Assembly (NCBI RefSeq): GCF_009755665.1
Contig: NZ_CP046622.1
Span: forward strand, 2,480,001-2,544,000
Origin: Variovorax paradoxus
GTDB lineage: Bacteria > Pseudomonadota > Gammaproteobacteria > Burkholderiales > Burkholderiaceae_C
Direction: 5' to 3'
DNA length: 64,000 nt
The translations under genes and the position numbers were made by a program. The notes below the pieces were generated by a model. The model was not told the DNA's origin. It searched no databases and was given only the letters and a program-made list of their open reading frames with translations. Below, one piece after another: positions 1-64,000 of the stretch (position 1 is the first letter of the stretch; every line of letters begins with the position of its first letter).

Positions 1-168
1 CGAGCTGAACTGCGCGTCGGTCAGCCAGCCGTGCTGCGCGACAAGGTAGCGGTGCATGTCGGGCACCGTGGTGATCGCGCCGCTGATCGACAGCAGCGAC
101 AGCAGCAGGTACTGGCCGAAGAGCGCAAGCCAGTCGTGCCATTGCATCACGATCGTTATATGGCTCAT
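1..168 (-). CDS. Chromate transporter, second half (partial)
   Basis: This is the N-terminal part of a gene that continues beyond base 1. The product starts MSHITIVMQWHDW and then shows a hydrophobic segment with the ISGAITTVPDMHR motif and YLVAQHGWLTDAQF, typical of the N-terminal half-domain of the CHR (chromate ion transporter) family. Its ATG (168-166) overlaps the TGA of the upstream chrA-type gene by 4 bases, so the two are translationally coupled. Known biology: short-chain CHR proteins are encoded as adjacent pairs that together form the inner-membrane transporter. The role in chromate efflux is inferred from the family. Confidence 0.8.
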   Translation of the reverse strand, partial: MSHITIVMQWHDWLALFGQYLLLSLLSISGAITTVPDMHRYLVAQHGWLTDAQFSS

Positions 169-755
169 GGCGCAATCCTCCGCCACGTCCAGGCGCAAGC
201 CACGCCGCCCACGGCCAGCAGCACCCAGCCGAGCGGGATTTTCAGTACCGCGATGGCGCCGAACACCAGTGCCACGAACACCAGGCAGGCGGCAAAGCCC
301 AGCGGGTGCTTGCGCAGTTGCGGAATCAGCTTGATGCCGGTAGCGGCAATCAGGCCGCCCGACACCGCCCCCATGCCGCGGAGCGCGCCCGCCACCTGCG
401 GGTTGCCGGCGTAGTGGGCGTACAGCACGGCCAGCATCAGAATGACGACGAGCGGTATTGCGAGCATGCCGGCCACGGCGGCTATGGCACCGCGCAGTCC
501 GAAATAGCGGTCGCCGATCATCAGCGCGAGGTTGACCACGTTCGGGCCCGGCATCACCTGGGCCACGGCCCAATCCTCCAGAAACTGCTCGGGCGTGAGC
601 CAGCGCTTTTTCTCGACCATTTCGCGCTGCACGATGGCCAGCACGCCGCCGAATCCCTGCAGCGCAAGCCAGGTGAATGAAACAAAAAGGTCGCGTGGCG
701 ACTTCGGTTGCGGAGGGGCGGATGGCGCCGCCGCGTCTGAGGGAGACGGATGCAT
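165..755 (-). CDS. chrA: Chromate transporter, first half (CHR family)
   Basis: A 196-aa inner-membrane protein of the CHR family (chromate/sulfate antiporter type). After a Pro/Ser-rich cytoplasmic N-terminus it shows FxxLALQGFGG, then WLTPEQFLEDWAVAQVMPGPN, the hallmark of a CHR half-domain, followed by about four hydrophobic segments to the C-terminus. The length fits a single half-domain, and the partner half follows with an ATGA overlap. No strong Shine-Dalgarno is visible upstream of the ATG at 755. Family membership is clear. Chromate as the physiological substrate is inferred, since many homologues are untested. Confidence 0.88.
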   Translation of the reverse strand: MHPSPSDAAAPSAPPQPKSPRDLFVSFTWLALQGFGGVLAIVQREMVEKKRWLTPEQFLEDWAVAQVMPGPNVVNLALMIGDRYFGLRGAIAAVAGMLAIPLVVILMLAVLYAHYAGNPQVAGALRGMGAVSGGLIAATGIKLIPQLRKHPLGFAACLVFVALVFGAIAVLKIPLGWVLLAVGGVACAWTWRRIAP

Positions 756-835
756 GTGGAGCGATTATCGTAGCCCTACCTGCAACACGCCGGGCACCGG
801 GCTGACATGCCCTGTGTCATTCAAAGGGAGACTTC

Positions 836-1753
836 ATGCTCATGCAAATGCGCGCGCTTTTCGATCTGTGCAAAGAGGCCGTGGCCTCATGGTCGAACGA
901 CTATGCCCCCAGCATGGGCGCCGCGCTGGCCTACTACACGGTGTTCTCGATTGCGCCGCTGCTGCTGATTGTGATTGCCGTGGCGGGCCTGGTGTTCGGG
1001 CAGGAGGCCGCGCGAGGCGAAATCTTCCTGCAGCTTTCGGGCCTCATGGGCGAGCAGGGCGCGGCCGCGGTGCAGAGCATGCTGCAGGCGGTCAACAAGC
1101 CGGCCGAAGGCATCGTGGCCACGGTGGCCGGCATCGGCCTGCTGGTGATCGGCGCGACCACCGTCTTCGGCGAACTTCAAGATGCGCTCGACCGCATCTG
1201 GCGTGCACCGGCCCGTGCGAAGAACAAGGGGCTCTTCAACTTGCTGCGCGTGCGGCTCTTGTCGTTCAGCATGATCATGGGCATCGGCTTTCTGCTCATG
1301 GTGTCGCTGGTGGCGAGCGCGGCGCTTGCCGCGCTCAGCAAGTGGTGGTCGCCGGTGTTCGGCGCCTGGGCGACGCTGGCGCAAGCGGTCAACTTCGTCT
1401 TCAGCTTTGCAATGGTGACGGTGATCTTCGCGATGATCTACAAGATCATGCCGCGCGCCAAGGTCCAATGGCGCGACGTGTGGGTGGGCGCCGCGGTCAC
1501 GGCGCTGCTCTTCACCGTCGGCAAGCATCTCATCGGCCTGTACATCGGCAAGAGCAGCGTGGCCTCCGGCTATGGCGCCGCGGGCTCGCTGGTGGTGGTG
1601 CTGGTGTGGGTGTACTACTCGGCGCAGATTTTTCTTCTGGGCGCCGAGTTCACCTGGGTGTATGCCAAAACCTACGGCTCGCTCAAGAATGCCAGGGACA
1701 GCGCCAGCCAGAATCCTTCGCCCACCCGTTCGGAGCCGCTGCCCCAGCGCTAG
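836..1753 (+). CDS. YihY/BrkB-family inner-membrane protein
   Basis: A 305-aa polytopic membrane protein of the YihY/virulence factor BrkB family (once misnamed ribonuclease BN). It has the family opening GAALAYYTVFSIAPLLLI, the loop LQDALDRIWRAP near residue 120, and a C-terminal block AAGSLVVVLVWVYYSAQIFLLGAEF that includes the last membrane segment. About six hydrophobic helices are visible. The start at 836 (MLMQMRALF) follows a GGGAG-like site at 826-830. The molecular function of the family is not established. The stop overlaps the convergent DUF924 gene by 4 bases. Confidence 0.9.
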   Translation: MLMQMRALFDLCKEAVASWSNDYAPSMGAALAYYTVFSIAPLLLIVIAVAGLVFGQEAARGEIFLQLSGLMGEQGAAAVQSMLQAVNKPAEGIVATVAGIGLLVIGATTVFGELQDALDRIWRAPARAKNKGLFNLLRVRLLSFSMIMGIGFLLMVSLVASAALAALSKWWSPVFGAWATLAQAVNFVFSFAMVTVIFAMIYKIMPRAKVQWRDVWVGAAVTALLFTVGKHLIGLYIGKSSVASGYGAAGSLVVVLVWVYYSAQIFLLGAEFTWVYAKTYGSLKNARDSASQNPSPTRSEPLPQR

Positions 1754-2301
1754 CCGGCAAAGCCGCCTTCGTCGAGAAAGCGCTGTTCCTCGGCGCTGCT
1801 GGTGCGGCCGAGCAGCTTGTTGCGGTGCGGAAAGCGGCCGAAGCGCGCAATGATGTCGCGGTGCAATACCGCAAAGCGCTGCGTGTTGGCATCGAGCGCC
1901 GCGTTGAGCTCGACCGAACGCTCCTGGTCGGCCAGCGATTCGGAGTGCATGAAGGGCAGGTAGAAAAAGCGGCGCAACTCTTCGTCCACCTTCAGATCGA
2001 GGCCTGCCTCGATTGCCTTGCGGGCCACGGCCAGCGCCTTGGCATCGGTCGCAAGCATGCGCGCGTTGCCGCGCCAGGTGTTGCGCGGGAACTGGTCGAG
2101 CAGCACCATCAGCGCGAGCGCGCCCTCGGGCTCGTTCGACCAATGGTCCAGTTCGCCAAGGGCCGCCGCTTCATGGGCGGCAAGAAAGCGCCCGCCGAAC
2201 TCGGCATCGAAGGCATCGTTCTTGGCAAACCATCGGTCGGGTCCGGCGCTGCGCCAGAAGTCGACCACGTCGTGGGCGGTGGGAAGGTCGGCAGGGTTCA
2301 T
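1750..2301 (-). CDS. DUF924 family protein
   Basis: A 183-aa soluble, mostly helical protein. The signature LVLLDQFPRNTWRG, the N-terminal VVDFWRSAGPDRWF and the block RRFFYLPFMHSESLADQ are diagnostic of DUF924. The reading frame can be extended upstream to 2406, but the ATG at 2301 (MNPADLPTA) has an AAAGAGAA purine run in front and matches the usual family start, so it was chosen. The function is unknown; the fold has been compared to TPR-like proteins. It is convergent with the YihY gene. Confidence 0.85.
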   Translation of the reverse strand: MNPADLPTAHDVVDFWRSAGPDRWFAKNDAFDAEFGGRFLAAHEAAALGELDHWSNEPEGALALMVLLDQFPRNTWRGNARMLATDAKALAVARKAIEAGLDLKVDEELRRFFYLPFMHSESLADQERSVELNAALDANTQRFAVLHRDIIARFGRFPHRNKLLGRTSSAEEQRFLDEGGFAG

Positions 2302-2425
2302 CGCCGCATTCTCTTTCAGGTTGGGGCGCTGCGCCGGGGCCCTGAAAGTCGCGGTGGTGGCCGACATCGGGACGGGCCGGCGCTGCCTATGCTGAAGCGG
2401 TTTCATAACTCAGGAGATAAAGCTC

Positions 2426-2875
2426 ATGAACCGATATGGCACCCTTTTGCGCGCAACCCTCATCGCCGGCGTAGCCAGCGCTGCGCTGGCCGGCTGCGGG
2501 ATGATGTCGAAGTCGAACGTCGCGAGCTTCAGCGGCACCATGAACGCCGCCAGCGAAGTGCCGCCCAACATGACGCGCGGCAGCGGCCTGGCGGAAGCCT
2601 GGCTCAACAGGGACACGAACGTCCTGAAATACAAGATCACCTACAGCGGCCTCAGCGGTCCGGCAACCGCTGGCCACTTCCACGGACCTGCGGCAGCGGG
2701 TGCCAACGCCGGCGTGGTGCTGCCCTTCGCCCGGACGGAGAGCCCGATCGAAGGCCAGGCCACGCTCACCCCTGCACAGGCGGCCGACCTGCTTGCCGGC
2801 AAGTGGTACGCCAACATCCACACGGCCGCCAACCCGGCGGGCGAGATCCGGGGACAGATGCTGCCCAAGATGTAA
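2426..2875 (+). CDS. CHRD-domain lipoprotein
   Basis: A 149-aa exported lipoprotein. The N-terminus is a type II signal peptide ending in the lipobox LAGC (Cys23). Residues about 33-148 form one CHRD domain: SGTMNAASEVPP at its start, GHFHGPA in the middle, and a final NIHTAANPAGEIRGQM. CHRD domains occur in chordin and in many bacterial secreted proteins and may bind metal or ligand through the HFHG histidines. An AGGAG Shine-Dalgarno lies at 2412-2416. It is probably anchored in the periplasm or outer membrane. Physiological role unknown. Confidence 0.88.
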   Translation: MNRYGTLLRATLIAGVASAALAGCGMMSKSNVASFSGTMNAASEVPPNMTRGSGLAEAWLNRDTNVLKYKITYSGLSGPATAGHFHGPAAAGANAGVVLPFARTESPIEGQATLTPAQAADLLAGKWYANIHTAANPAGEIRGQMLPKM

Positions 2876-2924
2876 GGGGTGGCGGTCAGCTTGCCGCCAT
2901 GGGGCTGGTGTCAAATGACACCAT

Positions 2925-4133
2925 ATGACGACGACGAAGCCCCAGAGATCCCGCGCGGCAAGCAAGAAGACCCTGAGCCCGTTCGCAGTGCCTCGCGAAG
3001 ACATGCGCTCCGCGCGCAAGGCGCTGGTGCTGCAGGGCGGAGGCGCCCTCGGCGCCTACCAGGCCGGCGTGTATGCCGCGCTCAGTGAAACGGACTTGCA
3101 GCCGCACTGGATTGCCGGCGTCTCGATCGGCGCGATCAACGCCGCATTGATTGCGGGCAATGCGCCCGACAAGCGGGTCGACCGGCTGCGGGAGTTCTGG
3201 CACCTCGTGTCTTCCGGGCCGGCGCAGCGTCTGCCGGCATGGCTGGGCGACCGCGCCGCGCAGAACCAGTGGAGCGCTTCCATGGCAATGCTGGTCGGCA
3301 TTCCAGGTTTCTTCGAACCGCGCTATTCGCCCGCGCTGCTGATGGGCGCCGCGGCACCGCTCCTGAGCTACTACGACACCGCGCCGCTCAAGCTCACGCT
3401 CGAGCGTCTGATCGACTTCGACCGCATCAACGCCTGCGAGGCGCGCTTCAGCGTGGGCGCGGTCGACGTGCGCACCGGCAACTCGGTGTACTTCGACAAC
3501 ACGCGCCAGCGCATCGGCCCCGAGCACATCATGGCCAGCGGCGCGCTGCCGCCGGGCTTTGCGCCGGTGACGATCGACGGCGACGACTACTGGGACGGCG
3601 GCATCGTCTCGAACACGCCGCTGCAATACGTGCTCGACATTCATCCCCGCTCCGAGCCTCTGGTGGTGCTGCAGGTCGATCTTTTCAATGCACGCGGCGA
3701 AATGCCGCGTACGCTGTCGGGCGTGCTGGAGCGGCAGAAGGACATCACCTATTCGAGCCGCACCCGCATGAACACCGATGCACTGGCCGCCAACCTGAAC
3801 CTGCAGCAGGCCATTGCGGACCTCATCTCCAAGCTGCCCGCCAACTTGCGCAACGACCCTTCGGTGCTTGCGGTGCAGGCCGAGCTCACGCACCACCCGA
3901 TCGACATCTTTCACCTGATCTACCGGGACAAGCCGTACGAGGCCGAATCGAAGGACTACGAGTTCTCGCGCGCCGCCGTCGAAGAACATTGGGACGCCGG
4001 CGCGCGCGACATGCGGCGGACGCTCGCGCATCCCGAAACGCTGCGCAGCGACGCCACGGTGAACGGCGTGACCACCTTTGACCTTGGCGAGCCAGGGGTG
4101 GGGCGCATCAAGCGGCCCGGGCTCTCCCGCTGA
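2925..4133 (+). CDS. Patatin-like phospholipase (DUF3734)
   Basis: A 402-aa patatin-family serine hydrolase. The oxyanion-hole motif GGGALGAYQAG lies near residue 40, the nucleophile elbow GVSIG has Ser67, and the second catalytic residue is Asp224 in DGGIVSNTP. Together these make the Ser-Asp dyad. The C-terminal third, with the YRDKPYEAESKDYEFSR stretch, matches the DUF3734 extension common in beta-proteobacterial homologues. Expected reaction: acyl-ester hydrolysis of phospholipids or related lipids. There is no signal peptide, so it is probably cytoplasmic. The true substrate is not predictable from sequence. Confidence 0.9.
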   Translation: MTTTKPQRSRAASKKTLSPFAVPREDMRSARKALVLQGGGALGAYQAGVYAALSETDLQPHWIAGVSIGAINAALIAGNAPDKRVDRLREFWHLVSSGPAQRLPAWLGDRAAQNQWSASMAMLVGIPGFFEPRYSPALLMGAAAPLLSYYDTAPLKLTLERLIDFDRINACEARFSVGAVDVRTGNSVYFDNTRQRIGPEHIMASGALPPGFAPVTIDGDDYWDGGIVSNTPLQYVLDIHPRSEPLVVLQVDLFNARGEMPRTLSGVLERQKDITYSSRTRMNTDALAANLNLQQAIADLISKLPANLRNDPSVLAVQAELTHHPIDIFHLIYRDKPYEAESKDYEFSRAAVEEHWDAGARDMRRTLAHPETLRSDATVNGVTTFDLGEPGVGRIKRPGLSR

Positions 4134-4220
4134 TGCAAGGCGCCGCGGCTCGCGTGCTCGCCTGAATCCTGCAGTTCCGTCTTCTTTCTTTTTCTTCTTT
4201 CAACCTCAAGGACGTTCACC

Positions 4221-5003
4221 ATGCAACTCAAGGACAAGGTCGCCTATATCACGGGCTCGGCCAGCGGCATCGGCAAGGAGATTGCCGTTCTGTTTGCGCG
4301 CGAAGGCGCCAAGGTCGTCATTGCCGACCTCAACAAGCAAGCGGCCGATGCCACGGCTGCGGAGCTCAACGCCGCGGGCGCACAGGCCATTGGCGTGGCG
4401 GTGGACGTGACCAGCGAAGAGCAGGTCAACGCTTCGGTCGAAGAAGCGGCCAAGGCTTTCGGCGGCATCGACATCCTCGTCAGCAATGCCGGCGTGCAGA
4501 TCGTCCATCCGGTCGATGAGTTCAGCTTTGCGGACTGGAAGAAGATGCTCGCGATTCACCTGGACGGTGCCTTCCTCACCACCAAGGCCTGTCTCAAGCA
4601 CATGTACGCCCAAGGCCGTGGCGGCAGCGTGATCTACATGGGCTCGGTGCATTCGAAAGAAGCTTCGCTGCTGAAGGCGCCCTACGTCACGGCCAAGCAT
4701 GGCCTCATCGGGCTGGCCAAGACCGTTGCGAAGGAAGGTGCCAAGCACGGCGTGCGCGCCAACGTGATCTGCCCGGGTTTCGTGCGCACGCCGCTGGTCG
4801 AAAAGCAGATTCCCGAGCAGGCGAAGACGCTCGGCATTACCGAAGAGCAGGTCATCAAGAACGTGATGCTCAAGGAGACGGTCGACGGCGAGTTCACCAC
4901 CACCGAAGACGTCGCCCGGGTGGCGCTGCTGTTCGCCGCTTTTCCGACCAATGCGCTGACCGGGCAATCGCTGGTGGTGAGCCACGGCTGGTTCATGCAG
5001 TAA
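4221..5003 (+). CDS. bdhA: 3-hydroxybutyrate dehydrogenase (SDR)
   Basis: A 260-aa classical short-chain dehydrogenase that oxidises (R)-3-hydroxybutyrate to acetoacetate with NAD+, linking PHB breakdown to acetyl-CoA metabolism. The nucleotide-binding motif TGSASGIG lies at residues 11-18, NAG near 90, and the catalytic Tyr155/Lys159 in YVTAKHG. The family C-terminus [10 protein letters not shown] is specific to bacterial BDH. The start follows a CAAGGA site at 4207-4212, preceded by a long pyrimidine tract at about 4175-4203. It lies just upstream of a TctCBA-type uptake cluster, which may feed it with organic acids (inference). Confidence 0.93.
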
Positions 5004-5129
5004 CCAAATGACGCCGCTGGGCGCGGCACACGATGGTTCACCCTAATGTCTCCGGCGAGTGAACTGTGCGAAAAATCGCATGGCCATTTCAAACGTCATA
5101 CCAATGACCTTCGCCAGGAGACAACAACC

Positions 5130-6152
5130 ATGCGTGTCAGTTCGCCCCGTGTCAGTTCCTCCCGTGTGTTTTCGCGCCGCTCCTTCGTTGCCCATGCCGC
5201 GGGCGTTGCGGCCGGGCTCGCCATGTTTGCAGCGGCGGCTCCCGCGGCAGCGCAGGCTTATCCGAGCCGCCCGGTCACGCTGATCGTTCCCTGGGGAGCG
5301 GGCGGCGGCACCGACGCGACGGCGCGCATCATTGCCAGCCTGCTCGAAAAAGAACTGGGCCAGCCGTTCACCGTGGTGAACCGCACCGGCGGCAACGGCG
5401 TGGTGGGCCATTCCGCCATTGCCGCCGCGCCGCCCGACGGCTACACCATCGGCATGGCCACGGTCGAAATCGGCATGATGCATTGGCAGGGGCTCACGCA
5501 ACTCACAAGCACGTCGTACACCCCCATCGGCCTTGCCAACCTCGACCCGGCCGGCATCCAGGTGCGCGCCGATGCGCCCTACAAGACCGTGGCCGAACTG
5601 CTGGCGGCCATCAAGGCCAGCCCCGGCAAGCTGAAGGCCTCCGGCACCGGGCAGGGCGGCATCTGGCATTTGGCTATTGCGGGCCTCTTGCGCGACCAGA
5701 AGATCGATCCCGCGGCCGTGCCGTGGGTGCCGAGCAACGGCGCCGCGCCGGGGCTGCAGGACGTGGTGGCCGGTGGCGTCGACATCGCACCGGTCTCGCT
5801 GCCCGAGGCGCGCTCGCTCATCGATGCGGGCAAGGTCAAGAGCCTTGCGATCATGAGCGACAAGCCTTCGGCGCTGTACCCCAATGTGCCCACGCTCAAG
5901 GCGGCCATCGGAAGCGACTGGTCGATGGCGGCCTGGCGCGGCATCGTTGCGCCCAAGGGCCTTCCGGCCGACGTGCGCGACAAGCTTGCCGGTGCGCTCA
6001 AGAAAGTGGTGGCGAGCAAGGAGTACACCGACTTCATGGCTTCGCGCGGCTTTGGAGTGATCTACGCGGGGCCGGATGAATTTGCTGCCTACATGGCCAA
6101 GTCCGACGCCGAACTCGGCGCAACCATGAAGGCCGTGGGTATCGTCAAGTGA
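5130..6152 (+). CDS. tctC: Bug/TctC-type substrate-binding protein
   Basis: A 340-aa periplasmic solute-binding receptor of the Bug/TctC family, the binding component of a tripartite tricarboxylate transporter. The signal sequence carries SRRSFVAHAAG, a possible twin-arginine signal, and ends near AAAQAYPSRP. The mature start YPSRPVTLIVPWGAGGGTD and the later PDGYTIGMA are family hallmarks. The ATG at 5130 was chosen over an upstream in-frame start at 5046 because AGGAG sits at 5116-5120. tctB and tctA follow closely. The ligand is probably a carboxylate but cannot be read from sequence. Confidence 0.92.
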   Translation: MRVSSPRVSSSRVFSRRSFVAHAAGVAAGLAMFAAAAPAAAQAYPSRPVTLIVPWGAGGGTDATARIIASLLEKELGQPFTVVNRTGGNGVVGHSAIAAAPPDGYTIGMATVEIGMMHWQGLTQLTSTSYTPIGLANLDPAGIQVRADAPYKTVAELLAAIKASPGKLKASGTGQGGIWHLAIAGLLRDQKIDPAAVPWVPSNGAAPGLQDVVAGGVDIAPVSLPEARSLIDAGKVKSLAIMSDKPSALYPNVPTLKAAIGSDWSMAAWRGIVAPKGLPADVRDKLAGALKKVVASKEYTDFMASRGFGVIYAGPDEFAAYMAKSDAELGATMKAVGIVK

Positions 6153-6195
6153 GCGCCGCGCGGCGTGCATGCGCGCCCGGCGGAGGTGCCGCGCA

Positions 6196-6669
6196 ATGAA
6201 GTTCAACGACGCGGTCTTCGGGCTGATCCTGCTGGTGCTCGGCGCGCTGGTGCTGGCCGTGGTGCGCAGCTATCCCGGGATACCGGGCCAGCAGGTCGGG
6301 CCGGCGCTTTTCCCGGGGTTGATTGCCATCGGGCTGTGCATCTGCGGCTTCATGCTGCTGGTCAAGGGCTGGCGAGAGCGGCATGCCGCGCCCTGGATGC
6401 GGCTTGGCGGCTGGACCGCTTCGCCGCGCCATGTGCTGGCCGCCGCGCTGGTGATTGGCGCGGTGCTGTTCTACATCTTCGCTTCGGAGCGGCTCGGCTT
6501 CTTGCCGACCGCGGCGATCTCGCTGCTGGCGCTGATGCTTGCCATGCGCGTGCGGCCGGGCCGCGCGGTGCTGATTGCGCTGATTGCCTCGCTGCTCATC
6601 CATGCCGCGTTCTACAAGCTGTTGCGCGTTCCTCTTCCCTGGGGTGTGCTGACACCCATTGCCTGGTAA
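6196..6669 (+). CDS. tctB: TctB-type small membrane subunit
   Basis: A 157-aa protein with four hydrophobic segments and the TctB motif PGQQVGPALFPGLIA near residue 30. It is the small, poorly conserved membrane subunit of the tripartite tricarboxylate transporter. The start at 6196 (MKFNDAVFG) is preferred over one at 6169 because GGAGG lies at 6182-6186. It sits 43 bases after tctC and 15 bases before tctA, so the three genes form one operon. Confidence 0.9.
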   Translation: MKFNDAVFGLILLVLGALVLAVVRSYPGIPGQQVGPALFPGLIAIGLCICGFMLLVKGWRERHAAPWMRLGGWTASPRHVLAAALVIGAVLFYIFASERLGFLPTAAISLLALMLAMRVRPGRAVLIALIASLLIHAAFYKLLRVPLPWGVLTPIAW

Positions 6670-6684
6670 CCGGGGCCTCTTCTC

Positions 6685-8193
6685 ATGTCGGCAGCACTCT
6701 TGCAGGCTTTCTCTATGGTCTTCGAGCCCTACACCATCCTCGTGATGGTGCTGGCCTCGCTCTATGGCCTGTTCGTTGGCGCGGTACCGGGGCTGTCGGC
6801 CACCATGGCGGTTGCGCTCTTGGTGCCGGTCACTTTTTTCATGCCGCCCATTCCCGCCATCGCGGCCATGGTGACGGCCACCGCCATGGCCATTTTCTCG
6901 GGCGACATTCCCGGCTGCCTGCTGCGCATTCCGGGCACGCCCGCATCGGCCGCCTATACCGACGAAGCCTTTGCAATGACGCGCAAGGGCATGGCCGAAA
7001 CCGCACTCGGCGCGGGCCTGGTGTTCTCCGCCGTCGGCGGGCTTTTCGGCACCGTGGTGCTCATCGTGGCGGCGCCGGCACTGGCCGACTTTGCGCTCAA
7101 CTTCAGTTCGTTCGAGTACTTCTGGCTGGTGCTGCTGGGCCTCACTTGCGCGGTGTTCATCACGTCGGACCGGCCGCTCAAGGGCATGGTCACGCTGCTG
7201 CTCGGCCTGCTGGTGGCGTGCGTGGGGCTTGGCAACCCGGCGGGCTTTCCGCGCTTTACCTTCGGCAATGCCGAGATGACCGGCGGCATCGGCATGATCC
7301 CGATGATGATCGGCATGTTCGCCGTTTCGGAGGTGATCCGCTTCGCGGTCGACACGCTGCCGCCGGGCGAGATCGTGGTCGAGAAGGTGGGCCGCGTGCT
7401 CTCGGGCCAATGGGCGCTGGCCAAGAAGTACCCGGTGCAGATATTGCGTGGCAGCGTGCTGGGCACTGCGGTGGGCGCACTGCCAGGTGCTGGCGCCGAC
7501 ATTGCGGCATGGATGTCGTACGCCATGAGCAAGAAATTCTCGAAGGAGCCCGAGAAGTTCGGCACGGGCCATGTCGAAGGCATCGTCGAATCGGGTTCGG
7601 CCAACAACAGCGCGCTGGCCGGCGCGTGGATTCCGGCGCTGGTGTTCGGCATTCCGGGCGACTCGATCACCGCCATCGTGATCGGCGTGCTCTACATGAA
7701 GAACCTCAACCCGGGGCCGACGCTCTTCACCACCAACCCGCAGAACATCTATGCGGTGTTCATGCTGTTCATCATTGCCAACATCATCATGGTTCCGCTG
7801 GGCATCCTGTGCATCAAGGTGGCCAAGCGCATCTTGCGGGTGCCGCGCAACGTGCTGATGCCGCTCATCCTGCTGTTCTGCATCGTGGGCTCATTTGCCA
7901 TCAACAACTCGCTGTTCGACGTGGGCGTGATGCTCGTTGCCGGCATCGTGGCCTACCTGCTCGAGGAAAACGGTTTTCCGATTGCGCCCGCCATTCTGGG
8001 CGTGGTGCTCGGCGGCATGCTCGAGGAGAACTTCATCACCTCCATGATCAAGTCCGGCGGCAACCTCGCGGGTTTCGTGTCGCGGCCCATTGCCGCTTCG
8101 CTGGCAGCGGTGGTTGTGCTGGTGTGGCTTGCGCCGCTGCTTCGAAAGCTGTGGGTGAGGGGGCGGCGCACTGCTTCATCTACTGCAGCTTGA
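6685..8193 (+). CDS. tctA: TctA-type large membrane subunit
   Basis: A 502-aa polytopic transporter subunit of the TctA family with about ten to twelve hydrophobic helices. Typical conserved blocks are GAVPGLSATMAVALLVPVTF near residue 32, SGDIPGCLLRIPGTPASAA near 72, and the second-half counterpart ALPGAGADIAAW followed by SANNSALAGAWIPALVFGIPGD. It couples uptake of the TctC-bound carboxylate to an ion gradient (family knowledge). Its 3' end overlaps the convergent MarR-GNAT gene by 14 bases. Confidence 0.94.
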   Translation: MSAALLQAFSMVFEPYTILVMVLASLYGLFVGAVPGLSATMAVALLVPVTFFMPPIPAIAAMVTATAMAIFSGDIPGCLLRIPGTPASAAYTDEAFAMTRKGMAETALGAGLVFSAVGGLFGTVVLIVAAPALADFALNFSSFEYFWLVLLGLTCAVFITSDRPLKGMVTLLLGLLVACVGLGNPAGFPRFTFGNAEMTGGIGMIPMMIGMFAVSEVIRFAVDTLPPGEIVVEKVGRVLSGQWALAKKYPVQILRGSVLGTAVGALPGAGADIAAWMSYAMSKKFSKEPEKFGTGHVEGIVESGSANNSALAGAWIPALVFGIPGDSITAIVIGVLYMKNLNPGPTLFTTNPQNIYAVFMLFIIANIIMVPLGILCIKVAKRILRVPRNVLMPLILLFCIVGSFAINNSLFDVGVMLVAGIVAYLLEENGFPIAPAILGVVLGGMLEENFITSMIKSGGNLAGFVSRPIAASLAAVVVLVWLAPLLRKLWVRGRRTASSTAA

Positions 8194-9142
8194 GCGACCA
8201 GGTCTCGCCCACGAGCTGCTGGCCGAAGCCTTCATAGGGCTCGGACTTGTCGAGCTTGAAACCGCGTTTGGCGTAGATGGCGCGGGCGGCCTCCAGGCAG
8301 CTGTTGGTCCAGAGCACGATCTTCCGGTAGCCCTTGGTGCGTGCGAAGGCAATGCACTCGTCGGTGAGCCGGGCGCCCAGCCCCAGACCGCGTGCCGAAG
8401 GTGCAAGCAGCAGCAGCCGCAGCTGGGCCGTGGTAGGCGATTTGCGCACCACGAAGATCGCACCTGCCCGTTCGCCGTCGAGCTCCGCAATCCAGCACTT
8501 CTCCCACGCCGGTTGAAACTTGCGGACGAACTGGGCCACGATTTCCGCAACCAGCGCCTCGAACTCGCTGTTCCAGCCGTACTCGCGCGCATACAGCTCG
8601 CCGTGCTGCTGCACCACCCAGCCCATCTCGCCCGGCAATGGGTCGCGTAGAACGATGGTGCGGGTGCGCGCCGCAGGGGCCGCTGCCGGATCGAGCAGGC
8701 GTTCGATGCGCGCCATGGCATCGACCACCTGCTGGCGGCCCTGCGGCGGCAGCGGGGAGAGCAGGGCGGCCGCCTCGTCGCGCGACTTTTGTTGCAGCGG
8801 CGCAAATGCGGCGTGGCCCGCTTCGGTAAGGCGCAGCACGCTTTGCCGCGCGTCGCGGGCGTGGGGCTGGCGCGTGAGCCAGCCTTCGGCTTCGAAGCGG
8901 CGCAAGATGCGGCTCAGGTAGCCGGCGTCCAGCCGCAGGTCGCGGCCGATCTCGCTTGCCACGGGCGTTTGCCGGTGGGCCAGCTCGTACAGCACGCGAA
9001 CGTCGGTCAGCGACATGTCGCTGCCAAGGTACGGGTCGAGCACGCCGATTCGGCTCGTGTAGAAGCGGTTGAACTGCCGGATCGCCTTGACGGCGGCGGC
9101 GTCGGGAGTGGCCAGGGTGCTCGACATGATTGCCATTGTCAT
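8180..9142 (-). CDS. MarR-type regulator fused to GNAT acetyltransferase
   Basis: A 320-aa two-domain protein. Residues about 15-150 are a MarR winged helix: FYTSRIGVLDPYL, then DVRVLYELAHR, the recognition region DLRLDAGYLSRILRRFE, and the wing ending RDARQSVLRLTEAG. Residues about 165-315 are a GNAT domain with the acetyl-CoA loop LAPSARGLGLGARL and a C-terminal EAARAIYAKRGF block. Such fusions are known in many proteobacteria; their target is usually unknown. The start is uncertain: ATG at 9142 or 9127, neither with a clear ribosome site. It is convergent with tctA. Confidence 0.87.
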   Translation of the reverse strand: MTMAIMSSTLATPDAAAVKAIRQFNRFYTSRIGVLDPYLGSDMSLTDVRVLYELAHRQTPVASEIGRDLRLDAGYLSRILRRFEAEGWLTRQPHARDARQSVLRLTEAGHAAFAPLQQKSRDEAAALLSPLPPQGRQQVVDAMARIERLLDPAAAPAARTRTIVLRDPLPGEMGWVVQQHGELYAREYGWNSEFEALVAEIVAQFVRKFQPAWEKCWIAELDGERAGAIFVVRKSPTTAQLRLLLLAPSARGLGLGARLTDECIAFARTKGYRKIVLWTNSCLEAARAIYAKRGFKLDKSEPYEGFGQQLVGETWSLKLQ

Positions 9143-9291
9143 ATTGATGGTTGACTTTAGCAACCAATTAAAGGCCTTGCGGAGGTCGCGCCAAAGCGGT
9201 CGGGCGCGACAGAAGTGATGGAAAACCCTAAAATCATGGGTTGCCCACTGCGGCGCCGAGCCCGCCAAGCCGCGCCGCCAACTTCCCACTG

Positions 9292-11685
9292 ATGAACGCC
9301 CCCGTCGACGTCTCCTTTTTTGCGCGTGCCGCCAAGCCGCTGACCAGCTACCGCAAGTACTGGGCGGCCCGTTTCGGCACGGCCAAGTTCTTGCCCACCA
9401 CGCGCAAGGAAATGGACGCGCTCGGCTGGGACAGCTGCGACATCATCGTGGTGACGGGCGACGCTTATGTCGACCATCCAAGCTTCGGCATGGCCGTGAT
9501 CGGCCGCATGCTCGAGGCGCAGGGCTTTCGGGTGGGCATCATCGCCCAGCCTGACTGGCAGAGCGCCGAGCCGTTCAAGGCGCTGGGCAAGCCGAACCTG
9601 TTCTTCGGCGTGACCGCCGGCAACATGGATTCGATGATCAACCGCTACACGGCGGACCGCAAGATTCGAAGCGACGACGCCTACACCCCGGGCGACGTGG
9701 GCGGCGCGCGGCCCGACCGCGCGGCCATCGTCTATTCGCAGCGCTGCAAGGAAGCCTGGAACGACGTGCCCATCATCCTCGGCGGCATCGAAGGGTCGCT
9801 GCGCCGCATTGCGCATTACGACTACTGGCAGGACAAGGTCCGCCGCTCGATCGTCGTCGATTCGAAGTGCGACCTGCTGCTGTACGGCAACGCCGAGCGC
9901 GCCATTGTCGAGATCGCGCACCGCCTGGCGGCCCGCGAACCTGTGCATGAGATCACCGACGTGCGCGGCACCGCCTTCGTGCGGCGCGATACGCCCGAAG
10001 AGTGGTTCGAGATCAACTCCACCAGCGTGGACGAGCCCGGCCGCGTCGAGGCGCACGTCAACCCATACCTCATGGTGTCGGAGCAGGCCAAGGCCAATGG
10101 CGCGACCTGCGCGAAGGAAGACGAAGCCCAGGCCGTGGCCCAGGCCGCCGAAGCCGGCGCCGCGGCCAACCCGGTGAACCCGGCCATCAAGCCGCTGACC
10201 TTCGTGCCGAACCCCGCGCTTGCGCAACGCGCCAAGATCAAGGTGCCTCCGCGCGACCGCAGCGTGATTCGCCTGCCTTCGTACGAGCAGGTGCGCGCCG
10301 ACCCGGTGCTCTATGCCCACGCCAACCGCGTGCTGCACCTGGAAACCAACCCCGGCAACGCCCGCGCACTGGTGCAGGCGCACGGCGAGGGCGCCACGGC
10401 GCGCGACGTGTGGATCAACCCGCCGCCCATTCCGCTCACCACGGCCGAGATGGACCACGTGTTCGACCTGCCGTATGCACGCAGCCCGCATCCGCGCTAT
10501 GCCGACGAAAACGGCAGCCACGACGGTGCGACCAAGATCCCCGCGTGGGAAATGATCCGCTTCAGCGTGAACATCATGCGCGGTTGCTTCGGCGGCTGCA
10601 CCTTCTGCTCCATTACCGAGCACGAGGGCCGCATCATCCAGAGCCGCTCGGAAGAGTCGATCATCAAGGAGGTCGAGGCCATTCGCGACAGCGTGAGCGG
10701 CTTTACCGGCACCATTTCCGACCTGGGCGGCCCCACGGCCAACATGTACCGGCTCGGCTGCAAGAGCCCCGAGATCGAGGCCGCCTGCCGAAAGCCCAGC
10801 TGCGTGTACCCGGGCATCTGCCAGAACCTGGGCACCAACCACGATCCGCTCATCAAGATCTACCGCCGCGCGCGTGCACTCAAGGGCATCAAGAAGATCC
10901 TGATCGGCTCGGGCCTGCGCTACGACCTGGCCGTGCAGTCGCCTGAGTACGTGAAGGAACTGGTGCAGCACCACGTCGGCGGCTACCTGAAGATCGCGCC
11001 CGAGCACACCGAGCAGGGCCCGCTCACCAAGATGATGAAGCCCGGCATCGGCAGCTACGACAAGTTCAAGCAGATGTTCGAGAAGTTCTCGGCCGAGGCG
11101 GGCAAGAAGCAGTACCTCATTCCGTACTTCATTGCAGCGCACCCGGGCACCAGCGACGAGGACATGATGAACCTCGCGATCTGGCTCAAGAAGAACGGTT
11201 TCCGCGCCGACCAGGTGCAAACCTTCTACCCGAGTCCGATGGCCACGGCCACCACGATGTACCACACCAACAAGAACCCGCTGCGCAAGATCACGCGCGA
11301 CAGCGAGACGGTGGACATCGTGCGCGGCGACAAGCGCCGCCGCCTGCACAAGGCCTTTTTGCGCTACCACGACGCCAACAACTGGCCTCTGCTGCGCGAA
11401 GCCTTGAAGAGCATGGGCCGCGCCGACCTGATCGGCAACGGTAAGCACCACCTCATTCCAACGTGGCAGCCGCTCACCGACGGCGGCTACACGAGCGCGC
11501 GGCGCAAGAACTCGACCAGTGCGCCAGTGGCGGCCAAGGCGCCGGTCAGGCTCGCACCGGTAAAGCCATCGAAGGGTCGCATGCTCACGCAGCACACCGG
11601 CCTGCCGCCGCGCGACAACGGCTCGGCACCCGCGCGCAAGGCCGCGGCCGGCCCGGTGCGCGGCAACATCCGCAAGCCGCGCTGA
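9292..11685 (+). CDS. ygiQ: YgiQ-family radical SAM protein
   Basis: A 797-aa protein of the YgiQ family. The N-terminal part has [20 protein letters not shown], a cobalamin-binding-like region found across the family. The radical SAM cluster motif is CFGGCTFC at Cys432, Cys436 and Cys439, which ligate a [4Fe-4S] cluster. The downstream [14 protein letters not shown] and the DUF3362-like C-terminus are also typical. The ATG at 9292 is the first that matches the family start (a TTG at 9241 is in frame), but no clear Shine-Dalgarno is present. The reaction of the family is not firmly established. Length is normal, with a basic C-terminal tail. Confidence 0.93.
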
Positions 11686-11692
11686 GCCGAGC

Positions 11693-12181
11693 TCAGCCCC
11701 CGAGCAGTCCGGCCGGCGCCAGCTTGCCGACCCAGGCAGCCGCAGCGGCGATATTCAGCAGCACCGTGGCCCAGTAACCCGCCATGAAGCTCGCCTTGCG
11801 CGACTTGTGGCGGAAGAGCCGCTGCGCGCACCATGCGCCCGGCCATCCTCCCGCCACCGACATCAGGTGCAGCGTGCTCTCCGCGGTGCGCCAGCGCCCG
11901 GCTTGCGCAGCGTTCTTGTCGAAACCGTAGATCGCGAAGGTCAGAAGGTTGACCAGCAGCAGCACGCCCAAGGCAAGCGGCGGCAGGCGTGCGGTCCATA
12001 CGCCGTAGCCGAGCAAGGCCGCATAACCCAGGAGCAGCAGACCCATGGGCAGCATCGACGATGAGGAGGAGGGCGCCGCCCCGCTGCGTCGTCGCGAATT
12101 GGCTGCGGAGACCTCGGGGCTTCGAATGAAGCCGAAGCCCCGCTTGGGTTCCCAGCGTACGAGCCGGCCTTGGCGCTTCAT
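11693..12181 (-). CDS. DUF1294 membrane protein with a remnant cold-shock domain
   Basis: A 162-aa protein. Residues 1-23 match the start of a cold-shock domain (QGRLVRWEPKRGFGFI, containing the RNP1-like GFGFI). The rest of the domain, including RNP2 and the region after it, is missing and replaced by a Ser/Arg linker. Residues about 45-160 are a DUF1294 module with hydrophobic helices and the motif FAIYGFDKNAAQAGRWR followed by GGWPGAWCAQRLFRHK. Full-length family members carry an intact cold-shock domain of about 65 residues. This copy is therefore internally shortened, and its nucleic-acid binding is doubtful. Confidence 0.82.
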   Translation of the reverse strand: MKRQGRLVRWEPKRGFGFIRSPEVSAANSRRRSGAAPSSSSSMLPMGLLLLGYAALLGYGVWTARLPPLALGVLLLVNLLTFAIYGFDKNAAQAGRWRTAESTLHLMSVAGGWPGAWCAQRLFRHKSRKASFMAGYWATVLLNIAAAAAWVGKLAPAGLLGG

Positions 12182-12247
12182 GGTTTGCAGCGAGAAAGAG
12201 AAGGATGCATGGCGGGATTCTCGCCGCGCGTTGTATCGTGTAGCCCC

Positions 12248-13168
12248 ATGAGTACTTTGTTCTCTCCGCGGGTTTCATGGTTGCGAGCCTTGGCGGGGGG
12301 CGTTCTGTTCGCGGCTTCGGTGCATGCGTTGGCGGCACCGTCCGAATCCCTTTCTGCATCGGCCTCCGCTTCGGCTGAAGCGCTGCGCGGTACGCATCAG
12401 CGCATGAAAGGCAAGCTCGAGCGCAGCGGCTTCGCACGGCCCATTCAGCTCGATTCGCTGGAAACGCCGGGCGGGCTGCAGGGCGACATTTACGCGGTGG
12501 TGGACCACTCGCTGCCGGAGATCAGCGCTGCGCTCAAGGAGTCGTCCCACTGGTGCGAACTGCTGAAGCTGCACGTCAACAATCGCCGATGCCGCGCGGG
12601 CACCACGCCGCAGGGGCAAGACATGCTGACGCTGTTTGTCGTGCGGCGCTACGACAAGCCGGTCGATCAGGCGTTTCAGCTGCCCTTCATCTATCGCGTG
12701 GCCAACGCAACGCCGGAGTACCTGTCGGTCGAGATGAACGCGGCCAGCGGACCGCTGGGCACGAGCAACTATCGGGTCACGCTGGAAGCGGTGGCGCTCG
12801 ACGAGAAAAGGAGCTTCCTGCATTTTGGCTACAGCTACGACCACAACATGATGGTTCGCATGGCCACGCAGGCGTACCTGGCCACCTTCGGCCGCAACAA
12901 GGTGGGCTTTACCGTGGTCGGCAAAGAGGCCGACGGGCAGCCCGACTACATCCGCGGTGCGCGCGGATTGGTGGAGCGCAATGCGATGCGCTACTTTCTC
13001 ACCCTCGACACCTATCTCTCTTCCGACGCCGGCGCGCCGCCCGAGCGGCGCGAGCGCTCGTGGTTTGCCGCGGCCGAGCAGTATCCGCGGCAGCTGCACG
13101 AGATCGAACTCGAAACCTACCTTGCGATCAAGCGCGAGGACCGCGAACGCGACGGCACAAAGCGCTAA
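12248..13168 (+). CDS. Secreted protein of unknown function
   Basis: A 306-aa protein starting at MSTLFSPRVSWLRALAGG, with a Sec-type signal peptide cleaved near VHALAAPSE. The mature region begins with a Ser/Ala-rich stretch, then a mixed alpha/beta domain containing WCELLKLHVNNRRCRAG (two Cys that could pair), a repeated-strand core (LSVEMNAASGPLGTSNYR, FLHFGYSYDHNMMVRM) and a charged C-terminal tail. I do not recognise the family with certainty. The layout recalls START-like periplasmic proteins, but that is only an impression. It is probably periplasmic. The longer frame from 12170 was rejected because it hides the signal peptide. Confidence 0.75.
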   Translation: MSTLFSPRVSWLRALAGGVLFAASVHALAAPSESLSASASASAEALRGTHQRMKGKLERSGFARPIQLDSLETPGGLQGDIYAVVDHSLPEISAALKESSHWCELLKLHVNNRRCRAGTTPQGQDMLTLFVVRRYDKPVDQAFQLPFIYRVANATPEYLSVEMNAASGPLGTSNYRVTLEAVALDEKRSFLHFGYSYDHNMMVRMATQAYLATFGRNKVGFTVVGKEADGQPDYIRGARGLVERNAMRYFLTLDTYLSSDAGAPPERRERSWFAAAEQYPRQLHEIELETYLAIKREDRERDGTKR

Positions 13169-13300
13169 AAGGCACTGAAAGCGCACTGAAAAAGCGAAGC
13201 CGTCGCAACCTTTCGACTGCAATTTCACGGGCTTGTCATCTGTCTCGGCATTAATCGCCGAGGCCTGCGCCTTTGCGCGGGCGCTTCACGAGGACAAGCA

Positions 13301-15412
13301 ATGCGGAAGACAAGAGGATCGAGGGTGGGATGGCTGGCGCTCGCAGGTGCCAGCGTGCTGTTGGGTGCCTGCGGCGGTAGCGGTGGCGGCGGGAGTGGCG
13401 GATGGGCGTTCCCCCCGGCATCGGGCGGCGGTGGCGGCGGTGGCACGACGAATCCGCCTACGGCCCAGTCGAAGACCGGCACCTTCCTCGACGCGGCGGT
13501 CGAAGGCCTGGACTACGTTACCGGCAACGCCGACAAGGCGGCCACCAACGCAGCCGGCGAATTCACCTGCAAGGACGGCGAGACCGTCGTCTTCACCGTT
13601 GGTGCGCTCGCACTCGGCAGTGCCGCCTGCGGTGATGCGATCACCCCGTTGACCCTGGCCGGCGGCACCGACGTGAAGGCCGATGCCGTGGTCAATCGCC
13701 TGCTTGCACTGCAGAGCTTCGACGAGGACCGCGATCCTTCCAACGGCATTCGCCTGACTCCGGCGCTGAAGGCCGCGCTCACGGCCGGGTCCATCGATTT
13801 CAGCGCCGCGGCCGCGAGCTTCGACGCCGCTCTCAACGCGGTGCTCGCGGGGCTGCCTGCTCCCTACAATGCCCGCATGGTCGATTCAAGCCGCCGCACG
13901 CTGGCGCGTGAACACTTCGAGGACACGCTGGCTTCGCGCCTCGGCGCGCCGGTGACAGAAGCCTCGACGCAGACGAACGCGCTCGGCACCATCGGCATCG
14001 ACGTCACGCGATACCAGTTGCAGGCCGATGCCAGCTTCAACGTGCCCTACGAGGGCGACAACGAGAAGACCAAGGCCGACTTTCCCGGGGGCTTCCTGCC
14101 GGCCTACGGATCGGGCCTGGCATTCAAGGGCAAGGCCGACGACGGCACGCTCGAGTTCTATGCCATTACCGACCGCGGCCCGAACGGCGACGGCCCGACC
14201 GCACCCATGCCAAACGGCGGCGGCGCCACCAGCATCAGCAAGGTGTTTCCCGCGCCGTCGTTCGCGCCGAGCTTCGGCATCGTGCGCATCGGCAAGACGG
14301 GCGCGGTGCTCTCGTCGAGCGTGCCGCTCAAGCTCGATGCCAACAAGAAGATCACCGGCCTGCCGCCCCAGTCGGGCGTGGGCTCGACGGGTGAAACGCC
14401 GCTGACCGACCGCTATGTGTTCGATGCCGCCAAGGCCAACTACGACGCCAACGGACTCGACCCCGAGACGATGGTGCTCGACAAGGCGCGCAACGTGCTG
14501 TGGACCAGCGACGAGTACGGGCCGTTCATCGCACGCATCAACATCGCGACCGGCGTGATCGAGAAAAAGTACGCCCCAGGCAACGGCGCGGCCGATCTGC
14601 CGCTGGTGCTCGCGCAGCGCCGCGCCAATCGCGGCATGGAGGGGCTGACGCTCGACGCGGCGGACGGCAAGCTGCACGGCTTTCTGCAGAGCCCGATCGA
14701 TCCGAAGGACGGCGCGGGCAAGTCGATCCAGGCCGCGCCGCCGGGCGGCAGCAAGACCGATGTGCGCCACATCGCGAAGTTCACGCGCTGGCTCGCATTC
14801 GACCCGGCCACCGAGACGTCGAAGCTCTACGCTTACCCGATCGACGGCAGCCAGTACGACAAGAACCGCACCGGCAACGCCAAGCTCGGCGACGTGGTGA
14901 GCCTGGGCAACGGCCGCTTCATCGTGATCGAGCAGGGTGCGCGCAAGAGCGATGGCAAGGTGTTCAACAAGCTGATGCTGGTCGAGTTGCCGGCCAATGC
15001 AACCGACATTGCGGCCTTCGACCACAACCTGGAAATCAGCAGCATCACGCAGGCGCCTTCGGGAGCCGCTGACTACTCCGCGATAGTGGCCATGCGCAAA
15101 ACCGAGTTGCTCGACCTCAACGCGCTGGGCTGGCTGGCCGAAAAGGCCGAGGGCCTGACCGTGGTGGACGACCAGACCCTGGCATTGGTGAACGACAACG
15201 ACTTCGGCCTGAGCACGATCCTGCTCGATGCCGACGGCAAGACCGTGGCAGGCAGCGTCGAGGACTGCACGGTGGATGCCACCGGCGCGATCATTGCCAA
15301 GTGCCCGGCTGGCGTGACGGGCGCGCGCATCACGCGCGGCAGCGACCTGGAACGGCCGGTGCGCATCTGGCTCATCAAGCTCGATCGCAAGCTGAGCGAA
15401 CTGCGCCTTTGA
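13301..15412 (+). CDS. Esterase-like/phytase-like lipoprotein
   Basis: A 703-aa exported lipoprotein. The lipobox LGAC (Cys24) is followed by a very Gly-rich linker to about residue 50. Residues about 60-220 are a small helical and beta region. Residues about 240-700 form a phytase-like beta-propeller (family 'esterase-like activity of phytase'), shown by YAITDRGPNGDGP, then EYGPFIARI and a late WLAEKAEGLTVVDDQTLALVNDND. The family is linked to phosphoesterase activity, but few members are tested. The start has CGAGGA upstream at 13289-13294. It ends one base before the convergent CoA-transferase gene. Confidence 0.87.
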   Translation: MRKTRGSRVGWLALAGASVLLGACGGSGGGGSGGWAFPPASGGGGGGGTTNPPTAQSKTGTFLDAAVEGLDYVTGNADKAATNAAGEFTCKDGETVVFTVGALALGSAACGDAITPLTLAGGTDVKADAVVNRLLALQSFDEDRDPSNGIRLTPALKAALTAGSIDFSAAAASFDAALNAVLAGLPAPYNARMVDSSRRTLAREHFEDTLASRLGAPVTEASTQTNALGTIGIDVTRYQLQADASFNVPYEGDNEKTKADFPGGFLPAYGSGLAFKGKADDGTLEFYAITDRGPNGDGPTAPMPNGGGATSISKVFPAPSFAPSFGIVRIGKTGAVLSSSVPLKLDANKKITGLPPQSGVGSTGETPLTDRYVFDAAKANYDANGLDPETMVLDKARNVLWTSDEYGPFIARINIATGVIEKKYAPGNGAADLPLVLAQRRANRGMEGLTLDAADGKLHGFLQSPIDPKDGAGKSIQAAPPGGSKTDVRHIAKFTRWLAFDPATETSKLYAYPIDGSQYDKNRTGNAKLGDVVSLGNGRFIVIEQGARKSDGKVFNKLMLVELPANATDIAAFDHNLEISSITQAPSGAADYSAIVAMRKTELLDLNALGWLAEKAEGLTVVDDQTLALVNDNDFGLSTILLDADGKTVAGSVEDCTVDATGAIIAKCPAGVTGARITRGSDLERPVRIWLIKLDRKLSELRL

Positions 15413-16297
15413 TCAGTCGGCCAGCGTGAGCAGCGGCACATCGCGCTCCCGCGCCATGGCTTCGAGTTGCGCGCGGGTGCGGGTGCGAATCCAAGCGGCA
15501 ATGCCTTCGCGCGTAGCCGACGCGAACATGTCACGCGAAGCCACCCCGGCCGCTTCGCAGAGGCGCTCTGCAAAGTGCGGCTCCAGCGCGGCAACCGCCA
15601 CGCGTCCGTCCGCGCAGGAATACACGCGATAGCCCGCATGCGCGCCGCCCACAGCGCCTTCGGGCCGGGTCAGGCCCCATGTGCGCGGCAGCGCCAGCCA
15701 GTCGGCCGAGGCATTGAGTGCCACTTCGAGGTACACGCCGTTCGCCTTGGCCGCGGACCGGGCATGCAAGGTGGCCTGCAGCACCGCTTCGCTTGCGAGC
15801 AGGGCGCCGCCCATGTCGGCGTAGAGCGTGGGCGGCAGTTCGGTGCCGGTGACCAGGCCGCTTTCCGCGACATAGGTCAGGTCGTGGCCCGGCTCCTCGG
15901 CACGCTCGCCAGGGGCGCCGATGATGGCGACCTGAGACAGCGACGGATGGCGCGCCTGGAGCGATGCCCAGTCGAGCTTCAGTTTGACGAGCGCTGAAGG
16001 CCGGAAAGAGGTCAGCAGCACGTCCGTGCGCGCGAGTTCGGCATGCAGCTGTTGCTGGCCGGCTTCGGTCTTCAGGTCGGCCGTGCGAACCTCGATGCCT
16101 TCGTGCAGCGCGGCGTACGCGGCCTTGTTGTAGAGCGCCATCGGGTCGCGGGCGGGCGGCTCGAACTTCAGGCAGGTGGCACCCATGCCGCGGCAGCGCA
16201 GCAGTGCCGCAGGGCCCGGCAGGTTGAGCGCAAGGCTCAGCACACGCACGCCGGCGAGCGATTGGAAAGACGAGGCAGCGGGGCTTTGCATGGTCAT
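15413..16297 (-). CDS. CoA transferase, family III (CaiB/BaiF), short form
   Basis: A 294-aa family III CoA transferase. It opens SLAGVRVLSLALNLPGPAA, carries the KFEPPARDPM loop, and has the expected catalytic aspartate in YADMGGALLASEAVL. The C-terminal HFAERLCEAAG and the final DVPLLTLAD are also typical. Full-length members reach about 380-400 residues. This short form, lacking part of the middle domain, is common among Burkholderiales paralogues. The start is uncertain (ATG at 16297 or 16291); longer in-frame starts up to 16426 would add an unrelated leader. It is divergent from the SDR gene at 16438. Substrate unknown. Confidence 0.85.
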   Translation of the reverse strand: MTMQSPAASSFQSLAGVRVLSLALNLPGPAALLRCRGMGATCLKFEPPARDPMALYNKAAYAALHEGIEVRTADLKTEAGQQQLHAELARTDVLLTSFRPSALVKLKLDWASLQARHPSLSQVAIIGAPGERAEEPGHDLTYVAESGLVTGTELPPTLYADMGGALLASEAVLQATLHARSAAKANGVYLEVALNASADWLALPRTWGLTRPEGAVGGAHAGYRVYSCADGRVAVAALEPHFAERLCEAAGVASRDMFASATREGIAAWIRTRTRAQLEAMARERDVPLLTLAD

Positions 16298-16437
16298 GTA
16301 TCCGGTGATCAGGGCGAAGGACATTTTTACCCGCTCAGAGCCAGATTTCGCAAGCCATGGCATTTGCCGGCGGCGTAGCATGCGCCATGGCGGCGCCGCG
16401 CCTTGCCGCTCTGTTGCAACGACCAAGGAGATTCACC

Positions 16438-17340
16438 ATGTTTGAAGCTTCCCTCATGAGCGGCCAGCGCATTCTCGTGACTGGCGGTGGCACCGGCCTC
16501 GGCCGTGCGATGGCCGAGCGCTTTCTGGGGTTGGGTGCCGACGTTGCAATCTGCGGCCGTCGCCAGTCGGTCTGCGAAGAAACCGCGGCCGAGTGGCGCC
16601 AGCAGTTCCCGGAGCGCCGCATCGACACCTTCGGCGTGGACATCCGCATTGCGCAGAGCGTGGACGACATGGTCGAGAGCCTGTTCCAGAGCGGTGGGCT
16701 CACCGGGCTCGTCAACAACGCGGCGGGCAACTTCGTGGCACCGACCGAAAGCCTGTCGCCCCGCGCTTTCGACGCCATTGCGAACATCGTCTTCCACGGC
16801 AGCTTCTACGTCACGCAGGCCGTGGGCAAGCGATGGGTGGCCGAAGCCAAGGCCGGCAAATGGAAGGAGGGCGACGCGCTGCGCAGCGTGATGAGCATCA
16901 TCGTGACCTGGGTCGACAACGGCAGCCCCTACGTGGTGCCTTCGGCCATGAGCAAGGCCGGCATCGAAGTCATGACCAAGTCGCTGGCGGTGGAGTGGGC
17001 GCGCCACGGCATTCGCCTGAACGCCGTCGGGCCGGGCGAAATTCCGACCGAGGGCATGAGCAAGCGCCTGAACCCCGGCGAGGAGCCCGGCGCGCGCAGC
17101 AAGAAGACCAACCCCATGGCGCGCACCGGCCGCATGAGCGAGCTGCAGAACCTCGCGGCCTTTCTCATGGCGCCCGGCCAGTGCGACTGGCTCACCGGCC
17201 AGAGCATCATGATGGACGGCGGCAACGCGCTGGCCACCGGCGGCAACTTCTACGAGCTGCGCCAATGGAGCGACGACGACTGGCAGGCCGCGCGCGAGCG
17301 CATCGAGGCGCAGAACCAGAAGGACAAGGCGCAGCGCTGA
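16438..17340 (+). CDS. SDR-family enoyl/dienoyl-CoA reductase-like protein
   Basis: A 300-aa short-chain dehydrogenase/reductase. The dinucleotide motif TGGGTGLG is at residues 15-22 and NNAAGNF is near 95. NNAAGNF is the signature of the 2,4-dienoyl-CoA reductase branch. In the usual YxxxK position the sequence is SAMSK with Ser169 and Lys173, so the classical tyrosine is absent, as in that branch. A strong AAGGAG lies at 16425-16430. The divergent CoA transferase and a nearby crotonase fit fatty or aromatic acyl-CoA metabolism (inference). Likely cofactor NADPH; substrate unconfirmed. Confidence 0.87.
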   Translation: MFEASLMSGQRILVTGGGTGLGRAMAERFLGLGADVAICGRRQSVCEETAAEWRQQFPERRIDTFGVDIRIAQSVDDMVESLFQSGGLTGLVNNAAGNFVAPTESLSPRAFDAIANIVFHGSFYVTQAVGKRWVAEAKAGKWKEGDALRSVMSIIVTWVDNGSPYVVPSAMSKAGIEVMTKSLAVEWARHGIRLNAVGPGEIPTEGMSKRLNPGEEPGARSKKTNPMARTGRMSELQNLAAFLMAPGQCDWLTGQSIMMDGGNALATGGNFYELRQWSDDDWQAARERIEAQNQKDKAQR

Positions 17341-17341
17341 A

Positions 17342-17731
17342 TCAGCTCGCGATGTCTGCCCCGCGCTCGGCCAGGAGGCCGCGCAGCAGCGAGCGATGGC
17401 AGCGCGACTCGTCCTCGCAATAGCAGCCTACCGAAAGCGCCGTGCTGTGCGAAAGGGCCGCGAGCAGGTCGAGGCTGCGACTCGCGTCAGCCTCGGCCAT
17501 CTCCGCCTTGTACTTGCGCATGAAGGCGTTCCATTGCGCGGGCGTTTCCGCCTCCTGGCCCAGCTTCATGGTCTCGGCCGAAGGCGCGAGATTCGGGTAC
17601 CACACGTCATACCAGTCTTGCGAGGCGAACTCGGTCTTCGGAACGCCGCGCGGCGGGCGGCGCACGGTGCCGATGCGCAGGCCCTCGCCGTGGGCGCGCG
17701 GTGTGCCGAGGCGAACGATGCGAATGCTCAT
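17342..17731 (-). CDS. DUF488 family protein
   Basis: A 129-aa cytoplasmic protein of the DUF488 family. It shows the N-terminal RIVRLGTPRAHGEGLRIGTV, the middle DVWYPNLAPSAE and the C-terminal CYCEDESRCHRSLLRGLL with its conserved Cys and His. An AAGGAGAC-type site precedes the ATG at 17731. It lies back to back with the SDR gene, only one base after its stop. The function of the family is unknown. Confidence 0.88.
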   Translation of the reverse strand: MSIRIVRLGTPRAHGEGLRIGTVRRPPRGVPKTEFASQDWYDVWYPNLAPSAETMKLGQEAETPAQWNAFMRKYKAEMAEADASRSLDLLAALSHSTALSVGCYCEDESRCHRSLLRGLLAERGADIAS

Positions 17732-17763
17732 GCAGGGTCTCCTTCCGTTTTTTTCTGACTGCT

Positions 17764-19617
17764 TCAGGTGCCGACGATACCGCTGTCGCGCCTGCGAATG
17801 GCCAGCGTGGCCGAGCGCGGGCGTGCGCTGCCGGGCTCGGTGCCGTCGGGCCAGGCGCTGGTCGGCGTTCCGCTGCCGTCATCGCGCGATTCCCCCGGAT
17901 GCTGGATGTTGACGAACAGCGTGCGCCGGTCGGGCGTTACCACGCAGCCGGTGACCTCGCTGCCGTTCGGTGCCGTCAAGAATCGCTTGATGCGGCCCGT
18001 CGCAGGATCGGCGCACAGCATCTGGTTGTTGCCCAGTGATGCATAGGGCGGTTTGCCGATGAGCTGGCCGCTCATGTCGGTCTGTATCCAGAGCAGGCCG
18101 CCGCTGTCGAAGTGCAAGCCGTCGGGGCTGCCGAAGATGTCTGCATGGGCGCAGGGATAGCGCGCGCCGCTGTCCGTTTGCGCGGGGTCGCCGGCGAGCG
18201 CGAAATGGTCCCAGGCGAAGCCTTCGCTGCCTGCATCGCCGCCATCCTCGCGCCACCGCAGGATGCCGCCGAAGAGGTTGGCGGCGCGCGGGTTGGCTGC
18301 GTCCGCTGCGGGCTTGCCGATCTCGCCGCGCTGGCTGTTGTTGGTGAGCGTAACGTACACCTCGCCGGTTTGCGGGTGCACCGCAATCCATTCCGGGCGG
18401 TCCATGCGGGTGCCGCCCACCATGTCGCCCGCCAGCCTGGCGTGGATCAGCACTTCGGCCTGGTCGGCAAAGCCGCTGGCCGCATCCAGGCCGTTGCGCC
18501 CGTGGACGAGTTCGAGCCATCGGCCGCGGCCGTCGGCATCGAACCGGGCGACGTAGAGCGTGCCTTCGTCGAGCAGGCGGCTGTTGGCGGCACTGCCGCC
18601 GCTGGGTGAAACCTTTCCGTGGCTGACGAACTTGTAGATGTATTCGAACCGCGCGTCGTCGCCCATGTAGACCACCAGGCGCTGGTCCTTGGCGAGCGTG
18701 CAGGTGGCGCTTTCCTGGCGTTTGCGGCCGAGCGCTGTGCGCTTGACGGGTTTGGCCGCGGGATCGAAGGGATCGATTTCGACCACCCAGCCGAAGCGGT
18801 GGGCTTCGTTCGGATGCCGGCTCATGTCGAAGCGTTCGTCGAAGCGCCAGTAGTCGACCCACTGCGAGCCCGGCACCGTGCCGTAGCGGCGCTGCGCGGG
18901 CGTGATGTCCTTGGCCGCTTCCTTCGGGCCGCCGAAGTAGCCGTGAAAGTTTTCTTCGCAGGTCAGGTAGGTGCCCCACGGCGTCACGCCCATGGCGCAG
19001 TTGGCGAAGGTGCCGAACACCTCGTCACCGGCGGGATTGGCCTGTGTGCGCATCAGCGGCGTACGCGCCGCGGGGCCTTCGATGCGCATGGGCGTGTTGC
19101 CGTGCACGCGGCGGGCATAGGGCGACGGGCGCACCTGCCGCCAGCCATCGCGCGTGCGCCGGATCTCGATGACCGAAACACCCATGGCATGCAGCGACTT
19201 GCGCACCTTCTCGGCGGTCCATTCCTTGACGCCGTCCGCATGGAGCAACTGCTCGTCGGTGTATTCGTGGTTCATCACGAGCAGTGCGCGGTCCGGTGTT
19301 GCAAGCGGGAAGAAGTGCATCCCGTCGTGGTGCATGCCCGCCTGCAGTGCCTGGTCGGCCGCGCTATCGGAGCCATCGGACGCAAAGGCCGGCATCGGAT
19401 GCCCCTTCACTCCCGTGGGCGTGCCCCATGGATAGAGCAGTTGCCATTCGTATTCCGGCGGCACCACCACCGCGTCTTGCAGTGAAACCGGAACGGCAGT
19501 GAAGCCGAGCATGGCCGGGTCGGCGCGGCTGGGGGATGCGTGGGCACCGCTTCCGTGGAGCAACGCCACCACGGCGGCGGCGCCCGATTGCAGAAAGATC
19601 CGGCGATCCAGGGGCAT
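17764..19617 (-). CDS. phoX: PhoX-type phosphatase (DUF839)
   Basis: A 617-aa PhoX-family protein. The N-terminus DRRIFLQSGAAAVVALL resembles a twin-arginine signal, in line with export of folded, cofactor-loaded PhoX. Family blocks include LLVMNHEYTDEQLL near residue 115, YLTCEENFHGYF near 225, YMGDDARFEYIYKFVS near 320, WIAVHPQTGEVYVTLTNNS near 405 and the C-terminal FVNIQHPGESRDD. PhoX enzymes use Fe and Ca to hydrolyse phosphomonoesters in the periplasm. No Pho box was identified upstream. Confidence 0.92.
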   Translation of the reverse strand: MPLDRRIFLQSGAAAVVALLHGSGAHASPSRADPAMLGFTAVPVSLQDAVVVPPEYEWQLLYPWGTPTGVKGHPMPAFASDGSDSAADQALQAGMHHDGMHFFPLATPDRALLVMNHEYTDEQLLHADGVKEWTAEKVRKSLHAMGVSVIEIRRTRDGWRQVRPSPYARRVHGNTPMRIEGPAARTPLMRTQANPAGDEVFGTFANCAMGVTPWGTYLTCEENFHGYFGGPKEAAKDITPAQRRYGTVPGSQWVDYWRFDERFDMSRHPNEAHRFGWVVEIDPFDPAAKPVKRTALGRKRQESATCTLAKDQRLVVYMGDDARFEYIYKFVSHGKVSPSGGSAANSRLLDEGTLYVARFDADGRGRWLELVHGRNGLDAASGFADQAEVLIHARLAGDMVGGTRMDRPEWIAVHPQTGEVYVTLTNNSQRGEIGKPAADAANPRAANLFGGILRWREDGGDAGSEGFAWDHFALAGDPAQTDSGARYPCAHADIFGSPDGLHFDSGGLLWIQTDMSGQLIGKPPYASLGNNQMLCADPATGRIKRFLTAPNGSEVTGCVVTPDRRTLFVNIQHPGESRDDGSGTPTSAWPDGTEPGSARPRSATLAIRRRDSGIVGT

Positions 19618-19713
19618 GAGTCGAAGCAGGTGTTGGGTGGGCGACAGGCGCCATCATCGCCGAGCGCCCGTACCGGGCGATACTGGCGCGAAGAAACCCG
19701 AAGGAGACACGAC

Positions 19714-20541
19714 ATGGCCGACCGAATCGAATGGACCCGCCACCCCGACGGCGTGGTGGAACTGCAGCTTGCGCGCGCCGACAAGATGAATGCGCTCGAT
19801 CCCGCGATGTTCGACGCGCTGATCGAGGCCGGCGAATCCTTGCGCGGTGACGCCGCGGTGCGCGCCGTGGTGATCTCGGGCCAGGGCAAGGCGTTTTGCG
19901 CCGGGCTCGACATGGCTTCGTTCGAGCGCATGGGGCAGGGCGCCGCGAGCGCCGTGCTGGGCGCCGCGGCCGGCGGCACCGACCTGGCTAACCGGACCCA
20001 TGGCATTTCGAATGCGGCCCAATACGTTGCAATGGTCTGGCGCGAAGTGCCGGTGCCCGTCATCGCTGCCGTGCATGGCGTGGCCTTCGGCGGCGGCCTG
20101 CAGGTGGCACTGGGTGCCGACATCCGCATCGTGGCGCCCGACACCAAGCTTTCGGTCATGGAGATCAAGTGGGGCCTTGTGCCCGACATGGGCGGCATGG
20201 TGCTGATGCGAGAGCTCGCCCGCAGCGACGTGGTGCGCGAGCTCACCTTCACTGGGCGCATCTTCTCCGGCGAGGAGGCGCTGCAACTTGGCTTTGCCAC
20301 CCGGCTGGCAACCGACCCCGTGGCCGAAGCCCTCCAGATGGCGCGCGGCATCGCGGGCAAGAGCCCCGACGCCATCCGGGCAGGCAAGCGCCTGCTCAAT
20401 GCCGCGCTGTCGCAAAGCGCGGCCGATCTGCTGGTTGCCGAATCGGTGGAGCAGCGGGCACTGATCGGGGGCGCAAACCAGACAGAGGCGGTTCGCGCCA
20501 ACATCGAGCGACGCTTGCCGCAATTCGGCGCCGCGACCTGA
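19714..20541 (+). CDS. Crotonase-fold protein (enoyl-CoA hydratase/isomerase family)
   Basis: A 275-aa crotonase-superfamily protein. The oxyanion-hole segments are SGQGKAFCAGLDMASF and AVHGVAFGGGLQVALGAD. At the position of the first hydratase glutamate it has Gln130. The second acid is kept as Glu150, exactly 20 residues later, and Asp158 follows 8 residues on. That Glu-Asp spacing is seen in dienoyl-CoA isomerases. A simple hydratase call is therefore doubtful; an isomerase or another acyl-CoA reaction is as likely. An AAGGAG site is at 19701-19706. It is divergent from phoX. Confidence 0.88.
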   Translation: MADRIEWTRHPDGVVELQLARADKMNALDPAMFDALIEAGESLRGDAAVRAVVISGQGKAFCAGLDMASFERMGQGAASAVLGAAAGGTDLANRTHGISNAAQYVAMVWREVPVPVIAAVHGVAFGGGLQVALGADIRIVAPDTKLSVMEIKWGLVPDMGGMVLMRELARSDVVRELTFTGRIFSGEEALQLGFATRLATDPVAEALQMARGIAGKSPDAIRAGKRLLNAALSQSAADLLVAESVEQRALIGGANQTEAVRANIERRLPQFGAAT

Positions 20542-20674
20542 CCCGCATCGCCTCGGCGGGGAAAGGCTGTTTCTCGCCTTTCAGGGCGCAAAGCGGCCAA
20601 TTTCCCGTTCAGCGCGGCCGGTTTGTAAGAACTAAGCATTGCTTTGTCGCGGACTGGTCCTCTGCGGACAAACA

Positions 20675-20697
20675 TGACCTTTGTGTGACTAAGGTCA
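20675..20697. promoter_or_regulatory. 7-bp inverted repeat, possible operator
   Basis: TGACCTT at 20675-20681 and AAGGTCA at 20691-20697 form a perfect 7-bp inverted repeat with a 9-base spacer. It lies about 90 bases upstream of the small gene at 20788, in a stretch that is clearly less GC-rich than its flanks. A TTGACT hexamer follows at 20702, but no convincing -10 was found with it. The repeat is seen; the operator role is inferred. Confidence 0.3.
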
Positions 20698-20787
20698 CGT
20701 CTTGACTGGGATTAAGGGTTCGGAAGGGTGGCCGAGTCAGTCACATTCCTTAACAATTAATCCTTTTGACTGCGATGGCGATCCTGC

Positions 20788-21099
20788 ATGTCGACCACGT
20801 TTTTCTGCAATCTCAGCGTGCCCATCCTGGTGGGCGAGGATCGCTACAAGTACATCCCTGTCGTCGGCGTCTTTCGAAGCATTCCGTTCGAGCAAATAGA
20901 CGAGTGGGTAATGCACCCCGACGGCAGGCCCCGGAGCGACCGTGAGCTCGCGGCCGAAGTTCTTGTCGAGATCCGCGTACCGCCCGAAATGAGCGGAAGC
21001 GCTGCTGCGCGCGCATTCGAGATAGCGGACCTCCTGCAACTGGACCGCGCGGCCGCGATCGTGGTCTCTACCTACTTGGCGGCACTGCCGCGCGTCTGA
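20788..21099 (+). CDS. Small hypothetical protein
   Basis: A 103-aa soluble protein, MSTTFFCNLSVPILVGEDRY at the start, no signal peptide or membrane segment. The centre has EQIDEWVMHPDGRPRSDREL and the C-terminal half is helical and alanine-rich (ARAFEIADLLQLDRAAAIVV). I do not recognise the family. It stands alone between the crotonase and the PLP-enzyme gene, which is convergent. Codon use matches the surrounding chromosome, which supports a real gene. Confidence 0.6.
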   Translation: MSTTFFCNLSVPILVGEDRYKYIPVVGVFRSIPFEQIDEWVMHPDGRPRSDRELAAEVLVEIRVPPEMSGSAAARAFEIADLLQLDRAAAIVVSTYLAALPRV

Positions 21100-21166
21100 C
21101 CACCCGCTCGGCGATTCTTCGCCATCGCCTCGGTCCGGAGTCGCAGCGCCAGCCCTTGCGCCACCC

Positions 21167-22309
21167 CTAGTGCCTGCCGCGTGCATCCACCGGCCAGATG
21201 GCCACCAGGGTATCGCCATCGACCACGTGGTAGGCGTCATGCAGGTTGACGGTCGGGTCGCAGTGCGGGGTGACGAACTCGACACGCTCCCCCAGCACCG
21301 GCCGCGCCCCGGCGAACAGCAGTTTGCCGTGCTCGTCGCCAAAGAACGCGTAGCGGCTCGCCGGGTCGGCGCCGCGCGCCACCAGCGGCGCGCCGGCATC
21401 GGTGGCAAAGCACTTGGTGCCGCCATCGACCGTGACCCAATCCGCCGCGTTGGCGCTCACCACCGCCGTCTGCACGAACAGGGACACCTCGAAAGGCGAG
21501 GGCTGCCCTGGGGCGCCAAGCACCTGGGTGTATTCCGCATCCATGAAAACATAGGAGCCCGCCTGCAGCTCGGTGAACGCGTCGCGCTGCGCGTCGAGGT
21601 CGTGCGTGCCGGTGCCGGCGCCCGTCACGATCTCGAAATGAATGCCCTCCCGCCTGGCCTCCGCGACGATGCGCGCAACGGTCTCGCGCAGGGCGGCAGC
21701 TGCGGCGCTGCGCTGCTCGCGGTCAACGATGTGCTGCAGGTTGCCGGCGTAGGCCTGCAAACCGCGCAGCTTGAGGCGCGGCTCGGCCGCGATGCGGCGC
21801 GCGAGCTCGAGCACCTGCGCTTCGGTTGCGGCACCGGTGCGGTTGTAGCCCGCGCCGTAGTCGACCAGCACCTCGAGCGGATGCGGCAGCCCCAGCGTGG
21901 CGGCGGCAATGTCCGCGGCGTTGCGCGGGTCGTCCACCACCACCATCATTCCGCCGGGGCCCGCGAGCCTGGCAAGCTTGACCACCCGCGCGATCTTGCT
22001 CGGGGTCACGGCGGGCGAGGTGATCAGCACATCCGGAATGCCGGCCTTGACCATGACCTCGGCCTCGCCCAATGTGACGCAGCTCACCCCGACGGCACCC
22101 GCGGCCACCTGGCGCCGCGCAATCTCCACCGACTTGTGCGTCTTCACGTGCGGGCGCAGGCCCACACCGCGTGCCTTGGCAAAGGCGGCCATGCGCTCGA
22201 TGTTGCGCATGAGCGCGCCAAGGTCGAGCAGGAGCGCGGGCGTATCGAGCGACTGCCGACCGCCGGCCAGCCCGATCAGCGGCGTATTGACTTGCGTATC
22301 AGGGAGCAT
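21167..22309 (-). CDS. D-threonine aldolase-like PLP enzyme (DSD1 family)
   Basis: A 380-aa fold-type III PLP enzyme related to D-threonine aldolase and D-serine dehydratase. The N-terminus LDTPALLLDLGALMRNIERM leads to RPHVKTHKS at residues 52-60, where Lys56 is the likely Schiff-base lysine. The C-terminal beta domain ends with HCDPTVNLHDAYHVVDGD near residue 349, the divalent-metal site of the family. Expected chemistry: retro-aldol cleavage of D-threonine-type beta-hydroxy amino acids, or dehydration of D-serine. The ATG at 22309 was chosen; a much longer upstream frame lacks family similarity. Confidence 0.87.
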   Translation of the reverse strand: MLPDTQVNTPLIGLAGGRQSLDTPALLLDLGALMRNIERMAAFAKARGVGLRPHVKTHKSVEIARRQVAAGAVGVSCVTLGEAEVMVKAGIPDVLITSPAVTPSKIARVVKLARLAGPGGMMVVVDDPRNAADIAAATLGLPHPLEVLVDYGAGYNRTGAATEAQVLELARRIAAEPRLKLRGLQAYAGNLQHIVDREQRSAAAAALRETVARIVAEARREGIHFEIVTGAGTGTHDLDAQRDAFTELQAGSYVFMDAEYTQVLGAPGQPSPFEVSLFVQTAVVSANAADWVTVDGGTKCFATDAGAPLVARGADPASRYAFFGDEHGKLLFAGARPVLGERVEFVTPHCDPTVNLHDAYHVVDGDTLVAIWPVDARGRH

Positions 22310-22427
22310 GGGAAACCTTCGTATGCAGAGTTCAGGGTGCGCGCACCAGGCACGAGGCAGGGCGAAATGATCGCATCGAAAAGCCGCTTGCGGTACCGCG
22401 CGCGGCGGCCGAAAAAAGGAGTGTCGC

Positions 22428-22733
22428 TCAGTCGCCCCGTGACGGCGCCCGGTGCCCCGACCGCCTGAGCGCCAGCCACCAGAGCAGCGCTGCATTGACG
22501 GCCCAGCCACCCGCGAGCAGGAGCAGCGCCGTCTGCGCAACGCCCGGCGCGAGATCGAGTGTGAGCAGGGCCAGCGACCAGGGCAGCGCCCCCGCGATGG
22601 CGGCCAGCATGGCCAGTTCGCTTTCAGGAAAAGTGGCGGACGAGACCACGCACACCACGCCCACGGTGGAATAGGCGAGCGCGCCAATGCGCCACCAGGA
22701 GGGGAAGGGCGACCGAGGGTCTGTGGTGTCCAT
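22428..22733 (-). CDS. Small membrane protein
   Basis: A 101-aa protein starting MDTTDPRSPFPSWWRIGALA with three hydrophobic segments (about residues 14-32, 38-58 and 65-88) and a short basic C-terminal tail. The composition is that of an inner-membrane protein. I do not recognise the family. It is on the same strand as the PLP-enzyme gene and 118 bases upstream of it, so they could be co-transcribed. Confidence 0.55.
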   Translation of the reverse strand: MDTTDPRSPFPSWWRIGALAYSTVGVVCVVSSATFPESELAMLAAIAGALPWSLALLTLDLAPGVAQTALLLLAGGWAVNAALLWWLALRRSGHRAPSRGD

Positions 22734-22798
22734 GTGGCAACGATTGCGCGCGCTTGCAGCCAGCCGCGACAGCCGCCCGCGCGAAGCGATGTAAGTCT

Positions 22799-23000
22799 TC
22801 AGGCGATGCCTGCCGAGCCAGGGTCGCTTGTGTTCCCCAGGCGCGCGAAGGCGTTGGACAGGCAATCCACGAACAGGCGTATGCGCGAAGAAAGCTGCTG
22901 CCGCTGCGCATGCACGGCATAAATGTCGGTGCCGGGCGTGCGGTACTGCGGCAGCACCTGTACGAGGCGGCCGCTCGCGAGGTACCGCTCGATGTCCCCC
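22799..23000 (-). pseudogene. LysR-family regulator, C-terminal remnant
   Basis: The last 65 or so codons of a LysR-type regulator survive: DIERYLASGRLVQVLPQY, then a short run and SSRIRLFVDCLSNAF, which is the end of the effector-binding domain in LysR proteins of this group. Upstream of about 22996 the similarity ends abruptly and the frame continues into unrelated sequence. The DNA-binding domain is missing. This break marks the left edge of the accessory island and suggests that insertion or deletion destroyed the regulator. Confidence 0.7.
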
Positions 23001-23791
23001 GTTCGGGCGGGGCATTTGGGACTCTTGGAACACTGAATTGGCCCCCGGAGGGGATCGAATCTCCCGCCACAGTGCGCACGGGCACTCAATTCCTCTCGTC
23101 GGTTCACTAGCAATACCGACAAAAATACCGGCAAACCAAACTGCTTCGACCGATGTAGCTGATCTTCCACGACTAAGTATCATTCGTGTCAAATGCAATG
23201 GAGTCATCAAAGCCCTTCAAGGGCTTGGAAGAAGAGAGCGTCCGGCGCGATGTTCTTGCTGAACTTGTCCGGAGCAACCATAGATGGACACGCTTGCCTT
23301 GCACCTCACGAATAGTAGGGTGCGATCAGGCCCGACCCGTGTAGCCGTTAACTAATCCACGCTGTGCAAGACCTTGCGCAGTGCCGCTTCCGGCCTGGTG
23401 CCCGATCCTTGATACACGACATCCTTTCCGAGCGCTCCTCCTGGAAATAAGACGTCGGCAATTGCGCCGCCTCTGGGGCGCCCGCCAGCGCCCACGTCTT
23501 CGCGAACTCGTCAACGCCGCTCTGCTGCGTGTCTGGGGAGACGGGCTTAGTGCCAATCGTTTTCGCGCGTGAGCGTCGCTATGTCATGGTGCCAGCAAGC
23601 AGACCAGATTGTGCCGAAGCTCGCTTACAGTCAGCCTAGTCTGACAAACAATCGACCTACTCCCCACTACAGCTTTGAACAGCATTCATCATGACCCCTG
23701 AATTCACTCACGAGGAGAGGCGGTTTATTGCAAGATCGAGTGAATTCCTGAGCTCACGCGACCTGTGTATTCTATAAAGACATAATTCCTT
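23001..23791. other. Non-coding junction at the left edge of the island
   Basis: No convincing gene is seen. The stretch starts high in GC and becomes AT-rich after about 23600. At 23035-23062 there is a segment that loosely resembles a tRNA T-arm, but its stem does not pair well. A small hairpin, AAGCCC-TTCAA-GGGCTT, is at 23210-23226. A TATTCTATAAAG stretch at 23768-23779 could be a -10 region for the gene at 23792. Confidence 0.4.
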
Positions 23792-25093
23792 ATGAGCAAG
23801 AGCATCAAACAAAAGAAAACTCAGGGCGCGAATTGGCCATTTCTGGCAATTCTGATCTGCTTGGTGGCAGGTTTGCTCGTTGATCAACAAGCATGGATCG
23901 TTGTTACGTCGGCAACGTTGGTGCCAGTATTATTTTTATGGCTCATCTACGCCTACACCTACAAGGATGAAGGCAGTGTCAGACTTTCTTACATATGGGG
24001 CCTCCTCGGATTTGCGATGCTTGTTTTTGGAATCTACGCGGATCCGAAATACATCAACCCAGGCGTGGGTTCTGTGATTATAAATATAAGTGGAACATTG
24101 ATATCGCTTTCGGTAATCGGGGTGATTTTGCAGTTGAAGGATACCAAAGAGTATTTTGCGTCGACTCTTTCGGATTTGATTATGAAAGAGAGTTATGTTG
24201 AGAAACTCAATCGAACGCAACTTGAAAAACTTCAAAAAACCGTGTTAGAGCGCTATTTCGAGAATTCAAACGACTTCAATCGTGAAAATAGCTTTTACAG
24301 ATTTTTCAGCACAAATTTGCAAAACTATATTGGCTCCCCTTATAGAGAGCATTATCGAAATACTCTTTCGATCACTGCGCTAGAAGATGAGGCTGCGCCC
24401 TTGGCGGGTGGAAGAATATGTCTGATTACCGACGACCTTACCTATCAGTTGCGATCGATGGGTGATGACTTGCAAAAAGACATTCGGTGGCAAGCGTCAA
24501 AAGATGAAATTAGACAGCTTCAGAGTTTTTCCGTCCACATAGGGTCTAAAAAACTCTTCGAATGGCCTTCGGAACAGAACCAAGACAATACTTCCGATTT
24601 GATTGAGCATAATTTTGCGCAAAATCCTGAAGACGGCATTTCTCTAGTCATTCAACTTGAACGACTGTCGCAATCGGATGCGACGGTTCGAAAGGAGTAT
24701 GCTGATGGGGCAATCGTAAAAATCTCTGCAAAGTACTTGGCTACGAATTACAAGTCGATAACCGCAAAGTTGCTATTCCCAACGAAAGGCTTTTCGCTTA
24801 GCGTATTTCATCCTTCGGACATTCGTTGTAAAGTCGAGTCATATGGATTTAATATGGAGACGCACGCATGCGAGCACACCAATACACCGCAAGGCTTTAC
24901 TTTGAATTATTCGGACTGGATGCTTCCTTATAGTGGGGTTTATGTTGCGATTGAGGAGGCTGACTTAGTCGGCCAAAAGGCACCTTCTACTGTTGATGGG
25001 GAAGATTTAGACGCATCTGTGGTGATTGCTGTGACTGAGAGCGAGCAATCATCTGAGGGATTTAACGAAGAAGGGAAATTGCTCCATGGGTAA
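23792..25093 (+). CDS. Membrane-anchored protein of unknown function, possible defence effector
   Basis: A 433-aa protein. The N-terminal 120 residues contain three to four hydrophobic helices (WPFLAILICLVAGLLV; WIVVTSATLVPVLFLWLIYA; IWGLLGFAMLVFGIYA; SVIINISGTLISLSVIGVIL). A charged helical section follows (residues about 130-165, KLNRTQLEKLQKTVLERYF), then a beta-rich cytoplasmic domain of about 250 residues. I do not recognise the soluble domain. Codon use is AT-rich and foreign to the neighbourhood. It overlaps the next gene by 8 bases (ATGGGTAA), so the pair is one operon. A membrane N-terminus with a sensor-like C-terminus is common among abortive-infection effectors (inference). Confidence 0.7.
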   Translation: MSKSIKQKKTQGANWPFLAILICLVAGLLVDQQAWIVVTSATLVPVLFLWLIYAYTYKDEGSVRLSYIWGLLGFAMLVFGIYADPKYINPGVGSVIINISGTLISLSVIGVILQLKDTKEYFASTLSDLIMKESYVEKLNRTQLEKLQKTVLERYFENSNDFNRENSFYRFFSTNLQNYIGSPYREHYRNTLSITALEDEAAPLAGGRICLITDDLTYQLRSMGDDLQKDIRWQASKDEIRQLQSFSVHIGSKKLFEWPSEQNQDNTSDLIEHNFAQNPEDGISLVIQLERLSQSDATVRKEYADGAIVKISAKYLATNYKSITAKLLFPTKGFSLSVFHPSDIRCKVESYGFNMETHACEHTNTPQGFTLNYSDWMLPYSGVYVAIEEADLVGQKAPSTVDGEDLDASVVIAVTESEQSSEGFNEEGKLLHG

Positions 25094-25376
25094 TTTTACA
25101 ATTCGCGTGCATCTCCATGGCCCTGATGATCAACATTACATCGAGCTCAATAAAATAATGAGTACCGGGGGGTTTCGGCGTATTATTTCGTCTGATACTG
25201 GAAAGGCGTACCAATTGCCTCTCGGGGAATACACTTTTTCTGGTGAGATTGATCGAAAAGCTTTGCTGGAGAGGGTGCAAGCCTTTGCGGGTCAAGTTGG
25301 TCAGAAGTACTCCATTCTTATTACTGAATCAAAGGGGCGAACATGGTACAACTTGACGGAAATAGTTAAATCTTAG
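25086..25376 (+). CDS. GhoS-like (DUF2622) small protein
   Basis: A 96-aa protein, MGNFTIRVHLHGPDDQHYIE at the start, then GGFRRIISSDTG, YQLPLGEYTFSGE and a final SKGRTWYNLTEIV. The pattern (a strand, an amphipathic helix, Gly-Phe-x-Arg, then Y-x-LP-x-x-E-Y) resembles the GhoS/DUF2622 ferredoxin-like family. GhoS is the endoribonuclease antitoxin that cleaves mRNA of the membrane toxin GhoT. The upstream coupled gene also encodes a membrane protein, but a far larger one than GhoT. The family call is from memory and moderate. It is translationally coupled to the gene at 23792. Confidence 0.55.
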   Translation: MGNFTIRVHLHGPDDQHYIELNKIMSTGGFRRIISSDTGKAYQLPLGEYTFSGEIDRKALLERVQAFAGQVGQKYSILITESKGRTWYNLTEIVKS

Positions 25377-25738
25377 ACAGAATGGCGGAATTCGAAGATT
25401 TCGATCGATTGATAATTCGAAATTTCTGAATGTAAGTCGAGCGCGCAGCCGCCGATCTAACGTTCGAGGAGCGCAGCCGTGTGCCCTACGTCCGGTCGCG
25501 CAGGGTGACCGACTGCATCAACGGCTCACTGCTTAACGACAGACGGTGCCAAAAAGCTCTGCCAAAGCCAAAGCCAAAGCCAAAGCCAAAGCCAAAGCCA
25601 TCGTCTCGTCAGATCCGTGCGTGGGTCAACCCTAAGCAAGCGGTAGTCGCGTGCCGACGAGCGGTGCGCGACTATGTGGGCGATATTGGGAGACGCGCGA
25701 CGAGTCACAATGGTTGAATGCGGCGCGCCGAGGGCTGC
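25377..25738. other. Intergenic region with no gene seen
   Basis: Between the GhoS-like gene and the end of the convergent STAND gene I find no credible coding region. The open frame at 25481-25717 is made open mainly by the hexanucleotide repeat and encodes an Arg/Pro-rich string with no family features. GC rises again here compared with the preceding operon. Confidence 0.5.
25561..25599. repeat. (GCCAAA) hexanucleotide tandem repeat
   Basis: Six full copies of GCCAAA plus a partial GCC, without interruption. It lies in intergenic DNA between convergent genes. Such short tandem repeats can change copy number by slipped-strand replication. It could be the remains of a Lys/Ala- or Lys/Pro-rich coding tail, but no gene was found around it. 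Confidence 0.9.
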
Positions 25739-28700
25739 CTACCAGTCGCTAGTCCGTTCCACTGGCTTTATTGCCGCAGAGAAAACGAGCCCACCGCTCG
25801 CTGCCAGAACGCCCGCTGCACCTTTGCTACGGTAGCGGACCTTACTCTGCGAGTGCTTTTCGCTGTAGTATTCAATTCTGACTAGAACTACCAGGCTACG
25901 ACCAGTCGCCGCAAGGTATTGCCTCAAAGTCCGCGCGTCGCACAGTAAGGCCTGAGCGGATAGCTTTCTCTCGTGCTCTCCATATCCTCGACGCTCGCCC
26001 CAAGCGATAGAACGCATCACCTCCTCCCCTTCCTCGTTGATCCAACTTCGCGCGAATGGATCAGCTGCGGACACGCCAGCCATCGCACGAAACGCGGAAT
26101 CGGGCATTGCTCGCGTGTTTGCCGAAGTCGAACAGAAGGGATCGAACTCGTCCCATCCAGGGCTGGTGTCCACCGTGACTATCCAAGGCTCGAAAGGTAA
26201 GCGGGAATCGGACTCTTGTTGGTCGGTTCCCCGGTACTGTCGATGGCGAGGCAGCCAAACATCATGACTCTTCTTCGCTGCGAGGGCGCTGCACGCCCCA
26301 ATTGCTTTGTCTGTCTTGATCATGGCTGTGTGCACATAAATCTTGACATCGTCGCGGCTCTCCCAAATGCCTTCGGCCACGATGGCGGCGAGAGCTCTTT
26401 CATTAGAGATTCCCGCCAAACTCAAGAGGGTAGGGACATCTGAGATCAATTCATCGCTGTCGCTTCCTTTGGAGCGCAGTCTGTAATTCGCTGCTGCGGG
26501 ATAGGGGTCGGTACCATCGCTTAACCATAGACCGTCGATGCGACTTAGAGCATGCCGATGAATAAACTCTCGCCAAGGATCTCTATCCCACTCGTCGATC
26601 ATGGCCAATGACTTCGCGGCCCGCAATCTCCCGGCGACCACGAAAAGCGCGTGCCATCCAAGATGGCCTCCGTAGCTGCGGAAACGTCCAGCTGCGTCCG
26701 ACCGCCTTCCACTCGAATATCGCCCGTACTGGTCGTACATGCCAGGTGACTGGGGGTCCCAACTGGAGGCCTGCTCCTCCAGTAGTTCGGCAATTTTCCA
26801 TGCCGGAACACCAAATGCAGCGCCCAGCGGTGGAGTCTCGTGCTTTCGAAAGTCGTAATCCAGCGAGAACTTGAATTCTGAGGCCGGCACCCCCACCGGG
26901 CGGTATGGGTCACTTGAAGTCCGCGGATACTTCACGCGAGGTCCACGTGCCGGGTCATTTTCGACTAGCAAGCGTTGGAGCTTTAGCTTCTCCGCAAGAT
27001 CCTTCTGGGCGCAAAGCAGTGCGTTAACAGCCACGCTTTGCATGAGGACATGCGGAGTTGCTGGCGTGAACGCCTCTTCAAGTAAGAAAACCTGATATCG
27101 ATCCACCAATTCCGAATGATCTTTGGCGGCTCGCGCCAACGCTAAGAGCAGCCACAGGCGAGCGTCCCACAAGTGAAATTTCATTGATGGCGCGAGAAAC
27201 GGTCCACCTTTCCCGCTCCGGAATAGTATTACCAGCTCATCGACCACTGCCATTCGATTCGAGTCAATCAGGTTTCGAATCGCGTGAACTGCTCGCCAGC
27301 GTTCAAATGCATCAGCCGAAGCCAATCTCGTCCATATCACACCTGCAACGATGCAATCCTCATCCAAGCCCGGATCAAAGTCTGCTCGGAATGCGCCATC
27401 GCCAAAGTCTCCTGCCATCGCGAGAGCAGAACTGCTTAGGAGGCGATTTAGCGCGAGCTGCACAGCTGCGCCATCGTCGCCTTCCGCAACAAACACCGCC
27501 AATTGCAGCCAATGTCTGGCGTTCGATGCGACCGACAGTTGGGTCAAGTTGCTAGCCAGCACTAGTGCTGCCCGATCGTGAGGCATCCCACCGAGCTTAG
27601 CGATGCGCTCAAATGTGCGCGAAAACCCCCAATTCAATCCAACGAGTTCCGCTGCATGCCGGACAAGAACGCGTTCAAAAATGACTTCCCGCCGCGCCCG
27701 GAGCGCGGGCGAGTGAGCTTCCCACTCTCGGAGGATCTCCTCGACAAGGTCCAATCGCAGATCCAGTTCAAGACCTTCGACTTCTGTCAGTAAATCCACA
27801 AAAGCCGCCCGACGAGCAATCGGGACTCGCTTGGCAAGCGCGCGGCAGAATCTTCTTCTTGCATCCCATGCTCCATCCATACTTTTGATGATTCGGAGTG
27901 AACCTGCTACTGATGCGATGTCAAGAGGAGGGCAGGTAGCGCCCATTGTCCTTATTGACTTCTCGTCTTTCTCCTGCTTCACAGCTCTTTGCCGTGCATA
28001 TCGCTGGCTCTCGACTCCAAGATCAGCACCGCGTGAGGTGGATGGCTCCTTGAGTGAGGAAAAGAAGGCCACTCTTTCGGCCAAATAAGCGAGAGCTGCC
28101 GACTTAGTCGGCAGCCGTTTCGAGATTGCCTCCCGCAGTCGTTCATATGAATAAGATGAAGAAGTCGAAGGTTGATCTTTCTCAAATTTTCGAATTATCT
28201 GGAGGGCCAACTGCTCTGCGCGAGCTGGTTCAGCGTCCAGGAGAACGGCAGCGATGTCACCCCAGGAGAACCAATGGGCTTCGCCAACCTCATCGAGAGT
28301 CAGCAGCGCAAGCGCGGAGTCCACGCATAACTGGCGGCTTCGAACAAGTTCAACGATAAGGGGCGGCGCGCAGTAGCCAAAATCGACGGCTTCTCGCGAA
28401 CACCAACGGCCGATCTGAGCGAGTGACCGAACTCCCTGCGCCGGCACGGCTGCCTGTGCAAACGCATTCCAAGCGAACTTGCTTGGTTCGCCTTGAAAAT
28501 TCATTTCACAAAGATTGGCAAACCGTTGAAAGTTCTCGGGCGGCAATGAGCTGCCTTCCAGCTTTGCCATTAGGGGCATAAGATCTTGAACGGTCTCGTA
28601 ATCTGCCGATCCAAGCGAGTTGAGTTGCTGCATGGAGCGTTGGAAGTAGTGAACGCCATCGTCCGGACTCATTCCCAAAAGAATCGTCGCGATATCAGCC

Positions 28701-31700
28701 AGCAGATCGCCTTTGCGACTTGCATCGTCTTCACGCTCCAAGAGTTTGTCCAGCCACGGAAGGAGTGCTTGACCCGCGCCAGAAGTACATGCGCTATATG
28801 ACAACGCGCGCAGACAATCGACGCCCACCGATGTAGGCAAACTCACTTTGATCGAAATGATCGCAACAAACTGGTCTGCAAAGGCTGAACAGTCACTCCC
28901 GCCGAGTTGAAGCGAGAACAGGGCCATAGATCGTCCCAGGTGGTCTCGCAGCCGACGCGTTGCTTCTCGAAGCATGGAGTGACCGTCTTGCGATTCCACC
29001 CATGCATCAAGGATCGGGAACAAGGGCGCCTTCGGAGGCGTAAGAACTTCCGTCGAAAATAGTTCGCATAGCGGCAACAGCGGCGCAATGCTGTCCGAGA
29101 CGGCGCGCGAGGATTCGTAGCCTTTCGACGTCGACTCTTGACCCCCCGCCGCCTCTGCTGTTGCTCGAAGGCTCGCTTTCTTCTTGATTCTTTCTTCGAT
29201 GTCTTTGGCCGAATAGTCACCTTTAAGTCTTTTGGGCAAACTCTCCCTCGCCTCCCTGGAGAGAATGTCCACGAGTGTTGGCCTTCTTCCACTTGCGACG
29301 GCGGACAGGCACGCAAAAAGAAGCCAGCGCGCGACACTTTCGTCAGGCCAGTTGTCCTGAAACGTGTGATAGCTCGGGCGTCGGATGTGCACTTGCGCGA
29401 GTATCGAACGGGCATGGTGGGGCGAACCCATTCGCAGAGCTATGCCGGCGCTAAGCAGTAGCGCATTCTCAAACGGCAAGTGCTCATCACGTTCGTGATT
29501 TGGGTCGGCGACTTTCGCCCGACACGCTTTAGCTAGGAGTGCCACGAGAGCGGAGCGATCCTCCGTCTCGATCTCAGGCATGGTTTGAATGCAAGCAGCA
29601 TAGATCGCCGGCCCCTTGAGTGGCGCGGCTCGTAGTGTCTCAACGATCGCGCTGGGGGGAATTTGAAGGTGATCGAACACAACTCGAAGAAAATCCTTGG
29701 CCACAAGAAATCCAAACCAAGCGCGCCAGACCCCAAGATCGTTGAAAGCCTTATCAAGCTGCCCCTTGCTTGCCAGGTGTATGGATCTAGCTGCCGCTTC
29801 GATCGAGGTCGGCCCCTTCATCCATTTGTCTCGGGTGTCTTGGTTGTAGTACCACCGGAGCCATTGGAGACTGCGCTCAGCATGAAGCGCCGCCTCCGAC
29901 TCGTCGCCCATCAGAAGATGAGCGATTGTTAGCCGGGCATGGCGTGCGCCCGGCCATGTTGTGCGAACTTCGAACAGTCTACGAAGTGCTTCGGCATCTG
30001 CTGCTGCTGCAACCAGATCAGGATGGGATGCGATAAGGCTATCGAGTCGATCGCCGCTGGCAGCAACCGAAGCGAGTTCGACTAAAAGGCGTATGGCGTG
30101 TGCCTTCTGCCCGCTGCGCGACGACATCGCGAGCGCCGTGGTCAACCGGCGAGTGCGGATGGCACGCTTACCGAAGTCACTTGTCACGCCACTCGGGAGG
30201 TCGTCACTGAATGCTAGATCGACAGCCAGGTCGGCGTCGCCGATCATGTTCAGAAGGCGCGGAAGTGCTCGCGCAGCGTACGCTGAGGTTCTTTGTGCCG
30301 CCGTCAATCGCCGCGCCAAGGCTGCGAGCAGCGCCGAATCGTTACCGTGTCTGGTACGGACAAACGTTTCCGTGGGCTCGTCTCGAAACACAATTCCAAG
30401 TGAGGTGCGATCGAGCAGTGGCGCTAAGTCGGCGGCAAAACTCTCTATCGCGGCGTGCGAGAGGCCGATCGCCGCTGCATATTCGTTGACGGGAACAGGC
30501 GGTGGAAGGACGGTCAGACCGCACAGGAACGCACGAACTGCTTCATTCAATCCTTGCTTCTCTACATATGCCATAGCGCGATCTAATCTGCGCTGAATTA
30601 GCTCTTCAACTTGAATCGGCGCATCCGAATGATCGGGACGTCGGACTAGTGCATCCCATTCTTCCACCAAGTGATTAAGAACTCGCGCATTGCCTTCCGA
30701 GCGAACCTGGGCAATGTCAATCTCCGCGTCGGCTAGTGCGTTTACACGAGCAGAAAGAAACGCCCTCGTTTCCTCTCGCGTAAACGAAGGGAGTGGCAGC
30801 AAGACCGGATCGGCAGTACCGGCTGTTATTCCGATCCGTTCGGTTCTGCAGCTGGCGATCAGATCCACGCCATCTGGCGTCCCGAGCTGCGAGAAGGTCT
30901 CCATAAGCAGAGTGGGAAATGCCTTCTCGTGCTGGTCGATCCCTTGCTGAGCTGCATTATCTGCAGCGTCCAACAATATGAACAAACGAGCCTTCTTATT
31001 CTCGATGCGAAGTGTCGTTATCGCCTGATTGAACCGTCGCCTCGCCGTGCTTAGCAAGTCGGCGAGTAGAACAGGGCCAGGAATGATTGGGTCGCAGAGT
31101 CCGCGCGACGCCAAAGCATTCACAATGTGAAGTAGCCCTTTGATGGGCAAATGCCTGGAATCCTCGACTGACCGATAGTTACCTCCACCGAAGCAATCGA
31201 ACAGAATCACCTCGCCACATTCCATCAGCCTGGATGCCAGACCCTGCATGAAAACTGTTTTACCTACTCCTCCAGCCGCGTGAACCAAAACAGGTTTATT
31301 CAGACAAAGAGTTGATACCAGACCATTCTCAACTTCTGGTCGAGCTACAACTGGTCCAACGTCGACGAAGCTAGCGGGAGCTGGCAAGAGGTCACGGTCA
31401 TCCGCGACGCCCAACGCGCTTAGGACGTCCACCAGGCGCACGACGTTCCTGCCCTGCCCCTCAGTTCCAGCCTTCGATCGCAGCAGAGCTTTTAGCGAGC
31501 CGAGTCGGCCATGCGCAACGTAGTCGGCAGACACCGACCAGTCGACAATTCGGGTAGAAACGTCTGACTTGAGCGCAGTTAACGAGCCTGTGGCACCTCG
31601 AAGTTCGAATCGCGAGAGGAAGCTTTGTATGACGACGGGAGACAGTCCGCATGCATCGTAGATTTGGTTTGCCTGTTGGATCGTCTGTAGATCGAGACTG

Positions 31701-32146
31701 TCCGTCCCCTCCGCAAGCTTTGAGAGTGCGGACGAGAAGTGGCTGTCGATTGGACGATTCGTAACGATGCTGAAACGGAGCTTTCTTTCGGTCTTTGCCA
31801 TACCGAATTTCTTGCGATGATCTCGCTCTGCTTCCGCAAACTTCACGAATGTCTTCTTCGCATCCGACGCGACGAACGGCTTGTATTGGCTTGCGATCGA
31901 GTACTTGAACTGTGAGACCTCGACGCGCTTAGCGGACTCGAAGGAACAGCCATCGCCGTAATAGAGAACGAGGTCTGCGATTTCCGATGCGGCGGAGGAA
32001 ACATGGTCCCCGTCTTGCATGGAAAAGCCCTCGACGGCAATTCCGACCAGCTCGTCCCGAGGCATCAAGAGTTCAAGTGAGCGACGCGCCGCCCACGTCT
32101 CATGGAACTCATTGCCGTCCTTTGCTGCTCTAGATTTTTCGACCAA
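25739..32146 (-). CDS. Giant nuclease-STAND NTPase, probable antiphage defence protein
   Basis: A 2135-aa protein. Residues about 10-180 look like a Cap4/DUF4297-type PD-(D/E)xK nuclease: NEFHETWAARRSLELL, Asp58 in EIADLVLYY, and the E-x-x-Q-x-K core at Glu76, Gln79 and Lys81 (VEVSQFKYS). Residues about 265-560 form a STAND P-loop NTPase with Walker A AAGGVGKT (290-297) and Walker B LFILLDAAD (388-396). The remaining 1500 residues are helical, probably TPR/HEAT-like sensor repeats. Domain order matches Avs-type and related STAND defence proteins, which oligomerise on sensing phage proteins and cleave DNA. Translation starts at TTG (32146) with GAGGAGG at 32155-32161. Its exact subfamily is not recognised. 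Confidence 0.82.
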   Translation of the reverse strand: MVEKSRAAKDGNEFHETWAARRSLELLMPRDELVGIAVEGFSMQDGDHVSSAASEIADLVLYYGDGCSFESAKRVEVSQFKYSIASQYKPFVASDAKKTFVKFAEAERDHRKKFGMAKTERKLRFSIVTNRPIDSHFSSALSKLAEGTDSLDLQTIQQANQIYDACGLSPVVIQSFLSRFELRGATGSLTALKSDVSTRIVDWSVSADYVAHGRLGSLKALLRSKAGTEGQGRNVVRLVDVLSALGVADDRDLLPAPASFVDVGPVVARPEVENGLVSTLCLNKPVLVHAAGGVGKTVFMQGLASRLMECGEVILFDCFGGGNYRSVEDSRHLPIKGLLHIVNALASRGLCDPIIPGPVLLADLLSTARRRFNQAITTLRIENKKARLFILLDAADNAAQQGIDQHEKAFPTLLMETFSQLGTPDGVDLIASCRTERIGITAGTADPVLLPLPSFTREETRAFLSARVNALADAEIDIAQVRSEGNARVLNHLVEEWDALVRRPDHSDAPIQVEELIQRRLDRAMAYVEKQGLNEAVRAFLCGLTVLPPPVPVNEYAAAIGLSHAAIESFAADLAPLLDRTSLGIVFRDEPTETFVRTRHGNDSALLAALARRLTAAQRTSAYAARALPRLLNMIGDADLAVDLAFSDDLPSGVTSDFGKRAIRTRRLTTALAMSSRSGQKAHAIRLLVELASVAASGDRLDSLIASHPDLVAAAADAEALRRLFEVRTTWPGARHARLTIAHLLMGDESEAALHAERSLQWLRWYYNQDTRDKWMKGPTSIEAAARSIHLASKGQLDKAFNDLGVWRAWFGFLVAKDFLRVVFDHLQIPPSAIVETLRAAPLKGPAIYAACIQTMPEIETEDRSALVALLAKACRAKVADPNHERDEHLPFENALLLSAGIALRMGSPHHARSILAQVHIRRPSYHTFQDNWPDESVARWLLFACLSAVASGRRPTLVDILSREARESLPKRLKGDYSAKDIEERIKKKASLRATAEAAGGQESTSKGYESSRAVSDSIAPLLPLCELFSTEVLTPPKAPLFPILDAWVESQDGHSMLREATRRLRDHLGRSMALFSLQLGGSDCSAFADQFVAIISIKVSLPTSVGVDCLRALSYSACTSGAGQALLPWLDKLLEREDDASRKGDLLADIATILLGMSPDDGVHYFQRSMQQLNSLGSADYETVQDLMPLMAKLEGSSLPPENFQRFANLCEMNFQGEPSKFAWNAFAQAAVPAQGVRSLAQIGRWCSREAVDFGYCAPPLIVELVRSRQLCVDSALALLTLDEVGEAHWFSWGDIAAVLLDAEPARAEQLALQIIRKFEKDQPSTSSSYSYERLREAISKRLPTKSAALAYLAERVAFFSSLKEPSTSRGADLGVESQRYARQRAVKQEKDEKSIRTMGATCPPLDIASVAGSLRIIKSMDGAWDARRRFCRALAKRVPIARRAAFVDLLTEVEGLELDLRLDLVEEILREWEAHSPALRARREVIFERVLVRHAAELVGLNWGFSRTFERIAKLGGMPHDRAALVLASNLTQLSVASNARHWLQLAVFVAEGDDGAAVQLALNRLLSSSALAMAGDFGDGAFRADFDPGLDEDCIVAGVIWTRLASADAFERWRAVHAIRNLIDSNRMAVVDELVILFRSGKGGPFLAPSMKFHLWDARLWLLLALARAAKDHSELVDRYQVFLLEEAFTPATPHVLMQSVAVNALLCAQKDLAEKLKLQRLLVENDPARGPRVKYPRTSSDPYRPVGVPASEFKFSLDYDFRKHETPPLGAAFGVPAWKIAELLEEQASSWDPQSPGMYDQYGRYSSGRRSDAAGRFRSYGGHLGWHALFVVAGRLRAAKSLAMIDEWDRDPWREFIHRHALSRIDGLWLSDGTDPYPAAANYRLRSKGSDSDELISDVPTLLSLAGISNERALAAIVAEGIWESRDDVKIYVHTAMIKTDKAIGACSALAAKKSHDVWLPRHRQYRGTDQQESDSRLPFEPWIVTVDTSPGWDEFDPFCSTSANTRAMPDSAFRAMAGVSAADPFARSWINEEGEEVMRSIAWGERRGYGEHERKLSAQALLCDARTLRQYLAATGRSLVVLVRIEYYSEKHSQSKVRYRSKGAAGVLAASGGLVFSAAIKPVERTSDW

Positions 32147-32537
32147 AGTGCCTGCCTCCTCGACCGGTCCGTCTTGATTGACTGCTCTTGTCCGTGCAGA
32201 TAAGAGCGCGACCCAAGAACGCTGCTAGGAAATGCCCATTGCTGCAACTGTCGGCGCCCTCGGACACGCCGTGCGCGTAGCGGGCGAAATGCTCGCAGTT
32301 GAATCGTCCATAAATAGCTAGCCCGCGTTTCAACTGTGTGCGCTCCATTACGGTTCCAAGTGGCAAGCCACTGAGAAATCCGTCGACTGTTACCCTGCGC
32401 CCGGTCGCGTGTTTATCCACATTGTGCTTAACAGCTCACAGCGCTATGCCGAAAACAGCACGAGACCACATTGCCAACGATCCATCGATCGATGCCCTTT
32501 CTTGACATGCGCGCTCTTCCTCTTATTACCGAGGACC
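32147..32537. other. Leader region of the STAND gene
   Basis: A 391-base gap between the stop of the helicase fusion and the TTG start of the STAND gene, both on the minus strand. It is less GC-rich than its neighbours and shows no gene with family features on either strand. It is long enough to hold a separate promoter for the STAND gene, but I could not single out convincing -35 and -10 boxes. Confidence 0.45.
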
Positions 32538-35500
32538 TCAGAGGCCCAGCCGGATTTCCACAAGCGGCGTTTCCCAGTGATCGACCTGCAGCGCCGGCCA
32601 GTACTCCTCGGGCGTCTGAGACCGGGTTCGCACCATGACTGCAACCACGGAGGCGACGCCTTGTTGGAGGGGCGCTGGATCTATGCTCGCGGCCAGCCGG
32701 CCAACGATCTGTCCAGATACCGAGTGGACTAACCGGTCCTTGATCTCGACGAGATCGCCGGACCGCAAAGCAGCAACTGCGCGATGAACTGGCTGGGTGG
32801 ACGACGCCCGTCCGGCAAATCCAATGTCCATGCTGGCGGGGCCGAGCATGACGTAGCGGCGTTCCAGATCCGCTCGATGTTGTGGGCGGTCCCTGGGCAA
32901 CTGGTCGTGGACGCCGTTGACAGTCCCAAGGTCGACGAGATAGGGGCTGCGTCCACCCTCAGCGCGCATCAGGCTCAGCGACTGTCGGGCGCGGGTCATG
33001 GCCACGTAGAGAAGCCGCCGCTCATCTTCTTCGTCCCAGCGCCAGTCGGCGCAGTCCATCACGATGACGTGGTCGAACTCCAGTCCCTTGGCGCCATGTG
33101 CAGTCATGAGTTTGATGGCGCTCTCGCGGCCGTCCCGTCGCATTTCGCCGGAGGCTTCATAGAAGAGGTCGAGCGCCTCGGCGGCTGGAACGACGTCTGC
33201 CTGCAGTGTGGCGGCGACGTCATCGACGATATCGAGGAGATCCAGCAGCGCAGCATTTCTGGGCTGGGCGCGCTGCAGATGGCTCAGGGATCTGCGCAGC
33301 GCGCCGAGTCGCACCATGCGCAGTTGTCGCCGCCTCAGTGCCTGGGCCAATGCCCAGCCTTCGCGCGTCCGCATCAGCGTGATCCGTCCCTTGGACGCCT
33401 CCGGGCCGGTGATCTCGCAGGGCAGCCCTTGGACATCGCAAATAGCCCTCATCTTTTCCAGTGGCGCATGCGTGCGGCAAAGCACCGCGATCTCCGAGAG
33501 CTTGACCGTCGGATCGATGCGCCGGAGGCGCTCGATCTCCGCATGGACCAGTTGGACCTGAAGGTTCGGGTCAGCCGGACTGGTGATCAACCGTACCGCG
33601 CCACGGCTTTCCTGGTCGATCGTGGCCCATCGGCCCCCTGGTGGATCGTCCTTGCGCCGAGCGTCGATCCGGATCGGGTGATCGACCTTCATGCGATTGG
33701 CACCGCGCTGGATCACATGGTTCGCGGCCGAGATGATGTTCTGGGTGGAGCGGAAGTTCTCGACCAGGTAGGTGAGCTCCCCTTCATAGTCAGCCCGGAA
33801 GCGCCGGATGAACTCGATGTTCGCGCCCTTGAAGGAGTAGATGTTCTGGTCATCGTCACCAACGGCCATGATGCTCAGCTTGCTTTCGGCCTCTGCGCGC
33901 CGGCGGCCGGCGAGGGCGCTGACCAGCGCGTACTGCTGCTCGTCGATGTCCTGGTACTCGTCGACGAAGATGTATTCGTAGCCCTGCAGCAGGCGGTCGC
34001 GAACCTCGTCCGCGTCGATCAGGGCCGAGCTCTTGCCTTCGAGCAGGTCGACGGCATCCTGAAGCATCTTCCTGAAGTCGACGCTGCTGGATGTGCGTTC
34101 GGCGCCCGCCAGACTGGTTCCGGTCAATCGCAGCGCCATGGCGTGATAGGTCATGACCAGCACGCCCCGCGCGTCGTCTCCGGCGAGCGCCACCAGTCGG
34201 CGCCGCAGCTGGATGGCCGCCCCCCGGTTGTAGGCCAGCGCGATGATGCGCCCCGGACTCACGCGCAGTACGCGCAGCAGGTAGGCGATGCGATGGACGA
34301 TCACCCGCGTCTTGCCGGAACCCGGACCCGCCAGGACGAGGTGATTGCCTGTCCGGGGCTGCGTGACCAGGGCTTGCTGCACGGGGTGCTGCAGGTCATC
34401 GACTATGCGCTGGTAGGACTCGTCGGTGGTCTTGCGCTCCAGCAGGTCGGTGCGTCCGCGGAAGAATTCCTTGATGAACTGCTTGTGGGGCAATGTGAAG
34501 TACGCTTTAACCAGGGCAAGCGCTTTCGCCGGATCTTCCGCGCCCAGCTTGGCGTACTCGTGCATGACGTGCGTCTGCAGCGTCCGTTCCTTGTAGAACT
34601 CTTCCAGGGGTGCAAACGATGCTTGGTTGAACCGCCTGGCGGTGTCCTCGTCCATCTGGATGGTCATCGCAGAGCGGAAGACAGACCTGCCTTTGTCCAG
34701 TTCGAGCACACGCGTCTGATGAAGGTAGAGCAGCGCGTTCTCCAGCGCCACGTCGGGCTCGCGCAGCTGGGTCTTCAGAACCAAATCGTCACTGAGCGCG
34801 TCGATCAGTGCCTGGGCCTTGCACTCGACCAGGCATGCGCCTTTGACGCCGTCCGGCACCTCTGCAAGCAGCCGCGTGAGCGTGACTTGGGCGACGGCAC
34901 GTCGCAGTTCGCAGATTCTGCGAATCTGGGACCAAGGCCGGCGCACGGTGACGCGCAGGGTGTCCTCGCCCAGCGACTGCAGCTGGATCATGCTGCGCTT
35001 GTCGTTACCGGCGCCGAAACCGTCGGCCATGGATCGCAAGCAGGCCCGGACCTGTGCGGGGTCGAGCTGTCCCTTCTCGTCGTCGAGCTTCAGACGTTCG
35101 CGCAGTTCGGTGCAGACCGCTCGGAGATTCAGGTGTTGTTGCGCCTCGTCCTGATCTGCGTCCGGGGCGCTTTCAGCCATGAGGTCGATGAGCTCCTTCT
35201 CCATGGCGCTCAGATATTCGAGGCGAGATGCGGACGCGCCCCTCACGCCGCGCATCAGGCGCACCGTCAGTCCGAGGTCATTGACCAGGATGCCCAGCTT
35301 GGCCAATTGGTAAACGATGCGAAAGCACTCCTCCGGTCGGATGCCCGCGTCGAGCATGAGCTCGTCTGTGCTCAGTCCCTCGGGCGTGTCGGAGCGGAAC
35401 AGGGCTGTGGCGACAGCGAGGAATTTCTGCTGAACGCTGGCGGAAAAATCCGCCTTGTCGATGCGATCCTTGGCTTCCTGCAGTGAGGTCACCCGAAGAC

Positions 35501-37688
35501 TGGCAGGAAAGACTTTGGTGGCATTCTCGTTGCGCTTCAGGAAACCATGGCGCTCAAGCCACGACAGCGCCGTGGTGACCTTGGTGGAGGCGTCAGGGGC
35601 ATCAATCTCTATGCCGGTTCCGACGCTTTGCGCGAGCAGCTCTTTCGCTGAGATGACGATCTCATCTTTTCCCAGCTTCTTGGCCTGGAAGCGCAAGGCA
35701 CGCAGCAGTCCGATGAAATCCCGCTGCGACAGCTGGGAGGTGGAGGACAGGCGGAACTGGGTTTCGACATCCTTGGGGTCGAACAGCAGGACGCATTTGG
35801 CTTCGTCGCCATCGCGCCCGGCTCTTCCAGCTTCCTGGAGGTAGTTCTCCAGGGAGCCGGGAATTTCGGCATGGATCACCAACCGAACGTTGGGCTTGTC
35901 CACACCCATGCCGAACGCGTTCGTGGCGGCGATCACCTGCAGTTCCCCGTCCAGGAATCGGCGCTGGGTCTCTTTGCGCAGATCGGCGGTGAGCCCGCCG
36001 TGGTAGCAGCCGCATGCGATGCCCTGTTGCGCGACGATCTGCGCGATGGTCTCGGCGCTCTTGCGCGTGGCGCAGAAGACCACGGCGGCATCTTCTCGTC
36101 GCAGACCGTCGCGCAGCAGCTCCACGATGCGCTGCGTCTTCTCGCCGCCCGAGGTCGGCACCACGGCATAGGACAGGTTGGTGCGCTCGTGGCCGCCGAG
36201 GAAGGTCTTCAGTTTGATCTGCAGGCCTTCCTGGAAGTGGTCGCACAGGTCGTCGATGACGTCCGGCTTGGCGGTGGCGGTGAAGCAGGCAACCGGTGCC
36301 TGCCCTGGAAACTGCTCCCGGATGAAGCGCGAGACGTACAGATAGTCCGTGCGGAAGTCGTGCCCCCACTTGGAGAGGCAGTGGGCTTCGTCGAAGACCC
36401 AGGCGGCGATCTCCCGCATGCGGATGGCTTCGACGAAAGTCTTGCTTCTGAACTGCTCGGGCGAGACGAGCACGATACCGATGTCGCCCAGGCGGATGCG
36501 GTCCAGCACATCGCGTCGTTCCAGGGGAGTGAGCATTCCGTTGACGGTTGCCGCGCACTGGATGTCGGCTTTCATCAGGTTGTCCACCTGGTCTCGCATG
36601 AGCGACTGCAATGGAGAGATGACGACGGTCAGCCGCCCTGAGCGGCGGTAGTGGACAAGAGCGGGCAGCTGGTAGCAGATGGATTTGCCGCCGCCGGTGG
36701 GCAAGACGGCCAACAGGCTCTCGCGTGCCAGTCCGGCACTGACGATCGCACGTTGCAGCGATGAGCCATCGGCGGTTGTCGGGTGCGCCCGGAAGCCTGG
36801 CTTGCCGAACAGCGATGACAGCAGCGCCTCGGGGTTGTGGTTCTGGCGGCAATATGGGCAGTCAGGCTGACCGCAGTCGATCTCCCGCAGCTCTGCGATC
36901 AAATGCCTGACGGCAGGCAGTTCGTGAAAGACCCAGTGAGGGAGGATGGAGTTTCCGCCCGCGACGCGGATCCAACCCAGGGCGAACGCCACCGACCAGG
37001 GGTCGCGGCCGGCGGAAGAGGTCGCAATCTCGGCGACCAGCGCCTGCAAACGGGTGGCGCAGCAGCGATCCGCAAAACGGCTGGCTACGATCGGCCCGAC
37101 CGCCTCGCCAGCGGGAGCGGTCTCCTCACGCACCTGCGCCAACAGCGTCGCCATGCTCTCGTCATTGCGAAGCAGAAAGTGCAGCAACGCCAGCCACCAA
37201 GGCCCCTGCGCGTTTGTCTCCAGCAGCGCTTCGACGGCCTCTTCGAACACGTTGAGCGCGATTCGGGCGTCCTTGGTCGGGTTGTTGCGCTCGTCGGAGA
37301 GCAGCTTGTAGCCCTTCACCAGCCGGTGATAGGGATTGCTGGGGAAGGCGAGGGCGGACAGCTCCAGCGTATCCAGCACAGGCCAGTGCAGGCACTCCAG
37401 ATGCGGCAGCTGGGTGCGCATCAGAGGGATGTCGTGGCGCCTGATGTTGTGGCCGAGAAGAACCTGGCCGTCCCGGGCAAAGCTGTTGAGGGATACCGCC
37501 ACCGTGGCTGCCTTGGCAGGAGAACAGGTGCTGCGATAGGTATCCGAGCTGTCCGAACGAACGGCGCCGACAGCGAAAATCTGCTCGCCCTTTTCCGGAT
37601 GGGCTTCGACGTCGACGGAAACGATTCGACCCTCGGCGGCGATGCGCCGAGCACGTGCATGCAGAGAATCGAGGACAGGCGTTTCCAA
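32538..37688 (-). CDS. DEDD exonuclease-RecQ-UvrD helicase fusion
   Basis: A 1716-aa triple-enzyme protein. Residues about 20-165 are a DEDD-type 3'-5' exonuclease (Asp26 and Glu28 in SVDVEAH; GHNIRRHDIPLM with Asp86). A Cys cluster at 272, 277 and 280 with a nearby His may bind zinc. Residues about 310-660 are a RecQ-type SF2 helicase: Walker A LPTGGGKS (329-336), DEAH at 433-436, and QEAGRAGRDG. After winged-helix and linker sections, residues about 1100-1600 are a UvrD/Rep-type SF1 helicase with AGPGSGKT near 1120, VDEYQDID near 1244, GDDDQNIYSFKGA, VENFRST, TAHGAKGLEFD and LLYVAMTRAR. All key motifs look intact. The only in-frame start seen is TTG at 37688, with no clear Shine-Dalgarno. 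Role inferred: DNA processing in phage defence or repair. Confidence 0.88.
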   Translation of the reverse strand: METPVLDSLHARARRIAAEGRIVSVDVEAHPEKGEQIFAVGAVRSDSSDTYRSTCSPAKAATVAVSLNSFARDGQVLLGHNIRRHDIPLMRTQLPHLECLHWPVLDTLELSALAFPSNPYHRLVKGYKLLSDERNNPTKDARIALNVFEEAVEALLETNAQGPWWLALLHFLLRNDESMATLLAQVREETAPAGEAVGPIVASRFADRCCATRLQALVAEIATSSAGRDPWSVAFALGWIRVAGGNSILPHWVFHELPAVRHLIAELREIDCGQPDCPYCRQNHNPEALLSSLFGKPGFRAHPTTADGSSLQRAIVSAGLARESLLAVLPTGGGKSICYQLPALVHYRRSGRLTVVISPLQSLMRDQVDNLMKADIQCAATVNGMLTPLERRDVLDRIRLGDIGIVLVSPEQFRSKTFVEAIRMREIAAWVFDEAHCLSKWGHDFRTDYLYVSRFIREQFPGQAPVACFTATAKPDVIDDLCDHFQEGLQIKLKTFLGGHERTNLSYAVVPTSGGEKTQRIVELLRDGLRREDAAVVFCATRKSAETIAQIVAQQGIACGCYHGGLTADLRKETQRRFLDGELQVIAATNAFGMGVDKPNVRLVIHAEIPGSLENYLQEAGRAGRDGDEAKCVLLFDPKDVETQFRLSSTSQLSQRDFIGLLRALRFQAKKLGKDEIVISAKELLAQSVGTGIEIDAPDASTKVTTALSWLERHGFLKRNENATKVFPASLRVTSLQEAKDRIDKADFSASVQQKFLAVATALFRSDTPEGLSTDELMLDAGIRPEECFRIVYQLAKLGILVNDLGLTVRLMRGVRGASASRLEYLSAMEKELIDLMAESAPDADQDEAQQHLNLRAVCTELRERLKLDDEKGQLDPAQVRACLRSMADGFGAGNDKRSMIQLQSLGEDTLRVTVRRPWSQIRRICELRRAVAQVTLTRLLAEVPDGVKGACLVECKAQALIDALSDDLVLKTQLREPDVALENALLYLHQTRVLELDKGRSVFRSAMTIQMDEDTARRFNQASFAPLEEFYKERTLQTHVMHEYAKLGAEDPAKALALVKAYFTLPHKQFIKEFFRGRTDLLERKTTDESYQRIVDDLQHPVQQALVTQPRTGNHLVLAGPGSGKTRVIVHRIAYLLRVLRVSPGRIIALAYNRGAAIQLRRRLVALAGDDARGVLVMTYHAMALRLTGTSLAGAERTSSSVDFRKMLQDAVDLLEGKSSALIDADEVRDRLLQGYEYIFVDEYQDIDEQQYALVSALAGRRRAEAESKLSIMAVGDDDQNIYSFKGANIEFIRRFRADYEGELTYLVENFRSTQNIISAANHVIQRGANRMKVDHPIRIDARRKDDPPGGRWATIDQESRGAVRLITSPADPNLQVQLVHAEIERLRRIDPTVKLSEIAVLCRTHAPLEKMRAICDVQGLPCEITGPEASKGRITLMRTREGWALAQALRRRQLRMVRLGALRRSLSHLQRAQPRNAALLDLLDIVDDVAATLQADVVPAAEALDLFYEASGEMRRDGRESAIKLMTAHGAKGLEFDHVIVMDCADWRWDEEDERRLLYVAMTRARQSLSLMRAEGGRSPYLVDLGTVNGVHDQLPRDRPQHRADLERRYVMLGPASMDIGFAGRASSTQPVHRAVAALRSGDLVEIKDRLVHSVSGQIVGRLAASIDPAPLQQGVASVVAVMVRTRSQTPEEYWPALQVDHWETPLVEIRLGL

Positions 37689-37859
37689 TGAAGGCCGGCG
37701 ATCAGCAGCAAGTGAGAGTAAGACGTTGTAACATAAAGTGTTGCCTCGCCGTTAGCCGGCTGTATTGCCACCCCATGGGTCGGTATTTATCCCGCTGAGT
37801 CGGCTCTTCCAAAACGCTGGTGGCACAGCGGTGAGATTTGTCACGACTTGGAGAACTGA

Positions 37860-39671
37860 ATGCGTTTGGCTGGACTGCACATAAAAAACTACAAATGCAT
37901 CGGCGATACCGAGCGTCGTCTTCGTATCGACGGTATCGTCGTTTTGATCGGTCAGAACAACGCTGGCAAGTCCACCATTTTGGATGCCTACGAAGCCTTC
38001 GCTTCGGCCGGCGCAGCGCGGGAACACGACGAGTTTCATCGCGAAGACCTGTCTCGACAGATCGAGATCACCGGCGTGTTCAACGAAGTGAATGCCGCAG
38101 ATGAGGATGCCGTTGGAAAGAAATGGACCTATGACGATGCCGAGTACGGCACGTGTTTGAAGGTGCGCTGGGTTTGGAGCAAGCCGGGTGAAAAGGGCTT
38201 GAAGCAGTCTTTCAATCCGGCCACCAATGCCTTTGAAGACGGTGGTATGGGTGGCTGGGATTCGCAAATTCAAAGCCGGATACCGCAGCCATTGCGCATC
38301 CGTCCGACCGAGTCAGTGGAGACGACGCAGACCAAAATTGCTGCGATGCTTAAAGACCACGTCAAGACTCGCCTGAAAGCCGATTCTTCCGCGACGAAGA
38401 ATGCGTTTGCGCAGATCGAGGCTTTGGCAAAATCGATCTTTGATGATTCCAGGGCGGCCTTTGACGACGTTGCTACGCGAATCAATGCTAGCGTGTCCAA
38501 TATTTTTCCCGGTACGGCAGTCGAACTCATTCCCAGGTCCAAAGATGCGTTGAATGAGAACATCATTGGCGCGGACTCCTACCTGAAAGTCACCACGGCC
38601 GGCGGTGGCTCCACGCCGTTGCTTCTGCAGGGCACCGGCTTGCAGCGAGCCTTACTGTGGTCGGCTTTGGCGGTGATGGCTGACAAGGGCGATGCCAAGA
38701 AGAAGCCGGCAGCGGTGGCGGCGCCCAGAATCCTGTTGATCGACGAGCCTGAAGCCTTCCTGCATCCACCGACGATTCGCAGTGCGCGTGACGCGCTCTA
38801 TGACTTCGCCACTGGCAATCCGGACTGGCAAGTCATTGCGACCACACATTCGCCGGTCTTCATCGATCTGTCCAAGAACCACACAACGATCATTCGGGTC
38901 GACGCAGACCCGACCAGCGAACACTACATCTCGACCGATTCGATTTCCTTTGACGAAGATGAGCGTACGCGGTTAAAGATGGTCCGTGCCTGCCACCCCG
39001 TAGTGAACGAGTTTTTCTTCTACAACAACATCGTGTTGGTGGAAGGCCCGACCGAGCACCTGGTGGTCGAGCACGTGGCGGGGTTGATCGGCGCGGATGT
39101 TCATGTGATCGACTGCATGGGCAAAGCCAACGTGCCCCTGTTTGCGCGGATCTTGAACCACTTCAAGGTGCCCTATGTAGCAATCCACGATGCCGACACG
39201 CCGTTCATCAGGCGCAAGGAAAAGCTGGTCAAGAGCGGTACATGGACGATCAACGAACACATCCGGAACGCGGTTGCGCAGTCCAACGGAAGTCATGTAT
39301 TCACACAGTTTCCGCATTTCGAGGGCGAGTTCTTCGGTGAGAATCTGCCGAGCGGCAAGGTAGATCGTGTGCTGGAGGCGCTAGAGAGCAAGCAGTCAAG
39401 CGAGTACCAGCACATCTTTGACACATACAGCCGAGTTCTGATGCGTGATGACGTTGTGATGACAACCACGCAGACGGCGTTCGAAACGAAGCGCGATGCC
39501 CATGTACAGTCGAATGGCCTGCAGAGTGATCCATTGTGGAGCGGGCAAGAAGGTATCGCTGCTTCGATCGTGGTGGCCCAGCAGCCTGCGGCGATTGCGG
39601 TGGCAGCGGTGAAGTCTGCGCTCCCGCTCGCAGACGTTGGACAGGCCGGCGGCGATGCTCCGCTCCAATAG
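37860..39671 (+). CDS. OLD-family ATPase/TOPRIM nuclease (GajA-like)
   Basis: A 603-aa protein. The N-terminal ABC-type ATPase has Walker A GQNNAGKST (31-39), an LQGTGLQRALL signature near residue 260, and Walker B ILLIDEPEAFLHP near 290-302, with ATTHSPVFI after it. The C-terminal TOPRIM domain shows IVLVEGPTEH near 392 (metal-binding Glu), VIDCMGKANVP near 415, and AIHDADTP near 443. This is the architecture of OLD nucleases and of GajA in Gabija. It is divergent from the helicase fusion, 171 bases away, so both may share a regulatory region. The C-terminal Ala-rich tail is unusual. Confidence 0.87.
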   Translation: MRLAGLHIKNYKCIGDTERRLRIDGIVVLIGQNNAGKSTILDAYEAFASAGAAREHDEFHREDLSRQIEITGVFNEVNAADEDAVGKKWTYDDAEYGTCLKVRWVWSKPGEKGLKQSFNPATNAFEDGGMGGWDSQIQSRIPQPLRIRPTESVETTQTKIAAMLKDHVKTRLKADSSATKNAFAQIEALAKSIFDDSRAAFDDVATRINASVSNIFPGTAVELIPRSKDALNENIIGADSYLKVTTAGGGSTPLLLQGTGLQRALLWSALAVMADKGDAKKKPAAVAAPRILLIDEPEAFLHPPTIRSARDALYDFATGNPDWQVIATTHSPVFIDLSKNHTTIIRVDADPTSEHYISTDSISFDEDERTRLKMVRACHPVVNEFFFYNNIVLVEGPTEHLVVEHVAGLIGADVHVIDCMGKANVPLFARILNHFKVPYVAIHDADTPFIRRKEKLVKSGTWTINEHIRNAVAQSNGSHVFTQFPHFEGEFFGENLPSGKVDRVLEALESKQSSEYQHIFDTYSRVLMRDDVVMTTTQTAFETKRDAHVQSNGLQSDPLWSGQEGIAASIVVAQQPAAIAVAAVKSALPLADVGQAGGDAPLQ

Positions 39672-39756
39672 GTACTGCAGGCGAACCGACCACAAATCGG
39701 CATTGGATGAACGCATTTAGAGTCACCTGACGGTCAGTCGGCGCCGGCGATGGCGC

Positions 39757-40024
39757 CTAACCAGCGATGGCTCGTCCCCACCGGATGTCCATGAGCGCCG
39801 CTTCGACTTTGGCTCGCAGCTCAGTCTGCTCTGGGTGCGGGACCTCTAGGCGGGTGATGATTCCCAACACGGCCTGGTGCGCGATAGACGCCGCAGCCTG
39901 TTGCGCGCGAATTTTCTTGCCGCCCATTGCGGTGTTGAACTCCGAAACGGCCTGATCGAATTCAGCCTGAGGGCGGCTACGGGGTCGACCGGAGCTTGGT
40001 TCGTCATCGGCTCTGAAGGGTGCT
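39757..40024 (-). pseudogene. Small decayed coding fragment
   Basis: A frame read on the minus strand to a TAG at 39757-39759 gives a well-formed polar sequence with RPQAEFDQAVSEFNTAMGGK and EQTELRAKVEAALMDIRWGR. It has no good start in frame. An ATG at about 40009 begins MTNQAPVDPVAAL in a neighbouring frame, which would fit a one-base frameshift near 39975. The family is not recognised. Called a fragment because of the missing start. Confidence 0.35.
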
Positions 40025-40231
40025 GTCTAAGTCACGGGCACTCCGCAAGACACCATAGAGATGAAGCGCGCCCAACGTCGAGGCGTTTGGGGACAAAAGC
40101 TCTGAAAGTTCAGCCTCGCTCAGCGCGAGCTTGGCGCCTAGGCTGCCGACAACGTCGGAGATGCGGACCTCGCCGGCGGCAGACTCTTTGAGTACGGGGA
40201 GCATCAGTGACTGAAAGTCTAGAATCGCCAT
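40004..40231 (-). pseudogene. mrr: Mrr restriction endonuclease, N-terminal remnant
   Basis: From the ATG at 40231 the product MAILDFQSLMLPVLKESAAG followed by EVRISDVVGSLGAKLALSEAELSELL matches the Mrr N-terminal winged-helix domain closely. After the SELL residues (near base 40090) the expected PSGxQxxFxNRxxWAK block is missing and an unrelated tail runs to a stop at 40004. The catalytic PD-(D/E)xK domain is absent. A modification-dependent restriction gene was therefore truncated here. Confidence 0.65.
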
Positions 40232-40598
40232 AGGTTGGTCGCCTGGTTGCTTTTTTGGCAGAGGATTCCATGGGGTGCTCCGGACGTTCTTGATCGGAAG
40301 GCAATTGGCTCGCGTGGTCAACGGCCATAGGTACGCAGCCTAGGCCCATTACCGAGGCCGACGTGCAGTCGCTGAAACTCTATCTCCACAACCCAGCTGG
40401 AGCACGTGCGCAAGGTCGACGAAGAGATTCTCGATTTCTACAGCAAGGCTGCGTCGCATCGTTCCCCGACGGGGTCAAGCGTGTTGCTTCAACGACTGCT
40501 CGCGACGCGAATACATGGCTGGGGCGCTCTGAGAGCGAAGGGCTTTGACTGTGAAGAATCTGCGTCTGTCGAACGGGCAGACCTCTTCATCGCACTTC
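40232..40598. other. Intergenic stretch with a possible gene scrap
   Basis: No intact gene. On the + strand, around 40386-40450, one frame reads TTQLEHVRKVDEEILDFYSK, which looks like coding sequence of helical type, then loses character. It is probably debris from a lost gene. No promoter or terminator was singled out. Confidence 0.3.
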
Positions 40599-40952
40599 TT
40601 ATTTAGTGCCGAGAGTCTTTCCTCGGGGCAACGAGTTTGAAGAGAACGCGGTGAGCCCGAGACTTGCGATCTCTCCTGCCACCACTTCTTGAAGTTTGCC
40701 GATTTCCTCGGGCGACGGTGAACTCGCGTAGGCGAGCGTGAGCACGGTCAACGGGTGCAGGCCTAGAACCCGAACGAGGGCATCGATCTTCGTGAGCGTG
40801 GGAACGTTGACGCCCCTCTCAAGAATACTGACATAAGTTCGAGATGAGACCGTGTCGAATGCCTCCTGCGGGATGCCTATCGCGACCCGCGCTGCTCGAA
40901 AAGCACGCGGAAAATTGGGCGGCGGAATAGGAGGAGCACGGCGGCTTGGCAC
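40599..40952 (-). CDS. XRE-family HTH regulator
   Basis: A 117-aa DNA-binding protein. A single helix-turn-helix domain covers residues about 14-72: FRAARVAIGIPQEAFDTVSS, then RTYVSILERGVNVPTLTKID and ALVRVLGLHPLTVL, the standard XRE layout. The C-terminal 40 residues are helical. The start is GTG at 40952 and its ribosome site is weak, so the exact start is uncertain. It sits near the mobilisation genes and is divergent from the cupin-type regulator at 41080. Likely a repressor of island genes (inference). Confidence 0.75.
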   Translation of the reverse strand: MPSRRAPPIPPPNFPRAFRAARVAIGIPQEAFDTVSSRTYVSILERGVNVPTLTKIDALVRVLGLHPLTVLTLAYASSPSPEEIGKLQEVVAGEIASLGLTAFSSNSLPRGKTLGTK

Positions 40953-41079
40953 CGCTCAATTGCCCCATATAGAATGGCATAGAGCTACAAAGTATATGAC
41001 GAGTTAATGAGTGCCGAGCTCGTCGTCTGATGCTTTGTGCAGGTGCGCTAACTGACCGTTCTTATGTGCGAGATTCAAG

Positions 41080-41751
41080 ATGGCCCATAGAGTGCTTGCT
41101 TCGCCGCTGCCGACAGCTCGGCCGTTGCGCCTGCCGGTTTCGGTGACCCGTGTCAGGTCGCGGCGACCCGCCCCTGTCGTGCGCAGCTTGTCAGCGGCGC
41201 GCATCGGCGCACAGGTGAGGGCGCTGCGCATGGCGGCAGAGGTGTCTGGCGGCGAACTGGCCAAAACCTCGGGAGTTTCTGCCTCGATGCTTTCTCGCAT
41301 CGAGCGTGGTTTAGTCTCGCCTTCGGTGGAGACGTTGGAGCGCCTCGCGCAGGGGCTGCACGTGCCGACGTCGCGCTTCTTTGGGGATCAGGCTCGTCGC
41401 ACGGACTTCTGCCATGTGCGCGCGGGACAGGGCGTCGTCGTGGATCGCGTCGGTGCGGTTTCCGACTACCGCTACGAACTGCTGGGCCACCTACTGTCGG
41501 GCAACCTGTTCGTAGAGCCTTACCTGGTCACATTGCTGCCCGATGCCGATCCCTACGTGACCTTCCAGCATCCCGGCCTCAAGTTCCTGTACTTCCTGTC
41601 CGGGGAGGTCAGCTACCGTTACGGCGGCAGGACCGCGGAGGTGAGAGCAGGGGACTCGCTGCTGTTCGATGCGAACGCACTGCATGGCATCGAGGCTATT
41701 CAGAACGGGCCGGTATCGTACCTGTCGGTGGTGTTCACGCTGCGAGAGTAG
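41080..41751 (+). CDS. XRE-cupin transcriptional regulator
   Basis: A 223-aa regulator. A basic, Pro/Arg-rich leader of about 35 residues precedes an XRE helix-turn-helix (RIGAQVRALRMAAEVSGGEL, then KTSGVSASMLSRIERGLVSP and SVETLERLAQGLHVPTSRFF). A C-terminal cupin_2 domain spans about 135-220, with LYFLSGEVSYRYGGRTAEVR and AGDSLLFDANALHGIEAI. XRE-cupin proteins usually sense a small metabolite and control adjacent catabolic or transport genes. None lies beside it here. The basic leader may be over-extended, since later in-frame starts exist. Confidence 0.83.
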   Translation: MAHRVLASPLPTARPLRLPVSVTRVRSRRPAPVVRSLSAARIGAQVRALRMAAEVSGGELAKTSGVSASMLSRIERGLVSPSVETLERLAQGLHVPTSRFFGDQARRTDFCHVRAGQGVVVDRVGAVSDYRYELLGHLLSGNLFVEPYLVTLLPDADPYVTFQHPGLKFLYFLSGEVSYRYGGRTAEVRAGDSLLFDANALHGIEAIQNGPVSYLSVVFTLRE

Positions 41752-41854
41752 GCTGTTCTTGGCGGCATTGCCGCGTAGCGGGGGCGACGCCGATGCCCGT
41801 TCGACGGTTCCCCGAATTCGCTGCGTGCCGGATTCACCTCTCTGTCTGGCTGTA

Positions 41855-41888
41855 TTTCTCGGTGTTCGGCATGCCGAACACCGAGAAA
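41855..41888. repeat. 34-bp perfect palindrome with core GTTCGGCATGCCGAAC
   Basis: The 34 bases from TTTCTCGGTG to CACCGAGAAA are a perfect inverted repeat with no spacer. The central 16 bases recur at 42183-42198 and, with two central changes, at 42776-42791. It lies about 100 bases after the XRE-cupin gene and about 470 bases before mobC. Full symmetry suggests a binding site for a dimeric protein or an extrudable cruciform. Confidence 0.9.
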
Positions 41889-42180
41889 GCCTCGAACGAG
41901 TATCGACAGCGGCGGTCTTCCTGTTGATGGAGTGGTAAGGAATGTGATGCAGCGGCCGCGTGGGCTCGCTCTGCAATCGGGATGGATGTACGGCTGCGGG
42001 GGCTTGGACGCTTTGGCCGCAGGACCAGTTCGAAACTTGGTGGGCAAAGTCCTTGCGTGGCAATGCGGGCTGAAGGCATGCAGATCGTGGTTCGCACGCG
42101 GGCAACGCTCGGACGGGGCGAGGTCGTTCGGGTTGCTCGCGAGTTCATTGCGCGCTGGGCTGCTGTGCCTGTCGCCATCG

Positions 42181-42200
42181 ATGTTCGGCATGCCGAACAT
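42181..42200. repeat. 20-bp perfect palindrome, second copy of the core
   Basis: ATGTTCGGCATGCCGAACAT is perfectly symmetrical and shares its 16-base core with the palindrome at 41855-41888. It lies 156 bases before the mobC start. Spacing and repetition point to a protein-binding site for relaxosome assembly or autoregulation. Confidence 0.88.
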
Positions 42201-42356
42201 TAATGGCGGTCTTCGAGCTGTCGATCGACGGCAACGCTCCGGAGCCGCGAAACGGCGAGGTGAGCTCGACGGTGGAATTCCGAGGGCAAAGTCCTTGTGC
42301 GGCTATGAGGGCAGGATAGACTGACGTCAGACATTGTTTACGGCCAGCGCGTTGCA

Positions 42357-42938
42357 ATGACCAAGACCTCTCGACCCAGCCGCGTGATAGGTACCCGGGT
42401 GTCACCCGACACGAAGGCGCGCTTCGCCGCGCTGGCCGCTCGGCATCACCTCAGTGCGTCGAATCTGCTCGCGAAGATGGTCGAGGAAGTGCTCAAGACC
42501 AACGGCGAGAGCTCGCCGGGCTCGGCCGGACAGCGATCCCCCAAAGCATTGGAAAGCGGCGCTGGCGTGACGGACCGCATCACGCTGCGGCTTCGCCAAG
42601 GCGATCGAGCCTTGGCGGCGCGGCGAGCCCGTGCACGCGGGATGAAGACAGGCAGCTACTTGGCCCTCCTAATCCACAACCATGTCCGTGCCGCGGCCGT
42701 GCTGCCGCCCAACGAACTGGATCAGATCAAAGTGATCAACGCTCAGTTGGCCGCGCTGGGGCGACAGCTTCGGATGTTCGGCGTGCCGAACACTTGGTTG
42801 GCGCCAACGGCATCGGATCTCAGCGAAGCGATTGCATCGGTCCGGCGGGACGTCGAGGCGGCACGCGAAGCCACGGCGGCCGTCGTGCGCCGCGACCTCA
42901 TCAGCTGGGAGACCAGCGGCGAGAGGGCCCATGCCTGA
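42357..42938 (+). CDS. mobC: MobC-like mobilisation accessory protein
   Basis: A 193-aa basic protein. The N-terminal 50 residues read as a ribbon-helix-helix DNA-binding fold (VIGTRVSPDTKARFAALAAR then HHLSASNLLAKMVEEVL). A second similar unit, DRITLRLRQGDRALAARRAR, begins near residue 72 and leads into the MobC-type LNQIKVINAQLAALGRQL-like helix (here ELDQIKVINAQLAALGRQLR). MobC proteins bind oriT next to the nick and help the relaxase. It overlaps the relaxase gene by 8 bases, so the two are coupled. Confidence 0.78.
   Translation: MTKTSRPSRVIGTRVSPDTKARFAALAARHHLSASNLLAKMVEEVLKTNGESSPGSAGQRSPKALESGAGVTDRITLRLRQGDRALAARRARARGMKTGSYLALLIHNHVRAAAVLPPNELDQIKVINAQLAALGRQLRMFGVPNTWLAPTASDLSEAIASVRRDVEAAREATAAVVRRDLISWETSGERAHA
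42776..42791. repeat. Third, imperfect copy of the palindrome, inside mobC
   Basis: GTTCGGCGTGCCGAAC lies within the mobC coding region and encodes FGVPN near residue 141. It differs from the perfect core GTTCGGCATGCCGAAC at one central base. Its presence inside the gene suggests either an intragenic operator or a mobile palindromic unit that landed in frame. Confidence 0.8.
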
Positions 42939-44037
42939 GCACGCGGTGCGCGCGCATCGAATCGGCATTGGCGCGGCCCATTCGTCGCGCGACTTGGCGC
43001 TGGACATCGTGAGCTACGGTCGGCGGGGACCGGGTGGCCAGCTGCGCCTCGGCGCCGACCAGATCGCGCAGATCCAGCGCACGGTGGGGCGTACGCCCGA
43101 GGTGATGGTGAAAGTCTCCGGCGGCGGACGGGATATCGGCGGCGTCGAGGCGCACCTGCGCTACATCGGCCGCCACGGCAAGCTGCCGATCGAAACCGAC
43201 GAGGGGCTGACGCCGCAGGGAAGGGGTGCAGCCAGGGAGATCACGGCCGACTGGCAGCTGGAGCTTTGCAGAAGCCAGTACAAGCCGAAACCCGTTCAGG
43301 GGCAGAAAGACACGCGTGCGAAGCTGGTCCACAACATCGTCCTGTCCATGCCCGCTGGCACGCCGCCGGACAAGGTGCTCGCGGCGGCACGCGTCTTCAC
43401 GCGGGAGAACTTCGCGCTGCAATATCGCTACGCCATGGTGCTGCACACCGACCAAGCGCACCCGCATGTGCACCTGGTGGTCAAGTGCGAGCATGAGTTC
43501 GAACCTGGCAAGCGTCTCTACATCCGCAAGCACACGCTGCGTCAATGGCGCGAGCAGTTCGCCGCGCTGATGCGCGAGCAGGGCGTGGCGGCCAACGCGA
43601 CGCCGCGACAGGTACGAGGGCAGATCCGCAAGCCTTACAAGGATGCGATGCATCATAGGCTGCGTGCAATTCGGGCCTTCGCGCAGTTGCCAATCGCAGA
43701 GCGCGATGGACGGCGTGCGCCGAAGCCTTCCACGGCGATGCGCGCGAAATTGGAAAAGGTGTTGGGGGACCTGAAGGCCGGCCAAGTCGGTTCGGAGGCG
43801 GGTCAGGTAAAAATGCTAGATACGCGGCAAGAGGTGTTGGCGGATTGGCAAGCGACGGCGGACATGCTGAGGAAACAAGGCGAAGCGGGATTGGCGGCGC
43901 AGGTGGATCACTTCAGTGCGCGAATGCCCGAGGTGCAGACCGACGATCTGCGGTTGGCTGAACGCTGGACAGACGCAGAAATGAACCGGACGCCGGGGCG
44001 CACGGACTTCAAATTCTTCGAGCCGAAAGTTCGATGA
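42931..44037 (+). CDS. Relaxase (VirD2/MobA-like, HUH type)
   Basis: A 368-aa relaxase. The metal-binding histidine cluster is HTDQAHPHVH with His177, His179 and His181, preceded by His172 and Asp174, the HUH-type third motif. The VEAHLRYIGRHGKLPIETDE stretch precedes it, and LVHNIVLSMPAGTPPDKVL is also typical. The catalytic tyrosine is probably in one of the N-terminal SYGRRG or RYIGR regions. Length is short compared with plasmid relaxases that carry a primase. ATG at 42931 has GAGAGGG before it and overlaps mobC by 8 bases. There is no coupling protein or conjugation pilus gene in the window, so it would need a helper. Confidence 0.83.
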   Translation: MPEHAVRAHRIGIGAAHSSRDLALDIVSYGRRGPGGQLRLGADQIAQIQRTVGRTPEVMVKVSGGGRDIGGVEAHLRYIGRHGKLPIETDEGLTPQGRGAAREITADWQLELCRSQYKPKPVQGQKDTRAKLVHNIVLSMPAGTPPDKVLAAARVFTRENFALQYRYAMVLHTDQAHPHVHLVVKCEHEFEPGKRLYIRKHTLRQWREQFAALMREQGVAANATPRQVRGQIRKPYKDAMHHRLRAIRAFAQLPIAERDGRRAPKPSTAMRAKLEKVLGDLKAGQVGSEAGQVKMLDTRQEVLADWQATADMLRKQGEAGLAAQVDHFSARMPEVQTDDLRLAERWTDAEMNRTPGRTDFKFFEPKVR

Positions 44038-44229
44038 AACTGTTGCGCGTCATGACTGGCAGCCCTTGCATGTCGCGAGCGAACAAGATCGATCCCGCCT
44101 TCCGACAGGCGACCACCGGTGGTGCTCTGAAGCGGGACGTTTGGTAACGGTGTATCACGACTTGATCCCGGCGGGGCCAACAGCGCGGGCGAGGCCAGCT
44201 ACATCTACCTGCCGACGGCGAACGGGCCG

Positions 44230-45129
44230 ATGCCGATTGCGGCCGTGATCAACGGCGCCACCTATGCGGTGCACAGCGACCACCTGAACACGTCGAGACG
44301 CCTGAGCAACGACAGCGGGCAAGCCGTCTGGCAGTGGAGCTACAGCGCGTTCGGAGAGGACAAGCCGACGATTGCGAAGAACCGGTTCGCGAACATGGAC
44401 ACGACACCGAACCCGGACACTACTAGCGTCTCGGAAGTGAAATTCAACCTGAGGTACCCGGGGCAGTATGCGGATGAGGAGTCGGGACTCTTCTACAACT
44501 ACTTCAGAACCTATGACGCGAGGGTGGGGCGCTACAGCCAGCCAGATCCAATTGGTCTGAACGGCGGGTGGAACCGATTCGGGTATGTGGAAGCCGATCC
44601 TTTGCAGTTCACCGACCCATTTGGGCTGGAGAAATTGAATCTGATCAATGGACGGTCAGTATGGAGTTCCAATTCTCAGGCCATGTTGCAAGCCAGCAGG
44701 TTTCCCGATCGGCGTGGTGAGTTGCTGATATTTGGTCGCGCTGACAGCAAATCGATAGCCCATGACAGAGATGGTGGCCTACTCAGCGACAATCGAAAAA
44801 GCCTTGATGCCGAGGCTCTGGCGAGACTCATCCGAGGAAGCGGAAAGTGGAAAGATGGCATGCCGATTACCATTTACGGGTGCAACGCTGCCACTGGCCC
44901 GGATCCACTCGCTGAACGGCTCAGCAAGATTCTGAACACGCGGGTAGGCGGCTTCGGCGACACCCTCATCCTTCATGGCGGCGGAAAAACCAACCCGGTA
45001 AAACCAATCATGTTCACCCATGAAAAGCTTACTCTCAATACTCGTTTTGCTTTTTTCTGTGAACGTTTGCGCTGGGCCGATGAATGGAGGTGCGAACTGT
45101 CAGGACATAGTGACTATATCCAAGGGTGA
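44230..45129 (+). CDS. Orphan RHS C-terminal tip with toxin-like end
   Basis: The RHS core end is clear: HSDHLNTSRRLSNDSGQAVW, then RYPGQYADEESGLFYNYFR, YDARVGRYSQPDPIGLNGGW, and the cut-site-like YVEADPLQFTDPFGLEKLN at residue about 135. The C-terminal 160 residues differ and include GKWKDGMPITIYGCNAATGP and ERLSKILNTRVGGFGDTLIL, which hint at a cysteine-peptidase-like fold. The frame is open only from 44131, just after a stop, and lacks nearly all RHS repeats, so this is a displaced tip, not a whole gene. The toxin reading frame overlaps the next gene by 110 bases. Confidence 0.7.
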   Translation: MPIAAVINGATYAVHSDHLNTSRRLSNDSGQAVWQWSYSAFGEDKPTIAKNRFANMDTTPNPDTTSVSEVKFNLRYPGQYADEESGLFYNYFRTYDARVGRYSQPDPIGLNGGWNRFGYVEADPLQFTDPFGLEKLNLINGRSVWSSNSQAMLQASRFPDRRGELLIFGRADSKSIAHDRDGGLLSDNRKSLDAEALARLIRGSGKWKDGMPITIYGCNAATGPDPLAERLSKILNTRVGGFGDTLILHGGGKTNPVKPIMFTHEKLTLNTRFAFFCERLRWADEWRCELSGHSDYIQG

Positions 45130-45493
45130 AGTTTATCTGGATGGAGGATCCTTAAGAGTTGATGGCTTGGATAGATGCCTGCAAGAGTTTTCATTGAAGG
45201 TGGATAACTCACTAGAGCGCGAAAGGAAAGTTGGCTATCCAAAAATCGTCTTAAATGGGATGGAAATAAAACGTTACAGTGACATGGAACACCAACTTTT
45301 TGAGCTTCTGGATAGAGCTGTATTGCGCAGAATAAGCCCCCTATCAATAAAGAAGTTCAAAAAGAGGATGGCTGATGATTTCGACAACGAAGAAGCCAGA
45401 AATACCGCTGTGCTTTTGGGGGCAATAGAATATCTTTGTCGGCGGCAAGGGCATGAGAACCCGATGCGCCCTTGCGCGAAGTATCTAAGGTGA
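45020..45493 (+). CDS. Small exported protein, candidate immunity protein
   Basis: A 157-aa protein with a Sec signal peptide (MKSLLSILVLLFSVNVCAGP, cleavage near CAG-PMN). The mature part has three to four Cys (ANCQDIV, LDRCLQEF, EYLCRRQGHENPMRPCAKYL), so it is likely disulfide-bonded in the periplasm. Immunity genes normally follow an RHS toxin tip. The AT-rich codon use and position fit this. It overlaps the toxin gene by 110 bases in another frame. No family recognised. A periplasmic immunity would imply a periplasm-acting toxin. Confidence 0.6.
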   Translation: MKSLLSILVLLFSVNVCAGPMNGGANCQDIVTISKGEVYLDGGSLRVDGLDRCLQEFSLKVDNSLERERKVGYPKIVLNGMEIKRYSDMEHQLFELLDRAVLRRISPLSIKKFKKRMADDFDNEEARNTAVLLGAIEYLCRRQGHENPMRPCAKYLR

Positions 45494-45873
45494 AAAATCG
45501 TCTCGATTACCAACTTGGCCTGGGAGTGAAGGAACGCTCTTCCTGGGCTTAAACATCTTGTACGGCTGTCGGCCGTAACCGGACCTTGAAACGCGCTTTC
45601 TTGATGACGAACCTTAAGCCGCAGTCGCTTCCGCCAAATTGGGTGTTTCTCGCCAAAGACGAGGCTCGCCGCATCTCCGAAGAGCTGACCCGTGAGGTCT
45701 GTAGTGCTCATCGGCTGCACGGTCCGCCGTGCACGCGCGCTCCCGCCTGGCTATTCACGCAAAGAGGAGTGGCAACCTCGCCTTGGGCTTTTCCGCTGGG
45801 GTGGGACTATCGCGCCTCAGCATAAAAGTTCCGCTGAATGACCATTTCGCACAGTCGGGGGCACCAAAATAAT
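45494..45873. other. Gap with a coding scrap
   Basis: At 45586-45720 a + strand frame gives PQSLPPNWVFLAKDEARRIS followed by EELTREVCSAHRLHG, which reads like protein, but it ends in low-quality sequence and has no family match that I can name. It may be the start of a broken immunity-type gene. Nothing else is visible. Confidence 0.3.
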
Positions 45874-46701
45874 ATGAATTCATACGCAAAAGTCTTTGAG
45901 TCCCTTTATTTTCCGGCCACGGTAAGTCAGTGTGCTGCAGGAACGATTGAACCGCCTTTGGCTACATTTAAGGCGCCGGCAGAGTGGTACGGATTTCCAC
46001 CCGCATTGATTCCAATATGGAGCGACGGATCGCGTCCGACCTATATCGGGGCATGGAAGCATTGGTTCATGGATCGCGAACCAACATATATAAAAATGCA
46101 TGTCGGGGCCGGGCGCACGACTATCGAAATAGCGCGAACCGTCGAGCAGTTGTTCGCTCTTGCTGCAATGATGTCAATCGGCGAAAAAGACGGCGTCGAA
46201 AGCGACTTAGTCAATTTTGCAAAGGCGGTCGGCCTTCAAAATCTGGATCAAATTAATGCCGTGTCATTGATATCGGGTGATGATGCGCGCGGCTTGGCAA
46301 TGATTGACCAGTTTAAAAATCAGACTCCGCTGGAAAGTGCGAAAGCCGTAGGCGCCTATTCAGGAGAATTTCCACTTGTGAGCTTCGATAAGCTAAAGCC
46401 ATGGTGGAACAGCGCCTGCTCGTTCGAAATTTCCCAAGAAATCCTGGCTGTGTGGCCCGCTAATTTACCCAAGCCAGCTTGGATCGATGATATTGGCAAG
46501 GATAAAATTGGACTATTCAATGAGTATCTAGGTGCCGGCAATCTTAAATGTGCGTGGCTGACACTGAATTCAACTGGCTGGACTATCCGAGATGCCAGAA
46601 CTGCAATTTCTGCACTGAATATTAGGGCAAAGGACAGTCAGTTCAATCTGCTTGTCGATGCATGGCTATCAATTGCTGACGAGAGTGCTGGCGCATATTA
46701 G
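45874..46701 (+). CDS. Hypothetical protein, possible orphan immunity protein
   Basis: A 275-aa soluble protein starting MNSYAKVFESLYFPATVSQC, followed by EWYGFPPALIPIWSDGSRPT and KHWFMDREPTYIKMHVGAGR. The WYGFPPxLIPIWSD stretch resembles proteins encoded downstream of RHS or CDI toxins. The rest is mixed helix. AT-rich codon use is typical of exchanged toxin/immunity cargo. The start at 45874 was chosen over 45838 because its frame fits the hydrophobic opening. No enzyme motif seen. Confidence 0.6.
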   Translation: MNSYAKVFESLYFPATVSQCAAGTIEPPLATFKAPAEWYGFPPALIPIWSDGSRPTYIGAWKHWFMDREPTYIKMHVGAGRTTIEIARTVEQLFALAAMMSIGEKDGVESDLVNFAKAVGLQNLDQINAVSLISGDDARGLAMIDQFKNQTPLESAKAVGAYSGEFPLVSFDKLKPWWNSACSFEISQEILAVWPANLPKPAWIDDIGKDKIGLFNEYLGAGNLKCAWLTLNSTGWTIRDARTAISALNIRAKDSQFNLLVDAWLSIADESAGAY

Positions 46702-46779
46702 TCGGCTGCCACGCTGAATGTCAGCCCTTCGCGCTGCTAAACGTCCACGTCCGAGAAGCGCGAAGGACTGCAGTGGGGC

Positions 46780-46938
46780 GATTCTGTTGAAAAACTCGAG
46801 TGGCGCTCTCTTGGGCACATTTACAGGAGTGGTCAAACCATTCCCTGGGCCGCGATCGTCGATCCTGGGTCGATCTGAGAGGTGGGTTGTCGCCACGGTG
46901 CAGCGGTGAACGCTGCGACCGAGTTTTTCAACAGAATC
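46780..46938. mobile_element. MITE-like element with 18-bp TIRs and 5-bp target duplication
   Basis: GATTCTGTTGAAAAACTC at 46780-46797 is perfectly repeated in inverse at 46921-46938 (GAGTTTTTCAACAGAATC). The element is 159 bases long with no gene. The flanks are GGGGC at 46775-46779 and again at 46939-46943, a 5-base direct repeat as expected from target-site duplication. A partner transposase is not in the window. The family is not recognised. Confidence 0.75.
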
Positions 46939-47083
46939 GGGGCCACTCCGGTCATCGGCCTTTCTCCAAGGGGCAAGCTGAAACCGGGTCACGAGCAAAA
47001 GCGAGTTGGCTTCAGGTCGGGCGAATAAACTTTTGGTAAGCCCCTCCGGACTATTGAACGCAGAGGCCTCGAGGAAAGATCTG

Positions 47084-48754
47084 CTATGGTCCGGTGTAAT
47101 TCCACAGGTCACCCTCCCGAACCGTGACAAGTGGGCTGGTGTACAGCAGGGTTTGTCCATCAGTGTCATAAATTTTGAAGACGCCGGTCTCGATCTTGTT
47201 GCTCATGGCGAGCCGAGAGTTTTTCATTCCAAATCCAGTGCTTACATCCCAATTCACATGATTGTTCTGGAAGACCACCTTCTTCTGAAGCCAACGAGCA
47301 AACAAGCGATTTCGACTAGGGGCAGCAGGGTCACAATCCGCAGCACACGCGCCGTACAACATCCCATATACCCGCGTACCATCCTGCACCCAACCACACG
47401 TGATCATCATTTGATCTTCGTTGCTATAACTGCTGAAGGCAATTCTAGTCGGCCCAAGGCTACTCAGACTGGTGCTGGTGGAGATCCACAAATTCGATTG
47501 CCCCATGTGATAGCACGATAGGTAGTGAGTGGAACCTCCATATGAAAAGGCTTTGACATCATTCAACGCTCGCATCGGTTCTGGTTGAGCGCGATTGACA
47601 AAAGCAAAATTTACGCCGTCGGTGCTCGTAGCATGCTCCACGCCTGGATTGGTGCTCGATTCCATGAAGTAGTAGTGCCAAACGGAGTTGGCATCTTTAA
47701 TAATTGGATTAACACCGTTGTAATCACCTGCTACCCAGTTCGGATAGCCGGTGACATTAATCATGCTTGAGCCTCCTGTACTTGGGTACCAATTTGCCCC
47801 ATCGCCAGACGTGGCATAGCCGGTTTTGTTGAGGTTATTGGGTCGCATGCACGTATAGGTCATGCGCCAGTCTCCTGGGGCAACTCGTACCACTGACTCA
47901 TTTCCTACGTTTAAACAGTCGCCGTGGTCGATCTGAACATAGTGAGCATCGAAGTTCAGAAAATCATCAAAGGTGACAGTGGTGTATATACGGTCAAACA
48001 AAGGGGGAGAGATTCCGTCCCAGCCGTGAAAATACACACGCCAAACCGAACCGCTCAATTGGACGGCCTGAGGAGAATAGATATTTCGATACGCCCCAGG
48101 ATTTGGAGCAATCATCGAAGATCCTCGCTCATCGTAGTTCCAGTTGCCGAGTCGAGTTGGATCGAAAGCATTGGCTTGAATCCCGGCCACTTGCGTTTTA
48201 TTTGGCAAGGCAGGTGCATTGTTGCCGCCGAAAGATAGCTGATTGAAGCCAGCATCAGTGCCTGCCTTGACCTCCGCCAGTTGGAAAACTGGAGTCCCTG
48301 CATCATCACCGCCCAGCTTTGTGGCAATGATGCGAATTCCGTTTGCTTGATTGCTTGTCGGGAGTGGAATGACAATCCAGTCACATCGGGTGGGCCGAGG
48401 ATAATTGACGTAATTTCCAACTTCCACCCAGCTGGGCCCATTGGAATAATATATTTTGAAATCTATGGGGAATCCGAGCGCGGCACAGTTCTGCGAGTAG
48501 CGCGGCATCAACTTCACATAATTGGTGCTCTGAAGTCCTGACCACCAGTACGCGATTTCCTCTGTGGCTGCAGGAGACGCATGAGTGTTGCTACTCCAAA
48601 CTGTTGAACCATTGCCATCGTAGGCAGAGGTGAGTGGCCACAATTGACTCGAACTGTTGGCAGTAACCGTTTGATAGTCTGCTGAGTGCGCGGAGTTTAA
48701 GAGTAAGAGAAACAGTCCGAGCGCTGAGAAGAGCAGTTGACGCAGACGATTCAT
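47084..48754 (-). CDS. Secreted F5/8-type and glycoside-hydrolase-like protein
   Basis: A 556-aa exported protein. The signal peptide is MNRLRQLLFSALGLFLLLLN, cleaved near HSADYQ. Residues about 26-165 form a discoidin-like carbohydrate-binding domain (SAYDGNGSTVWSSNTHASPA, then EIAYWWSGLQ and VGNYVNYPRPTRCDWIVI). Residues about 200-540 look like a GH43/GH32-type five-blade propeller (YATSGDGANWYPSTGG; ATSTDGVNFAFV; WVQDGTRVYGMLYGA). The catalytic acids cannot be assigned by eye. A strong AGGAGGA site precedes the ATG. Probably acts on extracellular polysaccharide. Confidence 0.65.
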   Translation of the reverse strand: MNRLRQLLFSALGLFLLLLNSAHSADYQTVTANSSSQLWPLTSAYDGNGSTVWSSNTHASPAATEEIAYWWSGLQSTNYVKLMPRYSQNCAALGFPIDFKIYYSNGPSWVEVGNYVNYPRPTRCDWIVIPLPTSNQANGIRIIATKLGGDDAGTPVFQLAEVKAGTDAGFNQLSFGGNNAPALPNKTQVAGIQANAFDPTRLGNWNYDERGSSMIAPNPGAYRNIYSPQAVQLSGSVWRVYFHGWDGISPPLFDRIYTTVTFDDFLNFDAHYVQIDHGDCLNVGNESVVRVAPGDWRMTYTCMRPNNLNKTGYATSGDGANWYPSTGGSSMINVTGYPNWVAGDYNGVNPIIKDANSVWHYYFMESSTNPGVEHATSTDGVNFAFVNRAQPEPMRALNDVKAFSYGGSTHYLSCYHMGQSNLWISTSTSLSSLGPTRIAFSSYSNEDQMMITCGWVQDGTRVYGMLYGACAADCDPAAPSRNRLFARWLQKKVVFQNNHVNWDVSTGFGMKNSRLAMSNKIETGVFKIYDTDGQTLLYTSPLVTVREGDLWNYTGP

Positions 48755-48918
48755 TCAGATTCCTCCTGATTTATTTATTCAAGGATCAAAAATCCGCCGG
48801 GATACACCTCTTAGAGCGGTTGCGGACGGCGGAGCTACAAACCTGCGATTGGATCCACGAAGATTATGTAAGTGGATGTCATGGCAGCGGAAGAGCCCGA
48901 AAGTAGCAAGTCCTGCAA

Positions 48919-49220
48919 ATGTATGAAGTTGAGCATCAGCCAGACTGCTCTAAAGGATCGGTCCTGCAACTTGAACGCCATGTCGACCGCCGCGAACTCG
49001 GTGCTCCGACCGTCGGTATGCCTGCATTTTTTCGCATGGCTGACGTGATTCGCATCACCGCATTAAGTCGCGCGACCGTGTATCGAAGAAATGTCGGAGG
49101 CAAGTTCCCGCACCGGTCCATTTAGGAGGGCGGGCCTGCAGGTGGCCGCGCGCAGCGCTTCAGCGGTGGATCGGCGATCCGGAGAGTTACTCGAACACAC
49201 CTCAATCGCCAGCGCAGTGA
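48919..49220 (+). pseudogene. AlpA-family regulator, frameshifted
   Basis: The first part PAFFRMADVIRITALSRATV and YRR (MerR/AlpA-like winged helix) ends in an early stop at 49123-49125. One frame over, PVHLGGRACRWPRAALQRWI and GDPESY follow, the expected C-terminus of AlpA proteins, up to the TGA at 49218-49220. A loss of one base near 49110 (after TTCCCG) explains both. AlpA regulators sit beside P4-type integrases, and an integrase remnant lies just downstream, so this is the right end of a decayed island. Confidence 0.7.
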
Positions 49221-49356
49221 ATGCAGTTGCCTGCCACCCGGTCGCCGCTGGGTCAGCACGCCTGTGGCGCAGGCGGCGGAATAGCCTGCTGTCCGCTAAC
49301 AGAGAAATGCGCCGGGCCTGGTTTTTAAGGCAAGAAAGCGATGAGCGCTCGTCGCC

Positions 49357-49623
49357 TCAAGCTGCCTTGAGCGCCATGACCTGCGCGCCGGCCGCAAGTT
49401 GGTCCAGATAGTCCAGATAGTCCGCCCAGCGCTGCATTATGTCTTTGCGCTTGTCCATGAATTCCGCCCGGTCGTAGGCTGCACCCAGCGGGCCGCTCTT
49501 GCCGTGCGCAAGCTGCGCCTCGATCACGTCAGGCTGGATGCCATGCAGTTGCTCTGCCATGACGGTGCGGGCCATGGCGAGAAACCCGTGCGCGGTCATT
49601 TCATCATTCGTAATCTTAGGCAT
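49357..49623 (-). pseudogene. P4-type tyrosine integrase, C-terminal remnant
   Basis: The conserved integrase C-terminus TNDEMTAHGFLAMARTVMAE is followed by VIEAQLAHGKSGPLGAAYDR and EFMDKRKDIMQRWADYLDYL. In intact P4-type integrases the first block carries the catalytic Arg of HGFRAMAR; here Arg is replaced by Leu (HGFLAMAR), and the Tyr region is present at YDR. The N-terminal 300 residues are absent and the sequence upstream of base 49617 is unrelated. The gene cannot work. Confidence 0.75.
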
Positions 49624-49966
49624 GGGAGCGGGTTGTTGTATCCGCTGCGTCGGAGCATCCGGATCTGCAGACAGGCAGGCCAGCGGCGAGGCAACGTTTC
49701 GCAAGCATATCCAGTGCCCAGGCGATCTGTTTAGCGGCAGCTGCTGAGGCTCCGTGCGATTGCCCCTGCATTCCAGTTGGTCTTCCCGCTAAACGAATTG
49801 GCAACTCGCTGGATGAGTTCCGCAGAAGAACCGTAAGCCAGCCCGGTATGGGGCTGGCACAGCCAGAGGGGAGGTCCCTCCGTGTGGGCCGCCCCTCTCC
49901 AAGCGATGCGGGCGGATCCCAAGGCTGCCGATCGGCGGTTCCCAGGAACAATGGGTGAGGCTCTCA
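49624..49966. other. Non-coding gap before the giant RHS gene
   Basis: No gene seen. A hairpin with 8-bp arms (GCCAGCCC 49837-49844, GGGCTGGC 49851-49858) lies in the middle; no T-run follows, so a terminator is doubtful. A weak GGTGAGG sits at 49954-49960, 6 bases before the ATG at 49967. This region must contain the promoter of the giant gene, but no box could be assigned. Confidence 0.4.
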
Positions 49967-52900
49967 ATGGTTGCAATCGTCAGCGGCAATAGTCTGGGTT
50001 TGAGCTTGGGCTCGCAGGCCACACTGGGCCAGCGCGGTCAGACGGGGACGGCGGGGCAGGGGCGCAGCGGCGAGCAGGCCTACGTCAACGCCGCCACCGG
50101 CAACCTCGTGCTGCAGACCCGCGACGAACTCCTCCTGGGCCGCGGTCCCGACACCGTCAGCCTGCGCACCTACAACAGCCAGGGCCAGCTCAGCGACGAC
50201 AACGCCGACAACTGGGCCGTCGGCGCCTTCGGCCAGCGCATGCTGCTCACCGGCACCGTGGCCACCGCCGGCAGCACCCTCACCCGCACCGACCGCGACG
50301 GCGCCCAAGCCGTCTACACCTGGGACGCTGCGAGGAACCTCTACGTCAGCACCGCCGGCGCGGGCGCCTTCGACACCATCGCCCACGACGCAGGCGCGTC
50401 CCAGTTCATCTGGACCGACGGCGACAGCGGCCTGACCGAGCGCTACCAGGCCAGCGGACAGGGCCGCCTCGTCTCGGCCGCCGACGCCAGTGGCAACACG
50501 GTCAGCTACACCTACAACGCCAACGGCACCGTGCAGTCCGCCACCGCTGCCAACGGCGACGTCACCCACTACGACTACAGCGGCACCAACCTCACCCAGA
50601 TCCGCACCGTCACCGCCGGGGGCGCCACCTCCACCCGCGTGCGCTACGCCTACGACGGCAGCAACCGCCTGTCCACCGTCACCGTCGACCTCAGCCCCGA
50701 CGACAACAGCGTGGCCGATGGCAAGACCTACGTCACCACCTACACCTACGACGGCGCCAGCAGGCGCGTGGCCAGCGTCAGCCAGAGCGACGGCACCAGC
50801 CTGGCCTTCACCTACGTGCAGGCCGGCGGCGTCTACAAGGTCCAGAGCGTCACCGACGCGCTCGGCGCCGTCACCACCTTCGCCTACGACACCGCCGCCG
50901 GTACCACCACCGTCACCGATGCGCTCGGCGCCGCCGCCGTCTACCTCTACGACGCCCAGGGCCAGCTCGTCCAGGTGCGCCAGGGCGTCACCGCCGGCAA
51001 CCCCGCCGGGCTCAGCCAGGTCAGCTATGTCTACGACGCCGCGGGCAACCTCACCCTCGTCACCGACGGCGAAGGCCACAAGGTGGCGCTCACCTACGAC
51101 GAGCGCGGCAACCTGCTGAAGGAAGTCGACTCGGCCGGCGACACCCGCACCCGCACCTACAGCGCCGCCAACCAGCTGCTCACCGACACCCTCTACGCCG
51201 ATGCCGCCACCAGCCGAGGCGCCTTCAGCAAAGAGGCCGCGCTGCCCGAGACCGTGCGCTACGTCTACGCACAGAACAACCCCTACCAGCTGCGCTTCAC
51301 CGTCAGCGCCCAGGGCAACGTCACCGAATACAGCTACGACGCCAACGGGCTGCGCACCAGCGCCGTCGAATACGCCGGCGCCCCGTACGACACCGCCGCC
51401 CTCGCGCAGACGGCCGTGCCCACCGAGGCGCAGATGACCACCTGGCGCCAGGGCCAGGACCTCACGCGCAGCCAGCGCACCGACTACACCTACGACGGCC
51501 GCGGCGAACTCCAGACCGCCACCACCTACGGGGCCGTCAATGCGAGCGGGCAGGGCGACCCTGCTACCGCCGCCACCACCCAGTACATCTACGACCCGCG
51601 CGGCCTGCTGCTGCAGAAGATCGAGCCCGGCGCGACTGCCGGCGTCAGCCACTACGTCTACGACGGCCTGGGTAGGCTGCTCTCCGCGAGCGGCCCGTCC
51701 CTGGACGGCGGCGCCACGGCCAACGTCACCGTCACCAGCTACGACGACGCCAACGCCAGGACCACCGTCACGCTGGCCAGCGGCCTGGTCACCATCTCGG
51801 CCTACGACCGCGCCGGGCGGCTGGTCAGCGTCACGCAGACCAGCGTGGGCACCGGCGTGCTGGGCACCACCACCTATGCCTACGACAAGGACGGCAACCT
51901 GCTGATGACGCAGGACCCGACGGGCGTGCGCAAGTGGATGCTGTACGACGCGGCGGACCGCAAGATCGCCGACATCGATGCCACGGGGGCGGTGATCGAG
52001 TATGTGTACAACGCCAACGGGCAGCTGCGGCAGACCATTGCCTATGCGACGCCGATCGGCACGGCGGCCCTGGTGGATGGGGTCGGCAAGCCAACGACCG
52101 CCTGGAGTGCGACCAACACGGCCACCGGCCTCGATGCCATCCGTCCGGCCGCCACGGCGCGGGACCAGAAGGTCTGGCGCTTCTACGACACGGCCAACCG
52201 GCTCACCTGGCAGGTGGATGCGCTGGGGTATGTGACGCAGACCACCTATGACGGCGCCTCGCGCATCCTGAGCGTGACGCAGCTGGCCAATCCGGTCGAT
52301 GTGGCGCAGCTGGGCAATGGGGCCAACATCGAGTTGCTGATCGATCCGGCCACCGTGGGCGGGATCACGCTCAACGTGGGCGCGGCGCCGGCCCCGCTGG
52401 GCACGGCCGTGACGCTCACGGCCACCATCGAGGGGACCAATCCCGGCGGGATGGTGACGTTCTTCAGCGGCGAGACCGCGATCGGCAGCGCGGCGGTGGT
52501 CAATGGCGTGGCCACGCTCGTGACGACTGAGCTGCCGGTGGGGGTCAACAGCATCCGCGCGGCGTATTCGGGGGATGTGAGCAGGCCAGCCAGCGTGTCA
52601 CCCATCGCCCAGAAGACGATCACGCAGGCGGCGGCAACCAGTTCGGCACTGACCATCCAGCCGGGCACGGCGAACTTCGGTGAAGTGGTCTCCTTATCGG
52701 TCGCGCTGACTACGACGCAGCCGCCAGGACTCGCAGCAGCGACCGGCGACGTGAAGTTCTACAGTGGCCCGACGCTGATTGGCACGGCCTCGCTCATCAA
52801 CGGCTTGGCGGTGCTCACGCTCAACAGCCTGCCAGCGGGCAATCTGAGCATCCGCGCGGAATATGCCGGTGATGCAACGCACGCGAGCTCGGGTACTACC

Positions 52901-55900
52901 CAGTCGCTAACGATCAATCCGAGTCCCACCAAGACCACGCTCCAGGTGTCGGGCAGCGGCTCCACTTTGAATCTGAGCGCGACGGTCGCCACCGCATCCG
53001 GACCTTCCACCGCGCCTGGCGGCACAGTAACGTTCTACAACGGTGCCACGGTGGTGGGAAGTGCGGCGCTGGTCAATGGCACAGCCTCGTTGCAGATTGC
53101 GGGCCCTGCAAATGCCGCGGCCTTCAAGGCCGTGTACAGCGGCAACGCCAACAATGCCACCAGCACGACCGCGATCGATTACGGCTCCACTGTGACGTCG
53201 CCGACCTCGACGACGTTGACGGCCTCTGCAACGAGCGTGAGGCAAGGCCAATCGGTGACGCTGACGGCGCGAGTTGCGGGTGCGGCGCCGAGTGGGACGG
53301 TGACCTTTTTCGCCGGCACTACCTTTCTGGGAACGGCGTCGGTGGTCAATGGCGTGGCGACGTTCCTGGCCAAGTATCTGCCGGTAGGCACGAACGTGGT
53401 CAGCGCCGCCTACGCGGGTGACGCCAACAACGTGATGAGCGTTGTGCAAGGACCAACGCTTCAGGTGTCCGCACTGGTCTCATCGCTCCCCCTGGGGTCC
53501 AGTCTAACCGCAGGCCAGTCGATCTATTCTCCCGATGGGCGCTACCAACTTGTATTCCAGGCCGACGGCAACCTTGTCGTCTATGACCTCAAAGAGAACA
53601 CGCCAGCTGTCTGGCACAGCCAGACAGGGGGGGCTGGTGGAACGCTAGCTGTCTTTCAGACAGATGGAAATCTTGTCATCTACAACACGGCGAACGGGGG
53701 AGTTGCGCACGTATGGAACTCGGGCAGCGCGAATAAGGGTGCACAGCGTCTCGAACTCCAGAACGATGGCAATTTGGTGATCTATACGGCGACGGGCACC
53801 GCGCTGTGGTGGAGCGGGGCAGATACGGTCAGTGGGCCCCTGAACCCTGGATGGTCTCCTGTCACACCCGCCCCGCCGGTTTCGGCCAATCTCACCGTCA
53901 GCGGTTGGAGTTCAGCTGTCGCCGGTTTTCCGACGCAGGTGGTGATCCGTCCGAGTGCGGGCAGTGCGCCCTATCCGGGTACGTTCAGCATCTTCGACGG
54001 ACAGACACTGATTGCCAGCTTCTTGAATCCGAATGGGGGGCCTGTCAATCTGCCTCCGATGTCGAAGGGGACGCACACGCTCAAGGTGGTGTACTCCGGC
54101 GATTCGGGTCGGTCGCCCGCTGCGTACACAGTGCAGCTTGTTGTAGGGGCTGCGACCGCCAACGTCGCAGTGACCTCGTCCAGGCCTCAAACAACGACTG
54201 GCGCGCCAGTGACCTTTACGGCAAAGATCACCGCGGATTCCGGTTTGATGGGCTCCTACGGAGGTGCCTTCAGTGGCCCGTCCTCGACCGGCACGGTCAC
54301 CTTTTACAGCAACGGCACGGCCATCGGCACCGGCGCAGTGGTCAATGGCATTGCCACCTTCACCACCGGTAACTTGGCGCTGGGCACGACCAGCATCACA
54401 GCGAGATACCTGGGCGATGCAAACTATTTGACGGCCGTGTCGGGCAGCCTGTCCCAGCAGGTGATTGCCTCGACCCAGGTCGCTTCCAGTACCACGACAC
54501 TGACCGTCAATCCCGCCGGTGCCTTCGGCACCCCATTGATCTATACGGCAGCGGTGACTCCTGGGGCAGGTTCATTAGCAGAACCCACGGGTACGGTCAG
54601 CTTCTACAACGGTACGCAGCTATTGGGAACCGTCGCTCTCGTCAACGGCCAGGCGAGTCTGAGTGTCAGCGACTTATCGATAGATGCAGGTGCAGTGAGC
54701 GCCGTCTACAGTGGCGATACGAGCAGCGCGACGAGCATTGGTAACCAAGCAGCGAAGCAAGCCTCGACGATTACCTTGACGGCGTCGGCCACAAGCGTGA
54801 CGCAGGGCCAGCCGGTAACGTTGACCGCACATGTGACTGGAGCCGCCCCCAGCGGTTTGGTGACATTCTTCGCCGGCGCAACGTTCCTGGGCACAGCGTC
54901 GGTGCTCAATGGGGTGGCGACCTTCGTGACCAACTACCTGCCGGAGGGCGTCAGCATTCTCCAGGTCGCTTATGCGGGTGACCTCAACAACCTGGGTAGC
55001 GTGCTGGACGGCGGACTCGCGGTCGGCGCGTGGCCAGGATCCGCGGTGGTGATTCCTCCCCTGGTGAAGGCCGACGGGGTTGGTGTCAGTCTCCCGCCGG
55101 CGTCGATGGTGGGGGCCTCCACGTGGACCCAGGCGTATCCGATTGAGTCCGTGTCTCCTGACTCCGGTTATTCAGGCACCTTCAGCTTTTTCGATGGCCT
55201 GAAATTGATCGCGAGTTACATGAATCCTTTAGGGGGTTATGTGGCTTTGCCAGCGATGTCATTGGGGTGGCACGATCTCACTGTCGTGTACTCCGGCGAC
55301 GCAAGTCGGGCAGCTGCCGCTCGTACGGTTCGGCTTAACGTTGAGCAGGGATACACCAAGGTCACATTGACTTCGTCCAGGCCCGAATCGACGGCTGGCG
55401 CGCCGCTGACCTTTACAGCAAAAGTCATGCCGTCCACTACCACGCTGGCGAACAATCCCGGCTCATTCAGTGGGCCTTCCTTCACCGGCACGGTTACTTT
55501 CTACCGCAATGGAACGGCAATCGGTAGCGGCACTGTGGTCAATGGCGTCGCGACCTTCACCACCAGCAACCTGGCCCTAGGCACGGCCGATATCACGGCC
55601 AGTTATTCGGGCGATTCGAACTACAGGGTATCCAGTTCTGGAAGCCTATCGCAGCAGGTCGTGGCGGCTCCCGTGATGAGTTCGGTTGGCTTGACCACCA
55701 CCCCTGTGGCGCCCGCTTATGAATCAGCCCTGACGCTTACGGCCACCCCTGTGGGTCAGGGCAAGCCCGAGGGCGGCACCGTCAGCTTCTACGACGGCGC
55801 GGTCCTGCTGGGCACCGTGACCTTGGTCAACGGCAAGGCCATCCTGAGCGTGAGCAACCTCGAAGTCGGCTCGCACACCATCCAGGCCGTCTACTCGGGC

Positions 55901-58900
55901 GATGCCAGCAACGCTACCTCGCAAACCACGGCCAACGTCACGATAACCAAGGCCCCGGTCACCTTGACCAACCTCACGGCGGCTTCGATCGCCAAGGACG
56001 GCTCCTTGTCCGTGCAGGTCGGCGGCGTCGCCCCTGGCGGCCTCGTGAGCTTCTACCAAGGCCTCCGCCTCTTGGGCACCGCCCAGGTCGTCAACGGCGT
56101 GGCCACGCTGTCGGGCGTGTTCTTGCCGCCGGGTACGCAGACCTTCACCGCCGCCTATACAGGCGATGCCCACTACCTCGACGGCGAACTCAGCTTCAGC
56201 CAGGTCGTCCAGGGCACGCCTGTCACCACCATCTACGCGGCACTGGACATCCAGCAGGACCGCACCGTCACCGAGCTGTACAACCGAGACGGGCGCCTGC
56301 AAGGCACCCTGGACGCCGAGGGCTACCTCACCGAGTACAAGTACAACGCCGCTGGCGAACTGGTACAGACCGTCCGCTACGCCAATCGCGCCGCCAACTT
56401 CGCCAACCTGCCAGCGCGTCTTGCTGCCGTGGCCATCGCACGCGCCAGCTACAACCTGAGCGGCCTGCGCCCCAGCACCAACAGCAGCGCCGACATCCAC
56501 GCCTACAACCTCCATGATGCCCAAGGCCGCCTTGTCGGGCAAGTCGATGGAGAGGGCTACCTCACCGAAACCCTCTACGACGCCCGGGGCAACGTCACGC
56601 AGATCATCCGGCGCGCCAATCCGACGGGCGCCGTCAATGGCACGTCCACCCTGGATAGCATCCGTCCGGCCGCAGATGCTGCGCGCGATCAAGTCACTAT
56701 CCAGGCCTGGAGCGCGGCCAACCAGTTGCTCACCCGCACGAACGCGGAAGGCACCGTCACCCAGTTCGCCTACGACAGCGTCGGCCAGCTCGTCGAGACC
56801 ACCACCGCGGTGGGCACCACGGACGAGCGCACCAGCCGCCTGCGCTACGACATCCAGGGCCGCCTCATCGGCCAACTCGACGGCCGCGGCAGCGACGCCG
56901 TTGCCCTGACCGACCCGCTGAGCGCCTGGGCCGCCAACGGCCTCACCCACACCTACGACGCCGCCGGCCGGCGCACCAGCACCACCGACGCCAACGGTCA
57001 TCGCACGCTCTTCTTCTACGACCCCATCGGGCGCCTGGCCTACACCGTCAATGCCATGGGCGAAGTCACCGAGAGCCGCTACAACGCCCTGGGCCAACTG
57101 GCCGAAGAGGTCGTCTACGGCAGCCGCGTCGATGTGGTGACGCTCGGCGCCACCACCCCCGGCGGCCTGAACACCGCCAGCCTGGCCAGCCAGCTCGCCG
57201 CCGTGGCCGATCCCGCCAAGGACACCCACGTCCTGCACACCTACAACGCCACCGGCACCCGCGCCAGCACCACCGACGCGCTGGACAGTGCCACCAGCTA
57301 TTCCTACAACGCCTTCCGCGAGGCCACCGCCACCACCTACGCGCTCAAGAGCGGCTATGTCGTCACCGACACCGCCAGCTACGACCGCCGCGGCCTGCTG
57401 ACCCGCAGCGTGAGCGATGCGACCACCCTCGCCATCACGCGGCGCCAGACCTACGACGCCTTCGGCCGCGTCACCGAGCGCTTCGACGGCAACGGCAACC
57501 GCAGCCAGGTCGGCTACGACCGGCTCGGCCGCATCGTCACCACCGTCGACGCGCTCAACGCCAGCCGCACCACGAGCTACGACGCCTTCGACCGCGTGCT
57601 CACCCAGCGCGATGCGCTCAACAACACCACCAGCTACAGCTACAACACCGCCAACCGCAGCACCACCGTCACCACGCCCGAAGGCGTGACCCTGACCACT
57701 GTGCGCACCCGCCAGGGCCAGACCCAGAGCGTGACCGATGGGCGCGGCAACACCACCAGCTACAGCTACGACAAGAGCGGCAACCTGCTGCAGACAGCCG
57801 CCGCGCTGGATGGTTCCACGACCATCACCACCGGCGCGACCTACGACAAGACCGGCCTCAAACTCACCAGCACCGACGCCAACGGCGTCGTCACCAGCTA
57901 CACCTACGACGCCGTCAACCGCCTGCTGACCCGCACCGTCGACCCCGCGGGCCTGAACCTCGTCACCAGCTACGGCTACGACGCCAAGGGCCAGACCGTC
58001 CGCGTCGCCGACGCGCGCGGCGTGGTCACCGCGACCCAGTACGACCTCAACGGCCAGGTCCTGCACCAGGCGGTCGACCCCGCGGGCCTGAACCTCGTCA
58101 CCACCTACGCCTACGACACCACCGGCCAGGTGCTGCGCGTGACCATGCCCAACGGCAGTACCACCCAGTACACCTACGACGGCGCGGGCCGCCGCGTGAA
58201 GGAGCAGGTCGACCCCCAAGGACTCAATCTCTCGCGCTGGTTCGAATACGATGCGGCCGGCAACCTCACACGTTCCATCGACGCCAACGGCCATGCCACG
58301 CGCTACGCCTACGACGCCGACAACCGGCTTGTCTTCACGCTTGACGCGCTGGGCAACGTCACCCGCCAGGAATACGACGCCGAAGGCCGCGTCGTGCGCC
58401 GCACCTCGTATGCGCTGCCCATCGACAGCACGGGACTTGGCAATGCTCCCACCGTCGCGCAGATCCAGGCCAAGGTGGTGGCCAGCGCCGGCGTCGACCT
58501 TGTCGAATCGCGCCGCTACGACCGCGATGGCCGCCTGCGCTTCAGCGTGGACGGCACAGGCGCCGTCGTCGCATACACCTACGACCAGGCCAACAATGTC
58601 GTCGAGACGCGGGCGTATGCCAACCGTATCAACCTGGCGACCTGGAACATCGCCAGCGATCCGCCCGTCAACGCCGACACGGCGCGCGACGAGCGCGTGC
58701 GCACCGTCTACGATGCCCTGAACCGCGCCACATGGAAGGTGGACGGCGCCGGCAATGTGGTCCAGTACTTCCACGACGCCAATGGCAACGTCACGGAGTC
58801 GCGTGCCTATGCAACGGCGCTGACCAGTGCCGCGCTCGGCAGCTGGAACGGCACGTCCGCACCGCCTGTGGCGGCCGACGCCACGCGCGACCAGCGGAGT

Positions 58901-61900
58901 CGCAGCGTCTACGACACCGCCAATCGCGCCACGTGGAATGTCGATGCCTTGGGCAATGTCACCCAATACAGCTACGACGCCAACGGCAACATCGCCGCGC
59001 AGCGCCGCTATGCCACGCCTCTGACGGCCGCAGCGCTTGCGGCCTGGGACGGTCGCACGGCGCCCGCTCCGGTGGCCGACGATGCGCACGATGCGCGCGT
59101 GCGCAACGTCCATGACGCGGCCAACCGGCTGACCTGGAGCGTGGACGGCATCGGCGCGGTCAGCAAGACCGAGTACGACGGCAACGGCAACGTCACGCGC
59201 CGCAGCCAGTACGCCAACCCCATCGCCGAAGGAGCAGATCCGACCAGCGTGGTTGCCGGTTCGGCCGACCGGACAAGCACTTACCTCTACGACGCGGCGA
59301 ACCGTCAGAACTGGCGCGTTGATGCGCTGGGTGCCGTCACGCATCTGCAGTACGACGGCAACGGCAACGTGGTCGATCAGCGTGCCTATGCGAGCACGGT
59401 CAATCCGGGCGACACAGCGAGCGCGGCATCGCTGGCGGCAGCTCTCGCAGGCAAGGCCGACGACGCGCACGATGTGCGTATCCGCAATGTCTACGACCCG
59501 GCAGGCCGCCTGGCCTGGCAGGCCGACGGCACGGGGGCAGTCACCGGCTTTGCGTACGACGGCACGGGTCGCCTTGTGCGTCAGGTGCAGTACGCCACAC
59601 CCGTCTCGGCCAGCGCCTTGCCTTCCAGCGCGGTGGCCAGCGGCACCGACCGCATCACCGCCTTCGCCCACGACGGCGCGGGCCGCCGCACCTTCACGGT
59701 CGATGCCTTGGGCGGCGTCAGCCGCACCGTCTACGACGCCTTCGGCAACGTGACCCAGCAGATCGGCTATGCCAACCCCATCGCGGCGCCCACCGCAGCC
59801 ACAACCTACACCGATGCGGCCCTGCAGGGCGCCGTCTCTGCCAACGCGGGCGCCGACCGCATCCAGCGCTTTGCCTACGACCAGGCCAACCGCCAGGTCT
59901 TCGCTGTCGATGCCCAGGGCGCCGTCACCGAATCCATCTACGACGGCCTGGGGCAGGTCGTCCAGAGCCGAGGCCATGCGCAGGCCCTCAACACCGCCGG
60001 GCTGAGCACCACCGCCAGCGTGAGCGACATCCGTTCCCGCACGGCACTTGACGCCGCCAACGACCGTGTGTCCTCCCACGTCTTCAATGCCGGCGGACAA
60101 GAAATCTACAGCGTCGATCCCCTGGGTTTCGTCAGCAAGACCGACTACGACGGCCTCGGGCAGGTGCGCGCCAGCTTGCACTATGCGCTGTCCATCCCTG
60201 CCGGCACCGCCAGCACCGCCGCCATCGCCGCGGCTGTCGTCACCAGCGCCGAAGACCGCAGCAAGAGCTTCCAGTACGACGCCGCAGGGCGCGTTCTGTC
60301 CAGCGTCGACGGGGACTTCACCGAGTCGTGGACTTACGACGCACTGGACAACAAGACCAGCTACACCAATGCCAAGACGTGGGTGTGGCAGTACGAATAC
60401 GACCGCAGCGGCCGCATGCTGCGGGAGATCTCTCCGCCGGTCGAGCTCACCGCCGTCACGGTTGGCGGCGATGGCCGGCTGCAGGTCAACGCCGGCTCGA
60501 GCGGTGTCGGCAACGTCATCACCGTGCTGGCCTACGACAGCTTCGGCAACCTGCGCAGCCGCACGGAAGGAGCGGGGCGGCCCGAGCAGCGCACCACCAC
60601 GTACGAATACGACCAGCTGGGACGCCAGGTCAAGGTCATCTACCCGCCGGTGGGCGTGTACAACCCCTCGGGCGACACCTTCGCCGTCGATGGGCTGGAC
60701 GGCCGCCACGACACCGTCCAGACCCTGTACACCCAGACCACCTACGACGCGCTCGGCAATGCCGTTGCCAACCGCGACATCGGCGGCAACTACAGCTACA
60801 AGACCTACGACCTCGCCGGACGCGTGGTCCATGAGGTCGATGCCCTGGGCTTCGTGACCGGCTACAGCCGCAACACCTTCGGCGATGCGACCGTGCTCAC
60901 CCGCTACGGCGTCGCGACCGGCCTGGCGGCAGGGCATCCGCCGAGCCTGGGCCGCGCACAGGTCCAGGCCACGGTCGATGCGCTGGTTCACGATGCCGAT
61001 CGCACCTTGTCGACCACGTACGACCGCCTGGGCCGGGGCATCGAGGTGCGCGAGGCGGCTGCCTACGTTCACGAGGGCGGCAGCAGCACCGCGCAGGATA
61101 CCTTCGCGGGCAAGACGACCCGCAACACCTACAACACCTTCGGTGAACTCACCCAGGTGGCACAACTCAAGAGTGCGGGCACCTGGACCCTGAGCACCAA
61201 CTTCTACGACCGCCGCGGCCAGCAGATCGCCAGTGTCGATGCGATGGGCTATCTGACCACCCAGGCGTTCGATGCGGTGGGCAACGCCACCATGCGCATC
61301 GAATATGCGAAGGCGGTGAGCTGGGCCGGCACCAGCAGCCTGGCGGGCTGGACCGGTACGGCCAACGCGGGCGGCACGCCGCCGGCTCCCGTGGCGGACG
61401 CCAACAACGACCGCCGCGTGGACACCACCTACGACCGCAACAACCGCAAGACCAGCGAGATCCGGCGCAACGTGGAGTACAGCACTGCGTCCAACGGCAC
61501 CAGCACGCGCGGCGATCTGACCACCAGCTACGGCTACGACGCCGTGGGCAACCTCACGCGCACGACCGACGCCAAGGGCGCCTCCACCTACAGCTACTAC
61601 GACGCGCTGGGCCGCGTCACCGCGGTGGCCGAGCCCACGCGCGCGGGCAGCGACGGCGCAACCCCGGTCACGCCGCTGACCGTCTTCCGCCGCGATGCCT
61701 TCGGCAACGTGGTCATGAAGACCGAGTACGTCAACGGCGCCGATGCCGAGGGCAATCCGTTGAGTCCGAGCGCCTTGGGCCCTGTGCAGGTGCCCAACCC
61801 GCAGCTTGCACAGCTGACCGCGGATGGCTGGACGAACGTCGGTCCGATCGGGTACTTCTCGCCGGTGCCGTTTGCGGGCAGCGTGCCGATCTACCAGATT

Positions 61901-64000
61901 CACGCGACGTTTTTCCCGAACCTCTACAAGTACGTCACGCAGGCGGAACTGGCCTCGAACCTGGCGCCCGTGAACGGCATCCCGATCTGGGGCGAACCGA
62001 CGCCGATCGGACATGTGGCACAGACGCAGACCTCCGGCACCCGGCCGCTGTACCGCATGCGGCAAAAGAGCGAACTCGAATTCACCCAGCTGGTCGCAGA
62101 TTCCAACGAGATTGCGAGACTGCAAGGCCTTGGATGGAGCCTGGACCTCGACGGGAGTGGCAATCCACTCGTCCTCGGATACTTGGGCGCGACCGGCACC
62201 GGTGCGATGGATACGCCGTTGCAGATGGTCATGCAGGTGCTGCCGTACATCGACCCCACCGACCTGATGCCCATCCTGGGGGAGGAGCATCGCTACCTGG
62301 CCGGCACCGTCAAGGTCGATCCAATGTCCGATCCGTCGGCATACGCCGATGCCATCGCCAACTCGGACCGAACCACCTTCGCCCAGTACGATGCCGTGGG
62401 CCACAAGGTGCAGAGCACCGACGCCATGGGCGTCAACTACTACAGCTCCTACAACAGTCTGGGCCTGATCGCCAAGGAATGGCAGGGCGTCAGCGATAAC
62501 GCGGGCACGACCCGCACCTTGTTCCGCGCCTACCAGTACGACGCACTGGGCCGCCAGACCCACGTGCTCGATCCCGGAACTTCCAGTGACAAGGCCGTCT
62601 ACACGGAAGGCGCAGCCAAGCAGGGCCACGGGTACGTCAATAACCCCAAGGTCACCGTGATGCCGGGCGGCTATGGCCCGAACTACGGGCAAGTGATCTA
62701 CGGCAACGACAACTCCTCAGACGGCACTCACGGCGATGTGCCTATCGGCGTCGACACGACCGTGGAGATGGGCAAGTTCACATTCGAGCTCGCGCAACTG
62801 GCCAACCTCCTGGACCTGAAGACGGCCGCAGGGTTCCGGGTCGAGTTCGACTACATCACTCCCGCGCGTCCACCGAAGCTACAACCCGGCACCACCGTTC
62901 CGATCGAGCCGGGTGTGCCTGCCCATACGGTCACCTATGGCCAAGACTTCACGGACATGGGCCTGCTGGACACCGCGACCAGCGTGGAGCTGGTGCCCGG
63001 CGATTCGTACGGGCCGATCGGCGCGGACGGCAGCGTGCTGCAGATCCGCGTCTACCAGCTGGGCATCGTGTTTCCGTTCCCGGTTCCCGTCAAGGAACCC
63101 GCGCCGCGCTGGCAGGGGACGCAAGCGCAGGCCGATGGGCAGAACGCGCTGATGAGCGGGCCTGGCGCGTCGGGGACGGTGGTGGACACCGCCCTGGAAT
63201 ACAACGCCTTCGGCGAACTGGTGAGCAAGGGGGTCGTGGGCCAGGAAGGCGGCGAATACTTCGACTACGACCGTGCCGGGCGCCTGTGGCGCACCAACGC
63301 GGGCGACGGCGTGGACAAGATCGCGCTGTACGACCTGCAGGGCCGCCAGACTGCCGACATCCGCAGTGCCGGTTCGGGGCGCGGCGACATCAACCTGCGC
63401 AAGGCTGCCGACGCCCAGCAGGTCGCGCAGCTGTCGGACGTGCGACGCACCGACACCACCTATGACCTGATCGGCCACATCCTGAGCCAGGCCTTGCCGG
63501 AGCGCCAGGAGGTGCAGGGCGGGGTCAGTGTGCGTACCGATGCGCTGGTGGGCGGAATCGCCTCCCGCGCCGTTCGCGGCAGCCAAGGCTGGAGCGGCAC
63601 CAACACCGTCAACCTGGGCTGGAACGCGCTCGGAGGCCTGGGCAGCGGCGACGTGCGTGTGGAGCTGTACTACATCCCCATCGATGCCCAAGGCAACGAG
63701 GGGCCCGAACAGGTCAAGAGCCAGACGCTCAACGCCACGCAAGGCAACGGCGGCGCCAGCTTCAGCTGGAATCCCGCTGCCGGCGAAGGCTACGGTGGCA
63801 TTGGCCGCATCTCGCGCGTCGTGGTGGCCAAGAAGGATCTCCAGGCCAACTGGCAGACGCTCATCTCGCAAAACGGCGTGGGCTATTCCGGCCAGAGCCT
63901 GCAGGTGGCGAGCCCGGACGATCCGAGCGCCTGGGTGCAGGTGCAATACCGGCTGGCCGGCAGCAGCGGCGCGTGGAGCGAGCTCAGCACGGTGCGGTTC
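49967..64000 (+). CDS. Giant RHS/YD-repeat protein with Ig-like and lectin domains (partial)
   Basis: A single frame opens at ATG 49967 and is still open at the window end, 14034 bases and at least 4678 residues. The frame was checked by eye at eleven positions across the region. The start MVAIVSGNSLGLSLGSQATL has no Sec signal. Residues about 30-780 are RHS/YD repeats (YVNAATGNLVLQTRDELLL, then YDGAS and YDARG type repeats). Residues about 788-2080 are Ig-like repeats of the FFSGETAIGSAAVVNG pattern, with a bulb-type lectin domain at about 1173-1284 (SPDGRYQLVFQADGNLVVYD). Residues about 2090-4500 are a second YD block. The last part is a beta-rich domain. The C-terminal core and toxin are outside the window. 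Function inferred: surface-exposed or secreted polymorphic toxin carrier. Confidence 0.85.
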   Translation, partial: MVAIVSGNSLGLSLGSQATLGQRGQTGTAGQGRSGEQAYVNAATGNLVLQTRDELLLGRGPDTVSLRTYNSQGQLSDDNADNWAVGAFGQRMLLTGTVATAGSTLTRTDRDGAQAVYTWDAARNLYVSTAGAGAFDTIAHDAGASQFIWTDGDSGLTERYQASGQGRLVSAADASGNTVSYTYNANGTVQSATAANGDVTHYDYSGTNLTQIRTVTAGGATSTRVRYAYDGSNRLSTVTVDLSPDDNSVADGKTYVTTYTYDGASRRVASVSQSDGTSLAFTYVQAGGVYKVQSVTDALGAVTTFAYDTAAGTTTVTDALGAAAVYLYDAQGQLVQVRQGVTAGNPAGLSQVSYVYDAAGNLTLVTDGEGHKVALTYDERGNLLKEVDSAGDTRTRTYSAANQLLTDTLYADAATSRGAFSKEAALPETVRYVYAQNNPYQLRFTVSAQGNVTEYSYDANGLRTSAVEYAGAPYDTAALAQTAVPTEAQMTTWRQGQDLTRSQRTDYTYDGRGELQTATTYGAVNASGQGDPATAATTQYIYDPRGLLLQKIEPGATAGVSHYVYDGLGRLLSASGPSLDGGATANVTVTSYDDANARTTVTLASGLVTISAYDRAGRLVSVTQTSVGTGVLGTTTYAYDKDGNLLMTQDPTGVRKWMLYDAADRKIADIDATGAVIEYVYNANGQLRQTIAYATPIGTAALVDGVGKPTTAWSATNTATGLDAIRPAATARDQKVWRFYDTANRLTWQVDALGYVTQTTYDGASRILSVTQLANPVDVAQLGNGANIELLIDPATVGGITLNVGAAPAPLGTAVTLTATIEGTNPGGMVTFFSGETAIGSAAVVNGVATLVTTELPVGVNSIRAAYSGDVSRPASVSPIAQKTITQAAATSSALTIQPGTANFGEVVSLSVALTTTQPPGLAAATGDVKFYSGPTLIGTASLINGLAVLTLNSLPAGNLSIRAEYAGDATHASSGTTQSLTINPSPTKTTLQVSGSGSTLNLSATVATASGPSTAPGGTVTFYNGATVVGSAALVNGTASLQIAGPANAAAFKAVYSGNANNATSTTAIDYGSTVTSPTSTTLTASATSVRQGQSVTLTARVAGAAPSGTVTFFAGTTFLGTASVVNGVATFLAKYLPVGTNVVSAAYAGDANNVMSVVQGPTLQVSALVSSLPLGSSLTAGQSIYSPDGRYQLVFQADGNLVVYDLKENTPAVWHSQTGGAGGTLAVFQTDGNLVIYNTANGGVAHVWNSGSANKGAQRLELQNDGNLVIYTATGTALWWSGADTVSGPLNPGWSPVTPAPPVSANLTVSGWSSAVAGFPTQVVIRPSAGSAPYPGTFSIFDGQTLIASFLNPNGGPVNLPPMSKGTHTLKVVYSGDSGRSPAAYTVQLVVGAATANVAVTSSRPQTTTGAPVTFTAKITADSGLMGSYGGAFSGPSSTGTVTFYSNGTAIGTGAVVNGIATFTTGNLALGTTSITARYLGDANYLTAVSGSLSQQVIASTQVASSTTTLTVNPAGAFGTPLIYTAAVTPGAGSLAEPTGTVSFYNGTQLLGTVALVNGQASLSVSDLSIDAGAVSAVYSGDTSSATSIGNQAAKQASTITLTASATSVTQGQPVTLTAHVTGAAPSGLVTFFAGATFLGTASVLNGVATFVTNYLPEGVSILQVAYAGDLNNLGSVLDGGLAVGAWPGSAVVIPPLVKADGVGVSLPPASMVGASTWTQAYPIESVSPDSGYSGTFSFFDGLKLIASYMNPLGGYVALPAMSLGWHDLTVVYSGDASRAAAARTVRLNVEQGYTKVTLTSSRPESTAGAPLTFTAKVMPSTTTLANNPGSFSGPSFTGTVTFYRNGTAIGSGTVVNGVATFTTSNLALGTADITASYSGDSNYRVSSSGSLSQQVVAAPVMSSVGLTTTPVAPAYESALTLTATPVGQGKPEGGTVSFYDGAVLLGTVTLVNGKAILSVSNLEVGSHTIQAVYSGDASNATSQTTANVTITKAPVTLTNLTAASIAKDGSLSVQVGGVAPGGLVSFYQGLRLLGTAQVVNGVATLSGVFLPPGTQTFTAAYTGDAHYLDGELSFSQVVQGTPVTTIYAALDIQQDRTVTELYNRDGRLQGTLDAEGYLTEYKYNAAGELVQTVRYANRAANFANLPARLAAVAIARASYNLSGLRPSTNSSADIHAYNLHDAQGRLVGQVDGEGYLTETLYDARGNVTQIIRRANPTGAVNGTSTLDSIRPAADAARDQVTIQAWSAANQLLTRTNAEGTVTQFAYDSVGQLVETTTAVGTTDERTSRLRYDIQGRLIGQLDGRGSDAVALTDPLSAWAANGLTHTYDAAGRRTSTTDANGHRTLFFYDPIGRLAYTVNAMGEVTESRYNALGQLAEEVVYGSRVDVVTLGATTPGGLNTASLASQLAAVADPAKDTHVLHTYNATGTRASTTDALDSATSYSYNAFREATATTYALKSGYVVTDTASYDRRGLLTRSVSDATTLAITRRQTYDAFGRVTERFDGNGNRSQVGYDRLGRIVTTVDALNASRTTSYDAFDRVLTQRDALNNTTSYSYNTANRSTTVTTPEGVTLTTVRTRQGQTQSVTDGRGNTTSYSYDKSGNLLQTAAALDGSTTITTGATYDKTGLKLTSTDANGVVTSYTYDAVNRLLTRTVDPAGLNLVTSYGYDAKGQTVRVADARGVVTATQYDLNGQVLHQAVDPAGLNLVTTYAYDTTGQVLRVTMPNGSTTQYTYDGAGRRVKEQVDPQGLNLSRWFEYDAAGNLTRSIDANGHATRYAYDADNRLVFTLDALGNVTRQEYDAEGRVVRRTSYALPIDSTGLGNAPTVAQIQAKVVASAGVDLVESRRYDRDGRLRFSVDGTGAVVAYTYDQANNVVETRAYANRINLATWNIASDPPVNADTARDERVRTVYDALNRATWKVDGAGNVVQYFHDANGNVTESRAYATALTSAALGSWNGTSAPPVAADATRDQRSRSVYDTANRATWNVDALGNVTQYSYDANGNIAAQRRYATPLTAAALAAWDGRTAPAPVADDAHDARVRNVHDAANRLTWSVDGIGAVSKTEYDGNGNVTRRSQYANPIAEGADPTSVVAGSADRTSTYLYDAANRQNWRVDALGAVTHLQYDGNGNVVDQRAYASTVNPGDTASAASLAAALAGKADDAHDVRIRNVYDPAGRLAWQADGTGAVTGFAYDGTGRLVRQVQYATPVSASALPSSAVASGTDRITAFAHDGAGRRTFTVDALGGVSRTVYDAFGNVTQQIGYANPIAAPTAATTYTDAALQGAVSANAGADRIQRFAYDQANRQVFAVDAQGAVTESIYDGLGQVVQSRGHAQALNTAGLSTTASVSDIRSRTALDAANDRVSSHVFNAGGQEIYSVDPLGFVSKTDYDGLGQVRASLHYALSIPAGTASTAAIAAAVVTSAEDRSKSFQYDAAGRVLSSVDGDFTESWTYDALDNKTSYTNAKTWVWQYEYDRSGRMLREISPPVELTAVTVGGDGRLQVNAGSSGVGNVITVLAYDSFGNLRSRTEGAGRPEQRTTTYEYDQLGRQVKVIYPPVGVYNPSGDTFAVDGLDGRHDTVQTLYTQTTYDALGNAVANRDIGGNYSYKTYDLAGRVVHEVDALGFVTGYSRNTFGDATVLTRYGVATGLAAGHPPSLGRAQVQATVDALVHDADRTLSTTYDRLGRGIEVREAAAYVHEGGSSTAQDTFAGKTTRNTYNTFGELTQVAQLKSAGTWTLSTNFYDRRGQQIASVDAMGYLTTQAFDAVGNATMRIEYAKAVSWAGTSSLAGWTGTANAGGTPPAPVADANNDRRVDTTYDRNNRKTSEIRRNVEYSTASNGTSTRGDLTTSYGYDAVGNLTRTTDAKGASTYSYYDALGRVTAVAEPTRAGSDGATPVTPLTVFRRDAFGNVVMKTEYVNGADAEGNPLSPSALGPVQVPNPQLAQLTADGWTNVGPIGYFSPVPFAGSVPIYQIHATFFPNLYKYVTQAELASNLAPVNGIPIWGEPTPIGHVAQTQTSGTRPLYRMRQKSELEFTQLVADSNEIARLQGLGWSLDLDGSGNPLVLGYLGATGTGAMDTPLQMVMQVLPYIDPTDLMPILGEEHRYLAGTVKVDPMSDPSAYADAIANSDRTTFAQYDAVGHKVQSTDAMGVNYYSSYNSLGLIAKEWQGVSDNAGTTRTLFRAYQYDALGRQTHVLDPGTSSDKAVYTEGAAKQGHGYVNNPKVTVMPGGYGPNYGQVIYGNDNSSDGTHGDVPIGVDTTVEMGKFTFELAQLANLLDLKTAAGFRVEFDYITPARPPKLQPGTTVPIEPGVPAHTVTYGQDFTDMGLLDTATSVELVPGDSYGPIGADGSVLQIRVYQLGIVFPFPVPVKEPAPRWQGTQAQADGQNALMSGPGASGTVVDTALEYNAFGELVSKGVVGQEGGEYFDYDRAGRLWRTNAGDGVDKIALYDLQGRQTADIRSAGSGRGDINLRKAADAQQVAQLSDVRRTDTTYDLIGHILSQALPERQEVQGGVSVRTDALVGGIASRAVRGSQGWSGTNTVNLGWNALGGLGSGDVRVELYYIPIDAQGNEGPEQVKSQTLNATQGNGGASFSWNPAAGEGYGGIGRISRVVVAKKDLQANWQTLISQNGVGYSGQSLQVASPDDPSAWVQVQYRLAGSSGAWSELSTVRF
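52330..56215 (+). repeat. Tandem Ig-like domain array in the giant RHS gene
   Basis: About 13 beta-sandwich units of 80-95 residues recur, each with the motif GTVTFYxNG, then IGxxxVVNGVATF and a final xAxYSGDxN. Units at about 53195-53450 and 54755-54995 are close copies. The following pair at about 53880-54470 is a close copy of that at 55070-55660. This suggests duplication of a block of several domains. The bulb-type lectin at 53487-53820 lies between the first block's halves and is missing from the second. Confidence 0.75.

Follow-up and report, generated by a model that had tools for sequence, protein, structure and literature searches.

The window, a 64,000-nucleotide stretch of Variovorax paradoxus DNA, contains an avs3-like gene (the query) with a helicase gene and an OLD-like ATPase/TOPRIM gene nearby. 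The features of the gene and these two neighbours are listed below; residue numbers refer to the 2135-aa protein.

25739..32146 (−): avs3-like gene, 2135 aa, TTG start, TAG stop (open frame and Avs3a profiles)
31457..32146 (−): N-terminal Cap4/DUF4297-type PD-(D/E)xK nuclease domain, residues 1–230
31973..31975 (−): putative catalytic Asp58
31904..31912 (−): Q79-x-K81, putative nuclease active site
29837..31429 (−): STAND NTPase and following region, residues 240–770 (weak Pfam NACHT match; profile alignment to canonical Avs3a)
31256..31279 (−): Walker A, AAGGVGKT, residues 290–297
30965..30985 (−): Walker B, LFILLDA, with D393
25742..29836 (−): sensor, residues 771–2135, helical repeats followed by a β-rich end
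25742..26482 (−): β-rich α/β C-terminal part of the sensor, about residues 1889–2135 (DSSP of the AF2 model)
32538..37688 (−): fusion of a RecQ-type and a UvrD-type helicase, 1716 aa (Pfam, NCBIfam, PADLOC)
37860..39671 (+): OLD-like AAA ATPase with TOPRIM, 603 aa (PADLOC Old, 2.6e-76; Pfam AAA_15 and OLD-like_TOPRIM)

The first-pass annotation had given the exact coordinates of the large frame, leaving out its strand, which is minus. The frame itself is confirmed by 2135 codons from TTG to TAG and by a database protein, P0002, which is 92% identical and has the same start residue and the same length. The longest stop-free run in the shuffled gene (20 mononucleotide shuffles, three frames each) was 212 codons. 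A Ramlibacter relative (L004) likewise has a TTG start, and a purine-rich stretch, gaggaggcagg, ends four bases 5′ of the TTG of the query. The gene looks acquired, since its G+C content is 56% as against 66% in window positions 1–22998. The protein had been considered longer than commonly cited Avs proteins; this was rejected, as SeAvs3 already has 2092 residues and the median length is 2157 in the group to which the query belongs (n = 80 rows, range 2123–2329) and 2085 in canonical Avs3a (n = 17 rows, range 2064–2120), P0006, P0049, P0085 and P0087 (query's group) and P0035, P0045 and P0046 (canonical) being excluded from these counts as short.

The avs3-like gene lies downstream of the helicase fusion, on the same strand and with 391 bases between them. 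The RecQ-type part of the fusion occupies about residues 290–650 and the UvrD-type part about residues 1110–1590; a weak exonuclease match below cut-off is found near the N-terminus. The OLD-like gene is divergent from the fusion, and this OLD–UvrD pairing may recall Gabija. These two genes (Pfam, PADLOC, NCBIfam) bear out the nuclease- and helicase-type surroundings reported at first. The RecQ–UvrD fusion was not present beside the avs3-like gene in 12 other loci compared. Elsewhere, the defence-type neighbours found by PADLOC were PifA-/LmuB-like at L010, PDC-M62A/B and PDC-M06B at L007 and NsnA-like at L004, ten neighbours picked by hand having been scanned, four of them with no match.

Synteny with two genus mates (87–93% identity) ends at 22998/22999, within a LysR-like fragment (25.7 bits in Pfam, slightly under the cut-off of 28), and with two other relatives at 22805 and 22808; G+C content drops to the right of 22998. 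Position 22998/22999 is the left edge of an acquired island. Its right edge was not found, and the window contains no tRNA and no Rfam match at gathering score. At 42357–44037 (+), a frame with a weak NikA-like match below cut-off is followed by a MobA/VirD2-like relaxase; these are possible mobilisation genes inside the island. The low-G+C gene at 23792–25093 (+), which adjoins the avs3-like gene on the opposite strand, encodes 433 aa with hydrophobic, membrane-like stretches near the N-terminus; the protein has no Pfam or PADLOC match. The frame at 49817–64000 (+), which runs off the end of the window, is stop-free for 4728 codons and contains 20 RHS-repeat and 11 Ig-like (Big_3_5) stretches; it encodes a giant RHS-type protein. 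A 2322-aa ORF on the minus strand at 55724–62692 gave no Pfam, PADLOC or NCBIfam match (E up to 0.1) and is probably an antisense shadow of the RHS-type frame.

Modules and homology to Avs3

The order of nuclease, STAND NTPase and sensor, read from the first as that of an Avs-type defence protein, is borne out. In the proposed nuclease core, Asp58, Gln79 and Lys81 stand, each being invariant in 35/35 rows of the query's group; Glu76 is present in the query, yet conserved in only 19/35 rows, and canonical rows have R or H at this position in 16/28 cases. As E76 is variable in both sets, the conserved core is D58…Q79-x-K81. K81 is also kept in 27/28 canonical rows and 7/7 rows of a third group, the sole miss being a gap.

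The NACHT match of the NTPase in Pfam (E 0.0007, 19.9 bits) is below the gathering cut-off of 26.7, and profile alignment of residues 1–770 with canonical Avs3a gives 30% identity over 752 columns. Both Walker motifs are intact, as the first-pass annotation had stated: K296 and D393 are invariant in 70/70 rows. Within the query's group, the Walker A residues G292, G293, G295, K296 and T297 are invariant in 35/35 rows, and so is R434.

The sensor had been described as about 1500 helical residues. Helical repeats are indeed present; the size is about 1365 residues, counted from residue 771, and the last 245 or so are β-rich α/β in the AF2 model. AF2 models, both built on alignments in which rows of the query's group are mixed with canonical and other Avs3 rows, have predicted nuclease and sensor folds that are the same as those of SeAvs3 (PDB 8dgc, an entry titled as SeAvs3 bound to phage terminase). 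Structure prediction, suggested earlier as a check on the sensor, yields the fold of the terminase-bound SeAvs3 sensor, most of the β-rich end included. The match extends to residue 2122 of the protein (1123 in the model); the Foldseek superposition is loose (TMq 0.63, rmsd 9.0). Sensor identity to canonical sensors and SeAvs3 is 17–20%, and residues 771–1130 are the least alike part, with 14% identity to canonical sensors, so binding specificity could have changed.

Avs3a was the only family matched at E up to 0.1 in PADLOC (E 1.6e-181) and NCBIfam (NF041816, E 1e-203), and a PDB sequence search gave a single match at E up to 0.01, SeAvs3 (8dgc, 2092 aa, E 1.2e-114). The view that the protein could not be placed in a named subtype was rejected on these matches, the profile alignment and the sensor and nuclease folds; the homology to Avs3 covers nearly the whole length. 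The protein is Avs3 by architecture, fold and best-model tests, with an N-terminal Cap4/DUF4297-type nuclease, a STAND NTPase with Walker A and B, an Avs3-type sensor and Avs3 as its best model. What survives of that view is a position in a sister group of canonical Avs3a, a score below the NCBIfam cut-off and the absence of avs3b. On the equivalog model NF041816 the query reaches 679.5 bits against a curated cut-off of 2800; three relatives of its group reach 666, 738 and 764 bits, and canonical L005 reaches 3076. The second gene of the avs3a–avs3b pair is absent beside the query gene. The canonical references are L005 (Klebsiella variicola plasmid) and L006, both named avs3a by NCBI; L005 is a near-twin of SeAvs3 (4396 bits to 8dgc).

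A tree of residues 6–770 was built from 70 sequences (48 database proteins and 22 from loci, without L002, L004, L051 and L088–L090); it has no outgroup and is unrooted. The sequences separate into three groups with bootstrap/SH-aLRT support of 100/100, 100/99 and 100/100: 35 rows fall with the query, 28 are canonical Avs3a (L005 and L006 among them), and the other 7 make up a third group. A long stem branch, of 0.67 changes per site, leads to the query's group. According to this unrooted sequence tree, canonical Avs3a has the query's group as its sister.

Searching again with only the sensor gave 68 new proteins, of which 59 (P0049–P0107) scored best on query-group profiles and nine (P0108–P0116) on canonical ones; the 59 were assigned via profile scores, not the tree, and the numbers are lower bounds, as only candidates sharing most words were scored. 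The source names among these at least 59 proteins include Pseudomonas, Burkholderia, Desulfobacterales and Aminicenantes. An effector swap was rejected, since 56/59 share the query's nuclease; the sequences of P0049, P0085 and P0087 begin within or beside the STAND domain, and the 330 residues examined contain no other effector. Judged from these sequences, the query's group has many members, in which the modules stay together. No source name shown for a group member, those at L007, L009 and L010 included, contains the term Avs, and Avs3 is therefore probably under-counted.

Proposed mode of action and target of the sensor

Quite probably, the query is a variant Avs3 (AVAST type 3) anti-phage sensor that is encoded by one gene, does without Avs3b and works as proposed here. 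The C-terminal sensor would bind a folded protein that the infecting phage produces; the large terminase subunit is the likeliest candidate. This binding would release the STAND NTPase, which would bind ATP and assemble into a tetramer; the N-terminal nuclease domains would then pair and cut phage and host double-stranded DNA, stopping the infection with the loss of the cell. The computed support consists of the domain order, conserved active-site residues, near-full-length Avs3 homology, SeAvs3-like folds, the sister-group position and no detectable avs3b. For SeAvs3, two papers describe a route from phage protein binding through tetramerisation and paired nuclease domains to DNA cleavage (PMC11291478; PMC12931631). 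By homology to SeAvs3, we infer a terminase target, tetramerisation, DNA cleavage and phage protection for the query's group. The query protein would also function independently of Avs3b, the small partner encoded by a gene that, in canonical loci, overlaps avs3a at its 3′ end. The first-pass annotation suggested a phage protein not yet described as the target, and this may still apply; terminase is the more economical and likelier guess because the sensor is predicted to fold like that of terminase-bound SeAvs3.

It can be suggested, tentatively, that the query's group is a separate functional subtype, self-sufficient and Avs3b-independent, with a diverged sensor reading another phage protein or another terminase class than the canonical one. 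Somewhat less likely still is a retained architecture and effector with a target switched from large terminase to portal, a Ksap1-like protein or an undescribed protein. Such a switch would fit the long stem branch of 0.67 changes per site together with the missing avs3b, and a sensor 17% identical to canonical as against 30% for residues 1–770; Avs family members do sense different proteins (PMC12931631). The sensor, however, including most of the β-rich end, retains the terminase-bound SeAvs3 sensor fold. Target-sharing Avs sensors can differ greatly in sequence, which also counts against a switch.

The avs3b partner

In canonical loci avs3b comes after avs3a, and its earliest possible start precedes the avs3a stop in 10/10 other-group genome loci measured; in L005 and L006, the plasmid references, the two genes overlap as annotated. 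With models built from found avs3b genes, the partner was detected in 13/14 loci outside the query's group and in 0/15 loci within it; L002, L004, L051 and L088–L090 were assigned to groups by identity or score, and in L045, one of the 15, the contig ends 295 bases after the frame. In whole-genome searches with the NCBIfam Avs3b model, the gene was found in 10/11 genomes with other Avs3 (the exception is G741; 3/10 are above the model cut-off) and in 0/6 genomes of the query's group. The query's own genome gave none in one search without a positive control or in another with 10 positive genomes. Around the end of the query gene, from −250 to +400 bases, no frame of at least 80 codons starts on the same strand.

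The query could be an ordinary Avs3 only seemingly without avs3b, the partner being encoded elsewhere or too diverged, although this appears improbable. The NCBIfam Avs3b model does weaken with distance, from 253 bits over the full length to a partial 65, with 3/17 genomes above cut-off; G741, outside the query's group, likewise shows none, and L002 and L043 (2/12 group loci) have a frame overlapping the gene end. Against this reading stand the constant early avs3b start in the 10/10 other-group loci, a model from 12 found avs3b genes that matches nothing in the group loci, the overlapping frames of L002 and L043 included, the absence from the window of any 80-codon frame that overlaps the gene end or follows it closely, and the negative whole-genome search in 6/6 group genomes.

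Flanking frames of 13 group loci (for the window locus, those in 12–48 kb) were compared all-against-all for a replacement partner, and no set was shared by more than four loci. Every four-locus set comprises L007, L042, L043 and L044, one close subclade, with a small gene just upstream; the few sets of two or three loci lie at scattered distances (L041, L042 and L043; L003 and L042; L002 and L004; L008 and the window). In L007, a 174-aa protein annotated as DNA-binding (7419–7943) is encoded just upstream of the Avs gene and matches the PADLOC candidate PDC-M06B (4.7e-75); frames resembling it lie directly 5′ of the Avs gene in L042–L044. This protein is possibly a subclade-specific regulator. 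An identity with PDC-M06A was rejected, as PADLOC returns Avs3a for the four Avs proteins scanned.

Distribution and relation to known systems

Four overlapping genome samples were surveyed, the query's own genome being included in each count for its group. The family sample (299 genomes) contained four genomes with a query-group gene, three with a canonical one, two with the third group and one near-threshold match; the genus sample (101 genomes, G1051 and G1069 placed by score, not tree) three full-length genes, one canonical gene, one sensor-only remnant and one fragment; the order sample (399 genomes) two genomes with the query's group and two canonical; and the phylum sample (398 genomes) two with the query's group, four with other Avs3 and one partial match. 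The query-group gene of G071 has a shorter frame of 1839 codons. The sensor-only remnant (L087:6403–9930, minus strand, 1176 codons) belongs to genus mate G1142; no nuclease or NTPase of the Avs3 family was found in the 17 kb fetched around it. In L042, L043 and L044, which represent three genera in two families, residues 6–770 are nearly identical (end branches 0.007–0.014); at the sequence level, this is as expected of a mobile defence gene. A house-keeping STAND regulator, as the source names ‘transcriptional regulator’ (P0016) and ‘NACHT domain-containing protein’ (P0003) could imply, can practically be dismissed given the invariant nuclease residues, the patchy presence, this near-identity across genera and families and the defence-type genes beside several copies.

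The query represents a variant branch within Avs3, an established type, rather than a novel kind of system. The literature searched, which had limited coverage and was available in part, contained no mention of Avs3b by name and, in the titles and abstract openings listed, no account of an Avs3b-free Avs3 group; unpublished status is not claimed. Avs proteins are the bacterial equivalents of NLR immune receptors, and a group of this size with Avs3 architecture and without avs3b offers a natural comparison for what Avs3b does. It also bears on how much divergence a sensor tolerates before it ceases to read the same phage fold.

SeAvs3 (8dgc) and the query agree along almost their entire length in the arrangement of the three modules, with predicted nuclease and sensor folds alike; the query and the canonical Avs3a rows have the D, QxK, Walker A K and Walker B D positions in common. 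SeAvs3 and the query differ in length (2092 vs 2135 aa) and in the sensor (17–20% identical); avs3b is absent beside the query but present in L005, the near-twin of SeAvs3. Likewise, the query shares avs3a homology with canonical avs3a–avs3b loci (NF041816 and NF041817) but has no avs3b. Structures of Avs3 and Avs4 were reportedly described by Gao et al. in 2022. With Avs1, Avs2, Avs4 and Avs5 the query has the STAND antiviral principle in common, but no PADLOC or NCBIfam match (E up to 0.1); these proteins carry other effectors. The nucleases of Cap4, HerA-DUF4297 and LmuA are combined with other sensing parts, namely a nucleotide receptor, a HerA partner and an SMC-type partner, respectively.
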